A DNA stretch of 51,740 bases from assembly GCA_024681855.1 (NCBI GenBank), contig JAILAB010000057.1:1-51740 (forward strand), read 5' to 3'. The notes under the pieces are model-generated. The model worked only from the letters and a program-made list of their open reading frames with translations, was not told the DNA's origin and did not search any database. How positions within the stretch are numbered: position 1 is the first letter of the stretch; each line of letters opens with the position of its first letter. Source of the DNA: Elusimicrobiales bacterium (GTDB lineage Bacteria > Elusimicrobiota > Elusimicrobia > Elusimicrobiales > UBA9959). The translations under genes and the position numbers were made by a program. Shown in pieces: positions 1-51,740 of the stretch.

Positions 1-171
1 GGGATTTGACCTGGCTCTTACTTCAACAAATACTGTTATGCCGTCTTTTTCAGCAATTATATCTATTTCTCCCATGCGCGGGCAAGCCCAGTTTCTAGCT
101 ATGACCTCATATCCTTCTGAAATAAGAAATTTTGCAGCCTGTTCCTCGTAAATTATTCCTTTCTTATTCAT
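1..171 (-). CDS. yraN: YraN/UPF0102 family protein, C-terminus outside window
   Basis: The first 57 codons read MNKKGIIYEEQAAKFLISEG and continue with a segment containing GEIDIIAEKDG and VFVEVRARS, the hallmark of the UPF0102 (YraN) nuclease-like fold: a GEID acid followed by an E-V-R/K strand, as in the restriction-endonuclease-like superfamily. The start is the only ATG in a sensible place, 23 bases after the rnhB stop. rnhB-yraN is a common bacterial order. The substrate of YraN proteins is not settled. The gene runs off the left edge, so its length and C-terminus cannot be judged. Confidence 0.88.
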   Translation of the reverse strand, partial: MNKKGIIYEEQAAKFLISEGYEVIARNWACPRMGEIDIIAEKDGITVFVEVRARSNP

Positions 172-194
172 GTTTTAAAGAATTTCAGCAGAAG

Positions 195-965
195 TTAAAA
201 GAGCTCTGGCTGGAAGCATTCCTTTTTATGTTTTTTATTACGGCTTTGCCTTGCGCGCATTTTATTATCCCCAGCATTTGTTTTGAAGGATAAAGACGGA
301 AACATTGTCTTAAGCGGGGCAAAAGTCATGCGATGCTCAGGGCATGGGCCAAAGGAAGAGATAGCCCTGATATGCTCCTGAGTGCCATATCCTTTATGTT
401 TGGAAAAGCCATATTCGGGATATTTCTCAGAAAGCAAATCCATCCACCTGTCTCTGATTACTTTTGCGAAGATGCTGGCAGCAGCTACTGCGGCAGACTT
501 TGCATCACCGCCTATCAGCTCCTGCTGCCATATATGCCCGGCATTTCTCATTTTGTGATTGCCGTCAATCAAAACCAGCGTTCTTTCCGGGATAAAATTA
601 AGCTCAGGAAGGCATTTAAGACAAATGAAAAGCCTGTTACAGGCCTGAAGCATGGAATTAAGCGCAGCTGAAAGAATATCAGTTTTGTCAATCTCAGCAG
701 CTGTAGCCCAGCCAAAGCCGAATTTAACGCCGCAGCTAAGCATAAATGAAAAAGCTTTCTCCCTTTTTAGGGGAGAAAGCTTTTTACTGTCATTGATAAT
801 GCTATCCAGCTTATCGTAAGCATGGAGGGGAATAAAGGCCGCGCATGCTGTCACTGGCCCTGCCAGCGGGCCGCGGCCGGCCTCATCAATTCCTACAATA
901 TGAACAGCTTTTTTTTCCTTTGCCAACTCAATATCGAATCTGCAAAGAGACACTTCTGGCGACAC
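195..965 (-). CDS. rnhB: Ribonuclease HII
   Basis: Ribonuclease HII cleaves the RNA strand of RNA-DNA hybrids and starts removal of single ribonucleotides from DNA. The family signature GIDEAGRGPLAGP is at residues 25-37, with the first two catalytic acids D27 and E28. The third acid lies in VLIDGNHK and the fourth in FAKVIRDRWMD. The 256-residue length includes about 25 extra basic C-terminal residues (KMRARQSRNKKHKKE). The start is a GTG; another GTG lies three codons downstream. It lies between rplS and yraN in the usual rpsP-trmD-rplS-rnhB order and is probably expressed from the same transcript. Confidence 0.97.
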   Translation of the reverse strand: MSPEVSLCRFDIELAKEKKAVHIVGIDEAGRGPLAGPVTACAAFIPLHAYDKLDSIINDSKKLSPLKREKAFSFMLSCGVKFGFGWATAAEIDKTDILSAALNSMLQACNRLFICLKCLPELNFIPERTLVLIDGNHKMRNAGHIWQQELIGGDAKSAAVAAASIFAKVIRDRWMDLLSEKYPEYGFSKHKGYGTQEHIRAISSFGPCPEHRMTFAPLKTMFPSLSFKTNAGDNKMRARQSRNKKHKKECFQPELF

Positions 966-990
966 TATCCTGAGAAAACTGCGCCAAAAA

Positions 991-1377
991 TTACTTAGCT
1001 TCAGCGTTATTTGCTTTATCTTCTGAAGCAGCTTCTTCCTTCCTTTTAACTTCCTGAAGTCTAGCTGCCTTGCCTTTTAATTCGCGAAGGTAAAAAAGCT
1101 TAGCTCTGCGAACTTTGCCGGACTTAACCACTTCTATTTTGTCAATTCTTGGTGAGTGTACGGGGAAAACGCGTTCCACTCCTACGCCGTAAGAAATTTT
1201 GCGCACGGTAAAAGTCTCTGATGCTCCGCTTCCGCGGCGGGCAATTACCACTCCGTCAAAAATCTGTATTCTTTCGCTGTCGCCTTCAACGACCTTTGTG
1301 TGCACTTTAACCGTATCGCCGGGTTCAAAACGGACATTGACTTCCTTCATACCCAAATGTTTAGCGATGTTATTCAT
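991..1377 (-). CDS. rplS: Large-subunit ribosomal protein bL19
   Basis: bL19 sits at the interface of the two ribosomal subunits. Recognisable segments are the N-terminal [17 protein letters not shown], the central [16 protein letters not shown] and [17 protein letters not shown], and [20 protein letters not shown]. The core ends near residue 107; the remaining 20 residues are a charged tail ([20 protein letters not shown]). The ATG overlaps the trmD stop by 4 bases, and an AGGAGG Shine-Dalgarno sequence lies inside the end of trmD. The two genes are therefore co-transcribed and probably translationally coupled. Confidence 0.98.
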
Positions 1378-2096
1378 ACTGCTTTCCTCCTATGTTTAAA
1401 AACTTTCTTTTTCTTCTCTGATGATTTCTTTTGCTCTTTTTTCAGCGAAGGCTGTCCTGAAGTAAGTTCTTCTGCTTTCTGCCTGCGCCATTCGTCAATC
1501 TTCTTATGATTGCCGCTTAAAAGAGTTTCCGGCACTGCCTGTCCTCTCCAAACCGCCGGTCTGGTATACTGAGGAGCTTCCATAAGGCCGTCTGTAAATG
1601 TTTCATTTACAGTGGCTTCTTCTTTTTTCAGCACTCCGGGTATAAGCCTTGTTATGGCATCTATTACCACTACCGCAGCCGGCTCGCCGCCTGTAAGGAC
1701 ATAATTTCCTATTGAAAGCTGCATATCCGCAAGCGGGGTAACCCTGTCATCTATGCCTTCATAGTGGCCGCATATAAAAACTAGCCGTTTTTTTTTGGCC
1801 AATGCCTTAGCTGTTTCCTGATTGAAGGTTTGTCCCTTTGGCGTAAGGAGAATTACATAAGAAGTTTTTTTTCTTACTTTTTCCAAAGCGCGGCAAATTG
1901 GTTCAGCTTTCATGAGCATTCCTGCCCCGCCGCCATAAGGTCTGTCATCAACAGTGCGATGCCTGTCTTCAGTAAAATCACGCGGATTAACAAAACTGAG
2001 CTTAAGATATTTTTCTTTTCTAGCTCGGCCTGTTATGCTTTCCGAAAGAGACATATCAACCAGTTTCGGAAAAAGCGTTATTACATCCACGTTCAT
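1374..2096 (-). CDS. trmD: tRNA (guanine-N1)-methyltransferase TrmD
   Basis: TrmD uses S-adenosylmethionine to make m1G37 in tRNAs, which prevents frameshifting. The SPOUT/TrmD family is clear from [12 protein letters not shown] at the N-terminus, [18 protein letters not shown] near residues 50-67, the knot segment [13 protein letters not shown] and [16 protein letters not shown]. The C-terminal domain contains [27 protein letters not shown]. The last 30 residues are a lysine-rich tail ([13 protein letters not shown]), unusual for TrmD. The gene starts 24 bases after khpA without a visible Shine-Dalgarno sequence. The rimM gene that often separates khpA and trmD is absent. Confidence 0.97.
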
Positions 2097-2120
2097 GTTT
2101 CAAAGAACGATCAGAGAAGA

Positions 2121-2348
2121 TCAATCAATATCCAGGTAAACTTTGCGATTTTGCCTGGCTGCCACGGCTTGAAGAATAGAGCGCATGGCTTTTATAACGC
2201 GCCCTTCCTTGCCTATTATCTTGCCGCGGTCAGAACTGCTAAGCGCCAGCTTGAAACGCGTAATATTTCCGTCTTCGGAAACGCCTATTTTCACTGACTG
2301 AGGGTCCTCAGCCAGAGAACCCACTAAATACATTAAAACTTCCTTCAT
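2121..2348 (-). CDS. khpA: KH-domain RNA-binding protein KhpA
   Basis: This 75-residue protein is almost entirely one KH domain. It has the nucleic-acid-binding GxxG loop in GKIIGKEGRVIKAMRSIL and ends YLDID, typical of the YlqC/KhpA family. KhpA binds RNA, in several bacteria together with KhpB. I chose the internal ATG at 2348 (MKEVLMYLVGSL) because family members start there; the longer open frame would overlap the end of rpsP with 27 arginine- and serine-rich residues. Its place between rpsP and trmD is the standard one. Confidence 0.93.
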   Translation of the reverse strand: MKEVLMYLVGSLAEDPQSVKIGVSEDGNITRFKLALSSSDRGKIIGKEGRVIKAMRSILQAVAARQNRKVYLDID

Positions 2349-2370
2349 TGCCGTTTTAAGCCGCCTGAGA

Positions 2371-2661
2371 TTATTTCTTTTCTTCCTGCTTCTCTGACTG
2401 CTCCGCTCTTGCTGCGGCCTTATTAGCACGGACTATAAGTGAAGCTACTGTTTCTGAAGGCTTTGCGCCATTCTTCTGCCAATACTCCAGCTTCTCGGCA
2501 TTTATTATGACCTTTTCCTTGTCTTTTTCTGCTTTCGGATTATAATGACCGATAACCTCTAGAGGTTGAGCGCGGGGGCCGCTGGTTTTCTCTATTGCTA
2601 CAATGCGATAATGCGGCTGTACGCGTTTGCCGATTCTCTGAAGCCTTAATACTACTGCCAT
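2371..2661 (-). CDS. rpsP: Small-subunit ribosomal protein bS16
   Basis: bS16 is an assembly protein of the 30S subunit. The start MAVVLRLQRIGKRVQPHYRI and the segment GPRAQPLEVIGHYNP are diagnostic. The ATG at 2661 is preceded by an excellent Shine-Dalgarno sequence (TAAGGAGGAATACACA), which decides this start over an upstream in-frame codon. The last 20 residues are an alanine/glutamate/lysine tail. It is the first gene of the rpsP-khpA-trmD-rplS-rnhB-yraN unit and has its own promoter and leader. Confidence 0.98.
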   Translation of the reverse strand: MAVVLRLQRIGKRVQPHYRIVAIEKTSGPRAQPLEVIGHYNPKAEKDKEKVIINAEKLEYWQKNGAKPSETVASLIVRANKAAARAEQSEKQEEKK

Positions 2662-2695
2662 TTGTGTATTCCTCCTTACAACTGCTAAAAACAAT

Positions 2696-2732
2696 GCGGC
2701 ATGAACATAAGCCGCCTTACTCTGTAATTATA
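2696..2732 (-). promoter_or_regulatory. Promoter and leader hairpin of the rpsP operon
   Basis: Reading the minus strand, a consensus -10 box TATAAT lies at 2732-2727, about 66 bases before the rpsP ATG. Just downstream, the leader RNA can form a hairpin with stem GCGGC/GCCGC (2715-2711 with 2700-2696). No strong -35 box is visible; TTTACA at 2757-2752 has a long spacer of 19. The hairpin could be an attenuator or a site of ribosomal-protein feedback, but that is inference. Confidence 0.55.
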
Positions 2733-2747
2733 GTAAATTTTGAAGCT

Positions 2748-3428
2748 TTATTGTAAATTATTTAAGTCCTGTCTTATTTTTTCAATAAGAGCAGCCGGAT
2801 TGCTGTTTTTAAAAAGAGCGCTTCCCATGACTAGAGAATCTGCTCCGGCTGCGGCGGCATCAATGGCTGTATGCTCATTTATTCCTCCATCAGCCTGCAG
2901 CCATATCTTACGCCCGGTTTTGTCAATCATTCGCCTTATCTCTGAGATTTTAGGAAGCATGCCTGCCATGAATTTTTGGCCTCCGAAGCCGGGCTCAACT
3001 GTCATTACAAGAATAAGGTCTGCCTTATCCAGGAAAGGGATTATTTTCTCCGCTGGTGTACAAGGCTTAACGGAAACTCCTGCTAATATGCCAAGGGAGT
3101 GAATCTTATCAATGGCCTTAATAGGGGATTCCGCTTCCGCATGCACCGTGATCAGATCCGCCCCGGCCTTAGCAAAAGGCTCAGCATAATCAGCAGGCTT
3201 ATTAATCATGAGATGAGCATCAATGCAAAGCGGAGAGCATTTTTTTACAGCAGGTATAAGCAGCGGGCCAAAACTGATATTAGGAACAAATGCTCCATCC
3301 ATTACATCAAAATGTATCCAGCCTGCGCCATCATTAATCGGGGCAAGGCTGCTTTTCAAATCAGAAAAATCCGCTGAAAGCACCGAAGGCGCTATCACAG
3401 CCTTGCCAAAAGGGAGGGGAAAACTCAT
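2748..3428 (-). CDS. rpe: Ribulose-phosphate 3-epimerase
   Basis: This enzyme interconverts ribulose 5-phosphate and xylulose 5-phosphate in the pentose phosphate pathway. The TIM-barrel signatures are visible: IAPSVLSADFSDL with the catalytic Asp, IHFDVMDGAFVPNISFGP with metal-binding His and Asp, IDAHLMI, VMTVEPGFGGQKFM, WLQADGGI with the second catalytic Asp, and a phosphate-binding VMGSALF near the C-terminus. At 226 residues it is the usual length. The ATG overlaps the upstream PASTA gene stop by 4 bases, so the two are co-transcribed. Confidence 0.97.
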   Translation of the reverse strand: MSFPLPFGKAVIAPSVLSADFSDLKSSLAPINDGAGWIHFDVMDGAFVPNISFGPLLIPAVKKCSPLCIDAHLMINKPADYAEPFAKAGADLITVHAEAESPIKAIDKIHSLGILAGVSVKPCTPAEKIIPFLDKADLILVMTVEPGFGGQKFMAGMLPKISEIRRMIDKTGRKIWLQADGGINEHTAIDAAAAGADSLVMGSALFKNSNPAALIEKIRQDLNNLQ

Positions 3429-4429
3429 TTTACCGGTCTCTCCTCTACAAGTATGCCGTTAACAAAAATGCGTATTTTCACTAGATCTTTTTTGGGTATG
3501 CTGATATCCACTTTGGAGCCGGGATCGCGCAAGCCATTGAAAACTTCCCTTTCTCCTTCCTTGCCTATGGAAACAATCCTTATGCTTCTCTGAGAACCTG
3601 TTGAAGACACTTCATACTTTATGTTATATTCGCCTTCCGCTGAAGCTTCTCTTTTCTTAGCGCTTACGGTAACCTTAACGCTGGACTTGCCATCTAATAA
3701 AGTATCAGGATCAGGGCTTTGGGCAAAAACCGTTCCTTTCGGAAAAGCGGACTTCGGATCTTCGGCATAGTTAACCTTGACGTCATTCTTAGATGCCCAT
3801 GCCGCAACAGCTTCGCGATCTTTCTGAAGGAAATCAGGCATCATTAATATGCCGCTTGGCGGAGCGCCGGCAGAAACCTTCACATTTACCATGGTATTCT
3901 TAGATACGCTAGTTTCAGGCTTAGGATCCTGGGACAGCACGGTGCCTTTCTCAACTCGCATTGAATATCCTTCGCTCACTTCGCCTAAGCTAAGCTGGTT
4001 TTGGCGAAGAAGCAGCTCCGCATTGCGCAGGGAAAGGCCTGAAAGAGTCGGAGTAAATACTGATTCTCCGCCCTTGCTTACGGTTATCCTTACTGTTTTT
4101 CCTTCGCGGACAGTTGTGCCTACGGCAGGAAGCTGCTTTATAACCGTGCCTATGGGCTCTGACTCTTTGAACTCATATTTTTCTATATAAACCGAAAGCT
4201 TGTTATCTGAAAGAACCTGAAGCGCGTTAACTGAAGATTTGCCTGTTATGTCCGGCACAATAACTTCAGGCTTGTTATGTATTACGGCTTCAGCAAGCCA
4301 GCCATAGAGCCAGTATCCGAATACGCATATCAAAAATACAGCCGTAATGGCTATAAGTATAAAATTGCGCCAGAATTTTTTTCCATTCCCGCTTTGGGAG
4401 GTCTTCTTTTCATTTGTAAATTCGTTCAT
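3425..4429 (-). CDS. Membrane-anchored PASTA-domain protein without kinase domain
   Basis: A short basic cytoplasmic N-terminus is followed by one membrane segment (about residues 20-45, FILIAITAVFLICVFGYWLYG). Three PASTA-like repeats follow at about 57-122, 123-190 and 191-260, with the typical starts VIVPDITG, FTPTLSGLS and LMMPDFLQK and endings VRITVSKGG, VNVKVSAG and VKVTVSA. A C-terminal beta-rich stretch of about 75 residues is not recognised. PASTA domains bind peptidoglycan fragments or muropeptides. The order def-fmt-PASTA-rpe resembles the def-fmt-(rsmB)-(phosphatase)-PASTA kinase-rsgA-rpe block of Gram-positive bacteria, but here no kinase domain precedes the membrane segment. A good GGAGAAG site precedes the ATG. 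Confidence 0.85.
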   Translation of the reverse strand: MNEFTNEKKTSQSGNGKKFWRNFILIAITAVFLICVFGYWLYGWLAEAVIHNKPEVIVPDITGKSSVNALQVLSDNKLSVYIEKYEFKESEPIGTVIKQLPAVGTTVREGKTVRITVSKGGESVFTPTLSGLSLRNAELLLRQNQLSLGEVSEGYSMRVEKGTVLSQDPKPETSVSKNTMVNVKVSAGAPPSGILMMPDFLQKDREAVAAWASKNDVKVNYAEDPKSAFPKGTVFAQSPDPDTLLDGKSSVKVTVSAKKREASAEGEYNIKYEVSSTGSQRSIRIVSIGKEGEREVFNGLRDPGSKVDISIPKKDLVKIRIFVNGILVEERPVK

Positions 4430-4459
4430 GTCTTCTCCTGCAAAAATAAGAGCAAAAAT

Positions 4460-5410
4460 TTATAAAAAACTGCCTGCTTTAAGCCTAAGTCCATTCAGAA
4501 AATCACAACCTTTCATGACTTTCTTTCCTTCCGGCTTTACTTCTTTTACATAAAGAGCGCCTAAGGCACATTTTACATAAAAGCCTCCGTTTTTTTCCAC
4601 CTTGAATATTTGTCCGGCAGAATACTGGCCGTCAAAATCTTCATGCGCGCTGGCAGAGAAAACCTGCACGGACTGAGGCTTCCTGCCAGGCATATTAAGC
4701 ATAAAGCGCGCACGCGGGCCGCAGGAAAGCCCCCTTATTTTATTATATATGGATAAGGCATCTCCTGAAAAATCAAATAAGGCATCGGAAGAGGAGAGCA
4801 TCGGAGCGGAAGATGCCTGGCCAGACTGAGGAATGCGGGGGGCCTTGCCTTCCGCACACAAAAACAGCGCTTCCTTAAGCATTGAGGTTCCGATATCTGT
4901 CATTTTAGCGAACAGGGAGACAGCATCATCGCTAATGTCAATAGGCATAGCTCGGCTCATAAGAATATCGCCTGTGTCCATGCCCTTATCCAGCCAAAAT
5001 ATAGTAACCCCGCTTTCTTTCTCTCCGTCCATTATCGCCCGCTGCACGGGTGCAGCGCCGCGATATTTGGGCAGAAGAGAAAAATGCACATTGATAAAGC
5101 CCTGGCTTGCAATGGCTAGAGTCTCTTCAAGTATTATGCGCCCATATGCGCAAGTAATGGCGAGATCAGGCTTTATTTTCTCTATGATAGAATGTATTTC
5201 CTTTTTTTTAGCCGGCTTAAACACCGGGATTCCAGATTCTTTCGCCTTAATGCTCACAGGCGAAGGCATAAGCTTAAGCCCCCTGCCGGAAGGACGGTCA
5301 GGCTGGGATATTGCGGCAACCAAATCACAGCAAGGGCTGGCCAATGCCGTTTCAAGGAACGGCACGGCTATGCCGGGAGTTCCAAGAAAAACAGTCCTGA
5401 TCCTTTTCAT
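4460..5410 (-). CDS. fmt: Methionyl-tRNA formyltransferase
   Basis: Fmt formylates the methionine on initiator tRNA using 10-formyltetrahydrofolate. The N-terminal domain starts with RTVFLGTPGIAVPFLE. It contains the folate/catalytic segment INVHFSLLPKYRGAAPVQRAIMDGEKESGVTI in which Asn, His and the SLLP(K)YRG loop are conserved, followed by MDTGDIL. A smaller C-terminal OB-like domain follows from about residue 210. At 316 residues it has the usual length. It overlaps the def stop by 4 bases, forming the classic def-fmt pair. Confidence 0.97.
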   Translation of the reverse strand: MKRIRTVFLGTPGIAVPFLETALASPCCDLVAAISQPDRPSGRGLKLMPSPVSIKAKESGIPVFKPAKKKEIHSIIEKIKPDLAITCAYGRIILEETLAIASQGFINVHFSLLPKYRGAAPVQRAIMDGEKESGVTIFWLDKGMDTGDILMSRAMPIDISDDAVSLFAKMTDIGTSMLKEALFLCAEGKAPRIPQSGQASSAPMLSSSDALFDFSGDALSIYNKIRGLSCGPRARFMLNMPGRKPQSVQVFSASAHEDFDGQYSAGQIFKVEKNGGFYVKCALGALYVKEVKPEGKKVMKGCDFLNGLRLKAGSFL

Positions 5411-5940
5411 CTTTTCATATTCCTTTCGGTTTCGGCTTTAAGCCTGGAAAGAGCCGGCTTAATCTTAAGCCTGCTTATAGCTGATACCTTGTCAGTAAAA
5501 CATATACCGTCTAAATGATCCATTTCATGCTGGATGGCTTTGGCAAAAAGGCCTTCAGCATTTATCTCAACCGGCATGCCCTTTTCATTGAAGCAATGAA
5601 CTTTTACTTTCTGAAAGCGTTTTACCTTAGCAAAAATTCCTGGGAACGACAGGCAGCCTTCTTCCTCATTCATTTCGCCTGTTTTTTCTACAATAACAGG
5701 ATTTATAAGCACAGCATCAATGGTTTCACCCTCATCGCCTGACGGAATGCTTATTACTGCAAGACGCATGTCTAATCCGACCTGATTAGCAGCAAGGCCT
5801 ACGCCATGAGCCGCCTCCATAGTTTCAAACATATCTTCAATCACCGGCTGAAGTTTTTTCCTTATAATAGCAGGATCAACCGGTTTCATTTTACGCCTTA
5901 AAATAGGCTCGCCGTACTTATATATTTTCATTAGTGCCAT
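5407..5940 (-). CDS. def: Peptide deformylase
   Basis: Deformylase removes the formyl group from nascent proteins. All three motifs are present: GVGLAANQVG at 47-55, EEGCLSFPG with metal ligand C96, and QHEMDHLDG with ligands H138 and H142 and catalytic E139. At 177 residues it is of normal length. A GAAGGTG Shine-Dalgarno-like site lies before the ATG at 5940; the ATG three codons downstream (MKIYKYGEP) is an alternative start. It is the first gene of def-fmt-PASTA-rpe. Confidence 0.97.
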   Translation of the reverse strand: MALMKIYKYGEPILRRKMKPVDPAIIRKKLQPVIEDMFETMEAAHGVGLAANQVGLDMRLAVISIPSGDEGETIDAVLINPVIVEKTGEMNEEEGCLSFPGIFAKVKRFQKVKVHCFNEKGMPVEINAEGLFAKAIQHEMDHLDGICFTDKVSAISRLKIKPALSRLKAETERNMKR

Positions 5941-5978
5941 AAAACACCTTCAATATCATTATGCCTCAAAAAAATTCC

Positions 5979-6017
5979 CGCAGGCACTCAATAATATAAT
6001 TAAAGGACATGCCTGCG
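5979..6017 (-). terminator. Terminator after the APC permease gene
   Basis: The 8-bp arms CGCAGGCA (5979-5986) and TGCCTGCG (6010-6017) can pair around a 23-base loop. On the minus strand they are followed by GGAATTTTTTT. This placement, 20 bases after the permease stop and before def, fits a rho-independent terminator, although the loop is long. Confidence 0.55.
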
Positions 6018-6036
6018 CAGCTATTGTCTGGCTGTA

Positions 6037-8064
6037 TCATCTCATGCGATATGACATCTGCCTCCCAGCCCAAACGACCCTTGCCGTAACTTCATGGATT
6101 TCTTCTTCCGGCTTCTTAATCATTCCCCAGGCCATAGCCATTTTTTCAAGCTGCACTTCTGCGCCGCTTGCTCCTGAAACTCCCATGACGATTTCATTCG
6201 CTTTAAGGGCATGCGCAACCTGAGCTATGGAATAAAAAGGATCATTTGAGAAAACAAAAATAGGCTTAACAGTCTTGCCATATTTTTCCGCCATAAGTAT
6301 TACGGAGCGGAAGACCTCCCTATCTTCATCTGTCATTGTCTCTTCTCCGGCGTGAAGGCCTGCCGCTATTTTAGCGCTAAGAACAATTATGTCCGTATCG
6401 TCATCGTCTTCATTTTCAAGCACATAGGAAAGATGCACAAGGCTGTTCGGATTCCTTACCGGTATAAGTATGCGGCGGCTTCTCTTTAATTCACCGGCAA
6501 CTTTCAGTATATCCGACTCCATTCGCGTGTTCATTTTTTCTTCTTTATCATCATCCGGAGGAAGCAGCTGAGCTTTCCTTTCATTCATTTTTTCAGAAAT
6601 CTGGAAAATGATGAAGAATATTATGCTGAAGGAAACACCGCCTATGGTGGCTATCTTCTTTGTAAGCAGGTTCATGCCCACGACTGAAAGAAGAATGACA
6701 AAAACTATAGAAAGACCTATTGGAACATATACATTTCCGGCTTTTATGTTAAAAGGAAAGCGGAATTCTCTTTTTTCATCAGGTTTCTTAAACCTCAGAA
6801 TAATCATGGACAAAGTGTCAAAAGTAATGCTCCACAGAACTCCGAAGGCATAAGCCTCGCCGATGAGGAATATGTCTCCTCCGGAAAGGAAAATTGTCAA
6901 TATCTGAGCAGAGGCTACTATGTTTATCAGACGGTATGTTGTGCCGTATTTCGGGTGAAGCTGACGGAACCAGTCATGCAGGATTCCGTCTTCGGCTACC
7001 CGGTTAAGCACTCCGTTAGATCCAAAAAAAGAAGTGTTCACCGCTCCCACCAGCATTAATGCGCCTGAAAGAACAACCAGCGTCTGCATGGCTAGCCGTG
7101 CCACATAAGGTCCTTGAAGCTCCATGGCAAGGCCGCCCAGCATATTGTCTGCGTATTGCGGCATGTGTTCAGCAGGAATCACCAGCGCAGCCAGGAATGT
7201 GACCCCGCCAGTGAATATGATGCTGAAAATGAAAATAGTAATTACTGTTTTTTTTAGATTAGGATATTTAGGATCTTCCAAATCACGGTATACTTGCGCG
7301 AGAGTCTCAAGGCCGCTGAGCGCCACTATGGAATGTCCGAAAGCCATTATGAAGCCTATTATTCCGGCAGTCTTAAGCCATGGGATATTCTTAGTCCAGC
7401 CCAAAGCATGATCCGTAAGCTCCGGAAGAAAAGGAGGGAGAATTATATTATCGCGCTGGCAAAGAGTATATATTGACCAGCTTATAAGTATCACTGCAAC
7501 AACGGAAACGAAAGCTATTATTTTTACATTATTGTCAGATGACTCCTTCACGCCCCTAATATTGGCTCTCCAAAAATAAACAGTGACTGTTACTGCAAAA
7601 ACAACGGCAAATATTCTAGGGCTAATAGGCCAGTTTAACCCGGCAAGCGGAAGCAGGTTTGCCAATAATGCCCCAAGATAAATACCGGCTGTAACAGAGC
7701 TTATTGGCCCGGTAAGGATATAATCAAAAAGCAAGGCAGAAACAGAAAGCTTCGCCATTACGGAACCCATGGCTTCCCGCACAACCACATAAACGCCGCC
7801 GCGGGTGAACATTAGGCAGGATTCCATGTAAACGGAAAGCATTACCCCGGCAAACAGCATTACCCCAAGAACAAACCATGGGAATGCGGCGCCAAATGCG
7901 TTCATGGCTATGGAGCCTGAATAATATGCGCTTGATCCGAAATCACATAATACTATTGCCGCAGCTTTCCAAAAAGAAATGAAACTGAGCATGGCGGTGC
8001 TGAGAACAAAAACATGTTTCAATTTTCCGCCGGAAACAGGTAAAGTCTGCTGATTATTTTTCAT
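6037..8064 (-). CDS. APC-superfamily permease with C-terminal UspA-like domain
   Basis: The first 475 or so residues have about twelve hydrophobic segments. They resemble amino acid/polyamine/organocation permeases: an unwound first helix near FWKAAAIVLCDFGSSAYY, a helix-3-like FTRGGVYVVVREAMGS, and GHSIVALSGLETLAQVYRDLEDP in the middle. The substrate cannot be told. From about residue 525 a soluble domain starts with RRILIPVRNPNSLVHL and ends with ANEIVMGVSGASG, the universal-stress-protein fold, which in related transporters faces the cytoplasm as a regulatory domain. The next upstream gene encodes an EIIA-like protein, suggesting joint regulation. A TATTAT box lies 6 bases before the ATG and no Shine-Dalgarno site is visible, so the mRNA may be leaderless. 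Confidence 0.85.
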   Translation of the reverse strand: MKNNQQTLPVSGGKLKHVFVLSTAMLSFISFWKAAAIVLCDFGSSAYYSGSIAMNAFGAAFPWFVLGVMLFAGVMLSVYMESCLMFTRGGVYVVVREAMGSVMAKLSVSALLFDYILTGPISSVTAGIYLGALLANLLPLAGLNWPISPRIFAVVFAVTVTVYFWRANIRGVKESSDNNVKIIAFVSVVAVILISWSIYTLCQRDNIILPPFLPELTDHALGWTKNIPWLKTAGIIGFIMAFGHSIVALSGLETLAQVYRDLEDPKYPNLKKTVITIFIFSIIFTGGVTFLAALVIPAEHMPQYADNMLGGLAMELQGPYVARLAMQTLVVLSGALMLVGAVNTSFFGSNGVLNRVAEDGILHDWFRQLHPKYGTTYRLINIVASAQILTIFLSGGDIFLIGEAYAFGVLWSITFDTLSMIILRFKKPDEKREFRFPFNIKAGNVYVPIGLSIVFVILLSVVGMNLLTKKIATIGGVSFSIIFFIIFQISEKMNERKAQLLPPDDDKEEKMNTRMESDILKVAGELKRSRRILIPVRNPNSLVHLSYVLENEDDDDTDIIVLSAKIAAGLHAGEETMTDEDREVFRSVILMAEKYGKTVKPIFVFSNDPFYSIAQVAHALKANEIVMGVSGASGAEVQLEKMAMAWGMIKKPEEEIHEVTARVVWAGRQMSYRMR

Positions 8065-8244
8065 AGTCTGATAATATAATTATATATAATTCTCTAGAGC
8101 CTTATAAAGGCTGAATAAGGCATAACTGCTTCAAATTCTTTAATGAAAAATTGCTTAACATGAAGCCTTGGAGGCTCCAGCATGCTAATAAAAAACTTGA
8201 GCTTTCTTATGCAGCGATTTTGGAAAAACAGGAAATGCCAGACT

Positions 8245-8709
8245 TCAGCTGGCCAACATCTCATACACAGCCTGAGGATCTGCGGCTTCAGCAATTTTTG
8301 AGACAAACTCATCTGTAAACAGAGAGTTTATGGATGAAAGGAAGTCCAAATGTTTCTGAAAAAAGGCCGAATTTCGCGGCACAAGGGAAACCAGTACGGC
8401 TTTAACCGGGGAATTGCCGCCATTGTCAAAACCCTTGCGGGATATGCCAAGCACGCTATGAATATCGCGCAGTTCCGGAAATTTAGCAAAAGCTAAATAT
8501 AAGCTTGAGGCATGAAGCTGCTGAGAATCTCCAGACATCTGCAACAGCTCTTCCAATTCAGTAGAAGCCACATCTCTGGGAACTTCATCTTTTAAATGGG
8601 ATGCCAAAAAAGACAGAGCCTCTTTCTTGCCATAGGAGCTATCTAGGGAATCATCAAGAAAAAAAATGCTTCCTGGCGTCATTAGTGAAGTAAGTGTTAT
8701 ATTGCTCAT
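8245..8709 (-). CDS. EIIA-type (PTS fructose/nitrogen class) domain protein, probably non-phosphorylatable
   Basis: The 154-residue protein has the layout of the PTS EIIA type-2 domain: an N-terminal KKEALSFLASHL helix, a middle YLAFAKFPELRDIHSVLGIS segment, then VKAVLVSLVPRNSAFFQKHLDFLSSINSLFTDE, which matches the family's strand-plus-HL-helix pattern, and a final AVYEMLAS. Aligned by eye, the phosphorylated His of the PH motif falls on F74, so phosphotransfer looks lost. It is upstream of, and in the same direction as, the APC-Usp permease, with 180 bases between. A GAGG element lies before the ATG. A regulatory role toward the permease is my inference. The start regions of this gene and the divergent kinase are only 43 bases apart. 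Confidence 0.72.
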   Translation of the reverse strand: MSNITLTSLMTPGSIFFLDDSLDSSYGKKEALSFLASHLKDEVPRDVASTELEELLQMSGDSQQLHASSLYLAFAKFPELRDIHSVLGISRKGFDNGGNSPVKAVLVSLVPRNSAFFQKHLDFLSSINSLFTDEFVSKIAEAADPQAVYEMLAS

Positions 8710-8752
8710 TGCTGCTAGCCTCTGCTTAATATATATGCTATCATTTATGAAA

Positions 8753-9694
8753 ATGTGCCGTCAATTTTCAGATTTTTCCATTGGCGTAGACCGCGGAGGA
8801 ACTCTTACGCGAGTGCTTGCATTAGGCTATGACGGTGCTCATCTGCGCGAAACACATTTTCCAACGGAAGAAGGGATAAACTCATTCACTAAAAAACTGG
8901 CAGAAATAATAAAGGAATGGTCTGCGGAAAAAAAACCATTGGCAATCGCAAGCCGAGGGGCGCTTACCATACCGGCAGTAAGGGAAAGCATAATATCCGG
9001 CCTTGAAGGCCGCGCATCCATTAAGGCCGTTATATCCGATGCGGAAGCTGCGCATCTTGCGGCATTCGGAGAAAACAAAGGCTTGCTGCTCATTTCCGGA
9101 ACAGGCTCAGTTCTGCTAGCAGGAAAGCGTGGAGGTTTTACTATTTATGGCGGCAAAAACCCTGTTTCCGGAGATCCCGGTTCAGGCCGCTGGCTAGGCA
9201 GGCAGTGGCTAATAAAACATGGACTGCTTAAGGAAGATGAGCCCAGAAGCCATGCGGAAAGCGCCAGTTATGCCATGCTGCTTCTTTCCAAGGCAGAAAG
9301 GCACCACAACAATATAATAAGCAAAAAAGAATTACCAAGCTTAAAAAATGATGAATGCAATAATAAAGCGGCGATTGAAGAAGAGGGAAAATTCTGTCTG
9401 GAAACAGCAAGAAAAGGAGCGAAGTCGCTGGCTGGCCTGATTGCGCAAGCCGCAAAAGAAAATCCTGCATTTATTGAAGGAAATACCATAAGAGCCGCAG
9501 TGACTGGCGGAACAATGAACAGCTATTTCTATATCACGCAGATAATAGCAGCCATGCATGAAATAATGCCAAATTTGCATGCTGAGCTTTTTCCTATTCC
9601 TGAAACAGCGCAGGAGGCTGCAGCAAAGCTTGCAGCCAGGCTTGCAGGAAAACCTTCACTAAAAACACACAATAACACACAGAGAAAAAAATGA
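8753..9694 (+). CDS. BadF/BadG/BcrA/BcrD-type ATPase, probable N-acetylglucosamine (sugar) kinase
   Basis: The ASKHA-fold phosphate-binding loop IGVDRGGTLTRV lies near residues 9-20. ISDAEAAHLAAFGENKGLLLISGTGSVLLA, the metal and second phosphate segment typical of the BadF family and eukaryotic-type GlcNAc kinases, follows, then SGDPGSGRWLGRQWL, which in GlcNAc kinases surrounds the sugar site. About 313 residues is usual. The start is uncertain: ATG at 8753 has a TATCAT box 8 bases upstream, ATG at 8747 is also possible, and longer readings run into the divergent gene. It overlaps the downstream phosphatase by ATGA. The substrate is inferred from family resemblance. Confidence 0.82.
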   Translation: MCRQFSDFSIGVDRGGTLTRVLALGYDGAHLRETHFPTEEGINSFTKKLAEIIKEWSAEKKPLAIASRGALTIPAVRESIISGLEGRASIKAVISDAEAAHLAAFGENKGLLLISGTGSVLLAGKRGGFTIYGGKNPVSGDPGSGRWLGRQWLIKHGLLKEDEPRSHAESASYAMLLLSKAERHHNNIISKKELPSLKNDECNNKAAIEEEGKFCLETARKGAKSLAGLIAQAAKENPAFIEGNTIRAAVTGGTMNSYFYITQIIAAMHEIMPNLHAELFPIPETAQEAAAKLAARLAGKPSLKTHNNTQRKK

Positions 9695-10470
9695 AAGAGA
9701 CAGAAACGCTTTTAAAGGTTTTGCAGGAATGCGGAGAAATCCTTTCCTCAAAATTTAACAAGACATCTTATAAGCTTAAAGGCCGTGCCAATTTAGTTAC
9801 CGAGGCAGACATAGCTTCCCAGCAGAAAGCCATAGGCATAATATCAAAATGCTTTCCTAATGACAGCATAATAGCAGAGGAAAATTTTTCAGGAACAGTG
9901 CCATCAGGGCGGGCATGGATAATAGACCCTTTAGACGGAACAACAAATTATGCCCATGGATTTCCTATCGCAGGAATATCAGTTGCTTTTGCAAAAGAGG
10001 GGAAAACTCTTTCAGCAGGAGTTTTCAACCCTATGGGAAATGAGCTTTTTTCAGCCGAAAAAGGAAAAGGGGCTTTTCTCAACAATGAAAAAATACATGT
10101 ATCAAAAACACAGTCTGTAGAAAACGCTCTTCTTGTAACAGGCTTTCCATACGACAGAGCAGAAAAAGCAGACTATTATTTGAAATTCTTTAAGGAATTC
10201 ATGAAAAAATCCCATGATGTCAGGCGGCTTGGAGCAGCTTCTCTTGATATGTGCTGGCTGGCAGCAGGCAGAACCGACGGCTATTGGGAATTTAACTTGA
10301 AGCCATGGGACGTTGCCGCTGGCTGGCTGATAGCCGAAGAAGCCGGCGGGAAAATAAGCGATTTTTCAGGAACACCTTGGAAAATAGATGACTCTATAGG
10401 GCAACAGACTCTGGCAACAAATGGTCTCATACATGAGGAAATGCTTGAAATAATAAAACAGCTTATATAA
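9691..10470 (+). CDS. suhB: Inositol monophosphatase family protein
   Basis: This is a metal-dependent phosphomonoesterase of the IMPase/SuhB family. It contains the metal-binding AEEN at 62-65, WIIDPLDGTTNYAHGFP with D79 and D82, and the C-terminal KPWDVAAGWLIAEEAGG with the third metal Asp. At 259 residues it is the usual length. Its ATG overlaps the end of the sugar kinase. Family members act on inositol phosphates, some sugar phosphates and 3'-phosphoadenosine compounds, and E. coli SuhB also acts in rRNA transcription. The sequence does not show which applies here, and the symbol follows family resemblance only. Confidence 0.9.
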   Translation: MKETETLLKVLQECGEILSSKFNKTSYKLKGRANLVTEADIASQQKAIGIISKCFPNDSIIAEENFSGTVPSGRAWIIDPLDGTTNYAHGFPIAGISVAFAKEGKTLSAGVFNPMGNELFSAEKGKGAFLNNEKIHVSKTQSVENALLVTGFPYDRAEKADYYLKFFKEFMKKSHDVRRLGAASLDMCWLAAGRTDGYWEFNLKPWDVAAGWLIAEEAGGKISDFSGTPWKIDDSIGQQTLATNGLIHEEMLEIIKQLI

Positions 10471-10484
10471 AAGCATAAGCGCAA

Positions 10485-10838
10485 ATGACAGCAAAGCTTT
10501 TCATCTTAGCCCTAGCACTGCCAGTGCCAGCTTCCGCTTTCCTAGGCTTTATCCTGGAAAGAAAACACAAAAAATATGGCATAGGAGGCAAATGTTTTGA
10601 AGACGCATTCCCCAAAATGGCTTTGGCATATACCTTATTCTCCGTTTCAGGCCTTCTTGCGGCAGCCTTTTTCTCTGCTAAGGCTTTTATAATTGCGGAA
10701 ACAGCCTTTTTTTCTGTTCTGTTGGCATTTGCGGCAATAAATGAAATAAGGCTAAGAAAAAAACATAAAGGCAAAATACAGACCCATTGCCATTTGAGGA
10801 AAAAAAGCTATAAAAAACAAACAAAAGAAGCGGACTAA
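10485..10838 (+). CDS. Small membrane protein of unknown function
   Basis: The 117-residue protein has three hydrophobic stretches: an N-terminal FILALALPVPASAFLGFIL, then about 44-66 (ALAYTLFSVSGLLAAAFFSAK), then about 67-85 (IIAETAFFSVLLAFAAI). A strongly basic tail rich in lysine follows. No family is recognised. It starts 14 bases after the phosphatase and is probably the last gene of that unit. Its stop codon lies in the loop of the terminator hairpin. Confidence 0.6.
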   Translation: MTAKLFILALALPVPASAFLGFILERKHKKYGIGGKCFEDAFPKMALAYTLFSVSGLLAAAFFSAKAFIIAETAFFSVLLAFAAINEIRLRKKHKGKIQTHCHLRKKSYKKQTKEAD

Positions 10839-10850
10839 TCCGCTTCTTTT
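10823..10850. terminator. Bidirectional terminator with perfect 12-bp stem
   Basis: AAAAGAAGCGGA (10823-10834) pairs perfectly with TCCGCTTCTTTT (10839-10850) around a 4-base loop. Each strand ends the stem with a T tract, so it can serve both the plus-strand unit ending here and the minus-strand esterase gene. The stop codon of the small membrane protein is in the loop. Confidence 0.8.
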
Positions 10851-10897
10851 GTCTATAAGCCAAAATAAGGAACAAAAATGACAGGGCCGCAGGCGAT

Positions 10898-11692
10898 TTA
10901 AAGCAGATTTATCCTGCGGTCCGGGCCTGTTATCTTTAAGAGACCATCCTTAAACATCACGCCTTCACGGAAAGCCGTCAAATATTTCTTTATCTGAAGC
11001 AGCCAGGTATTCCAGTCATGAGGCCATTCCTCACCCCAAGGATCATACCATACGGTAATATTCCTTTTCCATAAGGCCGCAGCAAGCTCCTCTGCCTGAT
11101 CATTCCAGGCTTCCCAAGCTCCCCGGCCATGCGAAATCACATAGTAGTTTTCGCGCAGCTTGTCCAGTATCGTATTGTCATACAGATTCTGCATATATAT
11201 GGAGGGGGAATTAAAATAAATGCCTTCGTCAAAATATCCGTCCATTTCACGGGACATGGCATAAACGCCGCTAAGGCATATAGCCGCATCAAAAAATTCA
11301 GGATGCTTCAAGGAAATATTAGCAGAATGGAAAGCCCCGAAGCTATTGCCCGTGGCAATGTATTTTTCCGTCATGCCGTGCTGCTCGCGCAGGAAAGGGA
11401 TAACATCGTGCATTATGCAGCGCTCATAGTCATCCTGACGCCGTCCTATCCATTCATCGCGCACCGGCTTATACCAGGATTCCTCATCCCTGCCGTCTAC
11501 TGCAACAACAATTATCTCGCCATTCTCTATAAATTCAGACATGGCATCAATCATGCCATGATCCTCATAGTCCCAAAAACGGCCGCAGCTCGTAGGGAAA
11601 ACCATAACCGGCTTCCCGGCATGGCCGTATACTTTCATTTCAAAATCTTCATTAAGCTCTTTGCTAAAAATTTTATGGTAATTAATCTTCAT
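10898..11692 (-). CDS. Putative esterase, alpha/beta-hydrolase fold (esterase D/PF00756-like)
   Basis: This 264-residue protein has no signal peptide and should be cytoplasmic. It shows the alpha/beta-hydrolase core: KPVMVFPTSCGRFWDYED near residue 27, a strand-elbow with ATGNSFGAFHS giving nucleophile S117, and a late EEWPHDWNTW supplying the probable catalytic H225. It resembles the putative esterase family that includes esterase D and mycolyl transferases. It is transcribed divergently from an ATP-grasp ligase, with only 25 bases between start codons. The pair may make and cut, or transfer, an amide- or ester-linked metabolite; that is inference. No Shine-Dalgarno site is visible. Confidence 0.8.
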   Translation of the reverse strand: MKINYHKIFSKELNEDFEMKVYGHAGKPVMVFPTSCGRFWDYEDHGMIDAMSEFIENGEIIVVAVDGRDEESWYKPVRDEWIGRRQDDYERCIMHDVIPFLREQHGMTEKYIATGNSFGAFHSANISLKHPEFFDAAICLSGVYAMSREMDGYFDEGIYFNSPSIYMQNLYDNTILDKLRENYYVISHGRGAWEAWNDQAEELAAALWKRNITVWYDPWGEEWPHDWNTWLLQIKKYLTAFREGVMFKDGLLKITGPDRRINLL

Positions 11693-11695
11693 AGC

Positions 11696-11715
11696 AATAA
11701 TTTTATAAAATTATT
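11696..11715. promoter_or_regulatory. 20-bp perfect palindrome between divergent esterase and ATP-grasp genes
   Basis: The 25-base gap holds a perfect inverted repeat, AATAATTTTA/TAAAATTATT. It contains a TATAAA-like box readable on both strands, 8 bases before the ATP-grasp ATG and 9 before the esterase ATG. It could be a shared operator or two back-to-back -10 boxes for leaderless transcripts. AT-rich composition makes chance palindromes more likely, so this is suggestive only. Confidence 0.5.
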
Positions 11716-11717
11716 AT

Positions 11718-12878
11718 ATGAACTTCATATTTTTATCTCCTCATTTTCCTGAGAATTATTATCTTTTTTGCCGCGCTCTCAAAAAAGCCGGCTTTAACAC
11801 GCTTGCGATCGGCGAGCCTTCTTTCGGCGAACTGAAGCATGAACTAGCACAAAGCGTTGACTGGTATTATCATGTAGATGACATGCATGACTATGACTCT
11901 CTGCGTGAAGCAGTGGCCTTCTTCATAAATAAATTTGGTCCAATACGCGGCATTGATTCCCTGAATGAATACTGGCTTGAATCAGAAGCCGCGCTGCGCA
12001 CGGAATTCAACATAGAGGGAATAAAGAATGACACTATCTGCAATATCCGCAGAAAATCCTATATGAAGAAAATTTACCAGTCAGCCGGCATAAAATGCGC
12101 CAGAGGGAAACTGGTTAATTCCGCAGAAGAGACAAAGCAGTTCGCTGCCACAGTGGGCTATCCGATAATAGTAAAGCCTGATGACGGCATGGGAGCAGAC
12201 CTCACATACAATTTGGACAATGATGCCGAAGCGGACTGGTTCTTCAATGAGAAAAAACCAGAGGATCATGACATCATAGCTGAAGAATACATACAGGGAG
12301 ACATCGTAACCTTTGACGGGCTTACCGACAAGCAGGGGAACATTGTTTTCTGCACTTCGCACAATTATGATCAGGGAGTGATGGAATCGGTGCTGTCTGA
12401 CAATCACCTGTATTATTTCTCACAGCGGGAAATTCCTGCCGACTTGGAGAGAATAGGCAGAATCGCGGTTAAGGCTTTCAATGTGAAAGGCCGATTCTTC
12501 CACATGGAATTCTTCCGAATGAAAAATGGGGAAATATGCGCTTTGGAAGTAAATATGCGACCGCCGGGGGGATTCTCAATGGACATGTTCAACTATGCAT
12601 GTGACATTGACATGTATGCGGCATGGGCAGAAGTTCAGGCCAAAGGCACGGTAAACCTGCAATATGAGAGGAAATACCATACCTGCTTCATAAGCAGAAA
12701 AAACAGGCTGAATTACAGCAGAACCAATGAAGAAGCCATGCGTGAATTGGGAGACATGCTGGTATATTATAAAGAACTGCCGCCCATAATCGCAAGAGGA
12801 ATGGGAGACCAGGGCTATCTTGTTCGTGCGGAAAAAATGGAAGACATCATGAAAGCCGTGCATATCATACAAGACTGA
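11718..12878 (+). CDS. ATP-grasp carboxylate-amine ligase, specificity unknown
   Basis: The 386-residue protein has a Rossmann-like N-terminal third (MNFIFLSPHFPENYYLFC), then an ATP-grasp domain. The latter shows the lysine strand GYPIIVKPDDGMGADLTY near 155-170, the hinge-region IIAEEYIQGDIVTFDGL, and the metal-binding end HMEFFRMKNGEICALEVNMRPPGGF (Glu and Asn ligands). ATP-grasp enzymes of this shape join a carboxylate to an amine through an acyl phosphate. The closest general resemblance is to the carbamoyl-phosphate synthase L/biotin carboxylase class and peptide ligases. Substrates cannot be read from the sequence. It shares its promoter region with the divergent esterase. Confidence 0.82.
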   Translation: MNFIFLSPHFPENYYLFCRALKKAGFNTLAIGEPSFGELKHELAQSVDWYYHVDDMHDYDSLREAVAFFINKFGPIRGIDSLNEYWLESEAALRTEFNIEGIKNDTICNIRRKSYMKKIYQSAGIKCARGKLVNSAEETKQFAATVGYPIIVKPDDGMGADLTYNLDNDAEADWFFNEKKPEDHDIIAEEYIQGDIVTFDGLTDKQGNIVFCTSHNYDQGVMESVLSDNHLYYFSQREIPADLERIGRIAVKAFNVKGRFFHMEFFRMKNGEICALEVNMRPPGGFSMDMFNYACDIDMYAAWAEVQAKGTVNLQYERKYHTCFISRKNRLNYSRTNEEAMRELGDMLVYYKELPPIIARGMGDQGYLVRAEKMEDIMKAVHIIQD

Positions 12879-12893
12879 ACTGAGCCCTAGCAT

Positions 12894-12925
12894 AAAAAAA
12901 GAAGCGGTTTCCCGCTTCTTTTTTT
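12894..12925. terminator. Bidirectional terminator between convergent genes
   Basis: AAAAAAAGAAGCGG (12894-12907) pairs perfectly with CCGCTTCTTTTTTT (12912-12925) around a 4-base loop. Located between the ends of the ATP-grasp gene and the convergent parvulin gene, it can terminate both. The core stem AAGAAGCGG/CCGCTTCTT is the same as in the terminator at 10823-10850. Confidence 0.85.
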
Positions 12926-12941
12926 ATATAACAATGCCAAA

Positions 12942-13829
12942 TCAGTTAATTTTTATGTTTGCCTGACTGACTAATGAGTTTATAACTTCGCCTCTCTTGG
13001 CATTCAGCTTGTTCGCAAGTATTGCAGTTCGCAAACTTTCCTTAACCTCTTCAAGAGAAAGCTGCCTGGCGGGGCTTATGGAATTAATCTTAAAAACGCT
13101 ATACCCGCTGCCAGTAGCCATTACTCTGCTTAGCTGGCCAGGCCTCAGGCTAAATAGCTCATTCTCAATATTCTGAGGAAGCTGGCCTCTTGCAACATCG
13201 CCTACCAAGCCTTTCCTTTCCCTAAGGCCGGGATCAGCTGACCTGGCAGCTGACATTTCAGAAAAGTCAGCTTTGCTATTCTGCAAAAGCTCATCAATGA
13301 TTTGACCTGCCTCTTCCTTTGTCGGCACTATGATTTGGCTTATGTTATATGTTTCGGCCTTTACCAGTTTATCTTTGCCATTGCTGTATGCAGCTGATAT
13401 TTCACCTTCGGAAACACTTATGCCGCCAAGCTTAATAATAAGCTCATTCATTATAGCCTGATTCTTTAACCTGAGCTTAATGTCTTTTTCCGTAAGGCCT
13501 ATGCGGGCAAGATCCTTTGCCGCATCCTGCTTGGAGCGGCCTCCAAGGCTTCTCTCATAAAACGCATTTATGTTTTCATCAGAAACAGTTATTTTCTGCT
13601 TTGCGGCTTCGTCCAAAAGCACTCTTTCGGCTATAAGTTCATTAAGAATTTGATTGCCCTGAGCCTCCCAAAGCCTGACAGTAATGTCATTGGCAGTTAT
13701 TTTTTTCCCGTTTACCGTTGCCATTACTGTTTTTCCGTTTTTTAGCGCAGCAGCATGAACAGGTGATAAAGACATGCATAATGGCAAAACAGCGAAAACC
13801 GGCAATATAATAATTTTTCCTAGTCTCAT
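12942..13829 (-). CDS. Exported SurA/PpiC-like parvulin peptidyl-prolyl isomerase
   Basis: A signal peptide (MRLGKIIILPVFAVLPLCMSLSPVHA) is followed by an N-terminal SurA-like helical region (VMATVNGKKITANDITVRL; NELIAERVLLDEAAKQKITVS). A parvulin domain follows from about residue 160 (YNISQIIVPTKEEAGQIIDEL, FSEMSAARSADPGLRERKGLVGDVARGQLP, FSLRPGQLSRVMATGSGYSVFKI). It should act outside the cytoplasmic membrane, helping outer-membrane or secreted proteins fold. I chose ATG 13829, preceded by TAGGAG at 10 bases; a TTG two codons upstream is also possible. Its neighbours do not reveal its clients. Confidence 0.88.
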   Translation of the reverse strand: MRLGKIIILPVFAVLPLCMSLSPVHAAALKNGKTVMATVNGKKITANDITVRLWEAQGNQILNELIAERVLLDEAAKQKITVSDENINAFYERSLGGRSKQDAAKDLARIGLTEKDIKLRLKNQAIMNELIIKLGGISVSEGEISAAYSNGKDKLVKAETYNISQIIVPTKEEAGQIIDELLQNSKADFSEMSAARSADPGLRERKGLVGDVARGQLPQNIENELFSLRPGQLSRVMATGSGYSVFKINSISPARQLSLEEVKESLRTAILANKLNAKRGEVINSLVSQANIKIN

Positions 13830-13863
13830 AAGCAAAAAACTCCTATAAGTTTATTTAAGAAAA

Positions 13864-13885
13864 GCCTGAAAAAAAAGTCAGGCTG
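13864..13885 (-). terminator. Terminator of the GlmL/DUF6754-like operon
   Basis: AGCCTGA (13864-13870) and TCAGGCT (13879-13885) form a 7-bp stem with an 8-base loop. On the minus strand it is followed by TTTTCTT. It lies about 150 bases after the last gene of the long minus-strand operon and just before the parvulin gene, so it probably separates the two units. Confidence 0.5.
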
Positions 13886-14031
13886 TATAAAAGTATTATA
13901 AAAATAAAAAGACCAGGCATTCAAACCAAGCATTAACACGATTGAAAACCGCAAACGCAGATTCGTTCTAAGATATAAAAAAAGACATATGCTGAGTTTC
14001 AGCAAATGACTCTATTCCAGCTATGCTTTGC

Positions 14032-14763
14032 CTAAGGCTGAGCAGCGCCGGAATTTTTCTTCTTATCCATAAAATGCTTTAGCGCAAAGAAACCGACAGT
14101 AAGAATAATGATTATCGGAGTGGCAAAGGCATAAGACGCCCCTGAGAAATCGTACAGCAGGTCAAAACGGCCATAAAGCAGCGAGAAACGGGCCATAACC
14201 GTATTACCGAATGAAGCTCCGAAATAAATCATAAGGAAGTAAATTCCAATGTTTGAAGCCTTTTTCACAATGCCTTTATGCTCTACGGAGAAATAGAAAT
14301 AAGCAAGCACGCATACGGCTCCTATGGCTATTAAGAAGGAATTTATAATTGCTCCCCAGCTCATGGAGGCGAGCTGTGAAAATGGTTTTATCGTCCCGGC
14401 AATCTGCGCCATGAAGTCTGTGGCAAGATTAAGCGGAAGCACCAGGCCTGCGCCGTATCCCATAATGAATGTGAAGCCATATCTGGAAATCCATGATATG
14501 CGGGGGATAAACTGAGTAACTAGCGAAAGACCCAGCAGCACGGGAATTATTAGGACATATTCTCCCTGCATAAAAGGCTCATACGCTTTAGGAATCCAAG
14601 TTCCGTAAAGCAGAACAATAAACCACCAGCCCATGCCAACGCCTAAGTACAGATGTTCGGCAATTTTGAAAAGCGGATTGTCTTTATACAGAAAGCTGAA
14701 TAGAAATATCGTTAATCCTGCGGAAAGCCAGCCGCCAAGAATGATGGACATTGAGTTTTCCAT
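14032..14763 (-). CDS. Multi-pass membrane protein of unknown function, operon last gene
   Basis: The 243-residue protein has about seven hydrophobic segments, beginning with SIILGGWLSAGLTIFLFSFLY and ending with PIIIILTVGFFALKHFM. Conserved-looking turns include YLGVGMGWWFIVLLYGTWIP and MGYGAGLVLPLNLATDFMAQI. No family is recognised. A clear AGGAGA precedes the ATG, 3 bases after the previous stop. It is the last gene of the eight-gene operon and probably part of a membrane complex with the three genes upstream. Confidence 0.7.
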   Translation of the reverse strand: MENSMSIILGGWLSAGLTIFLFSFLYKDNPLFKIAEHLYLGVGMGWWFIVLLYGTWIPKAYEPFMQGEYVLIIPVLLGLSLVTQFIPRISWISRYGFTFIMGYGAGLVLPLNLATDFMAQIAGTIKPFSQLASMSWGAIINSFLIAIGAVCVLAYFYFSVEHKGIVKKASNIGIYFLMIYFGASFGNTVMARFSLLYGRFDLLYDFSGASYAFATPIIIILTVGFFALKHFMDKKKNSGAAQP

Positions 14764-14766
14764 GGA

Positions 14767-15588
14767 TCATTTCTCCTTTATAACGAGCAGAATCAAATTT
14801 GAAGACAGTATGAGCAGTATAACCAGCAGATGGGCCATGTTAAGGGCATCTATGCCGCTTGTGGCCTTTCCAGGCTTGCTTATCAGCGTTTCATATTCGC
14901 TAGCCCCTCGCATGCCTCCCACAAGGCCGCGTATCTGCTTATTCTGCAAATATGGGCCGAAGCCAAGCTGGCTTATAGCCGTAGTGCCGCCTATTATTGG
15001 CACGCCGTATTTGTCTCCGGCATAAGCCACCCATGCGTCAAGCATGCCGGTGCCTGTTATTTCAATCACCCCGGCTATGTCTTTATAAGTTTTTATGCCT
15101 GCCATAACAGGCATGCCGCGCACATCATTCCCTTCCGCATCTTTGTCATAGGCTTTATATATGTCTATGCTCATCTGAGTCATTGCGGCCATATAGTTAG
15201 GATTATATGGCATTATTACATAATCCTTGCCATATTCCTTGCCGTATTCAGCCGGAACCGTCTGATTAAGCTCCTCAATCATGCCTGGGGCGCCTGATAT
15301 GAATGTTAGTATCAGAACTCTTACATCCTTGCTGAACAGGTGGCGCAGGGCAGCGACCGCCTGAGGATGAAGCTCAGGCTTTGTGGATGGATCATAATCC
15401 GTGCCGAGTATCACTGCCTGGCCAGGCTTAAGTTTTTCCACAAAATCATAGAAATCCCTTACGCTCTGCTGCGATGTTTTGCCGGAAAGGCCAAAGGGAT
15501 GTATTATGGGCCATACCATAACTGCGGTAAGCAGCAGGAATATCCAGCGGCGGTCTATTCTTAAGAATCTTCTTAATTTATCTTTCAT
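14767..15588 (-). CDS. Membrane protein with large extracytoplasmic domain, unknown function
   Basis: The 273-residue protein starts at the ATG at 15588, directly after the preceding TGA (TGAAATG) and with GGGA upstream; an upstream in-frame ATG would overlap that gene. One membrane segment near residues 14-33 (IFLLLTAVMVWPIIHPFG) and another at the C-terminus (LLVILLILSSNLILLVI) bracket a domain of about 210 residues that should lie outside the membrane. Within it are AVILGTDYDPSTKPELHPQA, VRVLILTFISGAPG, MPYNPNYMAAMTQM and GVPIIGGTTAISQLGFGPYL. I do not recognise a family. The two-anchor layout and tight spacing suggest a subunit of the complex encoded by this operon. Confidence 0.7.
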   Translation of the reverse strand: MKDKLRRFLRIDRRWIFLLLTAVMVWPIIHPFGLSGKTSQQSVRDFYDFVEKLKPGQAVILGTDYDPSTKPELHPQAVAALRHLFSKDVRVLILTFISGAPGMIEELNQTVPAEYGKEYGKDYVIMPYNPNYMAAMTQMSIDIYKAYDKDAEGNDVRGMPVMAGIKTYKDIAGVIEITGTGMLDAWVAYAGDKYGVPIIGGTTAISQLGFGPYLQNKQIRGLVGGMRGASEYETLISKPGKATSGIDALNMAHLLVILLILSSNLILLVIKEK

Positions 15589-15589
15589 T

Positions 15590-16261
15590 TCAGTCCCTGC
15601 CCATATATTGTCTTTCAATTCCGAATATAATCTTTAAGGAAGTTACCGCAGCGCCGATTGTAATTCCTATCATGATTCCGCGTTTTGCCGCTACGCTAGG
15701 CACCTGCATTATCCATTGTATTATATCGCCTATTCCGCATATTCCAGTCCAGCCTAACATGGCATCCCAAAGCATCTGCCCCGCAGGGACATTTCCAAGG
15801 ATAAGTATAAATGCGGCAATAAAAAGCACAAATGCCTGAACGGATTTTATTCGGAATGAGCGGAAAGCCGTTGAGACTATATAAAAAGCCAAAACGGCGA
15901 ACATTGTGGCAGCAAGCGGATTATAAAGATATCTGAATGCCCAGCCCAGCGATGTAAGAACACCGTCTTTAGCCTGCGCGCCATGACTTATTATTCCAGG
16001 AATAACTACAGCAAAGAAGCCTATGAATACAAACAGGCTATAGCCCCAGCCGTCAACGCGTTTAGCTATTTTTTTATAATGCGTCATGAGAAGGCTGATA
16101 AGGCCTAGCAGGAAAGCGAAGCCTGAGACAATCACTTCCCACTGGTTAAGCGTGCTGAGATAAGCGGAAGATGCCTTCGCCGGCACATAATAGGTAGCCA
16201 AAGTCAGCAGACCGACAATTGTAACGATAGCTAATGGAATGTATTTTTTAATTATAAGCAT
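15590..16261 (-). CDS. Multi-pass membrane protein of unknown function
   Basis: The 223-residue protein has about six hydrophobic segments: YIPLAIVTIVGLLTLATYYV, VSGFAFLLGLISLLM, YSLFVFIGFFAVVIPGI, LAATMFAVLAFYIV, AFVLFIAAFILILG, and a C-terminal IMIGITIGAAVTSLKIIFG. A loop with GNVPAGQMLWDAMLGWTGICGIGDIIQW may line a pore or subunit interface, but that is guesswork. It begins one base after the DUF6754-like gene and ends two bases before the next ATG, so translation is probably coupled. Confidence 0.7.
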   Translation of the reverse strand: MLIIKKYIPLAIVTIVGLLTLATYYVPAKASSAYLSTLNQWEVIVSGFAFLLGLISLLMTHYKKIAKRVDGWGYSLFVFIGFFAVVIPGIISHGAQAKDGVLTSLGWAFRYLYNPLAATMFAVLAFYIVSTAFRSFRIKSVQAFVLFIAAFILILGNVPAGQMLWDAMLGWTGICGIGDIIQWIMQVPSVAAKRGIMIGITIGAAVTSLKIIFGIERQYMGRD

Positions 16262-16262
16262 A

Positions 16263-17516
16263 TCAGTAATTAGTGAAAAAATCCAAAAGACCTTTTACAA
16301 AACCATCGCAATGGAAAACAGCCGCTAATGCAATGGCTATGCCTCCTATAAGAACGGAAAGCATCATGAACAGCTTTCCGAAATCCTGAAGCTTAAGCAC
16401 GCTTAGGAGCATTGGCTCTTTAGAGAGATATGCCCCGGCTGCGTAAAGCTCTTCGCCTATTAGAGTATAATCGCATGAGGTAAAGAAGAATGGCAGCTGA
16501 GACTCTGAATCAGTTGCGGCAATCTGTATGGCCCCGGCAGAAGCTCCCACTTCAGTGAGAAGCAGGGACTCGGCCAAAAAATAACCCATGAAAAAACAGG
16601 CAGCAGGTTTTTCCCTTTCAATCATGCCATCCAGCGAAGCCGCATAAGAAAACTGGTCAGAGCTAAGGAAGAAATTCGCATCATCGTGATATGAATCAGG
16701 GCGGCCTGCCTCAATATAAGACTGTTTTACAGTTTCCTTGGCCACAGACATGACTATCGGATCATAATGCGGCACTTTTATTATGCTGTCATACTCTGCA
16801 ACTTTCTTTGAAACTTCCCCAAGAATTGAAAGCGAAGCAATAGTGTTAACGCTAGACATGCCGTTTATTCCTGTGGAGTAATATATTGGCTTGCCCATTT
16901 CCGTTGCCCTGCCTATGGCCTCATCTATGGCATCAAGCCCTGCGATGCGGCGTATGAAAAGCCCCTTTTTTTTAGCGCGCGACATTGTCATGAAGAATGC
17001 CGCAGTTATAAGAATTACCATTAAAAGGCCATTAAGGCGGGGGAGATTGAACCAATTGTCATCTGATGAGGCGCATAATATTGCGCTTTCAGCAATAGGC
17101 TTTCCGTCTCTAAAAGCCTTTATCTTGAAGCACAGGACAGTGCCAATGTCAGCATCTCCATCAACGCTTTTTATGGGAATTTTTACTGCATACTCATCTG
17201 AGCCATGACTCCAGGCCCAAAATGGCATGCGCATCTTATCAGCTGTTTTTTCAAAAGCCTTGAATGAGTCCGCAAGCTTCCATTCATTTTCGGAGCTTTC
17301 AGTTTTGGCATATATTTCATAAACCACGCCCTCATCGTCCTCATCAGCAGGCCAGCGCAAAAGAATGTCCCCGCCGCTGTCATAAGGCATATCTTCTGCT
17401 ATTGCATCTTCAATAAGAGGAAGCGCAATGTTAGACTTGCCATTCAAAGCAAATGATAAGCCTGGCCATAAAAAAAGAAAAGAAAAGAAAACTAATAACA
17501 ATTCTGTTTTTTTCAT
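16263..17516 (-). CDS. DUF6754-like membrane protein with extracytoplasmic fibronectin-type domain
   Basis: A signal peptide (residues 1-24, LLLVFFSFLFLWPGLSFA) is followed by a beta-rich region of about 40-150 that looks like a fibronectin type III-like fold (GGDILLRWPADEDDEGVVYEIYAK, VLCFKIKAFRDGKPI). A membrane segment lies near 160-178. A cytoplasmic domain of about 200 residues contains MGKPIYYSTGINGMSSVNTIASL, VPHYDPIVMSVAKETVKQSYIEAGRPD and GASAGAIQIAATDSESQLPFF. A final membrane segment lies near 380-402. From memory it resembles the DUF6754 family, which I cannot verify here. It heads four consecutive membrane genes. Confidence 0.65.
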   Translation of the reverse strand: MKKTELLLVFFSFLFLWPGLSFALNGKSNIALPLIEDAIAEDMPYDSGGDILLRWPADEDDEGVVYEIYAKTESSENEWKLADSFKAFEKTADKMRMPFWAWSHGSDEYAVKIPIKSVDGDADIGTVLCFKIKAFRDGKPIAESAILCASSDDNWFNLPRLNGLLMVILITAAFFMTMSRAKKKGLFIRRIAGLDAIDEAIGRATEMGKPIYYSTGINGMSSVNTIASLSILGEVSKKVAEYDSIIKVPHYDPIVMSVAKETVKQSYIEAGRPDSYHDDANFFLSSDQFSYAASLDGMIEREKPAACFFMGYFLAESLLLTEVGASAGAIQIAATDSESQLPFFFTSCDYTLIGEELYAAGAYLSKEPMLLSVLKLQDFGKLFMMLSVLIGGIAIALAAVFHCDGFVKGLLDFFTNY

Positions 17517-17601
17517 AACATAAAATCAATATAATAAAAAGACGAGGCTGCTGGCAAACCAAAAAATATAAAATCAGGAAATTTACAGTCTGCCGGCAGA
17601 T

Positions 17602-19887
17602 TTACATAAGCCCGGAATGTTCCCTCAGCTCCTCTTCTTTGAGTCTCTCTTCTAAATAATTAGGAATCATGTCTGAACTGCCTTTTTCTGATATTTCCAT
17701 AACAAAAACAGTATTTACAATATTTTTTCTGTACAGCTCATTGCTAAAATGCAGCAAGGAAAGATGCTTATTATAAAAGTTGCGGAAAACTTCCCTTGCA
17801 TGGGGATTCTTAAACTGCCTATAAACTTTATTCCTTATAGCTTCCCCGGGATTAAATATAACATGAGTAAAACCGGAAGCCTTAAGCTTTGCATACATTT
17901 CATCGGCATCAGATGAAGTTTCCGCAAGCCTGGCAAGAGATTCCGTATTAAAGGCAGAGGCTGCTGAAAAAATCCTGCGCAGGAAAAACCCCCTGGAATC
18001 GCCAAGAAAAATTATCTTTGCCTCCGAAGGAAGATTTTCATTTACGTACTTAATAGCTTGGTAAACAGGGAAGGGATAAATATTATGTGAATTTGAAAGA
18101 AAATAATCAGCGCTTACTTTGTTAAATAGCACATAATAGCGGTCCTGGTTTCCTATAAGCGAGAAAAAGATCATAAACATAAAAACGCCTTGCGCCAGGA
18201 AGAGGGCACGCAGCCAGGCAGACAGCTTCGGCTTAGCAATTTCAGCCGCAGTTATGATTATGGAAATTGCAGGCAGTACAGGCAGGAGGAATCTTGACAT
18301 TTCGGAAACTGATGACCAAAGCAGCCAGCTTGCGGCTGAAAAAACAGCCAAAAGAGGAATAACCGGACTTGCTGAAAAAAACATAGGCACAAACGGAAGA
18401 ATCAGGAAAAATAATGGCGGGAAAATATCTCCTCCAGTAACATCTCCTCGCAAAATGCTCCACGGATGCTTAAGCCATGAAATAAAAGAATTCCTTGGAT
18501 GAGTGTCAGCCATAAATGCGGAAATCTGGCTGGAAGAATATCCTTCCGGAATGCCAAATACAGATGTGGCAAAAGGGAAGAAAGGATTGCCGCAGTAAAC
18601 AATATTTTTTATAAGCCATGGGATTACAGGAAGCGCAGCCGGCAATGAAAAAAGAATAAGAGGCTTTAAGGCTAAGCGCAAGTTTTTCCTGAAGAAAAAA
18701 ACAACCATAAGCATAAGGCTTATCACATATAAAAGCGCTGTTGCTTTTACAGCCATGGCACAGCCGGCAAAAAAACCGCTCATGACATAAAAAAACACTG
18801 AGCCGCTGCTTATTTCAAATATGCCAGATGGCCCGGCAGAAATATTGGAACTAATTGTATCAGCATCTATTTTTTCCTTACTGCCCTTGACTTTATGTTT
18901 TGCACATGCCTGAACAGGGAAAAGAGCCCGCAATGCTGCCGCTAAAGCTATGGAGCAATACATTGCGGACATTGTTTCTGTACCAGCATAAAGCAAAGAT
19001 GAACCGCAAATCACAAAAGATAAGAAAAACAATGCAGGCCATACAGAAAACCTTGCAGAAAAATATCTGCACGATATGCCGGTAAAAGACAGTATGGCAA
19101 TCGCCATGGAATAGCAGTTAAAAAGCTTAGGCACTGCTTCAGAATACAGAATGGAAAGTCCAGCTGAAAATATCATTCCATGGAACATGAACAGATTAGA
19201 ATAAAGATTATCAGGAACATTAACAAAACCATGGGAATTTACCCAAAGGTTAGGAATGCCTAAATGATATACAAGGGAATCATAAAATATTTCCGGCGAA
19301 AGGGCAGAAAAAAAGGCAAATGCCGCAAAACAAAGCAGGCAAAAAAAAGCCGTTTTTTCCAAAAAGCCTATGTTTTTCCAAAAAGAGCGGAAATCCGGCT
19401 TAATAAAAGGCATTCTGCGCAATGAGAAATATCCTAAAACCATGCCAGCAGCTGCGAACAGCCATATAGCAGCCGGATAAAGAAGATGCAGGACGGACAA
19501 TGCGAAAACCCAGGAGGAAAGAAACATCATGCCTAAGCCAAAAGAAAAAGAAAGCTTTTCAAGGCAGGAGAAATCTTCTTTGAAAAAAGACAGAGCAAAA
19601 CGCCCGGAGCCATGGCAGGAAGCAGCAAGAATTGCGAAAACAGAAGCTTCAAGCAAATAGCCAGGCAAAACTGAAAAAAATCCGGATCCTATTGAAAGAA
19701 AAAAAGCATTGAAATGATGATAAAAATATGAAAAGGAAGCATTGCTGAATTGCGGGGAAAACAGCCAGGCATACAAAATAAACATGCCCCAGGCTGCCGA
19801 AATGAAAATGAGCAGCGCCGGTTTCTTAACAGCCGGCGCATGCTCCATGGCAGCAGCTGCTGCCAGTTTGTTCTTCTTTTTTGCCAT
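17602..19887 (-). CDS. GT-C-fold membrane glycosyltransferase-like protein
   Basis: The 761-residue protein has a basic N-terminus, then twelve or more hydrophobic segments to about residue 580, and a soluble C-terminal domain of about 180 residues. The first large loop carries SPEIFYDSLVYHLGIPNLW near residue 205, similar to the acidic motif of PMT/ArnT-like GT-C glycosyltransferases that use lipid-phosphate-linked sugars. The C-terminal part (PSEAKIIFLGDSRGFFLRR, GFTHVIFNPGEA) resembles the soluble domain found in such proteins. The transferred sugar and acceptor are unknown. It sits three bases after the KOW-like protein gene and 85 bases before the DUF6754-like gene, so it may be a passenger of the operon. 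Confidence 0.7.
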   Translation of the reverse strand: MAKKKNKLAAAAAMEHAPAVKKPALLIFISAAWGMFILYAWLFSPQFSNASFSYFYHHFNAFFLSIGSGFFSVLPGYLLEASVFAILAASCHGSGRFALSFFKEDFSCLEKLSFSFGLGMMFLSSWVFALSVLHLLYPAAIWLFAAAGMVLGYFSLRRMPFIKPDFRSFWKNIGFLEKTAFFCLLCFAAFAFFSALSPEIFYDSLVYHLGIPNLWVNSHGFVNVPDNLYSNLFMFHGMIFSAGLSILYSEAVPKLFNCYSMAIAILSFTGISCRYFSARFSVWPALFFLSFVICGSSLLYAGTETMSAMYCSIALAAALRALFPVQACAKHKVKGSKEKIDADTISSNISAGPSGIFEISSGSVFFYVMSGFFAGCAMAVKATALLYVISLMLMVVFFFRKNLRLALKPLILFSLPAALPVIPWLIKNIVYCGNPFFPFATSVFGIPEGYSSSQISAFMADTHPRNSFISWLKHPWSILRGDVTGGDIFPPLFFLILPFVPMFFSASPVIPLLAVFSAASWLLWSSVSEMSRFLLPVLPAISIIITAAEIAKPKLSAWLRALFLAQGVFMFMIFFSLIGNQDRYYVLFNKVSADYFLSNSHNIYPFPVYQAIKYVNENLPSEAKIIFLGDSRGFFLRRIFSAASAFNTESLARLAETSSDADEMYAKLKASGFTHVIFNPGEAIRNKVYRQFKNPHAREVFRNFYNKHLSLLHFSNELYRKNIVNTVFVMEISEKGSSDMIPNYLEERLKEEELREHSGLM

Positions 19888-19890
19888 TAA

Positions 19891-21033
19891 TTATTTTTCA
19901 AGAACTTCAATATTAGCGCGGGGGACAACAATCACCTCTCCGTTATCTAGTTCCACTTCCAAGATACGGGCTTTTGATTCGCTGCCTATTACCGTAAGCT
20001 CCGGGGGGAGAGATTTCACCTTTCCCAATATTCCGAAGTATGGCTCGCGGATAATGCGTATCGGATCTCCAGGCTCTATCCAGCCTCTGCCCTGATCACG
20101 CTTCACTTCTGAAATATGCTTAGGCATTCCGGGAATGATAATCTCCGGCCTCATAACGCCAGCACGAATCTGGGTAGCTCCGGAAACAGATGCCTTTTCG
20201 CCCTCCCTGGATTTAAGAAGCTCAAAAGTTCCATGAGCCATGGGAATGGTTCCAAAACCTTCTGTAATTATAAGGGTAATGCCTATTTTTTCTGTCCCCG
20301 TGACAGCAACGCCGATGTCATAACCTAACAGAAGGCGCAAATCTCTGTCATCTATTCCGCCTACCACTAAAGCATGCACACCCTTTTCAATGGCTTTCTT
20401 AATTGTTGCCAAAGATGCGTATTTTCCGCCAATTAGTATCTTTCCTTTATATTCATCCTTGATCTCTTCCGGAAGCAATTCCTTATCAGGCTTATCTGCC
20501 GCCATGGCTATCTCGCCATTAGTTTCGCCTCCAATTCCGAAAATTCCCTGAATAAAGGTTCCTTCGCTTTCCACTGTAACGCCAAAATCAGGAGTAACAT
20601 CAATTATCTTGCCTGTTATATAAGCTTTGATAGGCAAGCGCTTAGGCGGTTCTCTTAAAAGAACCTGTCCTGTTACAGTTGAAATTGATTCCACAGTGCC
20701 CGTAATGCTAGACTCTACAGTGGATTTAAGCAAGTCCTGCAAAAATTTCCATTTAATAATGGGCTTTGTTTCAGCAAGCACTTCTCCCTTCTCTATTTTA
20801 TCGCCTTCTTTCTTAAGCATATATTTTGCAACTTCAGCAGCGCTTATGCCTAGCTTATTAGCAACATTAACTGAATAGACTTTTCCGGGAAGCTCAGTAA
20901 GGGCCACTTCCTCCAAAGCATCCACATTCTGGCCTTTTTCAGCAAGCACCTTGCCTGGGATTGGCAAAAGTCTTTTTTTAGTAATAACAGTGCATGGCAT
21001 TACTTTAAGTCCGGGGGTATATGCATGAGCCAT
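19891..21033 (-). CDS. Protein with barrel-sandwich-like and KOW-like segments, GlmL-associated
   Basis: The 380-residue protein has no membrane segment or signal peptide. Its N-terminal part (LLPIPGKVLAEKGQNVDALE; KLGISAAEVAKYMLKKEGDKIEKGEVLAE) has the spacing of lipoyl/barrel-sandwich hybrid motifs, as in RnfC-like or fusion proteins, but no modified-lysine motif. A middle part has GKILIGGKYASLATIKKAIEKGVHALVVGGI and LLGYDIGVAVTGTEKIGITLIITEGFG. A KOW-like segment WIEPGDPIRIIREPYFGILGKV lies near 325-345. An AAGGAGAAAA site precedes the ATG. It lies between the GlmL-like ATPase and the membrane genes and may connect the two; this is inference. Confidence 0.65.
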   Translation of the reverse strand: MAHAYTPGLKVMPCTVITKKRLLPIPGKVLAEKGQNVDALEEVALTELPGKVYSVNVANKLGISAAEVAKYMLKKEGDKIEKGEVLAETKPIIKWKFLQDLLKSTVESSITGTVESISTVTGQVLLREPPKRLPIKAYITGKIIDVTPDFGVTVESEGTFIQGIFGIGGETNGEIAMAADKPDKELLPEEIKDEYKGKILIGGKYASLATIKKAIEKGVHALVVGGIDDRDLRLLLGYDIGVAVTGTEKIGITLIITEGFGTIPMAHGTFELLKSREGEKASVSGATQIRAGVMRPEIIIPGMPKHISEVKRDQGRGWIEPGDPIRIIREPYFGILGKVKSLPPELTVIGSESKARILEVELDNGEVIVVPRANIEVLEK

Positions 21034-21065
21034 AAATTTTTTCTCCTTATTCCTTTGTATCAGGT

Positions 21066-22877
21066 TTAATCATTCATTGCGGCTACAGGATACATGTCAA
21101 GCGCCGAATACCATTTCTTTAACTTAGCTATGCGCTCATCTTTATCCTGAGGCATTGAGAATGGGCGCCCGCGGCCATCAAATACGAGACCGACCACGCC
21201 GCCTTCTATACTCGCTTCTATCTCATGGCCCTTGCCCGCACCCATGTCAAAACCTTTTGCAGGCTTAGCTATTATTTTAGCTTTAGGCACATCAAACGGA
21301 ATGTGAACCATATCGCCAGAAAGCAGCTCTCCTTTCTGTTCCTTGCCATCGGGGGTAACCACAGTCCAGTCCAATATCTTTTCGCCTTCCTTCTTGCAAA
21401 CTCCTTTAGGGGCTATGCAGGTGCCAAGGCGTACCAGGCAGTCATTATAAAATACATCCAGCGCGGCTTTTTCGCTAAGCTGAGAAAGAACTCCAAGATG
21501 AGGCATCATGAAAATTGAGTCAACGGCTATCATTGTAACGCCTTCAGGCTGATATGAATCTATCATCATCTGCATGGACTGCATGCGGCGGGGAGAATGA
21601 GCAAGGATGCCGCCTGAGCCAATAATATAGTTCAGCTTCATTACATCAATCAGGCTTTGGCCGGAAGCCTGCTGGTCAAAAGCGTCAGAAATGGATCTCT
21701 CCTGCTGCACGCCCTTAAGGCCCACTGCGAGAGCCTTATGCTGATCAAATGCCAGCCTTAACGCTTCCCTTGCAGCCGCATGCTCTATCTGAAGATCTTG
21801 TATGGTCTGAGGTATGGTAGTAGGGCGGATCATCTTGTTCTTAAGCCTGTTGCGAAGATCCTGTTCCTCTATTTTTCCGTATGTAAGCCAGCGCAGCAAA
21901 TTAGGCAGGCCGGCTTCCGCCATTACATTTGAAACAGAATAGCTCATGCCCAAATTAGCGCTCACAGTGCGGTTAAAAATTCCATTAAATACGCTAAACA
22001 CGTCGGTGGTTGCTCCGCCTATGTCAACAGCAAGAACATTATAATTATTAGCCTTTGCAAATTTTTCAGTCATGGTGCCTACGGCTGCCGGAGTAGGCAT
22101 AATAGGAGCGCCAACCATCTTCATCAGCTTAGGATAGCCTGGGGCCTGCTGCATAACATGCTCAAGAAAAATGTCATGTATTTTATGCCGCGCCGGCATT
22201 AGGTTCTCCTTTTCCAGGGAAGGCCTTAGATTTTCTGTAATAATAAGGGCAGTGCTTTCTCCAAGAATTTCCTTTATCTTATCCTGAGCCTTATTGTTTC
22301 CGGCATAAATTACTGGCAGCTTATAGGATGCGCCAAGACGAGGCTTCGGGTCAGCGGATTTCAGGAACTGTGCCAGTTCAACGACATGGGTAACCGTGCC
22401 TCCGTCTGTGCCGCCAGAAAGAAGCATCATGTCCGGGCGCAATTGGCGGATTCGCTCGATTTTCTCATGCCCTGCGCGACCGTCATTCGTGGCAAGAACG
22501 TCCATAACTATCGCGCCAGCGCCTAATGCGCAGCGCTGCGCCGATTCTCCGGTCATGGCCTTTACGGCACCGGCAACCATCATCTGAAGACCGCCTCCGG
22601 CAGAAGAAGTTGAAACATATATGTCAGCTCCATTCTTCCCGTCATTGGGAATTATCTTTTCGCCGTCTAGCAGTTTTCTTCCTGAAAGCTCTTCCACTTC
22701 CGTTATGGCGTTCAACACGCCTTTAGTAACATCTTCAAAAGGGGCTTCTACGGTAGTTGGGGCTTCGCCGCGGAAAGTCTGGCGGTATGTGTCGCCTTTT
22801 TTCTCAATGAGAATGGCTTTTGTCGTCGTGCTTCCGCAGTCCGTCGCAATAATCACTTCGAGTTCTTGGTTGGACAT
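21066..22877 (-). CDS. MutL/GlmL-like ASKHA ATPase (glutamate mutase L family)
   Basis: The 603-residue protein has the actin/Hsp70-like ATPase signatures IIATDCGSTTTKAILIEKKG (residues 9-28) and LAVDIGGATTDVFSVFNG near 285. The family block RPDMMLLSGGTDGGTVTHVVELAQF lies near 145, and IYAGNNKAQDKIKEILGE follows. These match MutL/GlmL, the protein encoded with adenosylcobalamin-dependent glutamate mutase and thought to protect or reactivate it. Here the mutase subunits are absent and the protein is longer than I remember for GlmL, with an extra C-terminal region of about 130 residues. It may power a different complex. A GGAGAG site precedes the ATG, which overlaps the upstream gene by 25 bases. 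Confidence 0.82.
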   Translation of the reverse strand: MSNQELEVIIATDCGSTTTKAILIEKKGDTYRQTFRGEAPTTVEAPFEDVTKGVLNAITEVEELSGRKLLDGEKIIPNDGKNGADIYVSTSSAGGGLQMMVAGAVKAMTGESAQRCALGAGAIVMDVLATNDGRAGHEKIERIRQLRPDMMLLSGGTDGGTVTHVVELAQFLKSADPKPRLGASYKLPVIYAGNNKAQDKIKEILGESTALIITENLRPSLEKENLMPARHKIHDIFLEHVMQQAPGYPKLMKMVGAPIMPTPAAVGTMTEKFAKANNYNVLAVDIGGATTDVFSVFNGIFNRTVSANLGMSYSVSNVMAEAGLPNLLRWLTYGKIEEQDLRNRLKNKMIRPTTIPQTIQDLQIEHAAAREALRLAFDQHKALAVGLKGVQQERSISDAFDQQASGQSLIDVMKLNYIIGSGGILAHSPRRMQSMQMMIDSYQPEGVTMIAVDSIFMMPHLGVLSQLSEKAALDVFYNDCLVRLGTCIAPKGVCKKEGEKILDWTVVTPDGKEQKGELLSGDMVHIPFDVPKAKIIAKPAKGFDMGAGKGHEIEASIEGGVVGLVFDGRGRPFSMPQDKDERIAKLKKWYSALDMYPVAAMND

Positions 22878-23173
22878 TTGTTCTCTCCGTTAAGGGATTT
22901 TAAAAAAAAGTCTACAGCCTTCGGGTTTTCCATTAACTCAACGAATTTTTTCGTCTTCTCTGCCCCGAAAACTGTCGTAAGAAAAGGCTGCAGGAATACC
23001 AAAGCCTGCGCGCCAAGCCCGTGAACCGGGCGGGATGCTTCCACTGCCAGCGAAGCTATGTAATCCATCTCTTTCGCTCTGATTTTCTCAACAGCTTTCA
23101 GAATAAGTTCCTTTTCATCAGCCGAAGGTTCAGGATGCTCAGGCATCTTAAAGGCATTGGACCAGAATCCCAT
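22853..23173 (-). CDS. Short conserved-looking protein heading the GlmL-like operon
   Basis: The 106-residue soluble protein begins MGFWSNAFKMPEHPEPSADE and is mostly helical, with KELILKAVEKIRAKEMDYIASLAVEASRPVHGLGAQALVFLQPF and a final VDFFLKSLNG. I do not recognise the family. It is the first gene of the operon and overlaps the GlmL-like start by 25 bases, so its product probably works with that ATPase. There is no Shine-Dalgarno site; a TAAAAT box lies 9 bases before the ATG, consistent with a leaderless transcript. Confidence 0.65.
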   Translation of the reverse strand: MGFWSNAFKMPEHPEPSADEKELILKAVEKIRAKEMDYIASLAVEASRPVHGLGAQALVFLQPFLTTVFGAEKTKKFVELMENPKAVDFFLKSLNGENKCPTKNSK

Positions 23174-23698
23174 AATAAAATTATTTTACTATAAAAATAG
23201 CGTATTCATGCAAGTTTTAAATACAAGCATTACATTTTATGCAATGCAAAAACAAATAGCACAGCATTCATTTGATATTTTGAACAGCTCGTACATATTT
23301 TCGTCCATTTCTTAAGAATAAGAATAGAGATATATTTTTTATTATAAAGATATGTTATCGATAATCATTGATAACAAAAAAACTATGAATCATTTGCCTA
23401 TCGCAAATACGACGATAAACACAGAGCAATCAATAATATTCTTTAACAGTGGCATTAATATAATTACAAGGCTCTTTTAAAGGAAAGTATTTATACAATG
23501 TAATTATAAAGAAGGCAAAGATTACTTCGTCGTCCTGAACTTGTTTCAGAACCTCTTTAAGCAGCAGAGATGCTGAAATAAATTCAGCATGACGGGAGAA
23601 TACTAAAATCAATATTCTTCTTATATATAGCTATTACAAATTTAGTAAAATAAGAATAGTTTAATGCTAAATAAAACTTCTTTGGAGGATTAGAACAG
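23174..23698. other. Non-coding stretch between divergent units
   Basis: The 525-base AT-rich gap contains the upstream region of the GlmL-like operon, an imperfect 22-base palindrome at 23354-23375 (GTTATC and GATAAC as outer arms), one copy of the 157-bp repeat (23468-23624) and the leader of the next plus-strand gene with GGAGG at 23684. No reading frame with protein-like composition and no RNA gene is recognisable. Confidence 0.7.
23468..23624 (+). repeat. 157-bp intergenic repeat, copy A, with double hairpin
   Basis: This copy aligns by eye over its whole length with the reverse complement of 49073-49229. Its core has two hairpins: CTGAA/TTCAG arms around 23535-23550 and ATGCTGAA/TTCAGCAT around 23570-23590. 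CGTC/GACG words at the core ends resemble REP-type palindromic repeats. It encodes no protein. It could be a non-autonomous mobile element or a folded RNA or DNA signal. Confidence 0.8.
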
Positions 23699-24301
23699 AT
23701 GATTAATAATTCCGGCGAAGACAAATTTATGATAATCAAAATCGCAGGAGCGCTGATAATCTTTACTGCGGCAGCCATATTTGCGATAATACAGTTCACT
23801 GGCACAAGCGGCTCAGTCTCAACTGGAGGAGCCTTTGTATCTGGAGAAGCATTCAAGCAAAACTCCGAAAGCTCTAGCACGACAAAGAAGCCAAAGATGA
23901 GGACAGCTTCTAATGCAATGAACAAGAGAGACTCAATAGAGCTGTTCGAAAAGACAAATGAAAGCTATTTCCAAGCTCAGAGGAAACAGGCAGAAGCAGA
24001 GGAAGCAGAAAGAAAAGCAAGGCTAATGGGCAAAAAGACAGCCAATGCTGAAGAAAATGCCTCAGAACAGAAAACATCTAAAACAGCAAAGAAAAAGAAA
24101 ACTAGAACGGAGACAGTTATTCCGAGAATGAAACTTGATAAGGATAATAACGGTAATGGCGGAGCAGCAGAACAGGGACAGCTGCCTGCAGGAATGGACA
24201 TGTCTTCGCTGCAAGGACTCCAGGGGGCAAACGGACAGCCAGACCAGGAACAAATTAACAAGCTGATACAGAATGCTACCCAAAATGCCGGCAAAAAATA
24301 A
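23699..24301 (+). CDS. Membrane-anchored coiled-coil protein of unknown function
   Basis: The 200-residue protein has a short N-terminus, one membrane segment at about 11-32 (MIIKIAGALIIFTAAAIFAIIQF), a Ser/Thr-rich linker, then a highly charged helical region around 75-110 (ESYFQAQRKQAEAEEAERKAR), a lysine-rich stretch, and a Gly/Gln/Asn-rich C-terminus. No family is recognised. The low-complexity composition suggests an envelope linker or scaffold. TTGGAGGA lies about 10 bases before the ATG, and a strong terminator follows, so it is a single-gene unit. Confidence 0.65.
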   Translation: MINNSGEDKFMIIKIAGALIIFTAAAIFAIIQFTGTSGSVSTGGAFVSGEAFKQNSESSSTTKKPKMRTASNAMNKRDSIELFEKTNESYFQAQRKQAEAEEAERKARLMGKKTANAEENASEQKTSKTAKKKKTRTETVIPRMKLDKDNNGNGGAAEQGQLPAGMDMSSLQGLQGANGQPDQEQINKLIQNATQNAGKK

Positions 24302-24331
24302 TAATAGCCTCTAACTGATAACCTAATTATT

Positions 24332-24362
24332 AAAAAGCCATCCTCTATCAGGATGGCTTTTT
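24332..24362. terminator. Rho-independent terminator with 13-bp stem
   Basis: AAAAAGCCATCCT (24332-24344) pairs with AGGATGGCTTTTT (24350-24362) around a 5-base loop. T tracts on both strands suit the convergent genes on either side. Confidence 0.85.
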
Positions 24363-24436
24363 CTTGTTGTCCGAAAATCCCCTGCTAAATCGGGAGGATA
24401 TTTAATTTGCGCTGAAAAGCATCCTGCTATATGCCC

Positions 24437-25009
24437 TTATAAGATTATAAGCTTCTTTCCAAATGAAAGGCCATAAGATTCAGAAGAACCGGCCGGGATC
24501 TCAAGAACATTCCTGCCCCAGTAAGCAACCGAAGGAATTTCAGAATCCGGAGCCCCCTCCTGAACCGACGGGACATCTGAAAAAACCTTTAGCACAACAA
24601 AGTTTTCATCAAGAAAGACAATGTCTAAAGGCAGGAATGTATTTTTCATCCAAAAGCCTTTAACAGAATCATCATTAAATAAGAAAAGCATGCCATGATT
24701 CGCAGGAAGGCTTTTCCTAAACATAAGGCCTTTCCGTCTCTCTTCCGGAGTAACAGCTTTTTCAAGGCATAATATATCCCCGGAAGGTGTTTTCATTTTT
24801 ACCTGACAGCCTTTCTTTCTAACCTTCATATTGATATTCTTATCCACAGATATTTTTTCGCTTACAGCGGATATATTTAAATCTTCCGAAGGAAGCCCGG
24901 TATTTTTCTCCATTACAGAATTATCTTCGTAATGATCGCCATTGCTTTGGCCGCAGCCTGTCATGCATAAAATGCACAAAATAAAAAAAACAAAGCCTGG
25001 AACGTTCAT
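24437..25009 (-). CDS. DUF192 family lipoprotein
   Basis: A lipoprotein signal peptide with lipobox CMTGC (cysteine at about residue 19) leads into a linker of about 50 residues and then a DUF192 domain. Its typical elements are EERRKGLMFRKSLPANHGMLFLF, KGFWMKNTFLPLDIVFLDEN and a C-terminal VLEIPAGSSESYGLSFGKKL. DUF192 proteins are small beta-rich periplasmic proteins with no agreed function. The gene is divergent from dtd. A TATAAT box lies exactly 7 bases before the ATG and there is no Shine-Dalgarno site, so a leaderless mRNA is likely. Confidence 0.87.
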   Translation of the reverse strand: MNVPGFVFFILCILCMTGCGQSNGDHYEDNSVMEKNTGLPSEDLNISAVSEKISVDKNINMKVRKKGCQVKMKTPSGDILCLEKAVTPEERRKGLMFRKSLPANHGMLFLFNDDSVKGFWMKNTFLPLDIVFLDENFVVLKVFSDVPSVQEGAPDSEIPSVAYWGRNVLEIPAGSSESYGLSFGKKLIIL

Positions 25010-25057
25010 AATTTAAATTATACAAACTTACAGCTTTATAACTTGTATAATATACAT
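25010..25057. promoter_or_regulatory. Back-to-back leaderless promoters
   Basis: The 48-base gap carries TATAAT on the plus strand at 25046-25051, 6 bases before the dtd ATG, and TATAAT on the minus strand at 25022-25017, 7 bases before the DUF192 gene ATG. Transcription would start at or next to each initiation codon. No good -35 boxes are visible for either. Confidence 0.7.
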
Positions 25058-25528
25058 ATGCGTGCCATAATACAGAGAGCTGCTGCCGGAGGAGTAAAAA
25101 CTGCCGGCAAAGAAGAAAAAATTGGAAAAGGTTTTGTAATACTGCTAGGCATAGGCTACGATGACACTGAAGCAGATGCAGATTATATCGCAGAAAAAAC
25201 TGCGGACATGCGTATTTTTTCAGATGAAAATGACAAATTTAATTATTCAATTAGAGACATTAACGGTGAAGCTCTGGTAATTTCACAGTTCACTCTGTAT
25301 GCTGACACACTCAAAGGACGCAGGCCGGATTTTACAAAAGCCGCCCGACCGGACAAGGCTATCCCTCTTTATGAGCATTTCTGCAAAAAACTAGCGGAAT
25401 TGGGAATAACAGTAAAAACAGGGATATTCGGAGCAAGCATGCAAGTGGAAATACATAATGACGGGCCTGTAACAATTTTTATAGACAGCAGGCAGAAAAT
25501 CAGGCATTCCAGCACAGAAAAACAATAA
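25058..25528 (+). CDS. dtd: D-aminoacyl-tRNA deacylase
   Basis: Dtd removes D-amino acids, and glycine from tRNA-Ala, to protect translation. The N-terminus is MRAIIQRAAAGGVKTAGK. The signatures LVISQFTLYADTLKGRRPDF (containing the SQFTL motif) and HNDGPVTIFID (NxGPVT motif with the cross-subunit Gly-cisPro pair seen as GP) are both present. At 156 residues it is slightly longer than usual because of a short polar tail. I chose ATG 25058; a start five codons upstream would lie over the TATAAT box. This gene appears leaderless. Confidence 0.96.
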   Translation: MRAIIQRAAAGGVKTAGKEEKIGKGFVILLGIGYDDTEADADYIAEKTADMRIFSDENDKFNYSIRDINGEALVISQFTLYADTLKGRRPDFTKAARPDKAIPLYEHFCKKLAELGITVKTGIFGASMQVEIHNDGPVTIFIDSRQKIRHSSTEKQ

Positions 25529-25560
25529 ACAGCTTTATTTTTTATAGGAAAGGCATAATA

Positions 25561-26244
25561 ATGAAAAACAGACTATTGAGCATTATTTTAACATCTATAG
25601 CGCTAGGCGCTTGCGCCTCAGCGCAGCCAGCCGGAATTACCGAAGAAGGCGGCTGGAAAATATGGGAAGGCCGCGGGACAATTAATATATCAGAAAAAGC
25701 CCTTGTTTATGAGCCTTTAAGTTTTCAAGACGAGGATTATGATTATGACATTGAAGGCAGAGGGCCCGCGGCAATAGCAGCAAAAGAAATAAAAGGGAAA
25801 AAATGGACTCTTGACATAAAACCGGCTTTTCTTTCAGATGACAAAATATACAACAGGTACACTATAGGACTATGGTTCGGAAATAAAAACTCAAGGCCAT
25901 GCGCAAACAATCAGGAAAGCGCCTCATTGCTTTTAAGGCGGACGAGGGGGCCAAATCCTAAAGACGGAAATCTTATATTGGAATTCAGAAATGAAGGAAA
26001 AACTAAAACCGTTGAAATACCAATGAATGCATCTCTTTTCCGTTTCCAGAGAAACAAAAATAAAATGACCTTTTTCTATTCCATAGGATACAGGCCTAAT
26101 TTCAAAGAAAGTTTTTCAACGCAGATTCCCAAAAAAACACAGGCGCATTTTATATCTGGAGCCAGAATGGATGGAAAATTTATTGGCAAGCCAAAGCTGC
26201 GCATAACAAAGCTTGAGCTCAACGGAAATAATATTTTGAAATAG
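25561..26244 (+). CDS. Lipoprotein of unknown function, beta-rich
   Basis: The 227-residue protein has a lipoprotein signal with LGAC (Cys at residue 18). The mature part reads as a beta-sandwich-like domain: GGWKIWEGRGTINISEKALVYEPL, KWTLDIKPAFLSDDKIYNRYTIGLWFGN, SLLLRRTRGPNPKDGNLILEF and PKLRITKLELNGN. The pattern resembles lectin- or glycanase-type jelly rolls, but I cannot name a family. AGGAAAGG lies before the ATG, 32 bases after dtd, so it may be co-transcribed with it. Confidence 0.65.
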   Translation: MKNRLLSIILTSIALGACASAQPAGITEEGGWKIWEGRGTINISEKALVYEPLSFQDEDYDYDIEGRGPAAIAAKEIKGKKWTLDIKPAFLSDDKIYNRYTIGLWFGNKNSRPCANNQESASLLLRRTRGPNPKDGNLILEFRNEGKTKTVEIPMNASLFRFQRNKNKMTFFYSIGYRPNFKESFSTQIPKKTQAHFISGARMDGKFIGKPKLRITKLELNGNNILK

Positions 26245-26300
26245 CATCGCTGATTTTTATTTCGCAAAAATAAAAAATTTAATTGAAAACGGATTGACAA

Positions 26301-27788
26301 ATGACAGAGAACAAAACTGAAGAAAAACAAAGCTTTATTGATAAATTCCTAGTGCTGAAAGGGGCAATGCGCGAGCTGTGGGTAATATTTGCCACAAAGA
26401 TAATGACTATCCTAGCATACAGCCTGGTAAACTCCACGCTGATTCTTTGGCTTTCAAAAGACTTAGGCTATGGAGACATCGGGGCAGGCACAGCCGTAGC
26501 GGCATGGTCTACGGCAATGACAATATTTACCGTAATGGTCGGCTCCCTGGTAGACGCTGTAGGAATAAAAAAATCCCTTGTGGCAGGCTTCGGCATTGCG
26601 GCATTTTCCAGGCTCATAATGTCAATATGCGCTATACGCTGGATTGCACTGCCTTTCGGCCTGTTTCCGCTGGCATTGGGAGAAGCTCTGCAAACACCTG
26701 TCATGGTCGCAGCAGTGCGCAGGTTCACTACTACCAAACAGCGCTCAATAGCCTTTTCAATATATTATTCAATGATGAATGTAGGCTTTGCCATTGCCGG
26801 CTGGATGTTTGACAAAATAAGGGCCGGGCTTGGCGAATACGGCCATTACGCGCTGCCTGTTTTCGGCATTGAAATCAGCACTTATCAGACGATAATATTC
26901 CTTGGAATGCTCTTCACGCTTCCCAACCTTCTGCTTGCAATTTTTGCCATAAGAAACGGAGCGGAAGCAACTGAAGAAGGAGTGAAGATAAATCCCGAAA
27001 TTTCAAAATACCCCAAAGAAACAGCAATGAATGCGGCGCTGCTGTCTTTCAGGGATGCGCTTGTAAACTGGGGCAAAATATTCGGAAATCTGTGGAAAGA
27101 CAAGCAGTTTTACCGTTTTTTGGCTTTCTTCGCATTAGTGGTATTCGTAAAACTCATACTTTACAATATGTATTATCTGTTCCCCAAATATGCAATACGG
27201 GAATTGGGAGAAGGAGTGCCTTTCGGCCAGCTCTTCGGAGTTCTAAATGCCGTGATAGTAATAATCTTCGCTCCTGTCATAGGCGCGCTTACGCAGAAGT
27301 TTTCTGCATATAAAACAGTAATAATAGGCTCCGCCATTGCCGCGCTTTCTGTATTTCTTATCGCATTGCCCCCGGGCATATACAAGCCCATGGCAGACGG
27401 CTGGTTCGGAAATTTAATAGCCAATACATGGCTGGGGCTTAACACGGCATCAGTAAACCCTCTATTCGTAGCTATAGTGCTGTTCACTCTAATATATTCA
27501 ATCGGAGAATGTTTCTATTCACCCCGCCTATATGAATACCCTGCCGCAATAGCTCCAAAAGGACAGGAAGGCTCATACATGGCCCTTTCCATGCTCCCTT
27601 ATTTCATAGCTAAGTTCTTCGCAGGCACTATGTCAGGCTTCCTTTTGGCATATTTTTGCCCTGAAACTGGCCCAAGGCATTCTTCAATGATATGGATAAT
27701 AGTAGGACTTACGGCATTAATAACGCCTATCGGCCTTATTTTGGCAAAACCTTATATTAAGGTAAAGGAAAGCGGCAGGGAAGAATGA
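26301..27788 (+). CDS. Major facilitator superfamily transporter
   Basis: The 495-residue protein has about twelve hydrophobic segments. Cytoplasmic loop 2-3 carries the MFS motif-A pattern in VGSLVDAVGIKKSLVAGFG (Gly, Asp, then basic residues), and loop 8-9 repeats it weakly in IGALTQKFSAYKTVIIG. A charged central loop lies near 220-260 (EEGVKINPEISKYPKE). The N-terminus is soluble and acidic. The substrate cannot be predicted. Its last codons overlap the CCA-adding enzyme gene by 4 bases, an operon link with no obvious functional meaning. Confidence 0.87.
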   Translation: MTENKTEEKQSFIDKFLVLKGAMRELWVIFATKIMTILAYSLVNSTLILWLSKDLGYGDIGAGTAVAAWSTAMTIFTVMVGSLVDAVGIKKSLVAGFGIAAFSRLIMSICAIRWIALPFGLFPLALGEALQTPVMVAAVRRFTTTKQRSIAFSIYYSMMNVGFAIAGWMFDKIRAGLGEYGHYALPVFGIEISTYQTIIFLGMLFTLPNLLLAIFAIRNGAEATEEGVKINPEISKYPKETAMNAALLSFRDALVNWGKIFGNLWKDKQFYRFLAFFALVVFVKLILYNMYYLFPKYAIRELGEGVPFGQLFGVLNAVIVIIFAPVIGALTQKFSAYKTVIIGSAIAALSVFLIALPPGIYKPMADGWFGNLIANTWLGLNTASVNPLFVAIVLFTLIYSIGECFYSPRLYEYPAAIAPKGQEGSYMALSMLPYFIAKFFAGTMSGFLLAYFCPETGPRHSSMIWIIVGLTALITPIGLILAKPYIKVKESGREE

Positions 27789-29386
27789 ATATCCTAAATC
27801 AAAAAAGAGCAAAGAAAAAAACATCAAACCCTTTTTCCAAAAACGGAAATAATCCAGCCGATATCATTATTTCATCATTAGGAAGCTGCTGGCTTATAGG
27901 CGGAGCATTGCGCGATGCTTTCTTAAAAAAGAAATTCTCTGATTTAGACATAGTTTTAGAGCCGTCCGCAAATTTAAAGCAGAAAATAATCAGTCTTGCT
28001 AAAAAACTTAATGCTTCCGCCTTTGAAATGGATGCAGAAAACCATGTGTGGAGGCTTACAGGTCATGGCGATTCGCATTTTCAAATAGACATCCTGCCAT
28101 TCCAGGGCAAAACACTTCAAGAGGACATTATGCGAAGGGATTTTACCGCAAATGCCCTTGCGCTTAAGCTTGAGCCTGACACTCCATTAAAATATCTGCC
28201 TGAGAAAAGCCTTTTCTCACTGAGGCTGCAGAAAAAGAAACTAATAGACTTATGCGGGGGAATTAAAGATTTGCAGGCTGGCCGCCTGGCAATGGTATCT
28301 GACAATATTTTCAGGGAAGACCCTCTCAGGATGCTGCGCGCATACAGGCTGGCCGCAAGCCATGGACTTAAAATATCCCCAAAAACCTTGCGCATGATAA
28401 AAAGAGATGCCAGGCTCATAAAAAATTCAGCAGGCGAGCGCATAAGAGAAGAGCTGATGAAAATTTTTGCCAGAGAGGATTCTTGCGCATATATTAAGAA
28501 AATGAACAGCTCAGGGCTGCTTTTTGAAATTTTCCCTGAACTTGCCGCTCAGCCTGGCTGCGCAACAGACTACTATGGAAAGGGGGGGGTTCTAAAGCAC
28601 ACTTTAACTGTTCTGGAAAGGACAGACCTATTGTTCGCCAGAATCAAAGAATTTTGCCCTTCTTATAAAAAACTCGCAAATTATATTGATTTAAAACAGC
28701 CTGCCATATATAAGCTTACTGCTTTGCTGCATGATGTGGCAAAGCCCGCAAAGGCAGCCATGATAGGCGAAAGGCTAAGATTTTTTGGACATGAAGAATG
28801 CGGAGCTAAAATGGCTAGGGCAATACTGGAACGGCTGCATTTCTCAAAAGAGGATATAAAGCTCATAACTTCCGTTATAGGCTCGCATCTGAGGCCCGGG
28901 AATCTTGCCGTTAACACTGTTATTTCCGAAAGGGCAATGTTCCGCCTGTTCAGGGCAATGGGAAATGCCCTCATGCCGCTTCTCATACTGTGCTGGGCAG
29001 ATTATGCAAGCTACATAACATTAGCGCGACTGGAAAAGATAAAGTCAGTACTTCCCAAAATGCCAGATGAGACAGATGTTACCAAGCTGCCTTATAATTC
29101 CCCCAAAAAAACAATGCGCTTCATGCAGGCAATATATATGCTTGCCAGAACATATATGGAAAAGAGCCCGCAGCTAAGCGGTAAGACGCTTGCTGACGGC
29201 AATGACATAATGAGAGAGCTAAAAATAAAGCCCGGCCCTGAAATAGGAAGCATTCTGGAACAAATGAAAATGCTGCAGTTTGAGGGTAAAATTAAATCAA
29301 GGCAAGAGGCATTGCTATGGCTTAAAAACATGGCAGGAAAGAAAAATAAGCATAGCATAAAAAAAAGCAAGACTAAGAAAATTTGA
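27785..29386 (+). CDS. cca: CCA-adding enzyme / poly(A)-polymerase-type nucleotidyltransferase with HD domain
   Basis: The class II nucleotidyltransferase head has CWLIGGALRDAFLKKKFSDLDIV (GG and DxD motifs; residues about 37-59), then IMRRDFTANALAL, the nucleotide-selecting EDPLRMLRAYRLAASHGL, and ERIREELMKIF. An HD-type domain follows (LTALLHDVAKPAKA, near 320). A lysine-rich tail ends the 533 residues. It probably builds or repairs the 3'-CCA of tRNAs, although poly(A) polymerase or an A- or CC-adding role cannot be excluded by eye. It is needed here: the tRNA-Pro at 48744 has no encoded CCA, while the tRNA-Gly just downstream has one. Confidence 0.92.
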   Translation: MNILNQKRAKKKTSNPFSKNGNNPADIIISSLGSCWLIGGALRDAFLKKKFSDLDIVLEPSANLKQKIISLAKKLNASAFEMDAENHVWRLTGHGDSHFQIDILPFQGKTLQEDIMRRDFTANALALKLEPDTPLKYLPEKSLFSLRLQKKKLIDLCGGIKDLQAGRLAMVSDNIFREDPLRMLRAYRLAASHGLKISPKTLRMIKRDARLIKNSAGERIREELMKIFAREDSCAYIKKMNSSGLLFEIFPELAAQPGCATDYYGKGGVLKHTLTVLERTDLLFARIKEFCPSYKKLANYIDLKQPAIYKLTALLHDVAKPAKAAMIGERLRFFGHEECGAKMARAILERLHFSKEDIKLITSVIGSHLRPGNLAVNTVISERAMFRLFRAMGNALMPLLILCWADYASYITLARLEKIKSVLPKMPDETDVTKLPYNSPKKTMRFMQAIYMLARTYMEKSPQLSGKTLADGNDIMRELKIKPGPEIGSILEQMKMLQFEGKIKSRQEALLWLKNMAGKKNKHSIKKSKTKKI

Positions 29387-29468
29387 AATTATATATATCT
29401 TTTTGTACAATTTATTAGGAGCTCTTTTTAGCAGGCATGAAGCAATAAGTGCCGCTAGAAAATATAAA

Positions 29469-29542
29469 GCGGGTGTAGTTCAATGGCAGAACGGGAGCTT
29501 CCCAAGCTTCAGATGCGGGTTCGATTCCCGTCGCCCGCTCCA
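29469..29542 (+). tRNA. tRNA-Gly (anticodon CCC)
   Basis: A complete cloverleaf can be drawn: 7-bp acceptor stem GCGGGTG with CGCCCGC, D-arm GTTC/GAAC, anticodon stem GGAGC/GCTTC with loop TTCCCAA, and T-arm GCGGG/CCCGT with TTCGATT. The anticodon is CCC. Discriminator T and an encoded CCA end the gene. A coding sequence starts 11 bases downstream, so the tRNA may be processed from a longer transcript. Confidence 0.95.
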
Positions 29543-29552
29543 AATTTTAAGT

Positions 29553-30125
29553 ATGCAAAAAGACAAGTGGCTTATCATTTCTATACTCTGCCTGATTGTA
29601 TGTTTCATAGAAGGATACAATCTAAATAAGACTCTCTCGCGGCATAAAGCGCCTGCTGGAGAAAAGCCGGCTGCTGTTGCAATAGCCAGCCGCGCTCAGT
29701 CAGGGCATGGAGAAAAAGAAAACGCATCTCAGCAGAAGACAAACGGCAAAACATTAAAAAATAATGGGGGTGCTGATTCCGCTGTAAATGAAAGCGCTAA
29801 GCAGAAAAAAGAAACAGAAGTTTCTAAAGACTTAGCCTCTCTGCCTGCCAGCCAGGGAAAAGAGCCTCCTTCTCCAAAGCGGGCAAAAGCAGTGCCAGTC
29901 ACTTTCACATATACTGATTCAGAAGCAACATCAGTAACTTTTCATGGCTCTTGGAGCGGAAAAGCTTATGAAATGAATAAAAAAGGCGATACTTGGAAAA
30001 TAAGATTAAGCCTAAACCCGGGGGAATACGCATATCATTTCAGGGTTGACGGAGTTAAGAAAACAAATCAGGGCACGGTAAACGCTGCGGGAGATAATAT
30101 TATTAAAGTATCGCCTGCGGAATGA
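29553..30125 (+). CDS. Membrane-anchored protein with C-terminal CBM48/AMPK-glycogen-binding-like domain
   Basis: I chose the ATG at 29553 (MQKDKWLIISILCLIVCFIEGY) because any earlier start would translate through the tRNA. The 190-residue protein has an N-terminal membrane segment (about 5-22) and a polar linker to about residue 110 rich in Lys, Ser and Ala. The final domain reads VPVTFTYTDSEATSVTFHG, then SWSGKAYEM, then GDTWKIRLSLNPGEYAYHF and RVDG. This matches the early-set fold that binds glycogen in AMPK beta and branching enzymes. The domain would face the periplasm, which is odd for glycogen binding, so its ligand is open. Confidence 0.75.
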   Translation: MQKDKWLIISILCLIVCFIEGYNLNKTLSRHKAPAGEKPAAVAIASRAQSGHGEKENASQQKTNGKTLKNNGGADSAVNESAKQKKETEVSKDLASLPASQGKEPPSPKRAKAVPVTFTYTDSEATSVTFHGSWSGKAYEMNKKGDTWKIRLSLNPGEYAYHFRVDGVKKTNQGTVNAAGDNIIKVSPAE

Positions 30126-30163
30126 TTTCATAATATGCCGGCAAGCACGGACAAACAAATACT

Positions 30164-33100
30164 ATGACAAAAATGAAAAAAATATTTTTTTTGGCGCTTC
30201 TTCTAACGGTATCAATGGCTGGCGGGGCTTTTGCTGATCTGGCTAAGCTTAACACTGCCAGGGCAGGCGGCTACACGACTACGCTGCTCCCTAACGGTAA
30301 TATACTTGTTACAGGAGGCTACGGCACTTACAGTACCCCTGCAAATTATTATAAGAGTGCAGAAATATATGTATCGTCAAAAGGAGTATTCGAACCTATT
30401 AGCAATATGCAGGTAGCTCGTTCTTCGCATACCGCAACGCTGCTTCCAAATGGCAAGGTACTTATTTATGGCGGGTTCGGCACAGATGGCGATGCGATTC
30501 CCTCGTTTGAAATTTTTGATCCTTATACAAATTCATTTACACTATATTCTCCAGGCAATCTCTCTTATCCTCAAGGCGAACACACCGCAACACTGCTTAC
30601 ACAAGGTGTAAATAAAAATAAGGTTTTATTATGCGGTGGAAGAACTCAAGTAAATGGACCAGTATATTTAATTTGTACAAGATTTAATTCAATGGTAGCA
30701 AATTTCAACAATGCGATAGAAACATATATTCATATGCGCGGGGCCCGCACAAATCATACGGCAACACTTTTATCAAATGGAAATGTACTTATAGCTGGAG
30801 GCAGAAGTTATACTACAAATGAATATCTTGTCTCCACTGATTTATATGATGTTGGGGAAAATGATTTTACGCTTAATAATGGCGCATTAGTAGTGGGCAG
30901 AAGAGATCATGCCGCTGTTTCTTTAAATAATGGAAAAACAGCCATAATAGGCGGATACAATGAAAATTTCCGCTATTCCTCCGATTACCCCTATGACATA
31001 GACACTGATGATAACTGGTATAATGAAGACGACGGTTTACCTTTAGCAACAAGGCATAATCCCGGGTATCAAGGATATCTTGATTCAGTTGAATTATTTG
31101 ATAAATACGGAAAACCAACAGTCATATCCGGGCCTGATTCAGGCATCAAAACAATGCCATACAGGCTTGCCCGTTCCGCTGCGGCATTAGATCCAGACGG
31201 GAAAATAGTGCTAAATGGCGGCAGGGGAAACATTCCTGTCACTTTTGCAAATGTTTCAGTTACATTCCTTGAGGGTTCTATACTTAAATCAGCTGGAGCA
31301 ATCGATACCAATGCAATAGGAATAAGTACAACGGCCTCTACAGCCAAGTTTGAGCTTTCAGACACCACTTTGTCCAGGCCTGTATCCGGCCATATATTAA
31401 ACGGAGACATTTACATTCCCACAAGTGATGAAGACGGAATAGCAGTAAAGGTAGGGGATGCAGACAATGGCCAAATCCAAGTAAAGTTCCATGGCAGGGA
31501 TGACCAAGATGTAAATGATAAAGATGATGTGAAGGCTATTTTAGATAATTTAAAAGTCGGCAGATATTATGACAAAGATAAGCCATCGGGCAATCTTGCG
31601 GCTACATCAGTCGTGCTTAAGGATCTTGCGGGAACTATTACCTTCTCGCCATTTATTCATGATGCCGATGAGCCAAAAAGCGCTTCAATAAATTATCTCT
31701 ACAACTCTACTACTGATGCTACTTTTCTTGGCTGCTACAATTCAGTTACTGGATATCCATACAACAATGCTCTCGGCAAATACATAAGAGCCTCGTTATT
31801 TTCTTCTAATCCTACAAGTTTTCCCGGGTCTTATTATTGCCAGCCTTCTGTTCCTGCTCAGGATCAACGTTATGCGCGATTATCATCAGTAAGTTTGACA
31901 CTTCAAATAGACGGAATCCCAAAAGCATATAATGGGGCCCAGCTTACAGGAGAGGTGCAAATAAAAAGCTTCAAAATTTCAGGAGGCACATCAGAAGGTT
32001 TTACACAGCCATTTACTATAGAAGGAGACGAAACAACTACGCAAGTGGCCAAAGCAAAATTCTACAACATATATCCAACATGTACTGGCTCTGGAGAGGA
32101 TACGAAATGTAAAATTTCATTTCCAGGTTTAAAGTTTAGTCTTGATAATCAAAACGCCTTGATAGGAATAATAAAAAATGCCGATGAAAATAGCTTGTCA
32201 ATCAGCACTGTCACTATAGGATTATATGGCAACGAATACAAATTTGATGAGGTATCTGCCGAAATAAATTTCTACGCAAATCAAGTAGACTTAACAGATG
32301 AATCTTATGCAGTGGATGTTTCTACCATTGTAATAAGGGATATGATTTTCTCAAACACTCTTTCATATAACCCAGCTAACTCAACCTGGGATTCCTCTGT
32401 TGGAGCAGAGTCCGGTGACACCTTATACGAATATACCGCAAGTCAGTCAGGCTCCACCGGAATGACAGCTTTACTTGACCATACTCTTATAATACCTGCT
32501 TCCGGCAGCCCCGTACTGATAGGAGGAAAGGGCTGCAGAGTTACAGGCTCAGCATCATGTCGAAGGCAGAATCAAGGTTCCCCAGTCCCAGAATCTGACA
32601 GGCTAGAAGTCGGCAGCGGAGGTCTTTTTATTAGAAACAGCAATGAAATGCTTCCCGTTATGAGAACCTATCCCACTGGCGGCAGCGGAGGACAGCTCAA
32701 TACGCCAAGACAAGGCCATACTACAACTGCGCTCCCAAATAAGGATATCCTGGTATGCGGCGGCTCTGACGGGACCCAGGCGCTTAGTTCATGCGAACTT
32801 TACAGCAATGAAACGAAAAAATGGTCATATACAGGTTCCATGAAAACACCTCGTTCTGCACACACTTCCACGCTCCTGCCTAATGGCAAGGTAATTGTAG
32901 TTGGAGGAACAGACGGGAATGGCCCGCTTAACACAACTGAGATCTATAATCCAAAGACTGGCAATTTCACGGAAAGCCCGGTAAAAATGTCCTACCCAAG
33001 ACAAAATCATACATCCACGCTTCTGCCTAATGGCAATGTGTTTGTAGTAGGAGGCTCCACAACTACAGCCTACGAGGTTTTTGTAACAACTGCAAATAAA

Positions 33101-36100
33101 TGGATTAAAAAATATACAGGAAACAGCAATGCTCCTCAAATATCCCAACATACAGCCACATTAATGAAAACAGGCTGTGTTGCAGTTATAGGCGGCATAA
33201 AAAATTCCTTAGCCACAGCTGATTATAAAATTTACTGTCCGATGGAAGCCGGCAGCGCCCCAAAATATTCTGGCACAATAATGGTATCGGGAAATAATTA
33301 CAAGATATATTCTCATGCATCAGTTTTGGACATGAATGGGAATATATGGCTTATAGGAGGCTCAAACGGTAATTACCCAAGCAGCTCTGTAATAAAGTTT
33401 ACTCCTAACAGCAATGGCAATATTGCAAACGAGGGAGAATTAATTGGTTCACTTCCGGCAGGAGTAACAGGCCATACAGCCATACTCACTCCTGACAATT
33501 ACATAACTGTGCTTGGCGGAAAAACAGTTAATTCTGCTGTAGGATTTATATCAAGAATAAAGGCAGAGCTAAACCTGGTTACTACGCTAATGGATCCAAA
33601 TGCTATACAGCCTCGCGCAAACCACTCCACAGTATTAGATGCTGAAGGGCATTATCTCGTAATAGGAGGAGATAATGGACGAGGAGTATATTATAGCGAT
33701 GTGGAAAGAAATTATTTTACAGTTAATCCAGACGAATATACAAGTCCAAGCGCTTCTGAAAATGAAGGAGACGGAGACAGCCTAAGAATCCCTAAAATCA
33801 CTAATACGCTTAGCGAAAATGCGCGTCCTGGAGAGCCTCTAACCTTATACAGCACAGGCACAGCAAATAATTTCCATGGCTTTAATGATGCCTCAAGCGG
33901 CAAGGGAATACACCATAATACGCCTAGAATGATGCTCATGCAAATGGATAATACAAGCGGATTCCTAGTTGACGTATCAACAAGAATATATGTAAATTCA
34001 GAGAATGACTGGAATAATATGATTTCCTCTATTACAGCCATTCTGCCAGGGCAAGTTAGCAATGACGGTTCAGGATATGTAAATCCGGAATTGCCATGGG
34101 GCCATTATTATGCGCTAACTTCACTGAATGGACAGTTCTCTAACTTCAAAATAATACAGGTTGGAGAAAATTGGGATTTGCCGACAATATCTTCAGCGCC
34201 TTCCCCATTTTCCCCAAGAGAGGGACATTATTACGATCATTATGTCCTTCCTGTCTCAACCAATTATGCCATAGTGCCATCTACTGTAACAGGGTACACA
34301 GTCTATAAATCATCTATAGTATGGACTTGGCCTAATATATCTGCAGATGATTTCCCTTATATAACGGGATATGAAGTATATTCAGCCACCACATCGGATG
34401 CTGCGCCATCTCTTGGACGAGTGGAACAGACAACTTCACAGGTTTATCCTTTCTTTGTACAGACAGGTCTGCCGTCCAACTTCCCAGCGCAGATATCAGT
34501 TGTTCCTTATAACATTTGGACTGAAGGCGATACGCCTAAGACTTCAAATACCTATTATACGCTAGCTTCATCAGTATCTCTAAATATCGGAGTAACTGAT
34601 CTTACCACAGCATATTTAGACTGGTCAGAAAACAATACAAATTCAGATGGCACATGCTATCAGGTAGAATACTGTAAAGCTAATCCGGGAATATCAGCAG
34701 GTGATAGGTGTTTTGATGTTGGAAACTTCGCCAGCAGCGGAACATTTGCAAATACAAGTTTTGAAACAAAGAACTGTTACAACCATTCTACGTTTACGGC
34801 AACCGGGCTCACGCCAGCTACCGGATATTATTTCCGCGTAAAGGCTATAAACGGCACACGTCCAGACTATTGGAATGAACATATCAATAATTCCGGATAT
34901 GAAACTGAATATTCACAAGAGGTAACAACCGTAACTCTTGCGCCAATACAAACAGTATCCGGGAATGCAATTTATGATGGCACATATCATTCTATAGTTT
35001 GGAAATGGCAGAACATTGATAAAACATATCCTGTAACTTTCACGGTCACTCAGGTTATGCCTAATACAGGAACTTATACACCACTATCCAGTTCAATGAC
35101 ATGCGCATTTCCGCAGACAGACTGCAGCATAACATGGCCACAGTTGCTTGAAAACACTCTATATCAGGTAAAAGTAGAGGCAGAGATTAAAGTTTATAAC
35201 AGCGATATTTCTGATTATGACATATATAAGTCTAGCCCAGTTTTATCAGAAGAAGTTTACACTTTGGCTGCCCCGCCGACAAGCATGTATCTTTCAGCTG
35301 AAAGACCTGGTGCGCAGGCGACATCGCAAAGCGTATCTGCTGTATGGCAGGGAACCTTTGAAAAGACTTTCTATGTTGAAATCTCTACCAGCAGCGATTT
35401 CTCCAGCATAACCTCTTCTGCAACAGTAAGCAGCACGGATTCATATAAATTTGAATCTCTCTTGCCGAATACCTATTATTTCGGCAGAGTGACATCTATG
35501 AATAATGCAGGAGAAGCATCATCGCATACCGTAACTGCCAGCACGCTAACCTATCCAAATCCAATTAAGGATTTGGTGCTTACTCCATCGGCAGCTGGAA
35601 TAATAGCAACTTGGGATACAAATCAGAATAATTCTAGCACAACTTACAGAGTATTTATATCTACGGACCCTAATTTTACTCCAGTAGTTACGCGCACAGA
35701 TACTACATTAAGCAATGAATATTCTTTCTACGGACTTCTCACTGAAACTGCTTATCATGTAAAAGTTCAAGCAGAAAATCTTGAGGGAAGCATATCTAAC
35801 ATACTTAACAAAAGCGCAACAACTGAATCAGGCCCAAGCGGCACTCTGCCAGGCTCCATAAGCGGAGAGACTAATCCGCAAAGCAATGTAAACATTAGCG
35901 GAAAATTCCTTAATGGCCGTTATGTAAGCTTAGATATACCCGCTGCAGCGTATAGCATCCCGACAGCAATGGCTATATCTCCTGCAGAAGGAGAGGATTA
36001 CTGTCACCAGAACATTCCAGGCATGCCAATTATAACTGCAAAAATATATACGGATAATCAAAATCCGCAGGTTCCCATTGACTTTACAATAGGATATTTT

Positions 36101-36580
36101 ACTACTGATGCGGAAAAAGGTTATTTGGAGCCTGTTCAGTCGGAAATACTGCTAGCAAGATTCAATAGTCTTACACATGAATGCCTGCCGCTGCGCACGA
36201 CATTCAATTCAAGCACTAACCGGATAACGGCTTCAATAAATACGCTTGATTATTCCACTGGAGTTTCAAGTGCCACTGTAATACAGGTTATAAGGAAAAA
36301 AGCTCCTGCCACCTTATCGGAAGCTAAGATATATCCAAATCCGATGTATCCCAGCAGAGGGGATGGCTATGTCACGATAGAGCCTGTTCCTCTCAACACA
36401 AAACTTACGCTTTACACTCTTTCTGGAGCAAAAGTGTGGGAAGATAATTCCAACAATAGCTTTGTCATAATATGGAAAGGTGAAAATAAGCATGGAAACC
36501 CTGTAGCAAGCGGAATATATCTTGGCGTTCTAGAGTCTCCTTCAGGGAAAAAGAATATCAAAATAGCGGTGGAAAGGTAA
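30164..36580 (+). CDS. Giant exported kelch/fibronectin protein with FlgD-like C-terminal domain
   Basis: The 2138-residue protein starts with a signal peptide (MKKIFFLALLLTVSMAGGAFA). A first kelch region (about 25-360) has six repeats of the type HTATLLPNGNVLIAGG. A beta-rich region of unknown type follows (about 365-810). A second kelch region (about 840-1175) has seven repeats (for example SAHTSTLLPNGKVIVVGG), which together could form two beta-propellers. Four or five FN3-like domains lie at about 1380-1890, recognised by xWxW/PxTxYxxxV patterns such as LTPATGYYFRVKA. The last 90 residues (SEAKIYPNPMYPS through GNPVASGIYLGVLESPSGKK) match the FlgD-like/type-IX-sorting-like fold. It is probably an extracellular or surface adhesin. 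The PorV-like gene is 10 bases downstream. Confidence 0.88.
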   Translation: MTKMKKIFFLALLLTVSMAGGAFADLAKLNTARAGGYTTTLLPNGNILVTGGYGTYSTPANYYKSAEIYVSSKGVFEPISNMQVARSSHTATLLPNGKVLIYGGFGTDGDAIPSFEIFDPYTNSFTLYSPGNLSYPQGEHTATLLTQGVNKNKVLLCGGRTQVNGPVYLICTRFNSMVANFNNAIETYIHMRGARTNHTATLLSNGNVLIAGGRSYTTNEYLVSTDLYDVGENDFTLNNGALVVGRRDHAAVSLNNGKTAIIGGYNENFRYSSDYPYDIDTDDNWYNEDDGLPLATRHNPGYQGYLDSVELFDKYGKPTVISGPDSGIKTMPYRLARSAAALDPDGKIVLNGGRGNIPVTFANVSVTFLEGSILKSAGAIDTNAIGISTTASTAKFELSDTTLSRPVSGHILNGDIYIPTSDEDGIAVKVGDADNGQIQVKFHGRDDQDVNDKDDVKAILDNLKVGRYYDKDKPSGNLAATSVVLKDLAGTITFSPFIHDADEPKSASINYLYNSTTDATFLGCYNSVTGYPYNNALGKYIRASLFSSNPTSFPGSYYCQPSVPAQDQRYARLSSVSLTLQIDGIPKAYNGAQLTGEVQIKSFKISGGTSEGFTQPFTIEGDETTTQVAKAKFYNIYPTCTGSGEDTKCKISFPGLKFSLDNQNALIGIIKNADENSLSISTVTIGLYGNEYKFDEVSAEINFYANQVDLTDESYAVDVSTIVIRDMIFSNTLSYNPANSTWDSSVGAESGDTLYEYTASQSGSTGMTALLDHTLIIPASGSPVLIGGKGCRVTGSASCRRQNQGSPVPESDRLEVGSGGLFIRNSNEMLPVMRTYPTGGSGGQLNTPRQGHTTTALPNKDILVCGGSDGTQALSSCELYSNETKKWSYTGSMKTPRSAHTSTLLPNGKVIVVGGTDGNGPLNTTEIYNPKTGNFTESPVKMSYPRQNHTSTLLPNGNVFVVGGSTTTAYEVFVTTANKWIKKYTGNSNAPQISQHTATLMKTGCVAVIGGIKNSLATADYKIYCPMEAGSAPKYSGTIMVSGNNYKIYSHASVLDMNGNIWLIGGSNGNYPSSSVIKFTPNSNGNIANEGELIGSLPAGVTGHTAILTPDNYITVLGGKTVNSAVGFISRIKAELNLVTTLMDPNAIQPRANHSTVLDAEGHYLVIGGDNGRGVYYSDVERNYFTVNPDEYTSPSASENEGDGDSLRIPKITNTLSENARPGEPLTLYSTGTANNFHGFNDASSGKGIHHNTPRMMLMQMDNTSGFLVDVSTRIYVNSENDWNNMISSITAILPGQVSNDGSGYVNPELPWGHYYALTSLNGQFSNFKIIQVGENWDLPTISSAPSPFSPREGHYYDHYVLPVSTNYAIVPSTVTGYTVYKSSIVWTWPNISADDFPYITGYEVYSATTSDAAPSLGRVEQTTSQVYPFFVQTGLPSNFPAQISVVPYNIWTEGDTPKTSNTYYTLASSVSLNIGVTDLTTAYLDWSENNTNSDGTCYQVEYCKANPGISAGDRCFDVGNFASSGTFANTSFETKNCYNHSTFTATGLTPATGYYFRVKAINGTRPDYWNEHINNSGYETEYSQEVTTVTLAPIQTVSGNAIYDGTYHSIVWKWQNIDKTYPVTFTVTQVMPNTGTYTPLSSSMTCAFPQTDCSITWPQLLENTLYQVKVEAEIKVYNSDISDYDIYKSSPVLSEEVYTLAAPPTSMYLSAERPGAQATSQSVSAVWQGTFEKTFYVEISTSSDFSSITSSATVSSTDSYKFESLLPNTYYFGRVTSMNNAGEASSHTVTASTLTYPNPIKDLVLTPSAAGIIATWDTNQNNSSTTYRVFISTDPNFTPVVTRTDTTLSNEYSFYGLLTETAYHVKVQAENLEGSISNILNKSATTESGPSGTLPGSISGETNPQSNVNISGKFLNGRYVSLDIPAAAYSIPTAMAISPAEGEDYCHQNIPGMPIITAKIYTDNQNPQVPIDFTIGYFTTDAEKGYLEPVQSEILLARFNSLTHECLPLRTTFNSSTNRITASINTLDYSTGVSSATVIQVIRKKAPATLSEAKIYPNPMYPSRGDGYVTIEPVPLNTKLTLYTLSGAKVWEDNSNNSFVIIWKGENKHGNPVASGIYLGVLESPSGKKNIKIAVER

Positions 36581-36590
36581 GGAGGACATC

Positions 36591-37637
36591 ATGAAAAAAG
36601 AAAATATCCTTAAATCAGCTGCAGTCCTTCTGCTTGCCGCATTAGCACTTTCTTTAGGAAATGAGGCAAAAGCCGCAGATATTTCATACTTCTCTAAAGA
36701 AGCCGTTGGAACAACAGGGGCTGACTTCCTTAACTTGCCTGTAGGAGCAAGAGCCGTAGGCATGGGGGGAGCATATTCCGCAGTTGCTGAAGATGCATCA
36801 GCAATATATTGGAATCCGGCAGGCTTGGTTCAGATACCGAAACTGTCAGCAATGTTCATGAGAACGGAATATGTTGATGACATAAACTATCAATATGTAG
36901 CTTATGCCCAGCGGCTATCCTATGATTCAGTCCTCGGAATATCTTTTATGATGACTGACATCGGCACAATTGAGGGCATGGACAAATCCAAGAACAGCAT
37001 TGGATCATTCAATCCTCAGGATCAAGTGTTCACTTTATCATACAGCAAGGCTATTCTGGAATTTTCCAATAAAGATCTTGACGTATCTATGGGACTCAAT
37101 GCAAAATACATCAAGTCTGAGATTGTAGATTCAGCAACCAGCTTTGCAGGCGACATGGGCATTATGACCTTCAATTTCGGGGCCATACCTTACCGCATAG
37201 GCGTAGTTGTATCAAACATAGGCAAAGGACTTAAATATGATCAGGAATCAGACCCTTTGCCTATAACTGCCCGTTTCGGAGGATCTATAAATCCTTTTGA
37301 CAACCTGCTTCTTGCCGCAGACATAGTTGTTCCTAAAGGAAACAGGATGAACCTCCAGGCCGGCGTAGAAGCATACATAACGCCTAATGAGCTTACAAGG
37401 CTTACGGCAAGGGCCGGCATAGACATGCAGCAGATGGAAGACGGATTCAGCGGCATATCCTTGGGCGTAGGGGCTACGCTTCAGTTCTTCACATTGGATT
37501 ATGCTTTTGTCCCAATGGGAGACTTGGGCAACACTCACAGAATATCGCTTTCATTTGATTTCCCATTCCGAAGCCCCATATTCCAGCGCAGGGACCGCTC
37601 AGTATTTACCGACATGAGAGGACTTTCATTTAAGTAA
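36591..37637 (+). CDS. PorV/PorQ family outer-membrane protein
   Basis: A signal peptide (about 1-29, ending NEAKAA) precedes FLNLPVGARAVGMGGAYSAVAEDASAIYWNPAGL, the very characteristic PorV/PorQ (UPF0164-like) N-terminus, followed by alternating beta-strand segments up to a C-terminal barrel strand ending HRISLSFDFPF. In Bacteroidetes, PorV shuttles substrates of the type IX secretion system to the attachment complex. A GGAGGA Shine-Dalgarno site lies before the ATG, and the gene follows the giant exported protein by 10 bases, making that protein a likely client. No other type IX component is in the window. Confidence 0.92.
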   Translation: MKKENILKSAAVLLLAALALSLGNEAKAADISYFSKEAVGTTGADFLNLPVGARAVGMGGAYSAVAEDASAIYWNPAGLVQIPKLSAMFMRTEYVDDINYQYVAYAQRLSYDSVLGISFMMTDIGTIEGMDKSKNSIGSFNPQDQVFTLSYSKAILEFSNKDLDVSMGLNAKYIKSEIVDSATSFAGDMGIMTFNFGAIPYRIGVVVSNIGKGLKYDQESDPLPITARFGGSINPFDNLLLAADIVVPKGNRMNLQAGVEAYITPNELTRLTARAGIDMQQMEDGFSGISLGVGATLQFFTLDYAFVPMGDLGNTHRISLSFDFPFRSPIFQRRDRSVFTDMRGLSFK

Positions 37638-37647
37638 ATTCTCTGAG

Positions 37648-37700
37648 ACTATCAGAAATCTGATAGTAAAACGCAGGCAATAAGTTAATGCCTGCGTTTT
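37648..37700 (+). terminator. Tandem hairpins ending the giant protein/PorV unit
   Basis: A first hairpin ACTATCAG/CTGATAGT (37648-37667) is followed by a second with a 12-bp stem AAAACGCAGGCA (37668-37679) and TGCCTGCGTTTT (37689-37700) and further T residues. The second is a standard rho-independent terminator. Confidence 0.85.
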
Positions 37701-37708
37701 TTATTTGC

Positions 37709-37736
37709 TTGACTTTTTATGATATAATATTATAAT
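37709..37736 (+). promoter_or_regulatory. Probable sigma-70-type promoter
   Basis: TTGACT at 37709-37714 and TATAAT at 37731-37736 are separated by 16 bases; a second TATAAT lies at 37723-37728 at an unsuitable distance. The promoter is just after the preceding terminator and about 35-40 bases before the next start codon. Confidence 0.65.
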
Positions 37737-37773
37737 AGGGAATAGAGTTATATTTATTTCCGTGAGCAAAACA

Positions 37774-38154
37774 ATGAGAAAAATAAAAACAAAAAAAACA
37801 ATGGCAGAAAAGTCTGAAGCTAAACCTGTTAAAGTTTCAAAAAAACAAAAAACTGAAAAAAAATCGGTTGAAAAAACTACAGCAGCAGAAGACTTTATAA
37901 ACATTGATTTCCCCACAAATAATGAGGAAATCCCCATCGGCACAGGCTATACTATACGCATAAGCGCTAGTCTATGCGAAACGGTGCAAATATCTGTCAA
38001 TGACGGAGAATGGATGGAATGCCGGAATGCCAGCGGGTATTGGTGGTTTGACTGGGATGAGGTAGAGCCAGGCAAATATAAAATATATGCCCGCATGAAA
38101 AAAGCAGATGGCACGGAAGCTGTCTCAAAGCGCCGGCTTTGCAAAATTGCATAA
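37774..38154 (+). CDS. Small basic protein with C-terminal beta-rich domain, unknown function
   Basis: The 126-residue protein begins with about 35 lysine-rich residues (KIKTKKTMAEKSEAKPVK), followed by a compact domain with IDFPTNNEEIPIGTGYTIRISAS, VQISVNDGEWMECRNASGYWWFDWDEVEPGKYKIYARMKKADG. The second part looks like an immunoglobulin-like or early-set fold, with tryptophans that could contact a ligand. A GTG four codons upstream is an alternative start; neither has a Shine-Dalgarno site. It has its own promoter and terminator. I do not recognise a family. Confidence 0.62.
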   Translation: MRKIKTKKTMAEKSEAKPVKVSKKQKTEKKSVEKTTAAEDFINIDFPTNNEEIPIGTGYTIRISASLCETVQISVNDGEWMECRNASGYWWFDWDEVEPGKYKIYARMKKADGTEAVSKRRLCKIA

Positions 38155-38174
38155 AAGAGGCAACTGTTACAAAG

Positions 38175-38208
38175 AAAACGCATCAGGGCTAAAACCTTGC
38201 TGCGTTTT
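38175..38208 (+). terminator. Terminator between the small beta-rich protein gene and rsgA
   Basis: AAAACGCA (38175-38182) pairs with TGCGTTTT (38201-38208), with a short inner AGG/CCT pairing in the loop, followed by more T residues. rsgA begins 20 bases further on, so either rsgA has a promoter overlapping this site or termination is partial. Confidence 0.6.
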
Positions 38209-38227
38209 TTTATCTCAGGTGAAAACA

Positions 38228-39214
38228 ATGGAAATGCAAGAGCTAGGCTGGGACAGCTGGTTTGAAAATATTTATAAAAATGACTCAAATAGAGAAAAAT
38301 TATTGCCAGCAAGAATAACAGCTGAATATGCCGGCTGCTATGGAGCAGAAAGCATAAGAGGCTCCCTTCTTCTTTCACTTTCGGGGAAACTAAGGCACAA
38401 GTCAGCCTCATCTAAGGAAATTCCCGTTGTGGGGGACTGGGTTTTAGTTTCAAAAAAAATTTCTGCCGACAAGCTGCCAATAATCAGAATATTGCCAAGA
38501 AAAACACTTATCGCAAGAAAGGCTGCCGGAAAAGCTAATCTTATGCAGCCTATAGCAGCTAATGCGGATTATGTTTTTATAGTACAGGGACTAGACGCAA
38601 ATTATAACATAAAACGTCTGGACCGCTATCTTACGGCAGTAAAAAACACTGGAGTTAAGCCCGTAATCATACTTAACAAGGCAGACCTTTGCCATGAATG
38701 TCAGTCTAGGAAAAAAGAAACAGAAGCAGCTGCGGGAGGCGTTCCTGTTCTTGTATTAGACTCAATCAGCCATAAAGGATATGACTCCCTAGCCCCTTAC
38801 ATAATGGCAGGAAAAACAATAGCATTTATAGGTTCTTCCGGCGTAGGCAAATCCACAATAATTAATGAGCTTGGCGCGGAAAAACAGAAAACGGGCCCGG
38901 TAAAAGCTAAAGACGGAAAGGGAATGCACACTACCACTACAAGAAGGCTGCTTAAGCTAAAGAATGGGGCATTGCTTGTTGACACTCCAGGAATGAAAGA
39001 GTTTGCTGCCTGGGATGCAGCGGATGGATTCAGCGAAAATTTCGCTGACATTGAAAACATTGCGCTTAAATGCAAATTTACTAACTGCAAACATATTACT
39101 GAACCGGAATGCGCAGTAAAAGAAGCCGTGAGGCAAGGAATTATATCAGCTTCAAGGCTTGAAAACTATATTAAACTTAAAGAAGAATTAAAAAAAAGAA
39201 AGAAAAACTGGTAA
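38228..39214 (+). CDS. rsgA: Ribosome small-subunit-dependent GTPase RsgA
   Basis: RsgA assists late 30S maturation. The protein has an N-terminal OB-like domain (RGSLLLSLSGKLRHK; VVGDWVLV), a circularly permuted GTPase order with NKADL before the P-loop GSSGVGKSTIINEL (near residue 200), then MHTTTTRRLLKL and DTPGMKEF, and a C-terminal zinc site CKFTNCKHITEPECAV. The start at 38228 has AGGTGA upstream; the open frame extends further but would begin inside the previous gene. At 328 residues it is the usual size. It is not beside rpe, where it often occurs. Confidence 0.95.
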   Translation: MEMQELGWDSWFENIYKNDSNREKLLPARITAEYAGCYGAESIRGSLLLSLSGKLRHKSASSKEIPVVGDWVLVSKKISADKLPIIRILPRKTLIARKAAGKANLMQPIAANADYVFIVQGLDANYNIKRLDRYLTAVKNTGVKPVIILNKADLCHECQSRKKETEAAAGGVPVLVLDSISHKGYDSLAPYIMAGKTIAFIGSSGVGKSTIINELGAEKQKTGPVKAKDGKGMHTTTTRRLLKLKNGALLVDTPGMKEFAAWDAADGFSENFADIENIALKCKFTNCKHITEPECAVKEAVRQGIISASRLENYIKLKEELKKRKKNW

Positions 39215-39260
39215 AATAGTATAGTAACATCATTTAATAAATAAAAGAGGCAGAGTTTAT

Positions 39261-40898
39261 ATGAAGATACATGAATACGCCGGAAAACATCTTCCTGAAG
39301 ACAAAATAACAGACATAGACAAGCTTATAAAAATGTACTATTCAGAAAAACCTGATATGTCCGCCCCGGAAAACAGGGTATCATTCGGGACTTCAGGACA
39401 TAGGGGAAGCTCATTTAAATCCTCTTTTACGGAAAGCCATATTCTAGCAATCACGCAAGCCATTTGCGATTACAGAAAGAAAGAAAATATAACAGGCCCG
39501 GTTTTTATAGGATATGACACGCATGCGCTTTCGCGCCCTGCTTTTGAGACAGCTCTTGAAGTGCTGGCCGCCAATGAAACTGATGCGATGATCGCTGACA
39601 ATGATTATACGCCAACTCCTTCCGTATCACATGCAATCATCTCATACAATAGCGGAAGGATTTCCGGCCTGGCTGACGGCATAGTAATCACGCCTTCGCA
39701 TAACCCGCCTTCAGACGGCGGATTCAAATATAATACTATAAACGGCGGCCCGGCAGACATATCCATAACCTCGCAGATTCAAGATGCAGCAAACTCCTAT
39801 TTGGAAAACAACCTTAATGGAGTAAAAAGGGTTCCATTTAACCAGGCGCTTATTGCATCCACAACACATACATACGAGTACAGGCACAATTATGTGCGTG
39901 ATTTGTGCAATGTCCTTGACATGGAATCAATACGGGCTTCCGGAATAATTTTAGGAGCAGATCCTCTTGGAGGCTCAGGCATAAGCTATTGGGGGGAAAT
40001 AGCAGATTTTTACAAGATAAACCTTGAAATAGTAAGCAATGAGGTAGACAAAAGCTTTAAGTTTATGACTGCAGACTGGGATGGCAAAATACGCATGGAT
40101 CCCTCTTCCAAGTATGCGATGCAAAGGCTTCTTTCCATTAAAGACAAGTTTGAAGTGTCATTCGGCTGCGACCCAGATTATGACAGGCATGGAATAGTTA
40201 CTAAAACACATGGCCTTATGCAGCCTAATCACTATCTGTCAGCAGCAATAGACTATCTTTTCAGGCATCGCGCCGGCTGGAAAGTTACCGCAGGAGTGGG
40301 AAAAACACTCGTATCCAGCTCCATGATAGACAGAGTGGCCAGAGGCCTTAACAGAAATCTTGCGGAAGTGCCCGTAGGCTTTAAGTGGTTTGTAAGCGGC
40401 CTGATTGACGGCTCATTAGGCTTCGGCGGAGAAGAAAGCGCCGGCGCATCATTTTTAAGATTTGACGGAAAGCCATGGAGCACAGACAAAGACGGAATAA
40501 TTCTAGCTCTGCTTTCCGGAGAAATAACGGCAAAAACAAAGCTTAATCCGTCACAATATTATGACAAGCTTACTGAAAAATACGGTAAGCCATGCTATGC
40601 CCGTCATGACGCGCCATGTTCGCCTGAGCTGAAAAAAATGCTTAAGAGCTTGTCCCCGGAAAAGGTAACATTTAAAGAGCTGGCCGGAAGCAAAATAACA
40701 AAGATAGAGACAAAAGCCTCCTCCAATAACGCAGCTTTCGGCGGAGTAAAAATAAGTTCTGAAAACGGATGGTTCGCCGCCAGGCCTTCAGGCACTGAAA
40801 ATGTATATAAAATCTATGCTGAAAGCTTTAAAGACGAATCGCATCTTAATGAAATTTTCAGTAATGCTGAAAATATGATAGCTTCACTGGAAAAATAA
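39261..40898 (+). CDS. pgm: Phosphoglucomutase, alpha-D-glucose-phosphate-specific type
   Basis: The enzyme interconverts glucose 1-phosphate and glucose 6-phosphate, linking glycolysis with glycogen and cell-surface sugar synthesis. Present are FGTSGHRGSSFKSSFTE (41-57), the phosphoserine loop GIVITPSHNPPSDGG with S146, the metal loop FGCDPDYDRHGIV, sugar-binding GFGGEESAGASFL, and the phosphate-binding ARPSGTENVYKIYAES near the C-terminus. Length (545) and motifs fit the bacterial Pgm subfamily rather than GlmM or ManB. AAGAGGC lies about 11 bases before the ATG. Confidence 0.96.
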   Translation: MKIHEYAGKHLPEDKITDIDKLIKMYYSEKPDMSAPENRVSFGTSGHRGSSFKSSFTESHILAITQAICDYRKKENITGPVFIGYDTHALSRPAFETALEVLAANETDAMIADNDYTPTPSVSHAIISYNSGRISGLADGIVITPSHNPPSDGGFKYNTINGGPADISITSQIQDAANSYLENNLNGVKRVPFNQALIASTTHTYEYRHNYVRDLCNVLDMESIRASGIILGADPLGGSGISYWGEIADFYKINLEIVSNEVDKSFKFMTADWDGKIRMDPSSKYAMQRLLSIKDKFEVSFGCDPDYDRHGIVTKTHGLMQPNHYLSAAIDYLFRHRAGWKVTAGVGKTLVSSSMIDRVARGLNRNLAEVPVGFKWFVSGLIDGSLGFGGEESAGASFLRFDGKPWSTDKDGIILALLSGEITAKTKLNPSQYYDKLTEKYGKPCYARHDAPCSPELKKMLKSLSPEKVTFKELAGSKITKIETKASSNNAAFGGVKISSENGWFAARPSGTENVYKIYAESFKDESHLNEIFSNAENMIASLEK

Positions 40899-40904
40899 AA
40901 AAGC

Positions 40905-40969
40905 TGCCATGGCAGAATGAAATACCTTTCTAACTTTTACAGCTGAAAACAAATCATTCTGCCATGGCA
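40905..40969. repeat. 16-bp perfect inverted repeat at the junction of convergent genes
   Basis: TGCCATGGCAGAATGA at 40905-40920 is the exact inverted copy of 40954-40969, which are the last codons and stop of pcp. The arms flank 33 bases and each contains the self-complementary TGCCATGGCA. The structure could act as a shared transcript end for pgm and pcp, but no T tract follows it. Confidence 0.75.
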
Positions 40970-41574
40970 TTTAGAATAATAAACCCCGCTTTTTTTAGCA
41001 TTTCCTGAGGAAGCGTAGCAGTGAATCTGTAAGGTTTTTCTTTTATCGCTTCCTCGCTGGAAAGAGGCAGATGCACAAAAGCATACCTGCAATCATTACC
41101 GCATATTCCTCCGCTTATAGCATGCATAGCCTCGTACATCAGAGTATTGCATACATAGGTTCCGGCATGGCTGCTTGTATAAGCAGGTATTTTAGCCTTA
41201 AGAAGAAGCGAAACTATCTTTTCAGGATGGAATGACAAATAATATGCGGCAGGCCCGTCCTCATGGATAGGAATGCCGGCCGGCCTTAAGCCGCTATTAT
41301 CATTTATTCCATAATCTTTTATGTTTAGGGCAAAACGCTCTGCCCTTACTGCCGTTTCCCCTGCGGCAAGCCCAAAAGATAAGGCTCTTACAGGTTGATG
41401 CTTTGCTAATAATTCTCTCATTCTTACCCCAGCTTCCAGGCCGCTGACAGGAATAATTTCCTTAATTATTTTAAAGCCATTAATGGAAGAAGGAAGAGAT
41501 TTCATAACTATAGCGGAAATGTTTGTCTTTCTTCCGCCAAAAGGAGCAAATGCGGTAACAAGTATCTTCTTCAT
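40954..41574 (-). CDS. pcp: Pyroglutamyl-peptidase I
   Basis: This cysteine peptidase removes N-terminal pyroglutamate. The catalytic triad is visible: E79 in RAERFALN, C142 in GTYVCNTLMY and H168 in FVHLPLS, with the N-terminal MKKILVTAFAPFGG. At 206 residues it has the normal length. I chose ATG 41574; a longer reading adds 20 residues not seen in the family. A TAAAAT box lies 8 bases before this ATG with no Shine-Dalgarno site, suggesting a leaderless message. It is convergent with pgm. Confidence 0.95.
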   Translation of the reverse strand: MKKILVTAFAPFGGRKTNISAIVMKSLPSSINGFKIIKEIIPVSGLEAGVRMRELLAKHQPVRALSFGLAAGETAVRAERFALNIKDYGINDNSGLRPAGIPIHEDGPAAYYLSFHPEKIVSLLLKAKIPAYTSSHAGTYVCNTLMYEAMHAISGGICGNDCRYAFVHLPLSSEEAIKEKPYRFTATLPQEMLKKAGFIILNAMAE

Positions 41575-41678
41575 ATTATTTGATTTTAGCAAAAAAATTT
41601 TAATATTATTCAAGCAGTTATTCCGCATGCGCAACTATTCAGCAAGCCCCGCTTTACATAATTAATAGCGCAATTTGA

Positions 41679-41684
41679 TAAAAT
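41679..41684 (+). promoter_or_regulatory. -10 box of a leaderless miaB transcript
   Basis: TAAAAT lies 7 bases before the miaB ATG and there is no Shine-Dalgarno sequence. The nearest -35-like element, TTTACA at 41653-41658, has a long spacer of 20 bases. Confidence 0.6.
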
Positions 41685-41691
41685 ATCATTA

Positions 41692-42948
41692 ATGAGCAGA
41701 AAACTCTATATCATAACTTTCGGCTGCCAGATGAATGAAGCTGATTCGGAACACATTGCAAGGATTTTCCGTAAAAGAGGATTTGAACTTACAGACAAAC
41801 TTAATGACGCTGATGCCGTGCTTGTAAACACTTGCACTGTAAGGCAGCTGGCTGAAGATAAGGCCATTTCACAAATTGGCCGTCTGAAACACTGGAAAAA
41901 AGCCAAGCCGGAAGGAAAACTTTTTGTAACAGGCTGTGCCGCGCAAAGGCTGGGAGCCAGAAATATAAAAAAACGCTTTAAATATGTAGATATAGTTTCT
42001 GGCGCAAAAGAGATAGGGAAAATTGAAAACATTATTGATTCAGCCTACCCCTTGCATACAGCTTTAAATATAGACGCAAAGCCTGAAAATATATACCGTT
42101 CTCCTCTCACAGCTTATGTAACAGTCATGAGGGGCTGCTCACACAGATGCAGCTACTGCATAGTTCCTTCAGTGCGAGGCCCTGCAGTTTTTCTATCCAG
42201 AGAGGAGATAATCAGAGATGCCAAAGAAAAACTGGCAGGCGGGGCAAAAGAGCTTGTTCTTCTGGGCCAAACTGTAAATTCATACAAGCGCCCGGGATAT
42301 ACATTCTCAAACCTTCTAGAAGAAATATTAAATCTGCCGGGGCTGTTAAGATTAAGATTCATGAGCCCTCACCCTCTATATTTTGACAAGGATTTCAAAA
42401 GAATTTTAAAACAGTATCCTAAACTGGCAAGACATATACACTTGCCAGCGCAATCCGGCTCAGACCGAATTCTTAAACTTATGAGGCGGGGGTATACGCA
42501 TAATCAATATCTTGACATTATTAAAGGCCTGCGCGAAGAAATACCGGATCTGGCTGTAAGCACAGACTTTATAACAGGATATCCTGGGGAAACCGAAGAG
42601 GATTTTCAAGAAACGCTGCGGCTTGTAAGCGAGGCCAGGTTCTCTTCCGCTTTCTGCTTCAAATATTCCCCGCGCACGGATAATCCGGCAATGGCATCGG
42701 ATATTCCAGAGAATATACTGGAAGAACGCCTTGACAGGCTTCTTAAGGCGGTTAAAAAAATTTCCAATGTGATTTTGCTTGAAAGAATTGCTAAAATAGA
42801 AGAAGTGCTATTTGAGACGGCTGATTTTGGAAGATCATCATCAAATATGGCTGTGCGCATTAACTCTGCGGCAGAGCCCGGCAGTCTCAAAAAAGTGGAG
42901 ATATTGTCCGCAGAAAGAAACACATTACACGGAAAGGTGCTTTTATGA
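41692..42948 (+). CDS. miaB: tRNA-2-methylthio-N6-dimethylallyladenosine synthase MiaB
   Basis: MiaB is a radical-SAM enzyme that adds a methylthio group to i6A37 in tRNA. The UPF0004 domain has its three cluster cysteines in ITFGCQMNEADSEH, VNTCTVRQ and VTGCAAQR. The radical-SAM motif is GCSHRCSYCIVPSVRG near residues 147-162. A short TRAM-like C-terminus ends at GKVLL. GCQMN and the SYCIVPxVRG block favour MiaB over MtaB or RimO. At 418 residues it is slightly short. miaA, which makes its substrate, lies two genes downstream. Confidence 0.93.
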   Translation: MSRKLYIITFGCQMNEADSEHIARIFRKRGFELTDKLNDADAVLVNTCTVRQLAEDKAISQIGRLKHWKKAKPEGKLFVTGCAAQRLGARNIKKRFKYVDIVSGAKEIGKIENIIDSAYPLHTALNIDAKPENIYRSPLTAYVTVMRGCSHRCSYCIVPSVRGPAVFLSREEIIRDAKEKLAGGAKELVLLGQTVNSYKRPGYTFSNLLEEILNLPGLLRLRFMSPHPLYFDKDFKRILKQYPKLARHIHLPAQSGSDRILKLMRRGYTHNQYLDIIKGLREEIPDLAVSTDFITGYPGETEEDFQETLRLVSEARFSSAFCFKYSPRTDNPAMASDIPENILEERLDRLLKAVKKISNVILLERIAKIEEVLFETADFGRSSSNMAVRINSAAEPGSLKKVEILSAERNTLHGKVLL

Positions 42949-43424
42949 CAAAGAAAAACAAAGTGATCAAAGAAAGACGTGCCCATGTGCGCTTGCCAAT
43001 GCTCAACGGAATACTTGAGCCAGTAGAGATTGAGTTCTTTGCTGAAGAAGCCGATGGAAAAACTGTTCCGCAACCGGCTATTCTTGCGGATCTTTCCGCT
43101 GGAGGCATGAGGCTCATAACCTTTGCTCTGCCGCCTAAATCCAAGGAACTCAACATAGTCCTTCAGCTTGCCGGAATGAAAAATGGCTTTCCTGTGACAG
43201 GCAGAATCGCATGGGTAAAGGAAAAGAGCGGCGTTTACATGACAGGCATTGCCTTCACTTCAATAAATGATGCGGACAAGAAGACAATAAATGAAATGGC
43301 AGAAGATTTCGCTGACTGCGACACCCGCTTCCAATTAAAGCTGCCGGATGTATGCTCTGAAACCTGCAAGGCTTCCGGCCTCTGCAATAAACCTCAGAAA
43401 GACGATTCGCTGTTCAAGAAATAA
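42945..43424 (+). CDS. PilZ-domain protein with C-terminal cysteine cluster
   Basis: The c-di-GMP-binding PilZ signatures are R12/R16 in ERRAHVRLPM and D49-S51-G53-G54 in ADLSAGGMRL, followed by the VTGRIAWVKEKSGVYMTGIAF strand pattern. It probably senses c-di-GMP. After the domain, residues 125-147 hold four cysteines (C125, C137, C141, C147), which could bind metal; this is unusual for PilZ proteins I know. The ATG overlaps the miaB stop by 4 bases, so the two are co-transcribed, and a terminator follows. No motility or polysaccharide genes are near. Confidence 0.88.
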   Translation: MTKKNKVIKERRAHVRLPMLNGILEPVEIEFFAEEADGKTVPQPAILADLSAGGMRLITFALPPKSKELNIVLQLAGMKNGFPVTGRIAWVKEKSGVYMTGIAFTSINDADKKTINEMAEDFADCDTRFQLKLPDVCSETCKASGLCNKPQKDDSLFKK

Positions 43425-43441
43425 GTTTAATCGTAAAAACT

Positions 43442-43484
43442 ACGGAATAGAAACAGCCCTTGCAAAAAGGCAGTTCTGTTCCGT
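43442..43484 (+). terminator. Terminator of the miaB-PilZ unit
   Basis: ACGGAATAGAA (43442-43452) pairs with TTCTGTTCCGT (43474-43484), with one wobble, followed by TTTGTTTTT. A smaller inner hairpin (CCTT/AAGG) fits within the loop. Confidence 0.7.
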
Positions 43485-43550
43485 TTTGTTTTTACTATAA
43501 GCAGCAGGGGAAAAGGCATACATATAAAAAGGACTGCCTCATAAAAACAC

Positions 43551-44510
43551 ATGGAAAAGCTAAAGCCTATAACCATAATGGGAGCTAATGCATCAGGCAA
43601 AACAGGCCTCGCAATAAGAATAGCAAAAGAGATTGGCGGAGAAATCATCTCGGCGGACTCCAAGCAGATTTTTACAAAAATTGGGGCTGGCACGGCAAAA
43701 CCGCGAGGAGAATGGAAAAAGTCTGAGCAAGGCGAAAAAACATATTATGTGGAAAACATTCCCTATCATTTTCTAGACATAACAGATCCTCTTGTCACTT
43801 ATGATGTGGGCACGTATGTGCGCGACGCTAAAAAGAAAATGAGCGAAATACAAGCCCGCGGGCATGTTCCCATAATAGCCGGCGGCACAGGCATGTATAT
43901 ACAGTCTTTTTGGAACGGTCTGGACAAGCTCCCTCCAGCCAATGCGGAAATAAGAGCAGAGCTAAACCTGATAGCCACAGAAAAAGGACGCGCCGCGCTG
44001 CATGCCGCTTTAGAAACGATTGATCCGGAAACGGCAAAAAAAATACCAGTAAATAATGTTCAGCGTGTAATCCGGGCAATAGAAATATCCAGGCTGGCAG
44101 GCCGTCCTGCCTCAAAAGTATGGTCTGGAAAATTTTTCTCCTCGCTCCCAGTAAAAGAAGGAAAGTTCATATTCCTAAAATGGGCTAAAGAACAATTACA
44201 GGAAAGAATTAAAGAAAGGACATTAAACAATTTTGACGCCTGGGAAAAAGAGATAAGGCAGCTTCTGCAGGAAGGCTATCCGCAAGACTGCCCTGGCTTG
44301 CGCTCGCTGGGCTACCCGGAAATGATTGACTATATCAATGGTACTCATTCTAAACATGACACAGTGCAGCTGATAGTAAATGTATCAATGTCTTACGCAA
44401 AAAGACAGAATACCTGGTTCAACAGATACAAGAACATAGAAAGATATGAATTTGAGCAGGCAGAAGAATATAATCTCAACCTCCTATCTGATAAAATACT
44501 AGCCTCATGA
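43551..44510 (+). CDS. miaA: tRNA dimethylallyltransferase MiaA
   Basis: MiaA transfers a dimethylallyl group to A37 of tRNAs that read codons starting with U. The P-loop is IMGANASGKTGLAIRIA, with Ala-Asn in place of the usual Pro-Thr. ISADSKQIFTKIGAGTAKP stands for the family DSxQxYxxxxIGTAKP motif. PIIAGGTGMYIQSFWNGL and GLRSLGYPEMIDYINGT are clear. The 319-residue length is normal. The stop overlaps the hflX start by ATGA; hfq, which often sits between them, is absent. MiaB two genes upstream completes the modification pathway. Confidence 0.95.
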   Translation: MEKLKPITIMGANASGKTGLAIRIAKEIGGEIISADSKQIFTKIGAGTAKPRGEWKKSEQGEKTYYVENIPYHFLDITDPLVTYDVGTYVRDAKKKMSEIQARGHVPIIAGGTGMYIQSFWNGLDKLPPANAEIRAELNLIATEKGRAALHAALETIDPETAKKIPVNNVQRVIRAIEISRLAGRPASKVWSGKFFSSLPVKEGKFIFLKWAKEQLQERIKERTLNNFDAWEKEIRQLLQEGYPQDCPGLRSLGYPEMIDYINGTHSKHDTVQLIVNVSMSYAKRQNTWFNRYKNIERYEFEQAEEYNLNLLSDKILAS

Positions 44511-45757
44511 AAGCAATATTAGTATCAGCAAGCCTCAAAAATAAAGAAGAAGATCTAAATTCAAGCTCCCTGGAAGAGCTTGCCCGGCTGGCAGAGACAG
44601 CCGGCATTGAGACAGCATGCGCAATAAAAGCACGCAGGCAATTCTGGGATCCGGCCACTCTGATAGGATCTGGGAAAATAGAAGAGATAAAGCAGAAAGC
44701 AATTCAAAATAAAGCCAATCTGGTCATTTTTGACGAAGAGCTTACTCCTGCGCAACAGCGTAATCTTGAAAAGGCCTTTGACGGAATAATGGTATCTACG
44801 CGCGCCAGGCTTATAATAGAAATTTTTTCTAAGAGGGCCAAGACCAGAGAAGGACGCCTGCAAGCCATGCTGGCAGGATTTTCATACGATCTCACAAGGC
44901 TCACAGGCCGCGGACTAAGCATGGATCAGCAGCATGGCATGATAGGAGGAAGGGGAGCAGGGGAAAGAAAAAAAGAATATGACCGCAGAACGCTTAGGGA
45001 TAAAATCAATGAGCTTCAGAAAGAAATTGATGAAATCAAAAAAGAAAGAATGATACAGCGTTCTTCCAGAATATCTGTTCCCTTGCCTCAAATAGCCATA
45101 GTAGGCTATACCAATGCGGGAAAATCAACATTTTTAAATTACCTGACAAAAAACCGGCATGCCATATATGCTGACGACATGCTATTCGCCACGCTGGATC
45201 CTTCTACGAAAAGAGTACGGCTTCCTTCCGGGGGGGAAGCTTTATTTACAGATACAGTAGGATTCATACAAAGACTGCCTCATACTCTCATAGCAGCCTT
45301 CCGCGCCACGCTTGAAGAGATACATTATAGCGACCTGATAATACATTTGCATGACCTGTCTTCGCCAGAGGCAAAAATGCAGCATGAGGCAGTGAAAAAC
45401 ACATTAAAAGAAATAGGAATAAAAGACATCCCGATAATCAATGCTTTCAATAAGGCGGATGCAGTGCCTGATAAAATATATGCCTGGGCCCCGGTAAGCT
45501 TGCGTCCATCATTCATTTCCGCCCGCACAGGGGAGGGAATCTTAGAACTGCTTAAGAGATGCGAACAGGTCCTGGCCCTAAAATGGGAAAAACATATTGT
45601 GAAAATACCTCAGGAGAAGAAGAAAATTATCAGCTTTTTATACTCATGCTGTCTTGTAATCAGAACTGAATATTCCGAGACCGGCACAACCATAACATTC
45701 AGGGCAACAAAGGAAAACTATGCAAGATTTCTAAAGAAAATGGCTCAGGCACAGTAA
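44507..45757 (+). CDS. hflX: Ribosome-associated GTPase HflX
   Basis: HflX splits or rescues stalled ribosomes. The N-terminal domain contains IGSGKIEEIKQKA and FDEELTPAQQRNLEKAF. A linker follows with RLQAMLAGFSYDLTRLTG and RGAGERKKEYDRRTLRDKI, then a coiled-coil region. The GTPase domain has GYTNAGKSTFLNYL (P-loop near 205), FATLDPSTKRV, FTDTVGFIQRLPHTLIAAFRATLEE and NAFNKAD. At 416 residues it matches the family. It is the second gene of miaA-hflX. Confidence 0.96.
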   Translation: MKAILVSASLKNKEEDLNSSSLEELARLAETAGIETACAIKARRQFWDPATLIGSGKIEEIKQKAIQNKANLVIFDEELTPAQQRNLEKAFDGIMVSTRARLIIEIFSKRAKTREGRLQAMLAGFSYDLTRLTGRGLSMDQQHGMIGGRGAGERKKEYDRRTLRDKINELQKEIDEIKKERMIQRSSRISVPLPQIAIVGYTNAGKSTFLNYLTKNRHAIYADDMLFATLDPSTKRVRLPSGGEALFTDTVGFIQRLPHTLIAAFRATLEEIHYSDLIIHLHDLSSPEAKMQHEAVKNTLKEIGIKDIPIINAFNKADAVPDKIYAWAPVSLRPSFISARTGEGILELLKRCEQVLALKWEKHIVKIPQEKKKIISFLYSCCLVIRTEYSETGTTITFRATKENYARFLKKMAQAQ

Positions 45758-45794
45758 ACATCATGCTCTAAAAGACGCATCTTTTTTTATTTTA

Positions 45795-45800
45795 TATAAT
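45795..45800 (+). promoter_or_regulatory. -10 box of a leaderless plsY transcript
   Basis: A consensus TATAAT lies exactly 7 bases before the plsY ATG, with no Shine-Dalgarno site between. It heads the plsY-gpsA-BFN-HU-MerR operon. No good -35 element is visible upstream. Confidence 0.65.
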
Positions 45801-45807
45801 AATAATC

Positions 45808-46461
45808 ATGACACATTTGGAAATAGCTTTTTTATTTGTTCTCAGTTATGTTCTTGGCGGGATTCCAACAGGATATATAATCGGCAAAATGAACGGCATT
45901 GACATAAGAAAAGTTGGCTCTGGAAATCCAGGCACGGCAAATGTCCTTAGGAATTTAGGCAAAGCGGCAGGCTTGCTCACGCTTCTCATAGATTTCATGA
46001 AGGGCTTTCTTCCCACATGGATAGCCGTGCATTTCATGTTTGATCCAAACAATACAGAATGGTTCAGCAGAGGCCACTGGTGGATACCTGTAACAGTCGG
46101 AGCGCTGGCAATATGCGGGCATATATGGACTATTTTCCTAAATTTCAAAGGAGGAAAAGGCGTAGCCACTTCCGCAGGAGTGTTCGCAGCCCTGCTTCCC
46201 ATACCCCTTACGCTTGCATTCACAACCTTCTGCATAGTCGTAGCCATAACAAGCCATATATCAGCAGGTTCAATGGCAGCATCAGTAGTTCTGCCTTTCT
46301 TCTGTTATTTCTTCTCCGAGCCATATCAGAAACCTTTTACAATACTTGCGCTTTGCGTGTGCATACTCATTTTCTGCACGCATATAAGCAACATAAAAAG
46401 AATATTAAAAGGAAAAGAGCTTTCATATAAAAAAGATAAGCAGAAAGAAGATAAAAAATGA
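45808..46461 (+). CDS. plsY: Acyl-phosphate:glycerol-3-phosphate acyltransferase PlsY
   Basis: PlsY is the integral membrane enzyme that makes lysophosphatidic acid from acyl phosphate and glycerol 3-phosphate. Typical segments are SYVLGGIPTGYIIGKM, the active-site KVGSGNPGTANVLRNLGKAAGLLTLLIDFMKG, and the phosphate-binding FKGGKGVATSAG. About five to six membrane segments are present. The C-terminus is a lysine-rich tail. At 217 residues it is normal. It is followed, with a 4-base overlap, by gpsA, which makes its glycerol 3-phosphate substrate. Confidence 0.97.
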   Translation: MTHLEIAFLFVLSYVLGGIPTGYIIGKMNGIDIRKVGSGNPGTANVLRNLGKAAGLLTLLIDFMKGFLPTWIAVHFMFDPNNTEWFSRGHWWIPVTVGALAICGHIWTIFLNFKGGKGVATSAGVFAALLPIPLTLAFTTFCIVVAITSHISAGSMAASVVLPFFCYFFSEPYQKPFTILALCVCILIFCTHISNIKRILKGKELSYKKDKQKEDKK

Positions 46462-47477
46462 CAAAACAGATTAAAGCAGCAGTTATAGGCGCAGGAGTAT
46501 GGGGAACAGCAATAGCGGGACTTCTCGCAGACAAGGGATATGAAGTGCGCTCATGGGAATTTAACCCTGAAACAGCAGATTTTCTTAAAAAGAACAGAAC
46601 GCATCCAATGCTGCCGTTTTTCCGCCTTCCAGACAGCGTAAGCATACATACAGACTTAAGCAAGGCAATACAGGATCCTGACATTGTAGTAATAGCCATA
46701 GATTCCAGATTCATAAGAAGCACGGCTAAGGAAATAAAAAAACTTTTAGGCAAAAAAAAGCCTTTTATCATAGCTCTTTCTAAGGGCATAGAGGCTGAAA
46801 CATTTAATACTGTCTGCCAAGTGCTTGAAGAAGAGATTCCCGGCTCAGAAAAGAACACAATGATACTTACCGGGCCCAGCTTTGCAGTGGAAGTTGCAGC
46901 AGGGGCCCCGACAAAAATAGTGCTTGCTGGCAAAGATTTAGCTAACATAAAAAAAGCAGCCAAGCTTATAGACGGCGGGCCACTGAAAGTTGAAATTTCA
47001 GAAGACAGGCTCGGCGCAGAACTTGGCGGCTCACTCAAAAATGCCTATGCCGTTGGCAGCGGAATAATAGACGGACTTTCCCAGGCCTCAAAAAACAGCG
47101 AAGCGGCATTTCTCATAGAAAGCGCCAAAGAATTACACAGGATAATAACCGCCATGGGAGGCAAGCAGGATACTGCCTGGGGACTTACGGGCATGGGAGA
47201 CCTGCTGCTCACGGCTACATCTGAAAAATCCAGAAATTTCCGCTTCGGCAAAGAGATAGGCAAAGGCTTATCGGCTGAACAGGCTCTAAAGAAAATCAAG
47301 ACAGTAGTGGAAGGCAGGGAAGCAATAAAAAACATAAAAGCCTTATGCCTTGTTAATCATATAAAATCACCGGTTATAGATGCGATTTATAAAATAGTCT
47401 ATGAAAACAAGGAGCCAGTTTCAATACTGAAAGCTGCGGGGTTCAGCCCTGAAATAACTAATACAAAAACGATATGA
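46458..47477 (+). CDS. gpsA: Glycerol-3-phosphate dehydrogenase (NAD(P)+)
   Basis: GpsA reduces dihydroxyacetone phosphate to glycerol 3-phosphate for phospholipid synthesis. The Rossmann start is AAVIGAGVWGTAIAGLLADKG, and FIIALSKGIE, ILTGPSFAVEVAAGAPTKIVLA, the catalytic ELGGSLKNAYAVGSGIIDGL and GLTGMGDLLLTATSEKSRNFRFG are all present. At 339 residues it matches the family. It overlaps both neighbours by 4 bases in the plsY-gpsA-BFN-HU-MerR operon. Confidence 0.97.
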   Translation: MTKQIKAAVIGAGVWGTAIAGLLADKGYEVRSWEFNPETADFLKKNRTHPMLPFFRLPDSVSIHTDLSKAIQDPDIVVIAIDSRFIRSTAKEIKKLLGKKKPFIIALSKGIEAETFNTVCQVLEEEIPGSEKNTMILTGPSFAVEVAAGAPTKIVLAGKDLANIKKAAKLIDGGPLKVEISEDRLGAELGGSLKNAYAVGSGIIDGLSQASKNSEAAFLIESAKELHRIITAMGGKQDTAWGLTGMGDLLLTATSEKSRNFRFGKEIGKGLSAEQALKKIKTVVEGREAIKNIKALCLVNHIKSPVIDAIYKIVYENKEPVSILKAAGFSPEITNTKTI

Positions 47478-48037
47478 AAAAAATTGAAAGCGGCCCTTAC
47501 TCTGAAGCCCGGATATATTCCATAGCTGCCAGTCTTACCGAATCCATAATATTCCTAGACGAAATCAATGGAAGCCGCATACTTCCTATATGGATAGGGC
47601 CGGCTGAAGCTCAGTCAATAGCAATAAAACTTTCAGGCTATCCGGCTCCAAGGCCAATGACGCATGACCTGCTTTTTAATATTCTAAAAAAAACAGGGCT
47701 TTCAATAAGAAACGTTTGCATAAGCGACATAAGCAACAAAACTTTCTTTGCATATCTTTTCATAGAAAAATCTTCCAATAAGAAAGATAGCTTCAAAATG
47801 GATGCCCGCCCATCTGACGCATTAGCTCTTGCAGTGCGCTTCGGTTGCCCGATACTTGTTCATGAGCAGGTTTTTGAAAAAGCGCAAACCTTGGCAAAAC
47901 CTATTTCAGAAGAAGAAGTGCGCCAGTTTAAGCATAATTTGTCAAATCTAAAGCCTTCCGACATAATTAACAATCTGATGAAAAAGAAAAAACATACGGG
48001 AGAAGATAAGGGACAGGACAAAGATCATCATGCCTGA
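47474..48037 (+). CDS. Bifunctional nuclease (BFN/DUF151) family protein
   Basis: The 187-residue protein has the DUF151 core: IIFLDEINGSRILPIWIGPAEAQSIAIKLSG, MTHDLLFNILKKTGLSIRNV and DARPSDALALAVRFGCPILVHEQVFEKA. Characterised members in plants and Thermotoga-related work have been linked to DNase/RNase activity, but the physiological role in bacteria is unclear. A C-terminal polar tail of about 50 residues follows the domain. It overlaps gpsA by 4 bases and the HU-like gene by 8, so it is a tightly coupled part of the operon. Confidence 0.9.
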   Translation: MKKIESGPYSEARIYSIAASLTESIIFLDEINGSRILPIWIGPAEAQSIAIKLSGYPAPRPMTHDLLFNILKKTGLSIRNVCISDISNKTFFAYLFIEKSSNKKDSFKMDARPSDALALAVRFGCPILVHEQVFEKAQTLAKPISEEEVRQFKHNLSNLKPSDIINNLMKKKKHTGEDKGQDKDHHA

Positions 48038-48329
48038 AAAAAAAATTAGAGACTTGCCAAGCATAAACAGGCTAGATGTGATCAAGCAGCTGTCGGCATA
48101 TTTCCCCACTGAAAAAGATGCACAGCTTGCCGTGCGCATGACATTTGAAATCATTGAACAAGCTTTAAGAGAAAAAAAGAAAGTAATTATTTCTAATTTC
48201 GGCACTTTTATTCCTAAGGAAATAAGTCCTAGAACTATGGAAAATCCCAAAACCAAAGAGCCAATAATAACAAAAACAAGGCTTTCCATACGTTTTAAGG
48301 CAGCAAAAAATCTCATAAAAATACAATGA
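48030..48329 (+). CDS. HU/IHF-family DNA-binding protein
   Basis: The 99-residue protein has the HU/IHF fold: an N-terminal helical pair (INRLDVIKQLSAYFPTEKDAQLAVRMTFEIIEQALREKKKVIISNFGTF) and a DNA-arm segment PRTMENPKTKEPIITKTRLSIRFKAAKNL. The usual ARxGRNPxTGE arm reads SPRTMENPKTKEP, so the tip keeps the DNA-inserting Pro but is otherwise divergent. A 10-residue N-terminal extension precedes the domain. Whether it acts as HU or like IHF cannot be decided. It overlaps the preceding gene by 8 bases and the following MerR-like gene by 4. Confidence 0.9.
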   Translation: MPEKKIRDLPSINRLDVIKQLSAYFPTEKDAQLAVRMTFEIIEQALREKKKVIISNFGTFIPKEISPRTMENPKTKEPIITKTRLSIRFKAAKNLIKIQ

Positions 48330-48691
48330 GCGGAACAAGCGAAATTCTGCCAGAATATTTTACCACAGGAGAGGCGGCAAGAGAAATAGGCGTGCCTGAG
48401 CATGAGCTGCGTTATTGGGAAAAACAAAAACTATTAATTCCAATGAGAATCAGCAGCGGGCATAGAAGATACAGGCGCAGAGATATTCAGCGAGGAGCAT
48501 TAATCCGAGATCTGTTCAAGCAGGGATATTCTTCAAAAGGAATAAAACAGCTATTATCCTCAAGGCAAAAAAACAAAAATGCTGCACAAGATAACGCTGC
48601 AGAGATAAGCAAAGCCTCTAGAAGAAAAGATATGCTAATAGAAGTAAAAAAAGAATTGCAGGATCTTATGAAAATACTAAAACAACACTAA
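48326..48691 (+). CDS. MerR-family transcriptional regulator
   Basis: The N-terminal winged helix is clear: EYFTTGEAAREIGVPEHELRYWEKQKLLIPMRISSGHRRYRRRDIQRGALIRDLFKQGYS. After it, a helical region with KDMLIEVKKELQDLMKILKQ probably gives a coiled coil for dimerisation. No effector-binding domain or cysteines follow, as in the short MerR proteins found beside IHF/HU genes in many bacteria. Its targets are unknown. It is the last gene of the plsY operon, ending 52 bases before the tRNA-Pro gene. Confidence 0.9.
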   Translation: MSGTSEILPEYFTTGEAAREIGVPEHELRYWEKQKLLIPMRISSGHRRYRRRDIQRGALIRDLFKQGYSSKGIKQLLSSRQKNKNAAQDNAAEISKASRRKDMLIEVKKELQDLMKILKQH

Positions 48692-48698
48692 AACCTCC

Positions 48699-48727
48699 TT
48701 GCATGCTATATTTTTTTTTGTTATAAT
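48699..48727 (+). promoter_or_regulatory. Promoter of the tRNA-Pro gene
   Basis: TTGCAT (48699-48704) and TATAAT (48722-48727) are spaced by 17 bases. A start near 48734 would leave a short leader of about 10 bases before the tRNA. Confidence 0.75.
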
Positions 48728-48743
48728 ATATGTTATAAACACA

Positions 48744-48815
48744 CGGGGTGTGGCTCAATGGTAGAGCGTTCGCTTGGGGTGCGAAAGGTTCCGGGTCCGA
48801 TTCCCGGCACCCCGA
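48744..48815 (+). tRNA. tRNA-Pro (anticodon GGG)
   Basis: The cloverleaf is acceptor CGGGGTG/CACCCCG, D-arm GCTC/GAGC, anticodon stem TTCGC/GCGAA with loop TTGGGGT, and T-stem CCGGG/CCCGG. The C1-G72 pair and discriminator A fit proline. The T-loop reads TCCGATT, so position 55, almost always U (pseudouridine), is C. CCA is not encoded. The gene has its own promoter and terminator. Confidence 0.92.
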
Positions 48816-48845
48816 AAAGCACAGTTTAAACTGTGCTTTTTTTTT
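48815..48845 (+). terminator. Terminator of tRNA-Pro
   Basis: A perfect 26-base palindrome (arms 48815-48827 and 48828-48840, AAAAGCACAGTTT/AAACTGTGCTTTT) is followed by more T residues, forming a strong hairpin directly after the tRNA. Confidence 0.88.
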
Positions 48846-49072
48846 GCAAAATATAATTAAGCCGACACAAAAAATATATAGTGAAAAATAATGACAATAT
48901 ATTCTGCTATGCTCAATACGACGGTATTTTAAATATTTTTGGCGGCTTAAAATAATAAGAATTAGCTCTTGGCATATATCCCTAATTGCCGCAGGAATTT
49001 ATAATTTCATATTCAAGAAAAAATAATTCGCATACTCAATAATTCAGATCTTCAATATTCTTTTCGCTCTTT

Positions 49073-49229
49073 ATAAGAAGATTATTGATTTTATAATTTT
49101 CCCGTCATGCTGAATTTGTTTCAGCATCTCTGCGGTTTAAAGAGGTCCTGAAAAAAATTCAAGACGATGAGTAATATATGCATTCTTTATAATTACATTG
49201 TATCAATATTTTTCTTTAAAAGAGGCCTT
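49073..49229 (-). repeat. 157-bp intergenic repeat, copy B, inverted relative to copy A
   Basis: Its reverse complement aligns with 23468-23624 end to end, including the double-hairpin core: ATGCTGAA/TTTCAGCAT at about 49107-49128 and a degenerate CCTGAA/TTCAAG pair at about 49146-49162. The flanking AT-rich segments (TTATAATTACATTGTAT and ATTGATTTTA words) are also shared. It ends 6 bases before the -35 box of the next gene. Confidence 0.8.
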
Positions 49230-49235
49230 CTTTTT

Positions 49236-49265
49236 TTGATTAAACAGTCTATTTATTGCTATAAT
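49236..49265 (+). promoter_or_regulatory. Promoter of the small lipoprotein gene
   Basis: TTGATT (49236-49241) and TATAAT (49260-49265) are separated by 18 bases. A start near 49272 leaves a leader of about 20 bases carrying the GGAG Shine-Dalgarno sequence. Confidence 0.7.
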
Positions 49266-49293
49266 TATATTAGCAGTTATAATGGAGATTAAA

Positions 49294-49629
49294 ATGAAAA
49301 AACTTATTGTCTTAACATTAGCCTCTATCGCTATTTCCTCTTGTGCCACAATGGGAACAACAAATAATGCTGCCGCTAATTCAGCTATAAAAAATCATGC
49401 CGCAACTGCTAATGCTAAAATGCAGGCATGCATGTTGACGGAAGCTACAGCGATGTTAGCAGACGGCAGCATATACACGCAAAAATTTAAAACAACAGCA
49501 AGATCAATTTCCAAAATATGTGCGGAAAAACTCGCAATAGAGGGATTGCCGGAAGAATATCAGGCTTTAGCAGAAGTTGTTGTAAACAGCGTAAAAGCTG
49601 GAAAAGCCGCAGCAGCTGAAAATAAATAA
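49294..49629 (+). CDS. Small lipoprotein of unknown function
   Basis: The start ATG 49294 (MKKLIVLTLASIAISSCATMG) is decided by GGAG 6 bases upstream; an ATG four codons earlier would include that GGAG as a codon. The lipobox ISSC puts the acylated Cys at residue 17. The mature part of 95 residues is rich in Ala, Asn and Lys and contains two further cysteines (MQACML and KICAEKL). No family is recognised. It has its own promoter and terminator. Confidence 0.7.
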   Translation: MKKLIVLTLASIAISSCATMGTTNNAAANSAIKNHAATANAKMQACMLTEATAMLADGSIYTQKFKTTARSISKICAEKLAIEGLPEEYQALAEVVVNSVKAGKAAAAENK

Positions 49630-49652
49630 TTTTTTCTCCTCTTTGCTACGAA

Positions 49653-49687
49653 AAAAAAACACCTTGCATCATGTAAGGTGTTTTTTT
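49653..49687 (+). terminator. Terminator with 13-bp stem
   Basis: AAAAAAACACCTT (49653-49665) pairs perfectly with AAGGTGTTTTTTT (49675-49687) around a 9-base loop, directly after the small lipoprotein gene. Confidence 0.87.
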
Positions 49688-49703
49688 ATTATCTCAAATA
49701 TTC

Positions 49704-49709
49704 TACAAT
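49704..49709 (+). promoter_or_regulatory. -10 box of a leaderless transcript
   Basis: TACAAT ends 6 bases before the ATG at 49716, and no Shine-Dalgarno sequence is present. It follows the preceding terminator directly. Confidence 0.6.
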
Positions 49710-49715
49710 GATTAT

Positions 49716-50336
49716 ATGAAAAGAAAAACACTTTTTTTTATTGCATTATCCCTAATACTTATTCAGACTCCATTATATGCCGGCTTATATGAATTTTCAG
49801 ATTCTCTTGAATCAGAAAAATGGGAGTACAGCGATATAATAGAAAGACGGCATGAAAACTATAATATGGAAAATGTATTTGAAAGCGATTTAGTGAAAAT
49901 GGTTGAACAGGAAAATAATGCCGAAGCTAACAGATCCGAACAAACATTCGATAAGAAGGAAGATAAGGCAATAAAAAATAAGACAAATTCTTTCTTAAAA
50001 TCCAGAAAAAAAACTTTTGAGGAAACTGAAAAAAGAAAGAAAAAAGAAAAGGAAAGAAAAAAATCCGCAAAAGAAAAAAGAGAAGCAAGATTAGCAGAAA
50101 AAAAAGCAGAACAAGAGAAAAAAGACTCATCTGAAAAAAAAGATGAACAAAACGACAAAAAAATAAACACAGAAGAAGAAACTAAAAAAACAGATAAAAC
50201 TAAAAATAAGGATAAAAACAAAAAAAAGATTATAAAAAAAGCGAAACCAGAAAAGGAAAAAGAATCTTCACAAAAAAATAAAAAGGAAGAAAAAGCTCAA
50301 GTAAATAATACAAGCCAAAAAGAAGAGAATAAATAA
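49716..50336 (+). CDS. Exported, extremely lysine/glutamate-rich protein of unknown function
   Basis: A signal peptide (residues 1-22, LFFIALSLILIQTPLYA) leads to a mature part of about 184 residues. The first 60 are of mixed composition (LYEFSDSLESEKWEYSDIIE). From about residue 90 onward nearly every residue is Lys, Glu, Asp, Gln, Asn or Arg, with motifs such as KKKEKERKKSAKEKREAR. This would form a long charged helix or be disordered. Poly-A-rich DNA underlies it, so composition alone may explain the pattern. No family is recognised. A hairpin terminator follows. Confidence 0.6.
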   Translation: MKRKTLFFIALSLILIQTPLYAGLYEFSDSLESEKWEYSDIIERRHENYNMENVFESDLVKMVEQENNAEANRSEQTFDKKEDKAIKNKTNSFLKSRKKTFEETEKRKKKEKERKKSAKEKREARLAEKKAEQEKKDSSEKKDEQNDKKINTEEETKKTDKTKNKDKNKKKIIKKAKPEKEKESSQKNKKEEKAQVNNTSQKEENK

Positions 50337-50384
50337 CATCTTTAAGTTTAAGATAAAACCTGCTCTAATTCAAGCGCAGGAGTG

Positions 50385-50414
50385 AAAAAGCATCCTTTTA
50401 ATTGGATGCTTTTT
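50385..50414 (+). terminator. Terminator with 11-bp stem
   Basis: AAAAAGCATCC (50385-50395) pairs with GGATGCTTTTT (50404-50414) around an 8-base loop, 49 bases after the charged exported protein gene. Confidence 0.85.
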
Positions 50415-50620
50415 TATTTCCTTGATATTTGCTCTCAAAAAAAACAAAAAACTTATTTTTAAGCAAGCTGCTAAAATCAATTTTAAGCCATTTCAGAATG
50501 TTATTTATCGCAAAACAAATAAAAAGCCATTATAACGCATTTTAAAAAAATTATTAAAGAAAAAAAACAAATAAAACGAGAGGGGGGAAGAAATAAAAAA
50601 TGTTTATGCTAATTCTAAGT

Positions 50621-50648
50621 TTATATGTCAATAATTATTGACATATAA
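50621..50648. promoter_or_regulatory. 28-bp perfect palindrome with repeated half-sites (operator-like)
   Basis: The two 14-base arms begin TTATATGTCA and end TGACATATAA and are exact inverted copies. Further half-sites occur at 50656-50665 (TTATATGTCA), 50788-50795 (TGACATAA) and 50798-50807 (TGACATATAA). The last overlaps the -35 box of the promoter of the downstream winged-helix gene, as expected for a repressor site. Confidence 0.7.
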
Positions 50649-50796
50649 GTATAATTTATATGTCAGTAAATTTTTATAGAAATTCTGCTTTAAACTGATC
50701 CATCATAATAAAAGGTAAATTCCAGCCTGTTTGGTTATAAAATATTTAAAACCTCTCCAATTGCTTACAACAATTAACGGCATATAATGACATAAC

Positions 50797-50825
50797 TTGA
50801 CATATAACAAACATTCATGTATAAT
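50797..50825 (+). promoter_or_regulatory. Near-consensus sigma-70-type promoter
   Basis: TTGACA (50797-50802) and TATAAT (50820-50825) are both perfect and 17 bases apart, the best promoter in the window. It points at the winged-helix gene, 57 bases downstream of the -10 box. Confidence 0.82.
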
Positions 50826-50882
50826 ATGACTAATAAGGTTAATTAAATGACTTGCCTCGTTTGGCCATAAAAACTTTTAGAT

Positions 50883-51545
50883 ATGAACAATAATGACAAA
50901 TTCAAAATAAGAATAAAAATACCGTCCGGAGCCGAATTTGAGGCAGAAGGCCCAGAATCATTTATCATAGCCGAAAAAGAAAAATTTTTAAATTTCTTTA
51001 TAAATACTCTATATTCAAAAAAAATCAATCAAGATGAAGAAAATTTCAAACACTCATCAAATACAGAAGTATTAAAAAAAGACATGATAAATTATTCAGT
51101 TTCAAAAAAAGATGAGGAAACGGAAACTAATACTTATGGTTCGTTCCCAGTAACAGTTCAAAAAGGAGAAACTGGCGATAACGGACATTATAATCATGTC
51201 AATGAAAATGACTGGCAGAAAATAACGAAAACAGGGAAAGACGGACGGCTGATATTAATATCAAGGCCAATAACCATGCTTCCAGCAGATGCCATAATTA
51301 TATTATTGGCAGCAGAGCAACAGCTACAGAATATAAAAGGGATAACAGCATTGGCTTTATCAAGAATGCTGAAATCCTCAGGATTCCAGCCTCCAAGGCT
51401 AGACAGAGTATTAACAAACTATATTAGCCTTGGATATATAAGGCATGAAGGAACAAAGCGAAATCGAATCTACATGCTCACAGAAGAAGGATTTCAAAAA
51501 GCCGCGCTGCTGGCCCATTCAATGGCCCAGGAAATTAGTAAATAA
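50883..51545 (+). CDS. Probable DNA-binding protein with C-terminal winged-helix-like domain
   Basis: The 220-residue protein has a short N-terminal domain (KFKIRIKIPSGAEFEAEGPESFIIAEKEKFLNFF) and a polar linker. From about residue 125 there is a helical domain reading PADAIIILLAAEQQLQ, then ITALALSRMLKSSGFQPPRLDRVLTNYISLGYIRHEGTKRNRIYMLTEEGFQKA. The last part matches a winged helix of the type that ends in a wing strand and LTxEG. No Shine-Dalgarno site is visible. The upstream palindrome and half-sites suggest autoregulation. I do not recognise a named family; DNA binding is inferred. Confidence 0.7.
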   Translation: MNNNDKFKIRIKIPSGAEFEAEGPESFIIAEKEKFLNFFINTLYSKKINQDEENFKHSSNTEVLKKDMINYSVSKKDEETETNTYGSFPVTVQKGETGDNGHYNHVNENDWQKITKTGKDGRLILISRPITMLPADAIIILLAAEQQLQNIKGITALALSRMLKSSGFQPPRLDRVLTNYISLGYIRHEGTKRNRIYMLTEEGFQKAALLAHSMAQEISK

Positions 51546-51740
51546 TATATTAAATATATTTATATTAAAATAATATATAAAATTTAAAATAAATTAATAC
51601 ACTGCACAAACATCATCATTAGCAGATTAATACACTTGCCAGATTTTTACTATCATAATAATTTTTTAATATTGTGCATCAAATCATCTAAACAAAAAGA
51701 TATTTATAAATAATCTCTAATAAAATTATATTTTTTAATT
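51546..51740. other. AT-rich non-coding end of window
   Basis: Very AT-rich. The 11-mer ATTAATACACT occurs twice as a direct repeat (51593-51603 and 51627-51637). No gene or hairpin terminator is convincing. Confidence 0.5.

Follow-up and report, generated by a model that had tools for sequence, protein, structure and literature searches.

What does a MutL/GlmL-type ATPase do in an operon that joins it to a set of membrane proteins and encodes no mutase? GlmL/MutL accompanies cobalamin-dependent glutamate mutase, so its company in the window, by which we mean the whole stretch of 51,740 nucleotides analysed from an Elusimicrobiota genome, calls for another explanation. The genes in question form an operon, a minus-strand run of eight open reading frames from 23173 down to 14032 (Table 1). 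All eight lie where the initial annotation had placed them and, as it had stated, most of them overlap or lie within a few bases of each other, with overlaps of 25 and 29 bases and otherwise gaps of 1-85 bases. Among the eight products, MutL (PF13941) and the DUF6754 protein (PF20539) have Pfam matches above cut-off, while the other six have no Pfam family above its cut-off. A promoter scan gave nothing above chance, and terminators were not clearly above chance. The family alignment (A4) suggests that the true start of M283 is probably an internal ATG ten codons in, at about 15588.

Table 1. Genes of the operon, in order of transcription (positions in the window).
Gene	Position	Strand	Product and spacing
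ORF106	22853..23173	-	106 aa, small soluble protein; opens the operon
MutL	21066..22877	-	603 aa, MutL/GlmL-type ASKHA ATPase; 25-base overlap with ORF106
KOW380	19891..21033	-	380 aa adaptor; 32 bases after MutL
GT-C-like protein	17602..19887	-	761 aa, polytopic membrane protein; 3 bases after KOW380
DUF6754 protein	16263..17516	-	417 aa; 85 bases after the GT-C-like gene
M223	15590..16261	-	223 aa, polytopic membrane protein; 1 base after DUF6754
M283	14767..15618	-	283 aa; TTG start, 29-base overlap with M223
M243	14032..14763	-	243 aa, polytopic membrane protein; 3 bases after M283; ends the membrane module

The identification of the second product as a MutL/GlmL-like ASKHA ATPase is secure: it matches PF13941 with an E value of 6.5e-128, and the DCGSTTTK, DIGGATTD and GSGG motifs are intact in every copy examined. 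There is also a weak Pfam match to BcrAD_BadFG, and sequence searches of the PDB gave no convincing relative. Membership of PF13941 is what one would expect of an ordinary GlmL, accessory to a cobalamin-dependent mutase encoded elsewhere, but we consider this reading extremely improbable, and for glutamate mutase it is refuted as far as incomplete genomes allow. The absence of a mutase, first remarked on for the operon, extends to the genome for the E subunit: glutamate mutase E (PF06368) has no match in this genome, which is about 90% complete. Since no genome carrying the system has mutase E above cut-off, the system MutL is not an ordinary GlmL; the same search does recover mutase E beside a true GlmL in a positive control (genome G284). 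B12-binding matches in the window's genome fall within frames of 502-574 aa, against about 137 aa for mutase S, and by eye the four such frames that we read resemble radical-SAM proteins of the B12-binding kind rather than mutase S. The proteins themselves also differ. The true GlmL of G284 is 460 aa long, 31% identical to the system MutL, and lacks both the C-terminal extension of about 120 residues that the latter carries and its C-terminal GxxxDxRGRP motif. The system MutL falls below the NCBIfam cut-offs for GlmL, Or-4 and glmL_fam, with 236 bits against the GlmL equivalog NF040745 (half the cut-off of 475) and 220 bits against NF040744 Or-4, a GlmL-related ornithine degradation protein (cut-off 600). 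A methylmalonyl-CoA-type mutase was considered as an alternative client and shows no correlation with the system, since this genome has none and 38 of the 61 genomes searched lack it too, nearly all of them carriers of the system.

If not with a mutase, with what is MutL inherited? Across 295 Elusimicrobiota genomes, KOW380 is present in 47, MutL in 48 and DUF6754 in 46, and all three occur in 45 of the 50 genomes that have any one of them, counts that are not phylogenetically independent. In 29 further genomes selected for KOW380, nearly all from outside Elusimicrobiota, MutL and DUF6754 are each present in 28, these counts likewise not being phylogenetically independent. We read 80 of 426 loci. 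Outside the window's family, MutL, KOW380 and DUF6754 are contiguous and in one order at eight loci (L122, L124, L127, L132, L138, L145, L149 and L257); at L122 the full set of seven is present, spaced by -4 to 9 bases. The order DUF6754-M223-M283-M243 was the same in every locus read. The initial annotation would have been undermined by mutase subunits elsewhere in this genome, of which E is absent, or by a gene order confined to this genome; instead the order is conserved across genomes and phyla and, because it recurs across phyla, the operon grouping is more than chance.

The initial interpretation is nevertheless only partly supported, and two amendments are needed. ORF106 is a core member of the system: its homologues directly precede MutL both within Elusimicrobiota and in further phyla. 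It is weakly conserved in sequence (41% mean pairwise) and belongs to no Pfam family. The GT-C gene, by contrast, is accessory and not core, because no homologue was found in any of the loci examined outside Elusimicrobiota. Its label is itself tenuous: the match behind it is a weak, below-cut-off one to NCBIfam LIC_10190, and there is no Pfam match. The conserved system has seven genes, ORF106, MutL and KOW380 followed by DUF6754-M223-M283-M243, a set that stays together in many bacterial phyla without cultured members.

Does this conservation reflect one system or two? The parts could be separate housekeeping units that have hosts in common and are often neighbours, with MutL-KOW380 acting on a soluble target and the membrane proteins forming an unrelated complex. 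Such an arrangement would account for WOR-3 loci from the KOW380 scan, where MutL and KOW380 mostly lie apart from each other and from the membrane module, for fused MutL-KOW380 paralogues with no membrane module adjacent in the stretches read, and for one genome (G308) that lacks DUF6754 but keeps MutL and a broken KOW380. However, parts that are unlinked co-occur anyway in 28 of the 29 genomes, and two outlying Elusimicrobiota lineages (G187 and G255) carry all three genes or none. We regard two separate units as unlikely.

KOW380 is the putative adaptor. Three paralogues in three WOR-3 genomes are natural fusions of MutL and KOW380, the KOW380 part matching with E values of 5e-41 or better, and because such fusions exist the proposed link between the ATPase and the KOW protein is supported. 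KOW380 consists of a predicted barrel-sandwich N-terminus, an alpha/beta middle and a C-terminal KOW domain. Both segments named in the initial annotation were recovered: in the family alignment (A2, 29 sequences), 23 members match RnfC_N (best E 5.4e-7, the window's own copy giving no match at E 0.05), and Foldseek matches of the AlphaFold model (pLDDT 85.8) are to KOW domains of the SPT5/NusG type. NQRA_N is matched by nine of the 29 members, and biotinyl-lipoyl matches were also found. A NanE-like match in the middle domain is weak and confined to two of the 29, and viral contigs contained no relatives of KOW380.

The RnfC_N and NQRA_N matches, and the expectation that KOW380 would be seated on a membrane complex, raise the possibility of an ion-translocating redox complex similar to Rnf or Nqr, in which KOW380 replaces RnfC/NqrA and MutL is an ATP-driven electron donor or reactivase resembling HgdC/BcrAD. 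Barrel-sandwich domains are widespread, however, and a KOW380 profile searched against the PDB picks up neither RnfC nor NqrA chains at E values up to 10. A2 shows no invariant cysteine and no conserved cysteines of the FeS type, and none of the Pfam families for Rnf/Nqr membrane subunits is matched by M223, M243, M283 or DUF6754. A redox complex of this kind is in our opinion very unlikely.

What, then, of the membrane proteins? Topologies were predicted from hydrophobicity and charge. The DUF6754 protein, as first proposed, is a clear member of PF20539 (E 1.1e-107, 359 bits against a gathering score of 27), with a predicted layout of signal peptide, outward FnIII-like domain (assigned by a profile match to solved structures), transmembrane helix, cytosolic DUF6754 domain and second transmembrane helix. 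Mean identity between copies is 61% for the cytosolic DUF6754 domain and 29% for the outward FnIII domain, and this far stronger conservation on the cytosolic side supports the idea that membrane modules share a partner in the cytosol. M283 corresponds to the protein said to have about 210 residues outside the membrane: its model and predicted topology give about 204, in a predicted Rossmann-like domain between two transmembrane helices. The AlphaFold model (pLDDT 95.4, pTM 0.89) is Rossmann-like by the order of strands and helices, with no PDB match at E <= 0.001 and no convincing PDB relative by sequence. M223 has about six predicted transmembrane helices (A5) and no convincing Pfam match or PDB relative by sequence; M243 is predicted to be polytopic (A6), with no Pfam or PDB match. 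The C-terminal motifs of DUF6754 and M283 had looked alike by eye, but profile comparison did not support a homology of the two, and it found none between M223 and M243. The four proteins probably form one complex. DUF6754 occurs at 70 places in 29 genomes, at least twice in 22 of them, and some genomes have up to five membrane modules, yet usually one unfused MutL. Among neighbours of the module that could name a substrate, no recurrent one is common to all loci.

ASKHA ATPases include chaperones and reactivases, such as Hsp70 and diol dehydratase reactivase. MutL-KOW380 could accordingly be a chaperone that uses ATP for assembly or quality control: it would insert, fold or activate the four membrane proteins but not power them afterwards. 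One ATPase set for several paralogous modules is as expected of an assembly factor. The conserved cytosolic face of DUF6754 fits a motor equally well, and we judge a chaperone to be somewhat unlikely.

Our best explanation, to which we give an even chance, is that a cytosolic engine of ATPase and adaptor docks on a membrane complex of four subunits, whose outward parts vary, and powers or resets it. The system would have two parts, ORF106, MutL and KOW380 in the cytosol and DUF6754, M223, M283 and M243 in the membrane. MutL and KOW380 would act as one unit: KOW380 would dock the ATPase onto DUF6754 at its conserved cytosolic domain, and the membrane complex would change state with the ASKHA nucleotide cycle. 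What each complex acts on would depend on its two outward domains, FnIII and the Rossmann-like one of M283, so that one engine may serve several paralogous complexes per cell. Co-inheritance of the parts is shown; the physical complex, the docking and the ATP-driven action we infer. The mostly unlinked parts in WOR-3, the fused paralogues without an adjacent membrane module and the lack of a recurrent neighbour that points to a substrate count against this explanation.

The literature searched contains no description of the seven-gene system and nothing on DUF6754, PF13941 or PF20539, and wider searches gave nothing relevant. Because its genes stay together across phyla and no machine described so far is like it, the set is probably a novel energy-driven device of the cell envelope. 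It may, somewhat more tentatively than the docking engine itself, represent a new class of membrane machines that run on ATP and are present in many diderm phyla, most of them uncultured. The ATPase would be of the ASKHA (MutL) type and not of the ABC, AAA+ or rotary types; it would act via a barrel-sandwich/KOW adaptor, and one engine would be common to several complexes of different outward specificity. If this is correct, the MutL/GlmL ATPase family works outside cobalamin chemistry, an ASKHA-powered transmembrane machine would be a new energy-coupling principle, and DUF6754 and five families without a Pfam entry would gain a function, in phyla for which metagenomes are almost the sole source. 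At a minimum, the system is a warning that PF13941 genes labelled glutamate mutase L are misnamed in these genomes.

How does the system compare with those already known? With GlmL/MutL (NF040745/PF13941) it has in common the ASKHA ATPase fold family and motifs, but its MutL is found without a mutase in the genome, reaches half the equivalog cut-off, and has an extra C-terminal domain and an adjoining adaptor and membrane module. The 417-aa protein belongs to DUF6754, a family without a described function. Like RnfC and NqrA of Rnf and Na+-NQR, KOW380 is a cytosolic protein with a predicted N-terminal barrel-sandwich hybrid domain that is encoded with membrane proteins; unlike them, it ends in a KOW domain and lacks a cysteine set of the FeS type, and its membrane partners match no family of the RnfA/D/E/G or NqrB/D/E type. 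Finally, the ASKHA reactivases and activators (diol dehydratase reactivase, HgdC/BcrAD) are ATPases of the same superfamily that alter the state of another protein; to our knowledge their known targets are soluble enzymes, whereas the conserved partners in the present system are membrane proteins.

The initial annotation was correct in recognising a minus-strand operon of eight ORFs, which overlap or are closely spaced (widest gap 85 bases). Pfam clearly assigns two of the products, MutL (PF13941) and DUF6754 (PF20539); the remaining six gave no above-cut-off family match in Pfam or NCBIfam. The window's genome, from Elusimicrobiota (2.02 Mb, about 90% complete; the window lies on contig C77), carries a second complete membrane module, DUF6754-M223-M283-M243, 45-58% identical to the first.

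Homologues of the SurA/PrsA-like gene that follows the operon (Table) adjoin the membrane module in most relatives on the opposite strand, and on the same strand in the window and a congener. Elsewhere in the window, a 2138-residue protein and the PorV-like protein directly after it look by eye like a surface-protein/secretion pair, and another ASKHA-type gene, upstream of an inositol-monophosphatase-like gene, has no relation to the operon.

Coordinates of the operon, related loci and neighbouring genes
Feature	Location	Content
Eight-gene operon	window, 23173-14032 (-)	
Second membrane module	L039 (contig C56), 5212-8312	8.9-kb contig lacks MutL and KOW380
MutL-KOW380 fusions (WOR-3)	L246, 3795-6365; L260, 4084-6687; L261, 1761-4298 (-)	
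Decayed cytosolic block	L258 (genome G308), 5095-8475	ORF106 and MutL intact; KOW380 with stop; DUF6754 not found in genome
True glutamate mutase operon	L256 (genome G284, Elusimicrobiota), 1500-4764	137-aa protein, 460-aa GlmL, 484-aa mutase E
Tandem membrane modules (Cloacimonadota)	L231, 3480-12654	ExbB-, ExbD- and TonB-like genes (by eye), then two modules
Peptidyl-prolyl isomerase, SurA/PrsA-like	window, 12942-13835 (-)	
2138-aa protein	window, 30164-36580 (+)	kelch- and FnIII-like repeats; FlgD/sorting-domain-like C-terminus
PorV-like outer-membrane protein	window, 36591-37637 (+)	
ASKHA-type protein	window, 8666-9694 (+)	by eye BadF/BadG or N-acetylglucosamine kinase-like

At the loci read in relatives, the genes fall into two mostly adjacent blocks, ORF106-MutL-KOW380-(GT-C) and the membrane module, the order of the latter being invariant. 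DUF6754 was found in 33 of 61 relatives, all from the window's family, and not in the sampled sister family. Scanning a KOW380 alignment over 84,980 species genomes yielded 426 loci, of which the best 80, judged by their resemblance to an Elusimicrobiota profile, were read. The genomes compared are largely incomplete metagenome assemblies. Beyond Elusimicrobiota, these best 80 include WOR-3/Stahlbacteria, Cloacimonadota, Eisenbacteria, Edwardsbacteria, Zixibacteria, Latescibacterota, Coatesbacteria and Planctomycetota, together with an anammox bacterium and a Nitrospiraceae MAG. MutL, KOW380 and DUF6754 are contiguous and ordered as in the window at L122, L124, L127, L132, L138, L145, L149 and L257; at L122 all seven genes other than GT-C are consecutive (gaps of -4, 4, 9, 9, 4 and 1 bases). 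No non-Elusimicrobiota locus read carries a homologue of the window's GT-C.

Where unlinked on the genome, the parts of this seven-gene system still go together. Among the 29 genomes behind L122 and L124-L151, which were selected for having KOW380 and include one from Elusimicrobiota, DUF6754 and MutL are each present in 28. A search of 295 Elusimicrobiota genomes found KOW380 in 47, MutL in 48 and DUF6754 in 46, all three occurring in 45 of the 50 genomes having any (Fisher P < 1e-47, inflated by relatedness of the genomes). Because of that inflation, a better argument for co-inheritance comes from the outlying lineages G187 and G255, which carry all three genes where most of their families lack them. 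Two exceptions have an evident reason: in G284 the MutL-family gene is a genuine GlmL accompanied by its mutase, and in G308, which has a MutL, KOW380 is interrupted by a stop. DUF6754 was located at 70 places across the 29 genomes: 22 genomes have at least two, the maximum is five, and the copies often belong to complete modules in tandem; unfused MutL is usually present once per genome.

Three WOR-3 genomes encode a fusion protein of 845-867 residues, the N-terminal half of which is MutL (E 1e-121 or better), and the C-terminal half of which shows two or three segments of similarity to KOW380 (E 3e-45 to 5e-41). These genomes also retain separate MutL and KOW380 genes, so the fusions are paralogues; as a Rosetta stone, they support the view that MutL and KOW380 act as one unit. 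A lipoprotein of 665-720 residues, PKD-domain-like in appearance, is encoded near the fusion gene at all three loci.

A role for MutL as a mutase helper was rejected. As initially annotated, no mutase accompanies the operon: mutase E is absent from the window's genome and scored above cut-off in no genome having the system, while the same search scores 750 bits in G284, where mutase E adjoins GlmL and a protein of mutase S size and the seven-gene system is missing. A methylmalonyl-CoA-type mutase is likewise absent from the window's genome and missing in 38 of 61 genomes searched, and the window's MutL falls below the NCBIfam cut-offs for GlmL (236 of 475) and Or-4 (220 of 600).

Every unfused MutL retains the motifs DxGSTxTK, DxGGxTTD and GSGG, and its C-terminal extension carries a GxxxDxRGRP motif absent from the true GlmL of G284. 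KOW380 probably begins with a barrel-sandwich hybrid (RnfC_N match in 23 of 29 family members, NQRA_N in nine of 29); its middle part is alpha/beta, and a KOW domain at the C-terminus (AlphaFold, pLDDT 85.8) has Foldseek matches to SPT5 KOW5 and a PDB profile match. The N-terminal domain of DUF6754 is FnIII-like, its profile matching titin among other FnIII chains, and is predicted to lie outside; it is followed by a transmembrane helix, the DUF6754 domain, which the positive-inside rule assigns to the cytosol, and another transmembrane helix. M283 has a Rossmann-like domain between two transmembrane helices, predicted outside the membrane and confidently modelled (pLDDT 95.4), for which a PDB search gave no close relative; M223 and M243 are predicted to be polytopic. 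Mean identity between copies from outside Elusimicrobiota is 73% for the MutL ATPase domain, 56-61% for KOW380 and 61% for the cytosolic DUF6754 domain, against 29% for the FnIII domain and 39% for the outward domain of M283. Such conservation on the inner side and variation on the outer is the pattern to be expected if several outward specificities shared one engine in the cytosol.

The comparisons establish that the genes are inherited together and in a common order, that fusions occur, which domains the proteins contain, that the ATPase motifs are intact, the predicted topology, and how conservation differs between compartments. Going beyond this, we suggest that DUF6754, M223, M283 and M243 form one membrane complex, that KOW380 would dock MutL onto the domain of DUF6754 facing the cytosol, and that nucleotide cycling by MutL may power or reset the complex. 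The main rival is that MutL and KOW380 serve as a maturation chaperone rather than an engine; the evidence here fits both alike.

In Elusimicrobiota KOW380 is followed by the predicted GT-C gene, and at WOR-3 loci L125, L128, L129 and L131 a gene of 930-980 codons lies directly upstream of KOW380 (gap of 1 base or small overlap), that of L125 being a TMEM260-like O-mannosyltransferase with TPRs (PF11028, E 6e-30). A putative GT-C gene beside KOW380 thus recurs in two phyla, from different GT-C families. In single genomes, module copies adjoin genes resembling by eye ExbB/ExbD/TonB, an outer-membrane protein or type IV pilin. Such neighbours are weak hints towards the cell envelope, with no named substrate. 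L133 possibly has the same upstream gene, and in three WOR-3 genomes (L140, L141, L148) a 293-residue protein, in appearance an outer-membrane protein of PorV/PorQ type, is encoded 2-3 bases downstream of KOW380.

No paper found names DUF6754, PF20539 or PF13941, in a search whose coverage stopped short of subscription journals and preprints, and wider literature searches returned nothing relevant to the system. We know of no system that joins these parts; each has distant relatives, but the seven-gene combination matches no described machine and is for that reason categorically new as a system.

Follow-up and report, generated by a model that had tools for sequence, protein, structure and literature searches.

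What is the role of a DNA region in which the longest palindrome of its surroundings, several copies of one half-site and a perfect promoter stand together in front of a gene whose product is predicted to be a winged-helix protein? The region belongs to an Elusimicrobiales bacterium, and we call "the window" the whole stretch of 51,740 nucleotides that was analysed. The initial annotation had proposed a repressor acting on its own strong promoter, with DNA looping or cooperative binding, and had kept an iteron-like function as an alternative.

The proposed operator and the promoter of the window

The longest gapless palindrome of the window is TTATATGTCAATAATTATTGACATATAA (50621-50648), 28 bp long, with two arms of 14 nucleotides which are complementary at 100% and which hold two inverted half-sites, at 50621-50631 on the minus strand and at 50638-50648 on the plus strand. 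First-order Markov simulations of the whole window (n=100) gave palindromes of at most 22 bp, and a length of 28 bp was reached in 0 of 5000 simulations of the local AT-rich stretch (75% AT, against 58% for the whole window). The exact half-site TGACATA occurs five times at the operator, at 50624-50630 (-), 50639-50645 (+), 50659-50665 (-), 50788-50794 (+) and 50798-50804 (+), the last three lying beyond the palindrome, while 0.16 occurrences are expected locally; none of 5000 simulations reached five. The third of these lies in a distal half-site, CTGACATATAA (50656-50666, minus strand).

A sigma-70-type promoter, TTGACA-17-TATAAT, matches the consensus at 12 of 12 positions (50797-50825, plus strand), and its position is conserved in 30 loci. 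Its -35 box is contained in the last half-site, TTGACATATAA (50797-50807), which is the third member of an array on the plus strand: it stands 10 bp after TGACATAAC (50788-50796), which itself stands 10 bp after a variant site, GGCATATAA (50779-50787), whose position aligns with the arrays of the relatives. These three promoter-proximal sites are direct repeats spaced by exactly 10 bp, a fact which was absent from the initial annotation; what the latter had reported of the palindrome, of the further half-sites, of the overlap with the -35 box and of the unusual AT-richness was found again in full. Just past the -10 box, a weak site, TGACTAATAA (50827-50836, plus strand), occupies the place of the fifth site of the relatives and is assigned by its position only. 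In the same way, TTACAACAA (50765-50773, plus strand) may be what is left, in degenerate form, of the DnaA box TTATCAACA which the relatives have at this place, a weak assignment made from position only.

We rejected the palindrome as an intrinsic terminator: it lacks a T-tract and is poor in G-C pairs, and upstream, at 50379-50420, there is a proper terminator. Elsewhere in the window, Rfam places a tRNA gene within 48744-48840, followed by a 26-bp perfect palindrome with a T-tract, AAAAGCACAGTTTAAACTGTGCTTTT (48815-48840); this second-longest palindrome of the window is an ordinary intrinsic terminator. An open reading frame of 206 aa (49716-50336) has a start resembling a signal peptide, then a long region rich in lysine and glutamate, and matches no family.

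The winged-helix gene and the sites of its relatives

The promoter is followed by a gene of 220 aa (50883-51545, plus strand), supported by its open reading frame, its conservation and an AlphaFold2 model. In this model the protein is composed of a strand-strand-helix unit (residues 1-53), a disordered linker, longer here than in the relatives, and a predicted winged helix (residues 134-219) over which the pLDDT is above 90 (block of residues 111-220). The relatives compared are metagenome-assembled genomes, those bearing names being Elusimicrobia MAGs, and they share a motif around SGAEFEAEG at the N-terminus together with the C-terminal winged helix. Homologs exist in 51 of the 59 genomes of the window's taxonomic family (where a genome shows two matches, these are mostly opposite ends of a single protein). 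Over the phylum Elusimicrobiota, 116 of 248 genomes have one.

The window's protein matched no Pfam family and had only insignificant matches in NCBIfam; the Pfam cut-off for MarR or PadR was not reached, the best E value being 0.0019 for PadR, in 3 of 19 relatives. A fold search returned MarR, PadR, F93 of an archaeal virus and the partition proteins AspA and TubR, all of them weak matches (best E 3.5e-3, PDB). No similarity to Rep-type initiators was detected in Pfam, NCBIfam, PHROGs or PDB, and our literature search found nothing on this family of winged-helix proteins. We rejected the reading of the gene as part of a mobile element, as no relatives were found on plasmids, phages or viral contigs in the collections searched. 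The gene order around it shows strong synteny in the relatives (sigma factor, apt, TPR protein, outer-membrane proteins, winged-helix gene), and no partner NTPase gene is apparent among these neighbors, which were read by eye only. Downstream, in each of the four loci that were read (L074, L076, L086, L091), about 1 kb without convincing genes stands between the winged-helix gene and the convergent gene which comes next; an Rfam search of this gap found nothing in L076 and L086.

What is conserved in front of the gene in the relatives is not a palindrome but a series of four to five direct TGMCATA repeats over the same promoter. A typical locus carries a DnaA box TTATCCACA, 2 bp, a second box TTATCAACA, then TTGACATATG, TGCCATATR, TGCCATATA and TTGACATATA; this last site is the -35, the -10 comes 17 bp later, and behind it there is often a fifth site, TGACATA. 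The spacings between sites of the same strand are 11 bp (59), 10 bp (41), 30 bp (32), and 22, 31 and 21 bp, all of which are whole helical turns. In the 260 bp upstream of the gene the density is 13.3 sites per kb, against 0.17 per kb in the rest of the 45 loci (about 80 times less), and the relatives at the level of the class (n=19) have 47 sites where 1.9 are expected. A site coincides with the -35 in 30 of the 30 promoters aligned; in 5 of 9 relatives from the sister family an inverted site, TATTATATGTCA, overlaps the -10 as well, which places both hexamers inside opposed half-sites. Other families of the order and of the class, more remote from that of the window, have the sites and the DnaA boxes too, but these weaken with distance, and the remotest families (some members of f7 and f8) show few sites or degenerate ones. 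Over the whole genome of GC-rich relatives, the winged-helix promoter is the only place with runs of overlapping repeat pairs, isolated pairs elsewhere being found at about the control rate. The distal palindrome is absent before the winged-helix gene of the relatives. The palindrome and the repeats of the window are the form taken in this lineage by a binding-site array which much of Elusimicrobiota has conserved.

The closest relative of the window's palindrome is found at another promoter. In the relatives a second cluster of sites, often with an inverted pair, precedes the neighboring outer-membrane protein gene, and it is there that the pair ATATGTCA-n6-TGACATATAA is located. Three genomes (G026, G028, G047) have an inverted pair at this adjacent promoter, where it is the sole match of the genome in G028 and G047. 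At this gene a TTGACA promoter follows the sites by roughly 20-60 bp; at least two sites are present in 19 of 33 distinct upstream regions, at 4.0 per kb, and they are consistent mainly in one genus. The outer-membrane protein gene is likely to be a second target of the regulator in these relatives. We detected no homolog of this outer-membrane protein in the window's genome, nor any second clear site cluster or target there. The dispersed regulon which the initial annotation expected a genome search for the half-site to define did not appear: elsewhere in the window's genome the half-site occurs at about chance frequency and mostly inside genes. A wide regulon was discarded for this genome, the other matches checked being intragenic except for one pair (G000:C34:22284-22352), which seems to fall between two genes.

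DnaA boxes and the proposed regulation

DnaA boxes within one mismatch are present at 41 of 45 loci, with a density of 5.6 per kb against 0.12 per kb and about two boxes per locus. A tandem pair of boxes exists in 44 of the 59 genomes of the family, nearly always at the winged-helix promoter or upstream of dnaA, many of the dnaA-type matches having been assigned by the pattern TTATCCACA-NN-TTATCCACA from sequence alone; the reversed control pattern gave no match in the 59 genomes, and extra pairs occur in two of them (G005 and G020). The window's operator has no DnaA box within one mismatch and its genome no tandem pair, which suggests that in this lineage the boxes have decayed or been lost while the sites and the gene were kept. 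Two further observations concern boxes away from the winged-helix gene. Upstream of dnaA in many Elusimicrobiota (L041, L038, L040, L042 and others) we found, in reverse, TTATCCACA-AG-TTATCCACA-ACTGTTARTAR, a candidate for a minimal oriC, in which trio-like triplets come after tandem DnaA boxes; and in a single-contig relative a cluster of 8 DnaA-box-like sites lies away from dnaA (G090:C1:338694-339012).

We consider it probable that the window holds the gene of a winged-helix regulator which controls its own expression and has a local and very small regulon, and whose DnaA input, present in the relatives, would have been lost in this genome. The region would be the operator-promoter of the downstream gene. 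From the placement of the sites we infer that the encoded protein is their binder, recognizing TGMCATA(TA) half-sites, and that on the proximal direct repeats, which are in helical phase, it would assemble cooperatively along a single face of the DNA. Such an assembly would cover the -35, and in the relatives also the -10 or the start region, so that the protein would presumably repress its own strong promoter. In the relatives DnaA probably modulates the array and gives it an input linked to replication, because a box pair with the geometry of the pair preceding dnaA abuts the array. From its upstream sites the regulator would also act on the outer-membrane protein promoter. The distal palindrome would serve as a binding site upstream, comparable to the inverted pair that precedes the outer-membrane protein gene in the relatives; placed about 155 bp upstream, it may be an extra nucleation site or the remnant of a lost outer-membrane protein operator. 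Of the repressor first proposed, autoregulation is the part which is best supported, since across the class the sites accompany the gene and are always near its promoter. Looping by way of the distal palindrome is not supported as a general mechanism because the relatives use a phased direct-repeat array without it. A point which counts against our proposal is that a symmetric winged-helix dimer has no obvious fit to direct repeats of 10-11 bp. A stronger version, in which a hitherto undescribed Elusimicrobiota regulator, wired to DnaA through a box pair of the oriC type, makes the production of a major outer-membrane protein depend on the state of replication and forms a phased filament on its own promoter, is a speculation to which we give rather low credit.

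The same boxes could mean that the locus titrates DnaA or controls its activity, in the manner of datA or DARS, the winged-helix protein being an accessory factor rather than mainly a repressor. The box pair of the dnaA-promoter type is nearly confined to this locus and to dnaA, and several families have conserved boxes next to the sites; however, there are just about two boxes per locus, the sites overlay a promoter, and the boxes have disappeared from the window's genome, where the sites and the gene persist, which makes this reading unlikely in our opinion. Another regulator could also bind the sites and have the winged-helix gene as merely one of its targets, as the link between the encoded protein and the sites is itself drawn by inference. 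Yet the runs of sites are found at essentially two neighboring promoters per genome and co-occur with the winged-helix gene across families, and we are hardly inclined to believe in such a third party.

Origin and terminus tests, and known systems

Since the coding strands are C-rich at third positions, which distorts the raw GC skew and makes it misleading, for G048 and G047 we took the replicative TA skew at fourfold-degenerate sites, with strand correction. In the relative assembled as a single contig (G090, 1.64 Mb) the skew has positive values from 1 to 400 kb and negative ones from 1.2 to 1.54 Mb; dnaA-dnaN, at the start of the contig, is the skew switch, while the winged-helix gene is located at 904.8 kb (0.55 of the contig). 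In the relatives G048 and G047 the TA skew stays positive from one side of the winged-helix locus to the other, without change of sign; in G048 it does change sign at dnaA, although only about 70 kb are available on the far side.

A replication terminus, with an RTP-like winged-helix protein arresting forks at sites which overlap its own promoter, was raised by convergent genes: around 579 kb on contig C15 of G048 the fraction of genes on the plus strand is 0.69-0.97 over 200 kb to the left of the locus and 0-0.22 over 100 kb to the right. The sites are moreover directional, clustered and local, and the gene stands at 0.55 of the contig in G090. But in G048 as in G047 the skew has the same sign to the left and to the right, so the locus is apparently not a place where forks meet, and RTP is not among the 50 best fold matches. 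We therefore set the terminus aside as very improbable; the genes of G048 nevertheless converge on the locus, although the skew keeps its sign there. An iteron-type replication origin bound by a Rep-like winged-helix initiator, a reading suggested by the DnaA boxes and iteron-like repeats and matching the layout of a box pair, four to five phased repeats, an embedded promoter and a winged-helix gene, is largely refuted and scarcely credible, with the skew switch of G090 at dnaA-dnaN far from the gene, no sign change at the locus in G048 and G047, and no match among plasmids, phages, viral contigs or Rep families. Skew argues against oriC in these three genomes, and of the iteron-like alternative the geometry and the boxes of the relatives stood while the origin behavior did not. 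At least in the relatives examined, it seems that the locus serves neither as oriC nor as a terminus.

The autoregulated winged-helix regulator which we propose would define an operator code and a candidate regulator family, widespread in a single, little-studied phylum; no match to it came from Pfam, from NCBIfam or from the collections of phages, plasmids and viruses that were searched. The phased repeats, together with nearly the sole tandem DnaA-box pair outside the dnaA promoter, make a link from replication to the envelope directly testable.

Several known systems share part of this design. In Bacillus subtilis, RTP is a winged-helix protein whose Ter sites lie over the rtp promoter; the likeness is in the winged helix and the sites over its own promoter, but our locus is inside a replichore in two genomes (G048 and G047) and no RTP fold is found in the top 50. 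Iteron origins such as P1 oriR with RepA or Vibrio ori2 with RctB have tandem DnaA boxes, phased repeats, the gene of a DNA-binding protein and a promoter inside the repeats. DnaA boxes next to phased direct repeats occur in the relatives, not in the window, whereas the locus is not an origin by skew in the relatives and the protein is not recognisably a Rep. The autoregulated repressors of the MarR and PadR type resemble our system by a predicted winged helix close to both folds, an operator over the gene's own promoter and, in the window, a palindromic site; they differ from it by a single palindrome in place of direct-repeat arrays, and the protein described here is above the cut-off of no Pfam or NCBIfam model and has an extra N-terminal domain, KLRIKHPSGAEFEAEG. 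Finally, TubR with tubC, and AspA, are winged-helix proteins of plasmid partition which bind repeats or palindromes near their own genes. With them our candidate shares the winged helix, a repeat array at its own promoter and a phased spacing that suggests assembly along the DNA; unlike them, it has no TubZ or ParA partner seen beside the gene and only weak fold matches, it is a conserved chromosomal gene, and it is accompanied by DnaA boxes in the relatives and by a second target at an outer-membrane protein gene.
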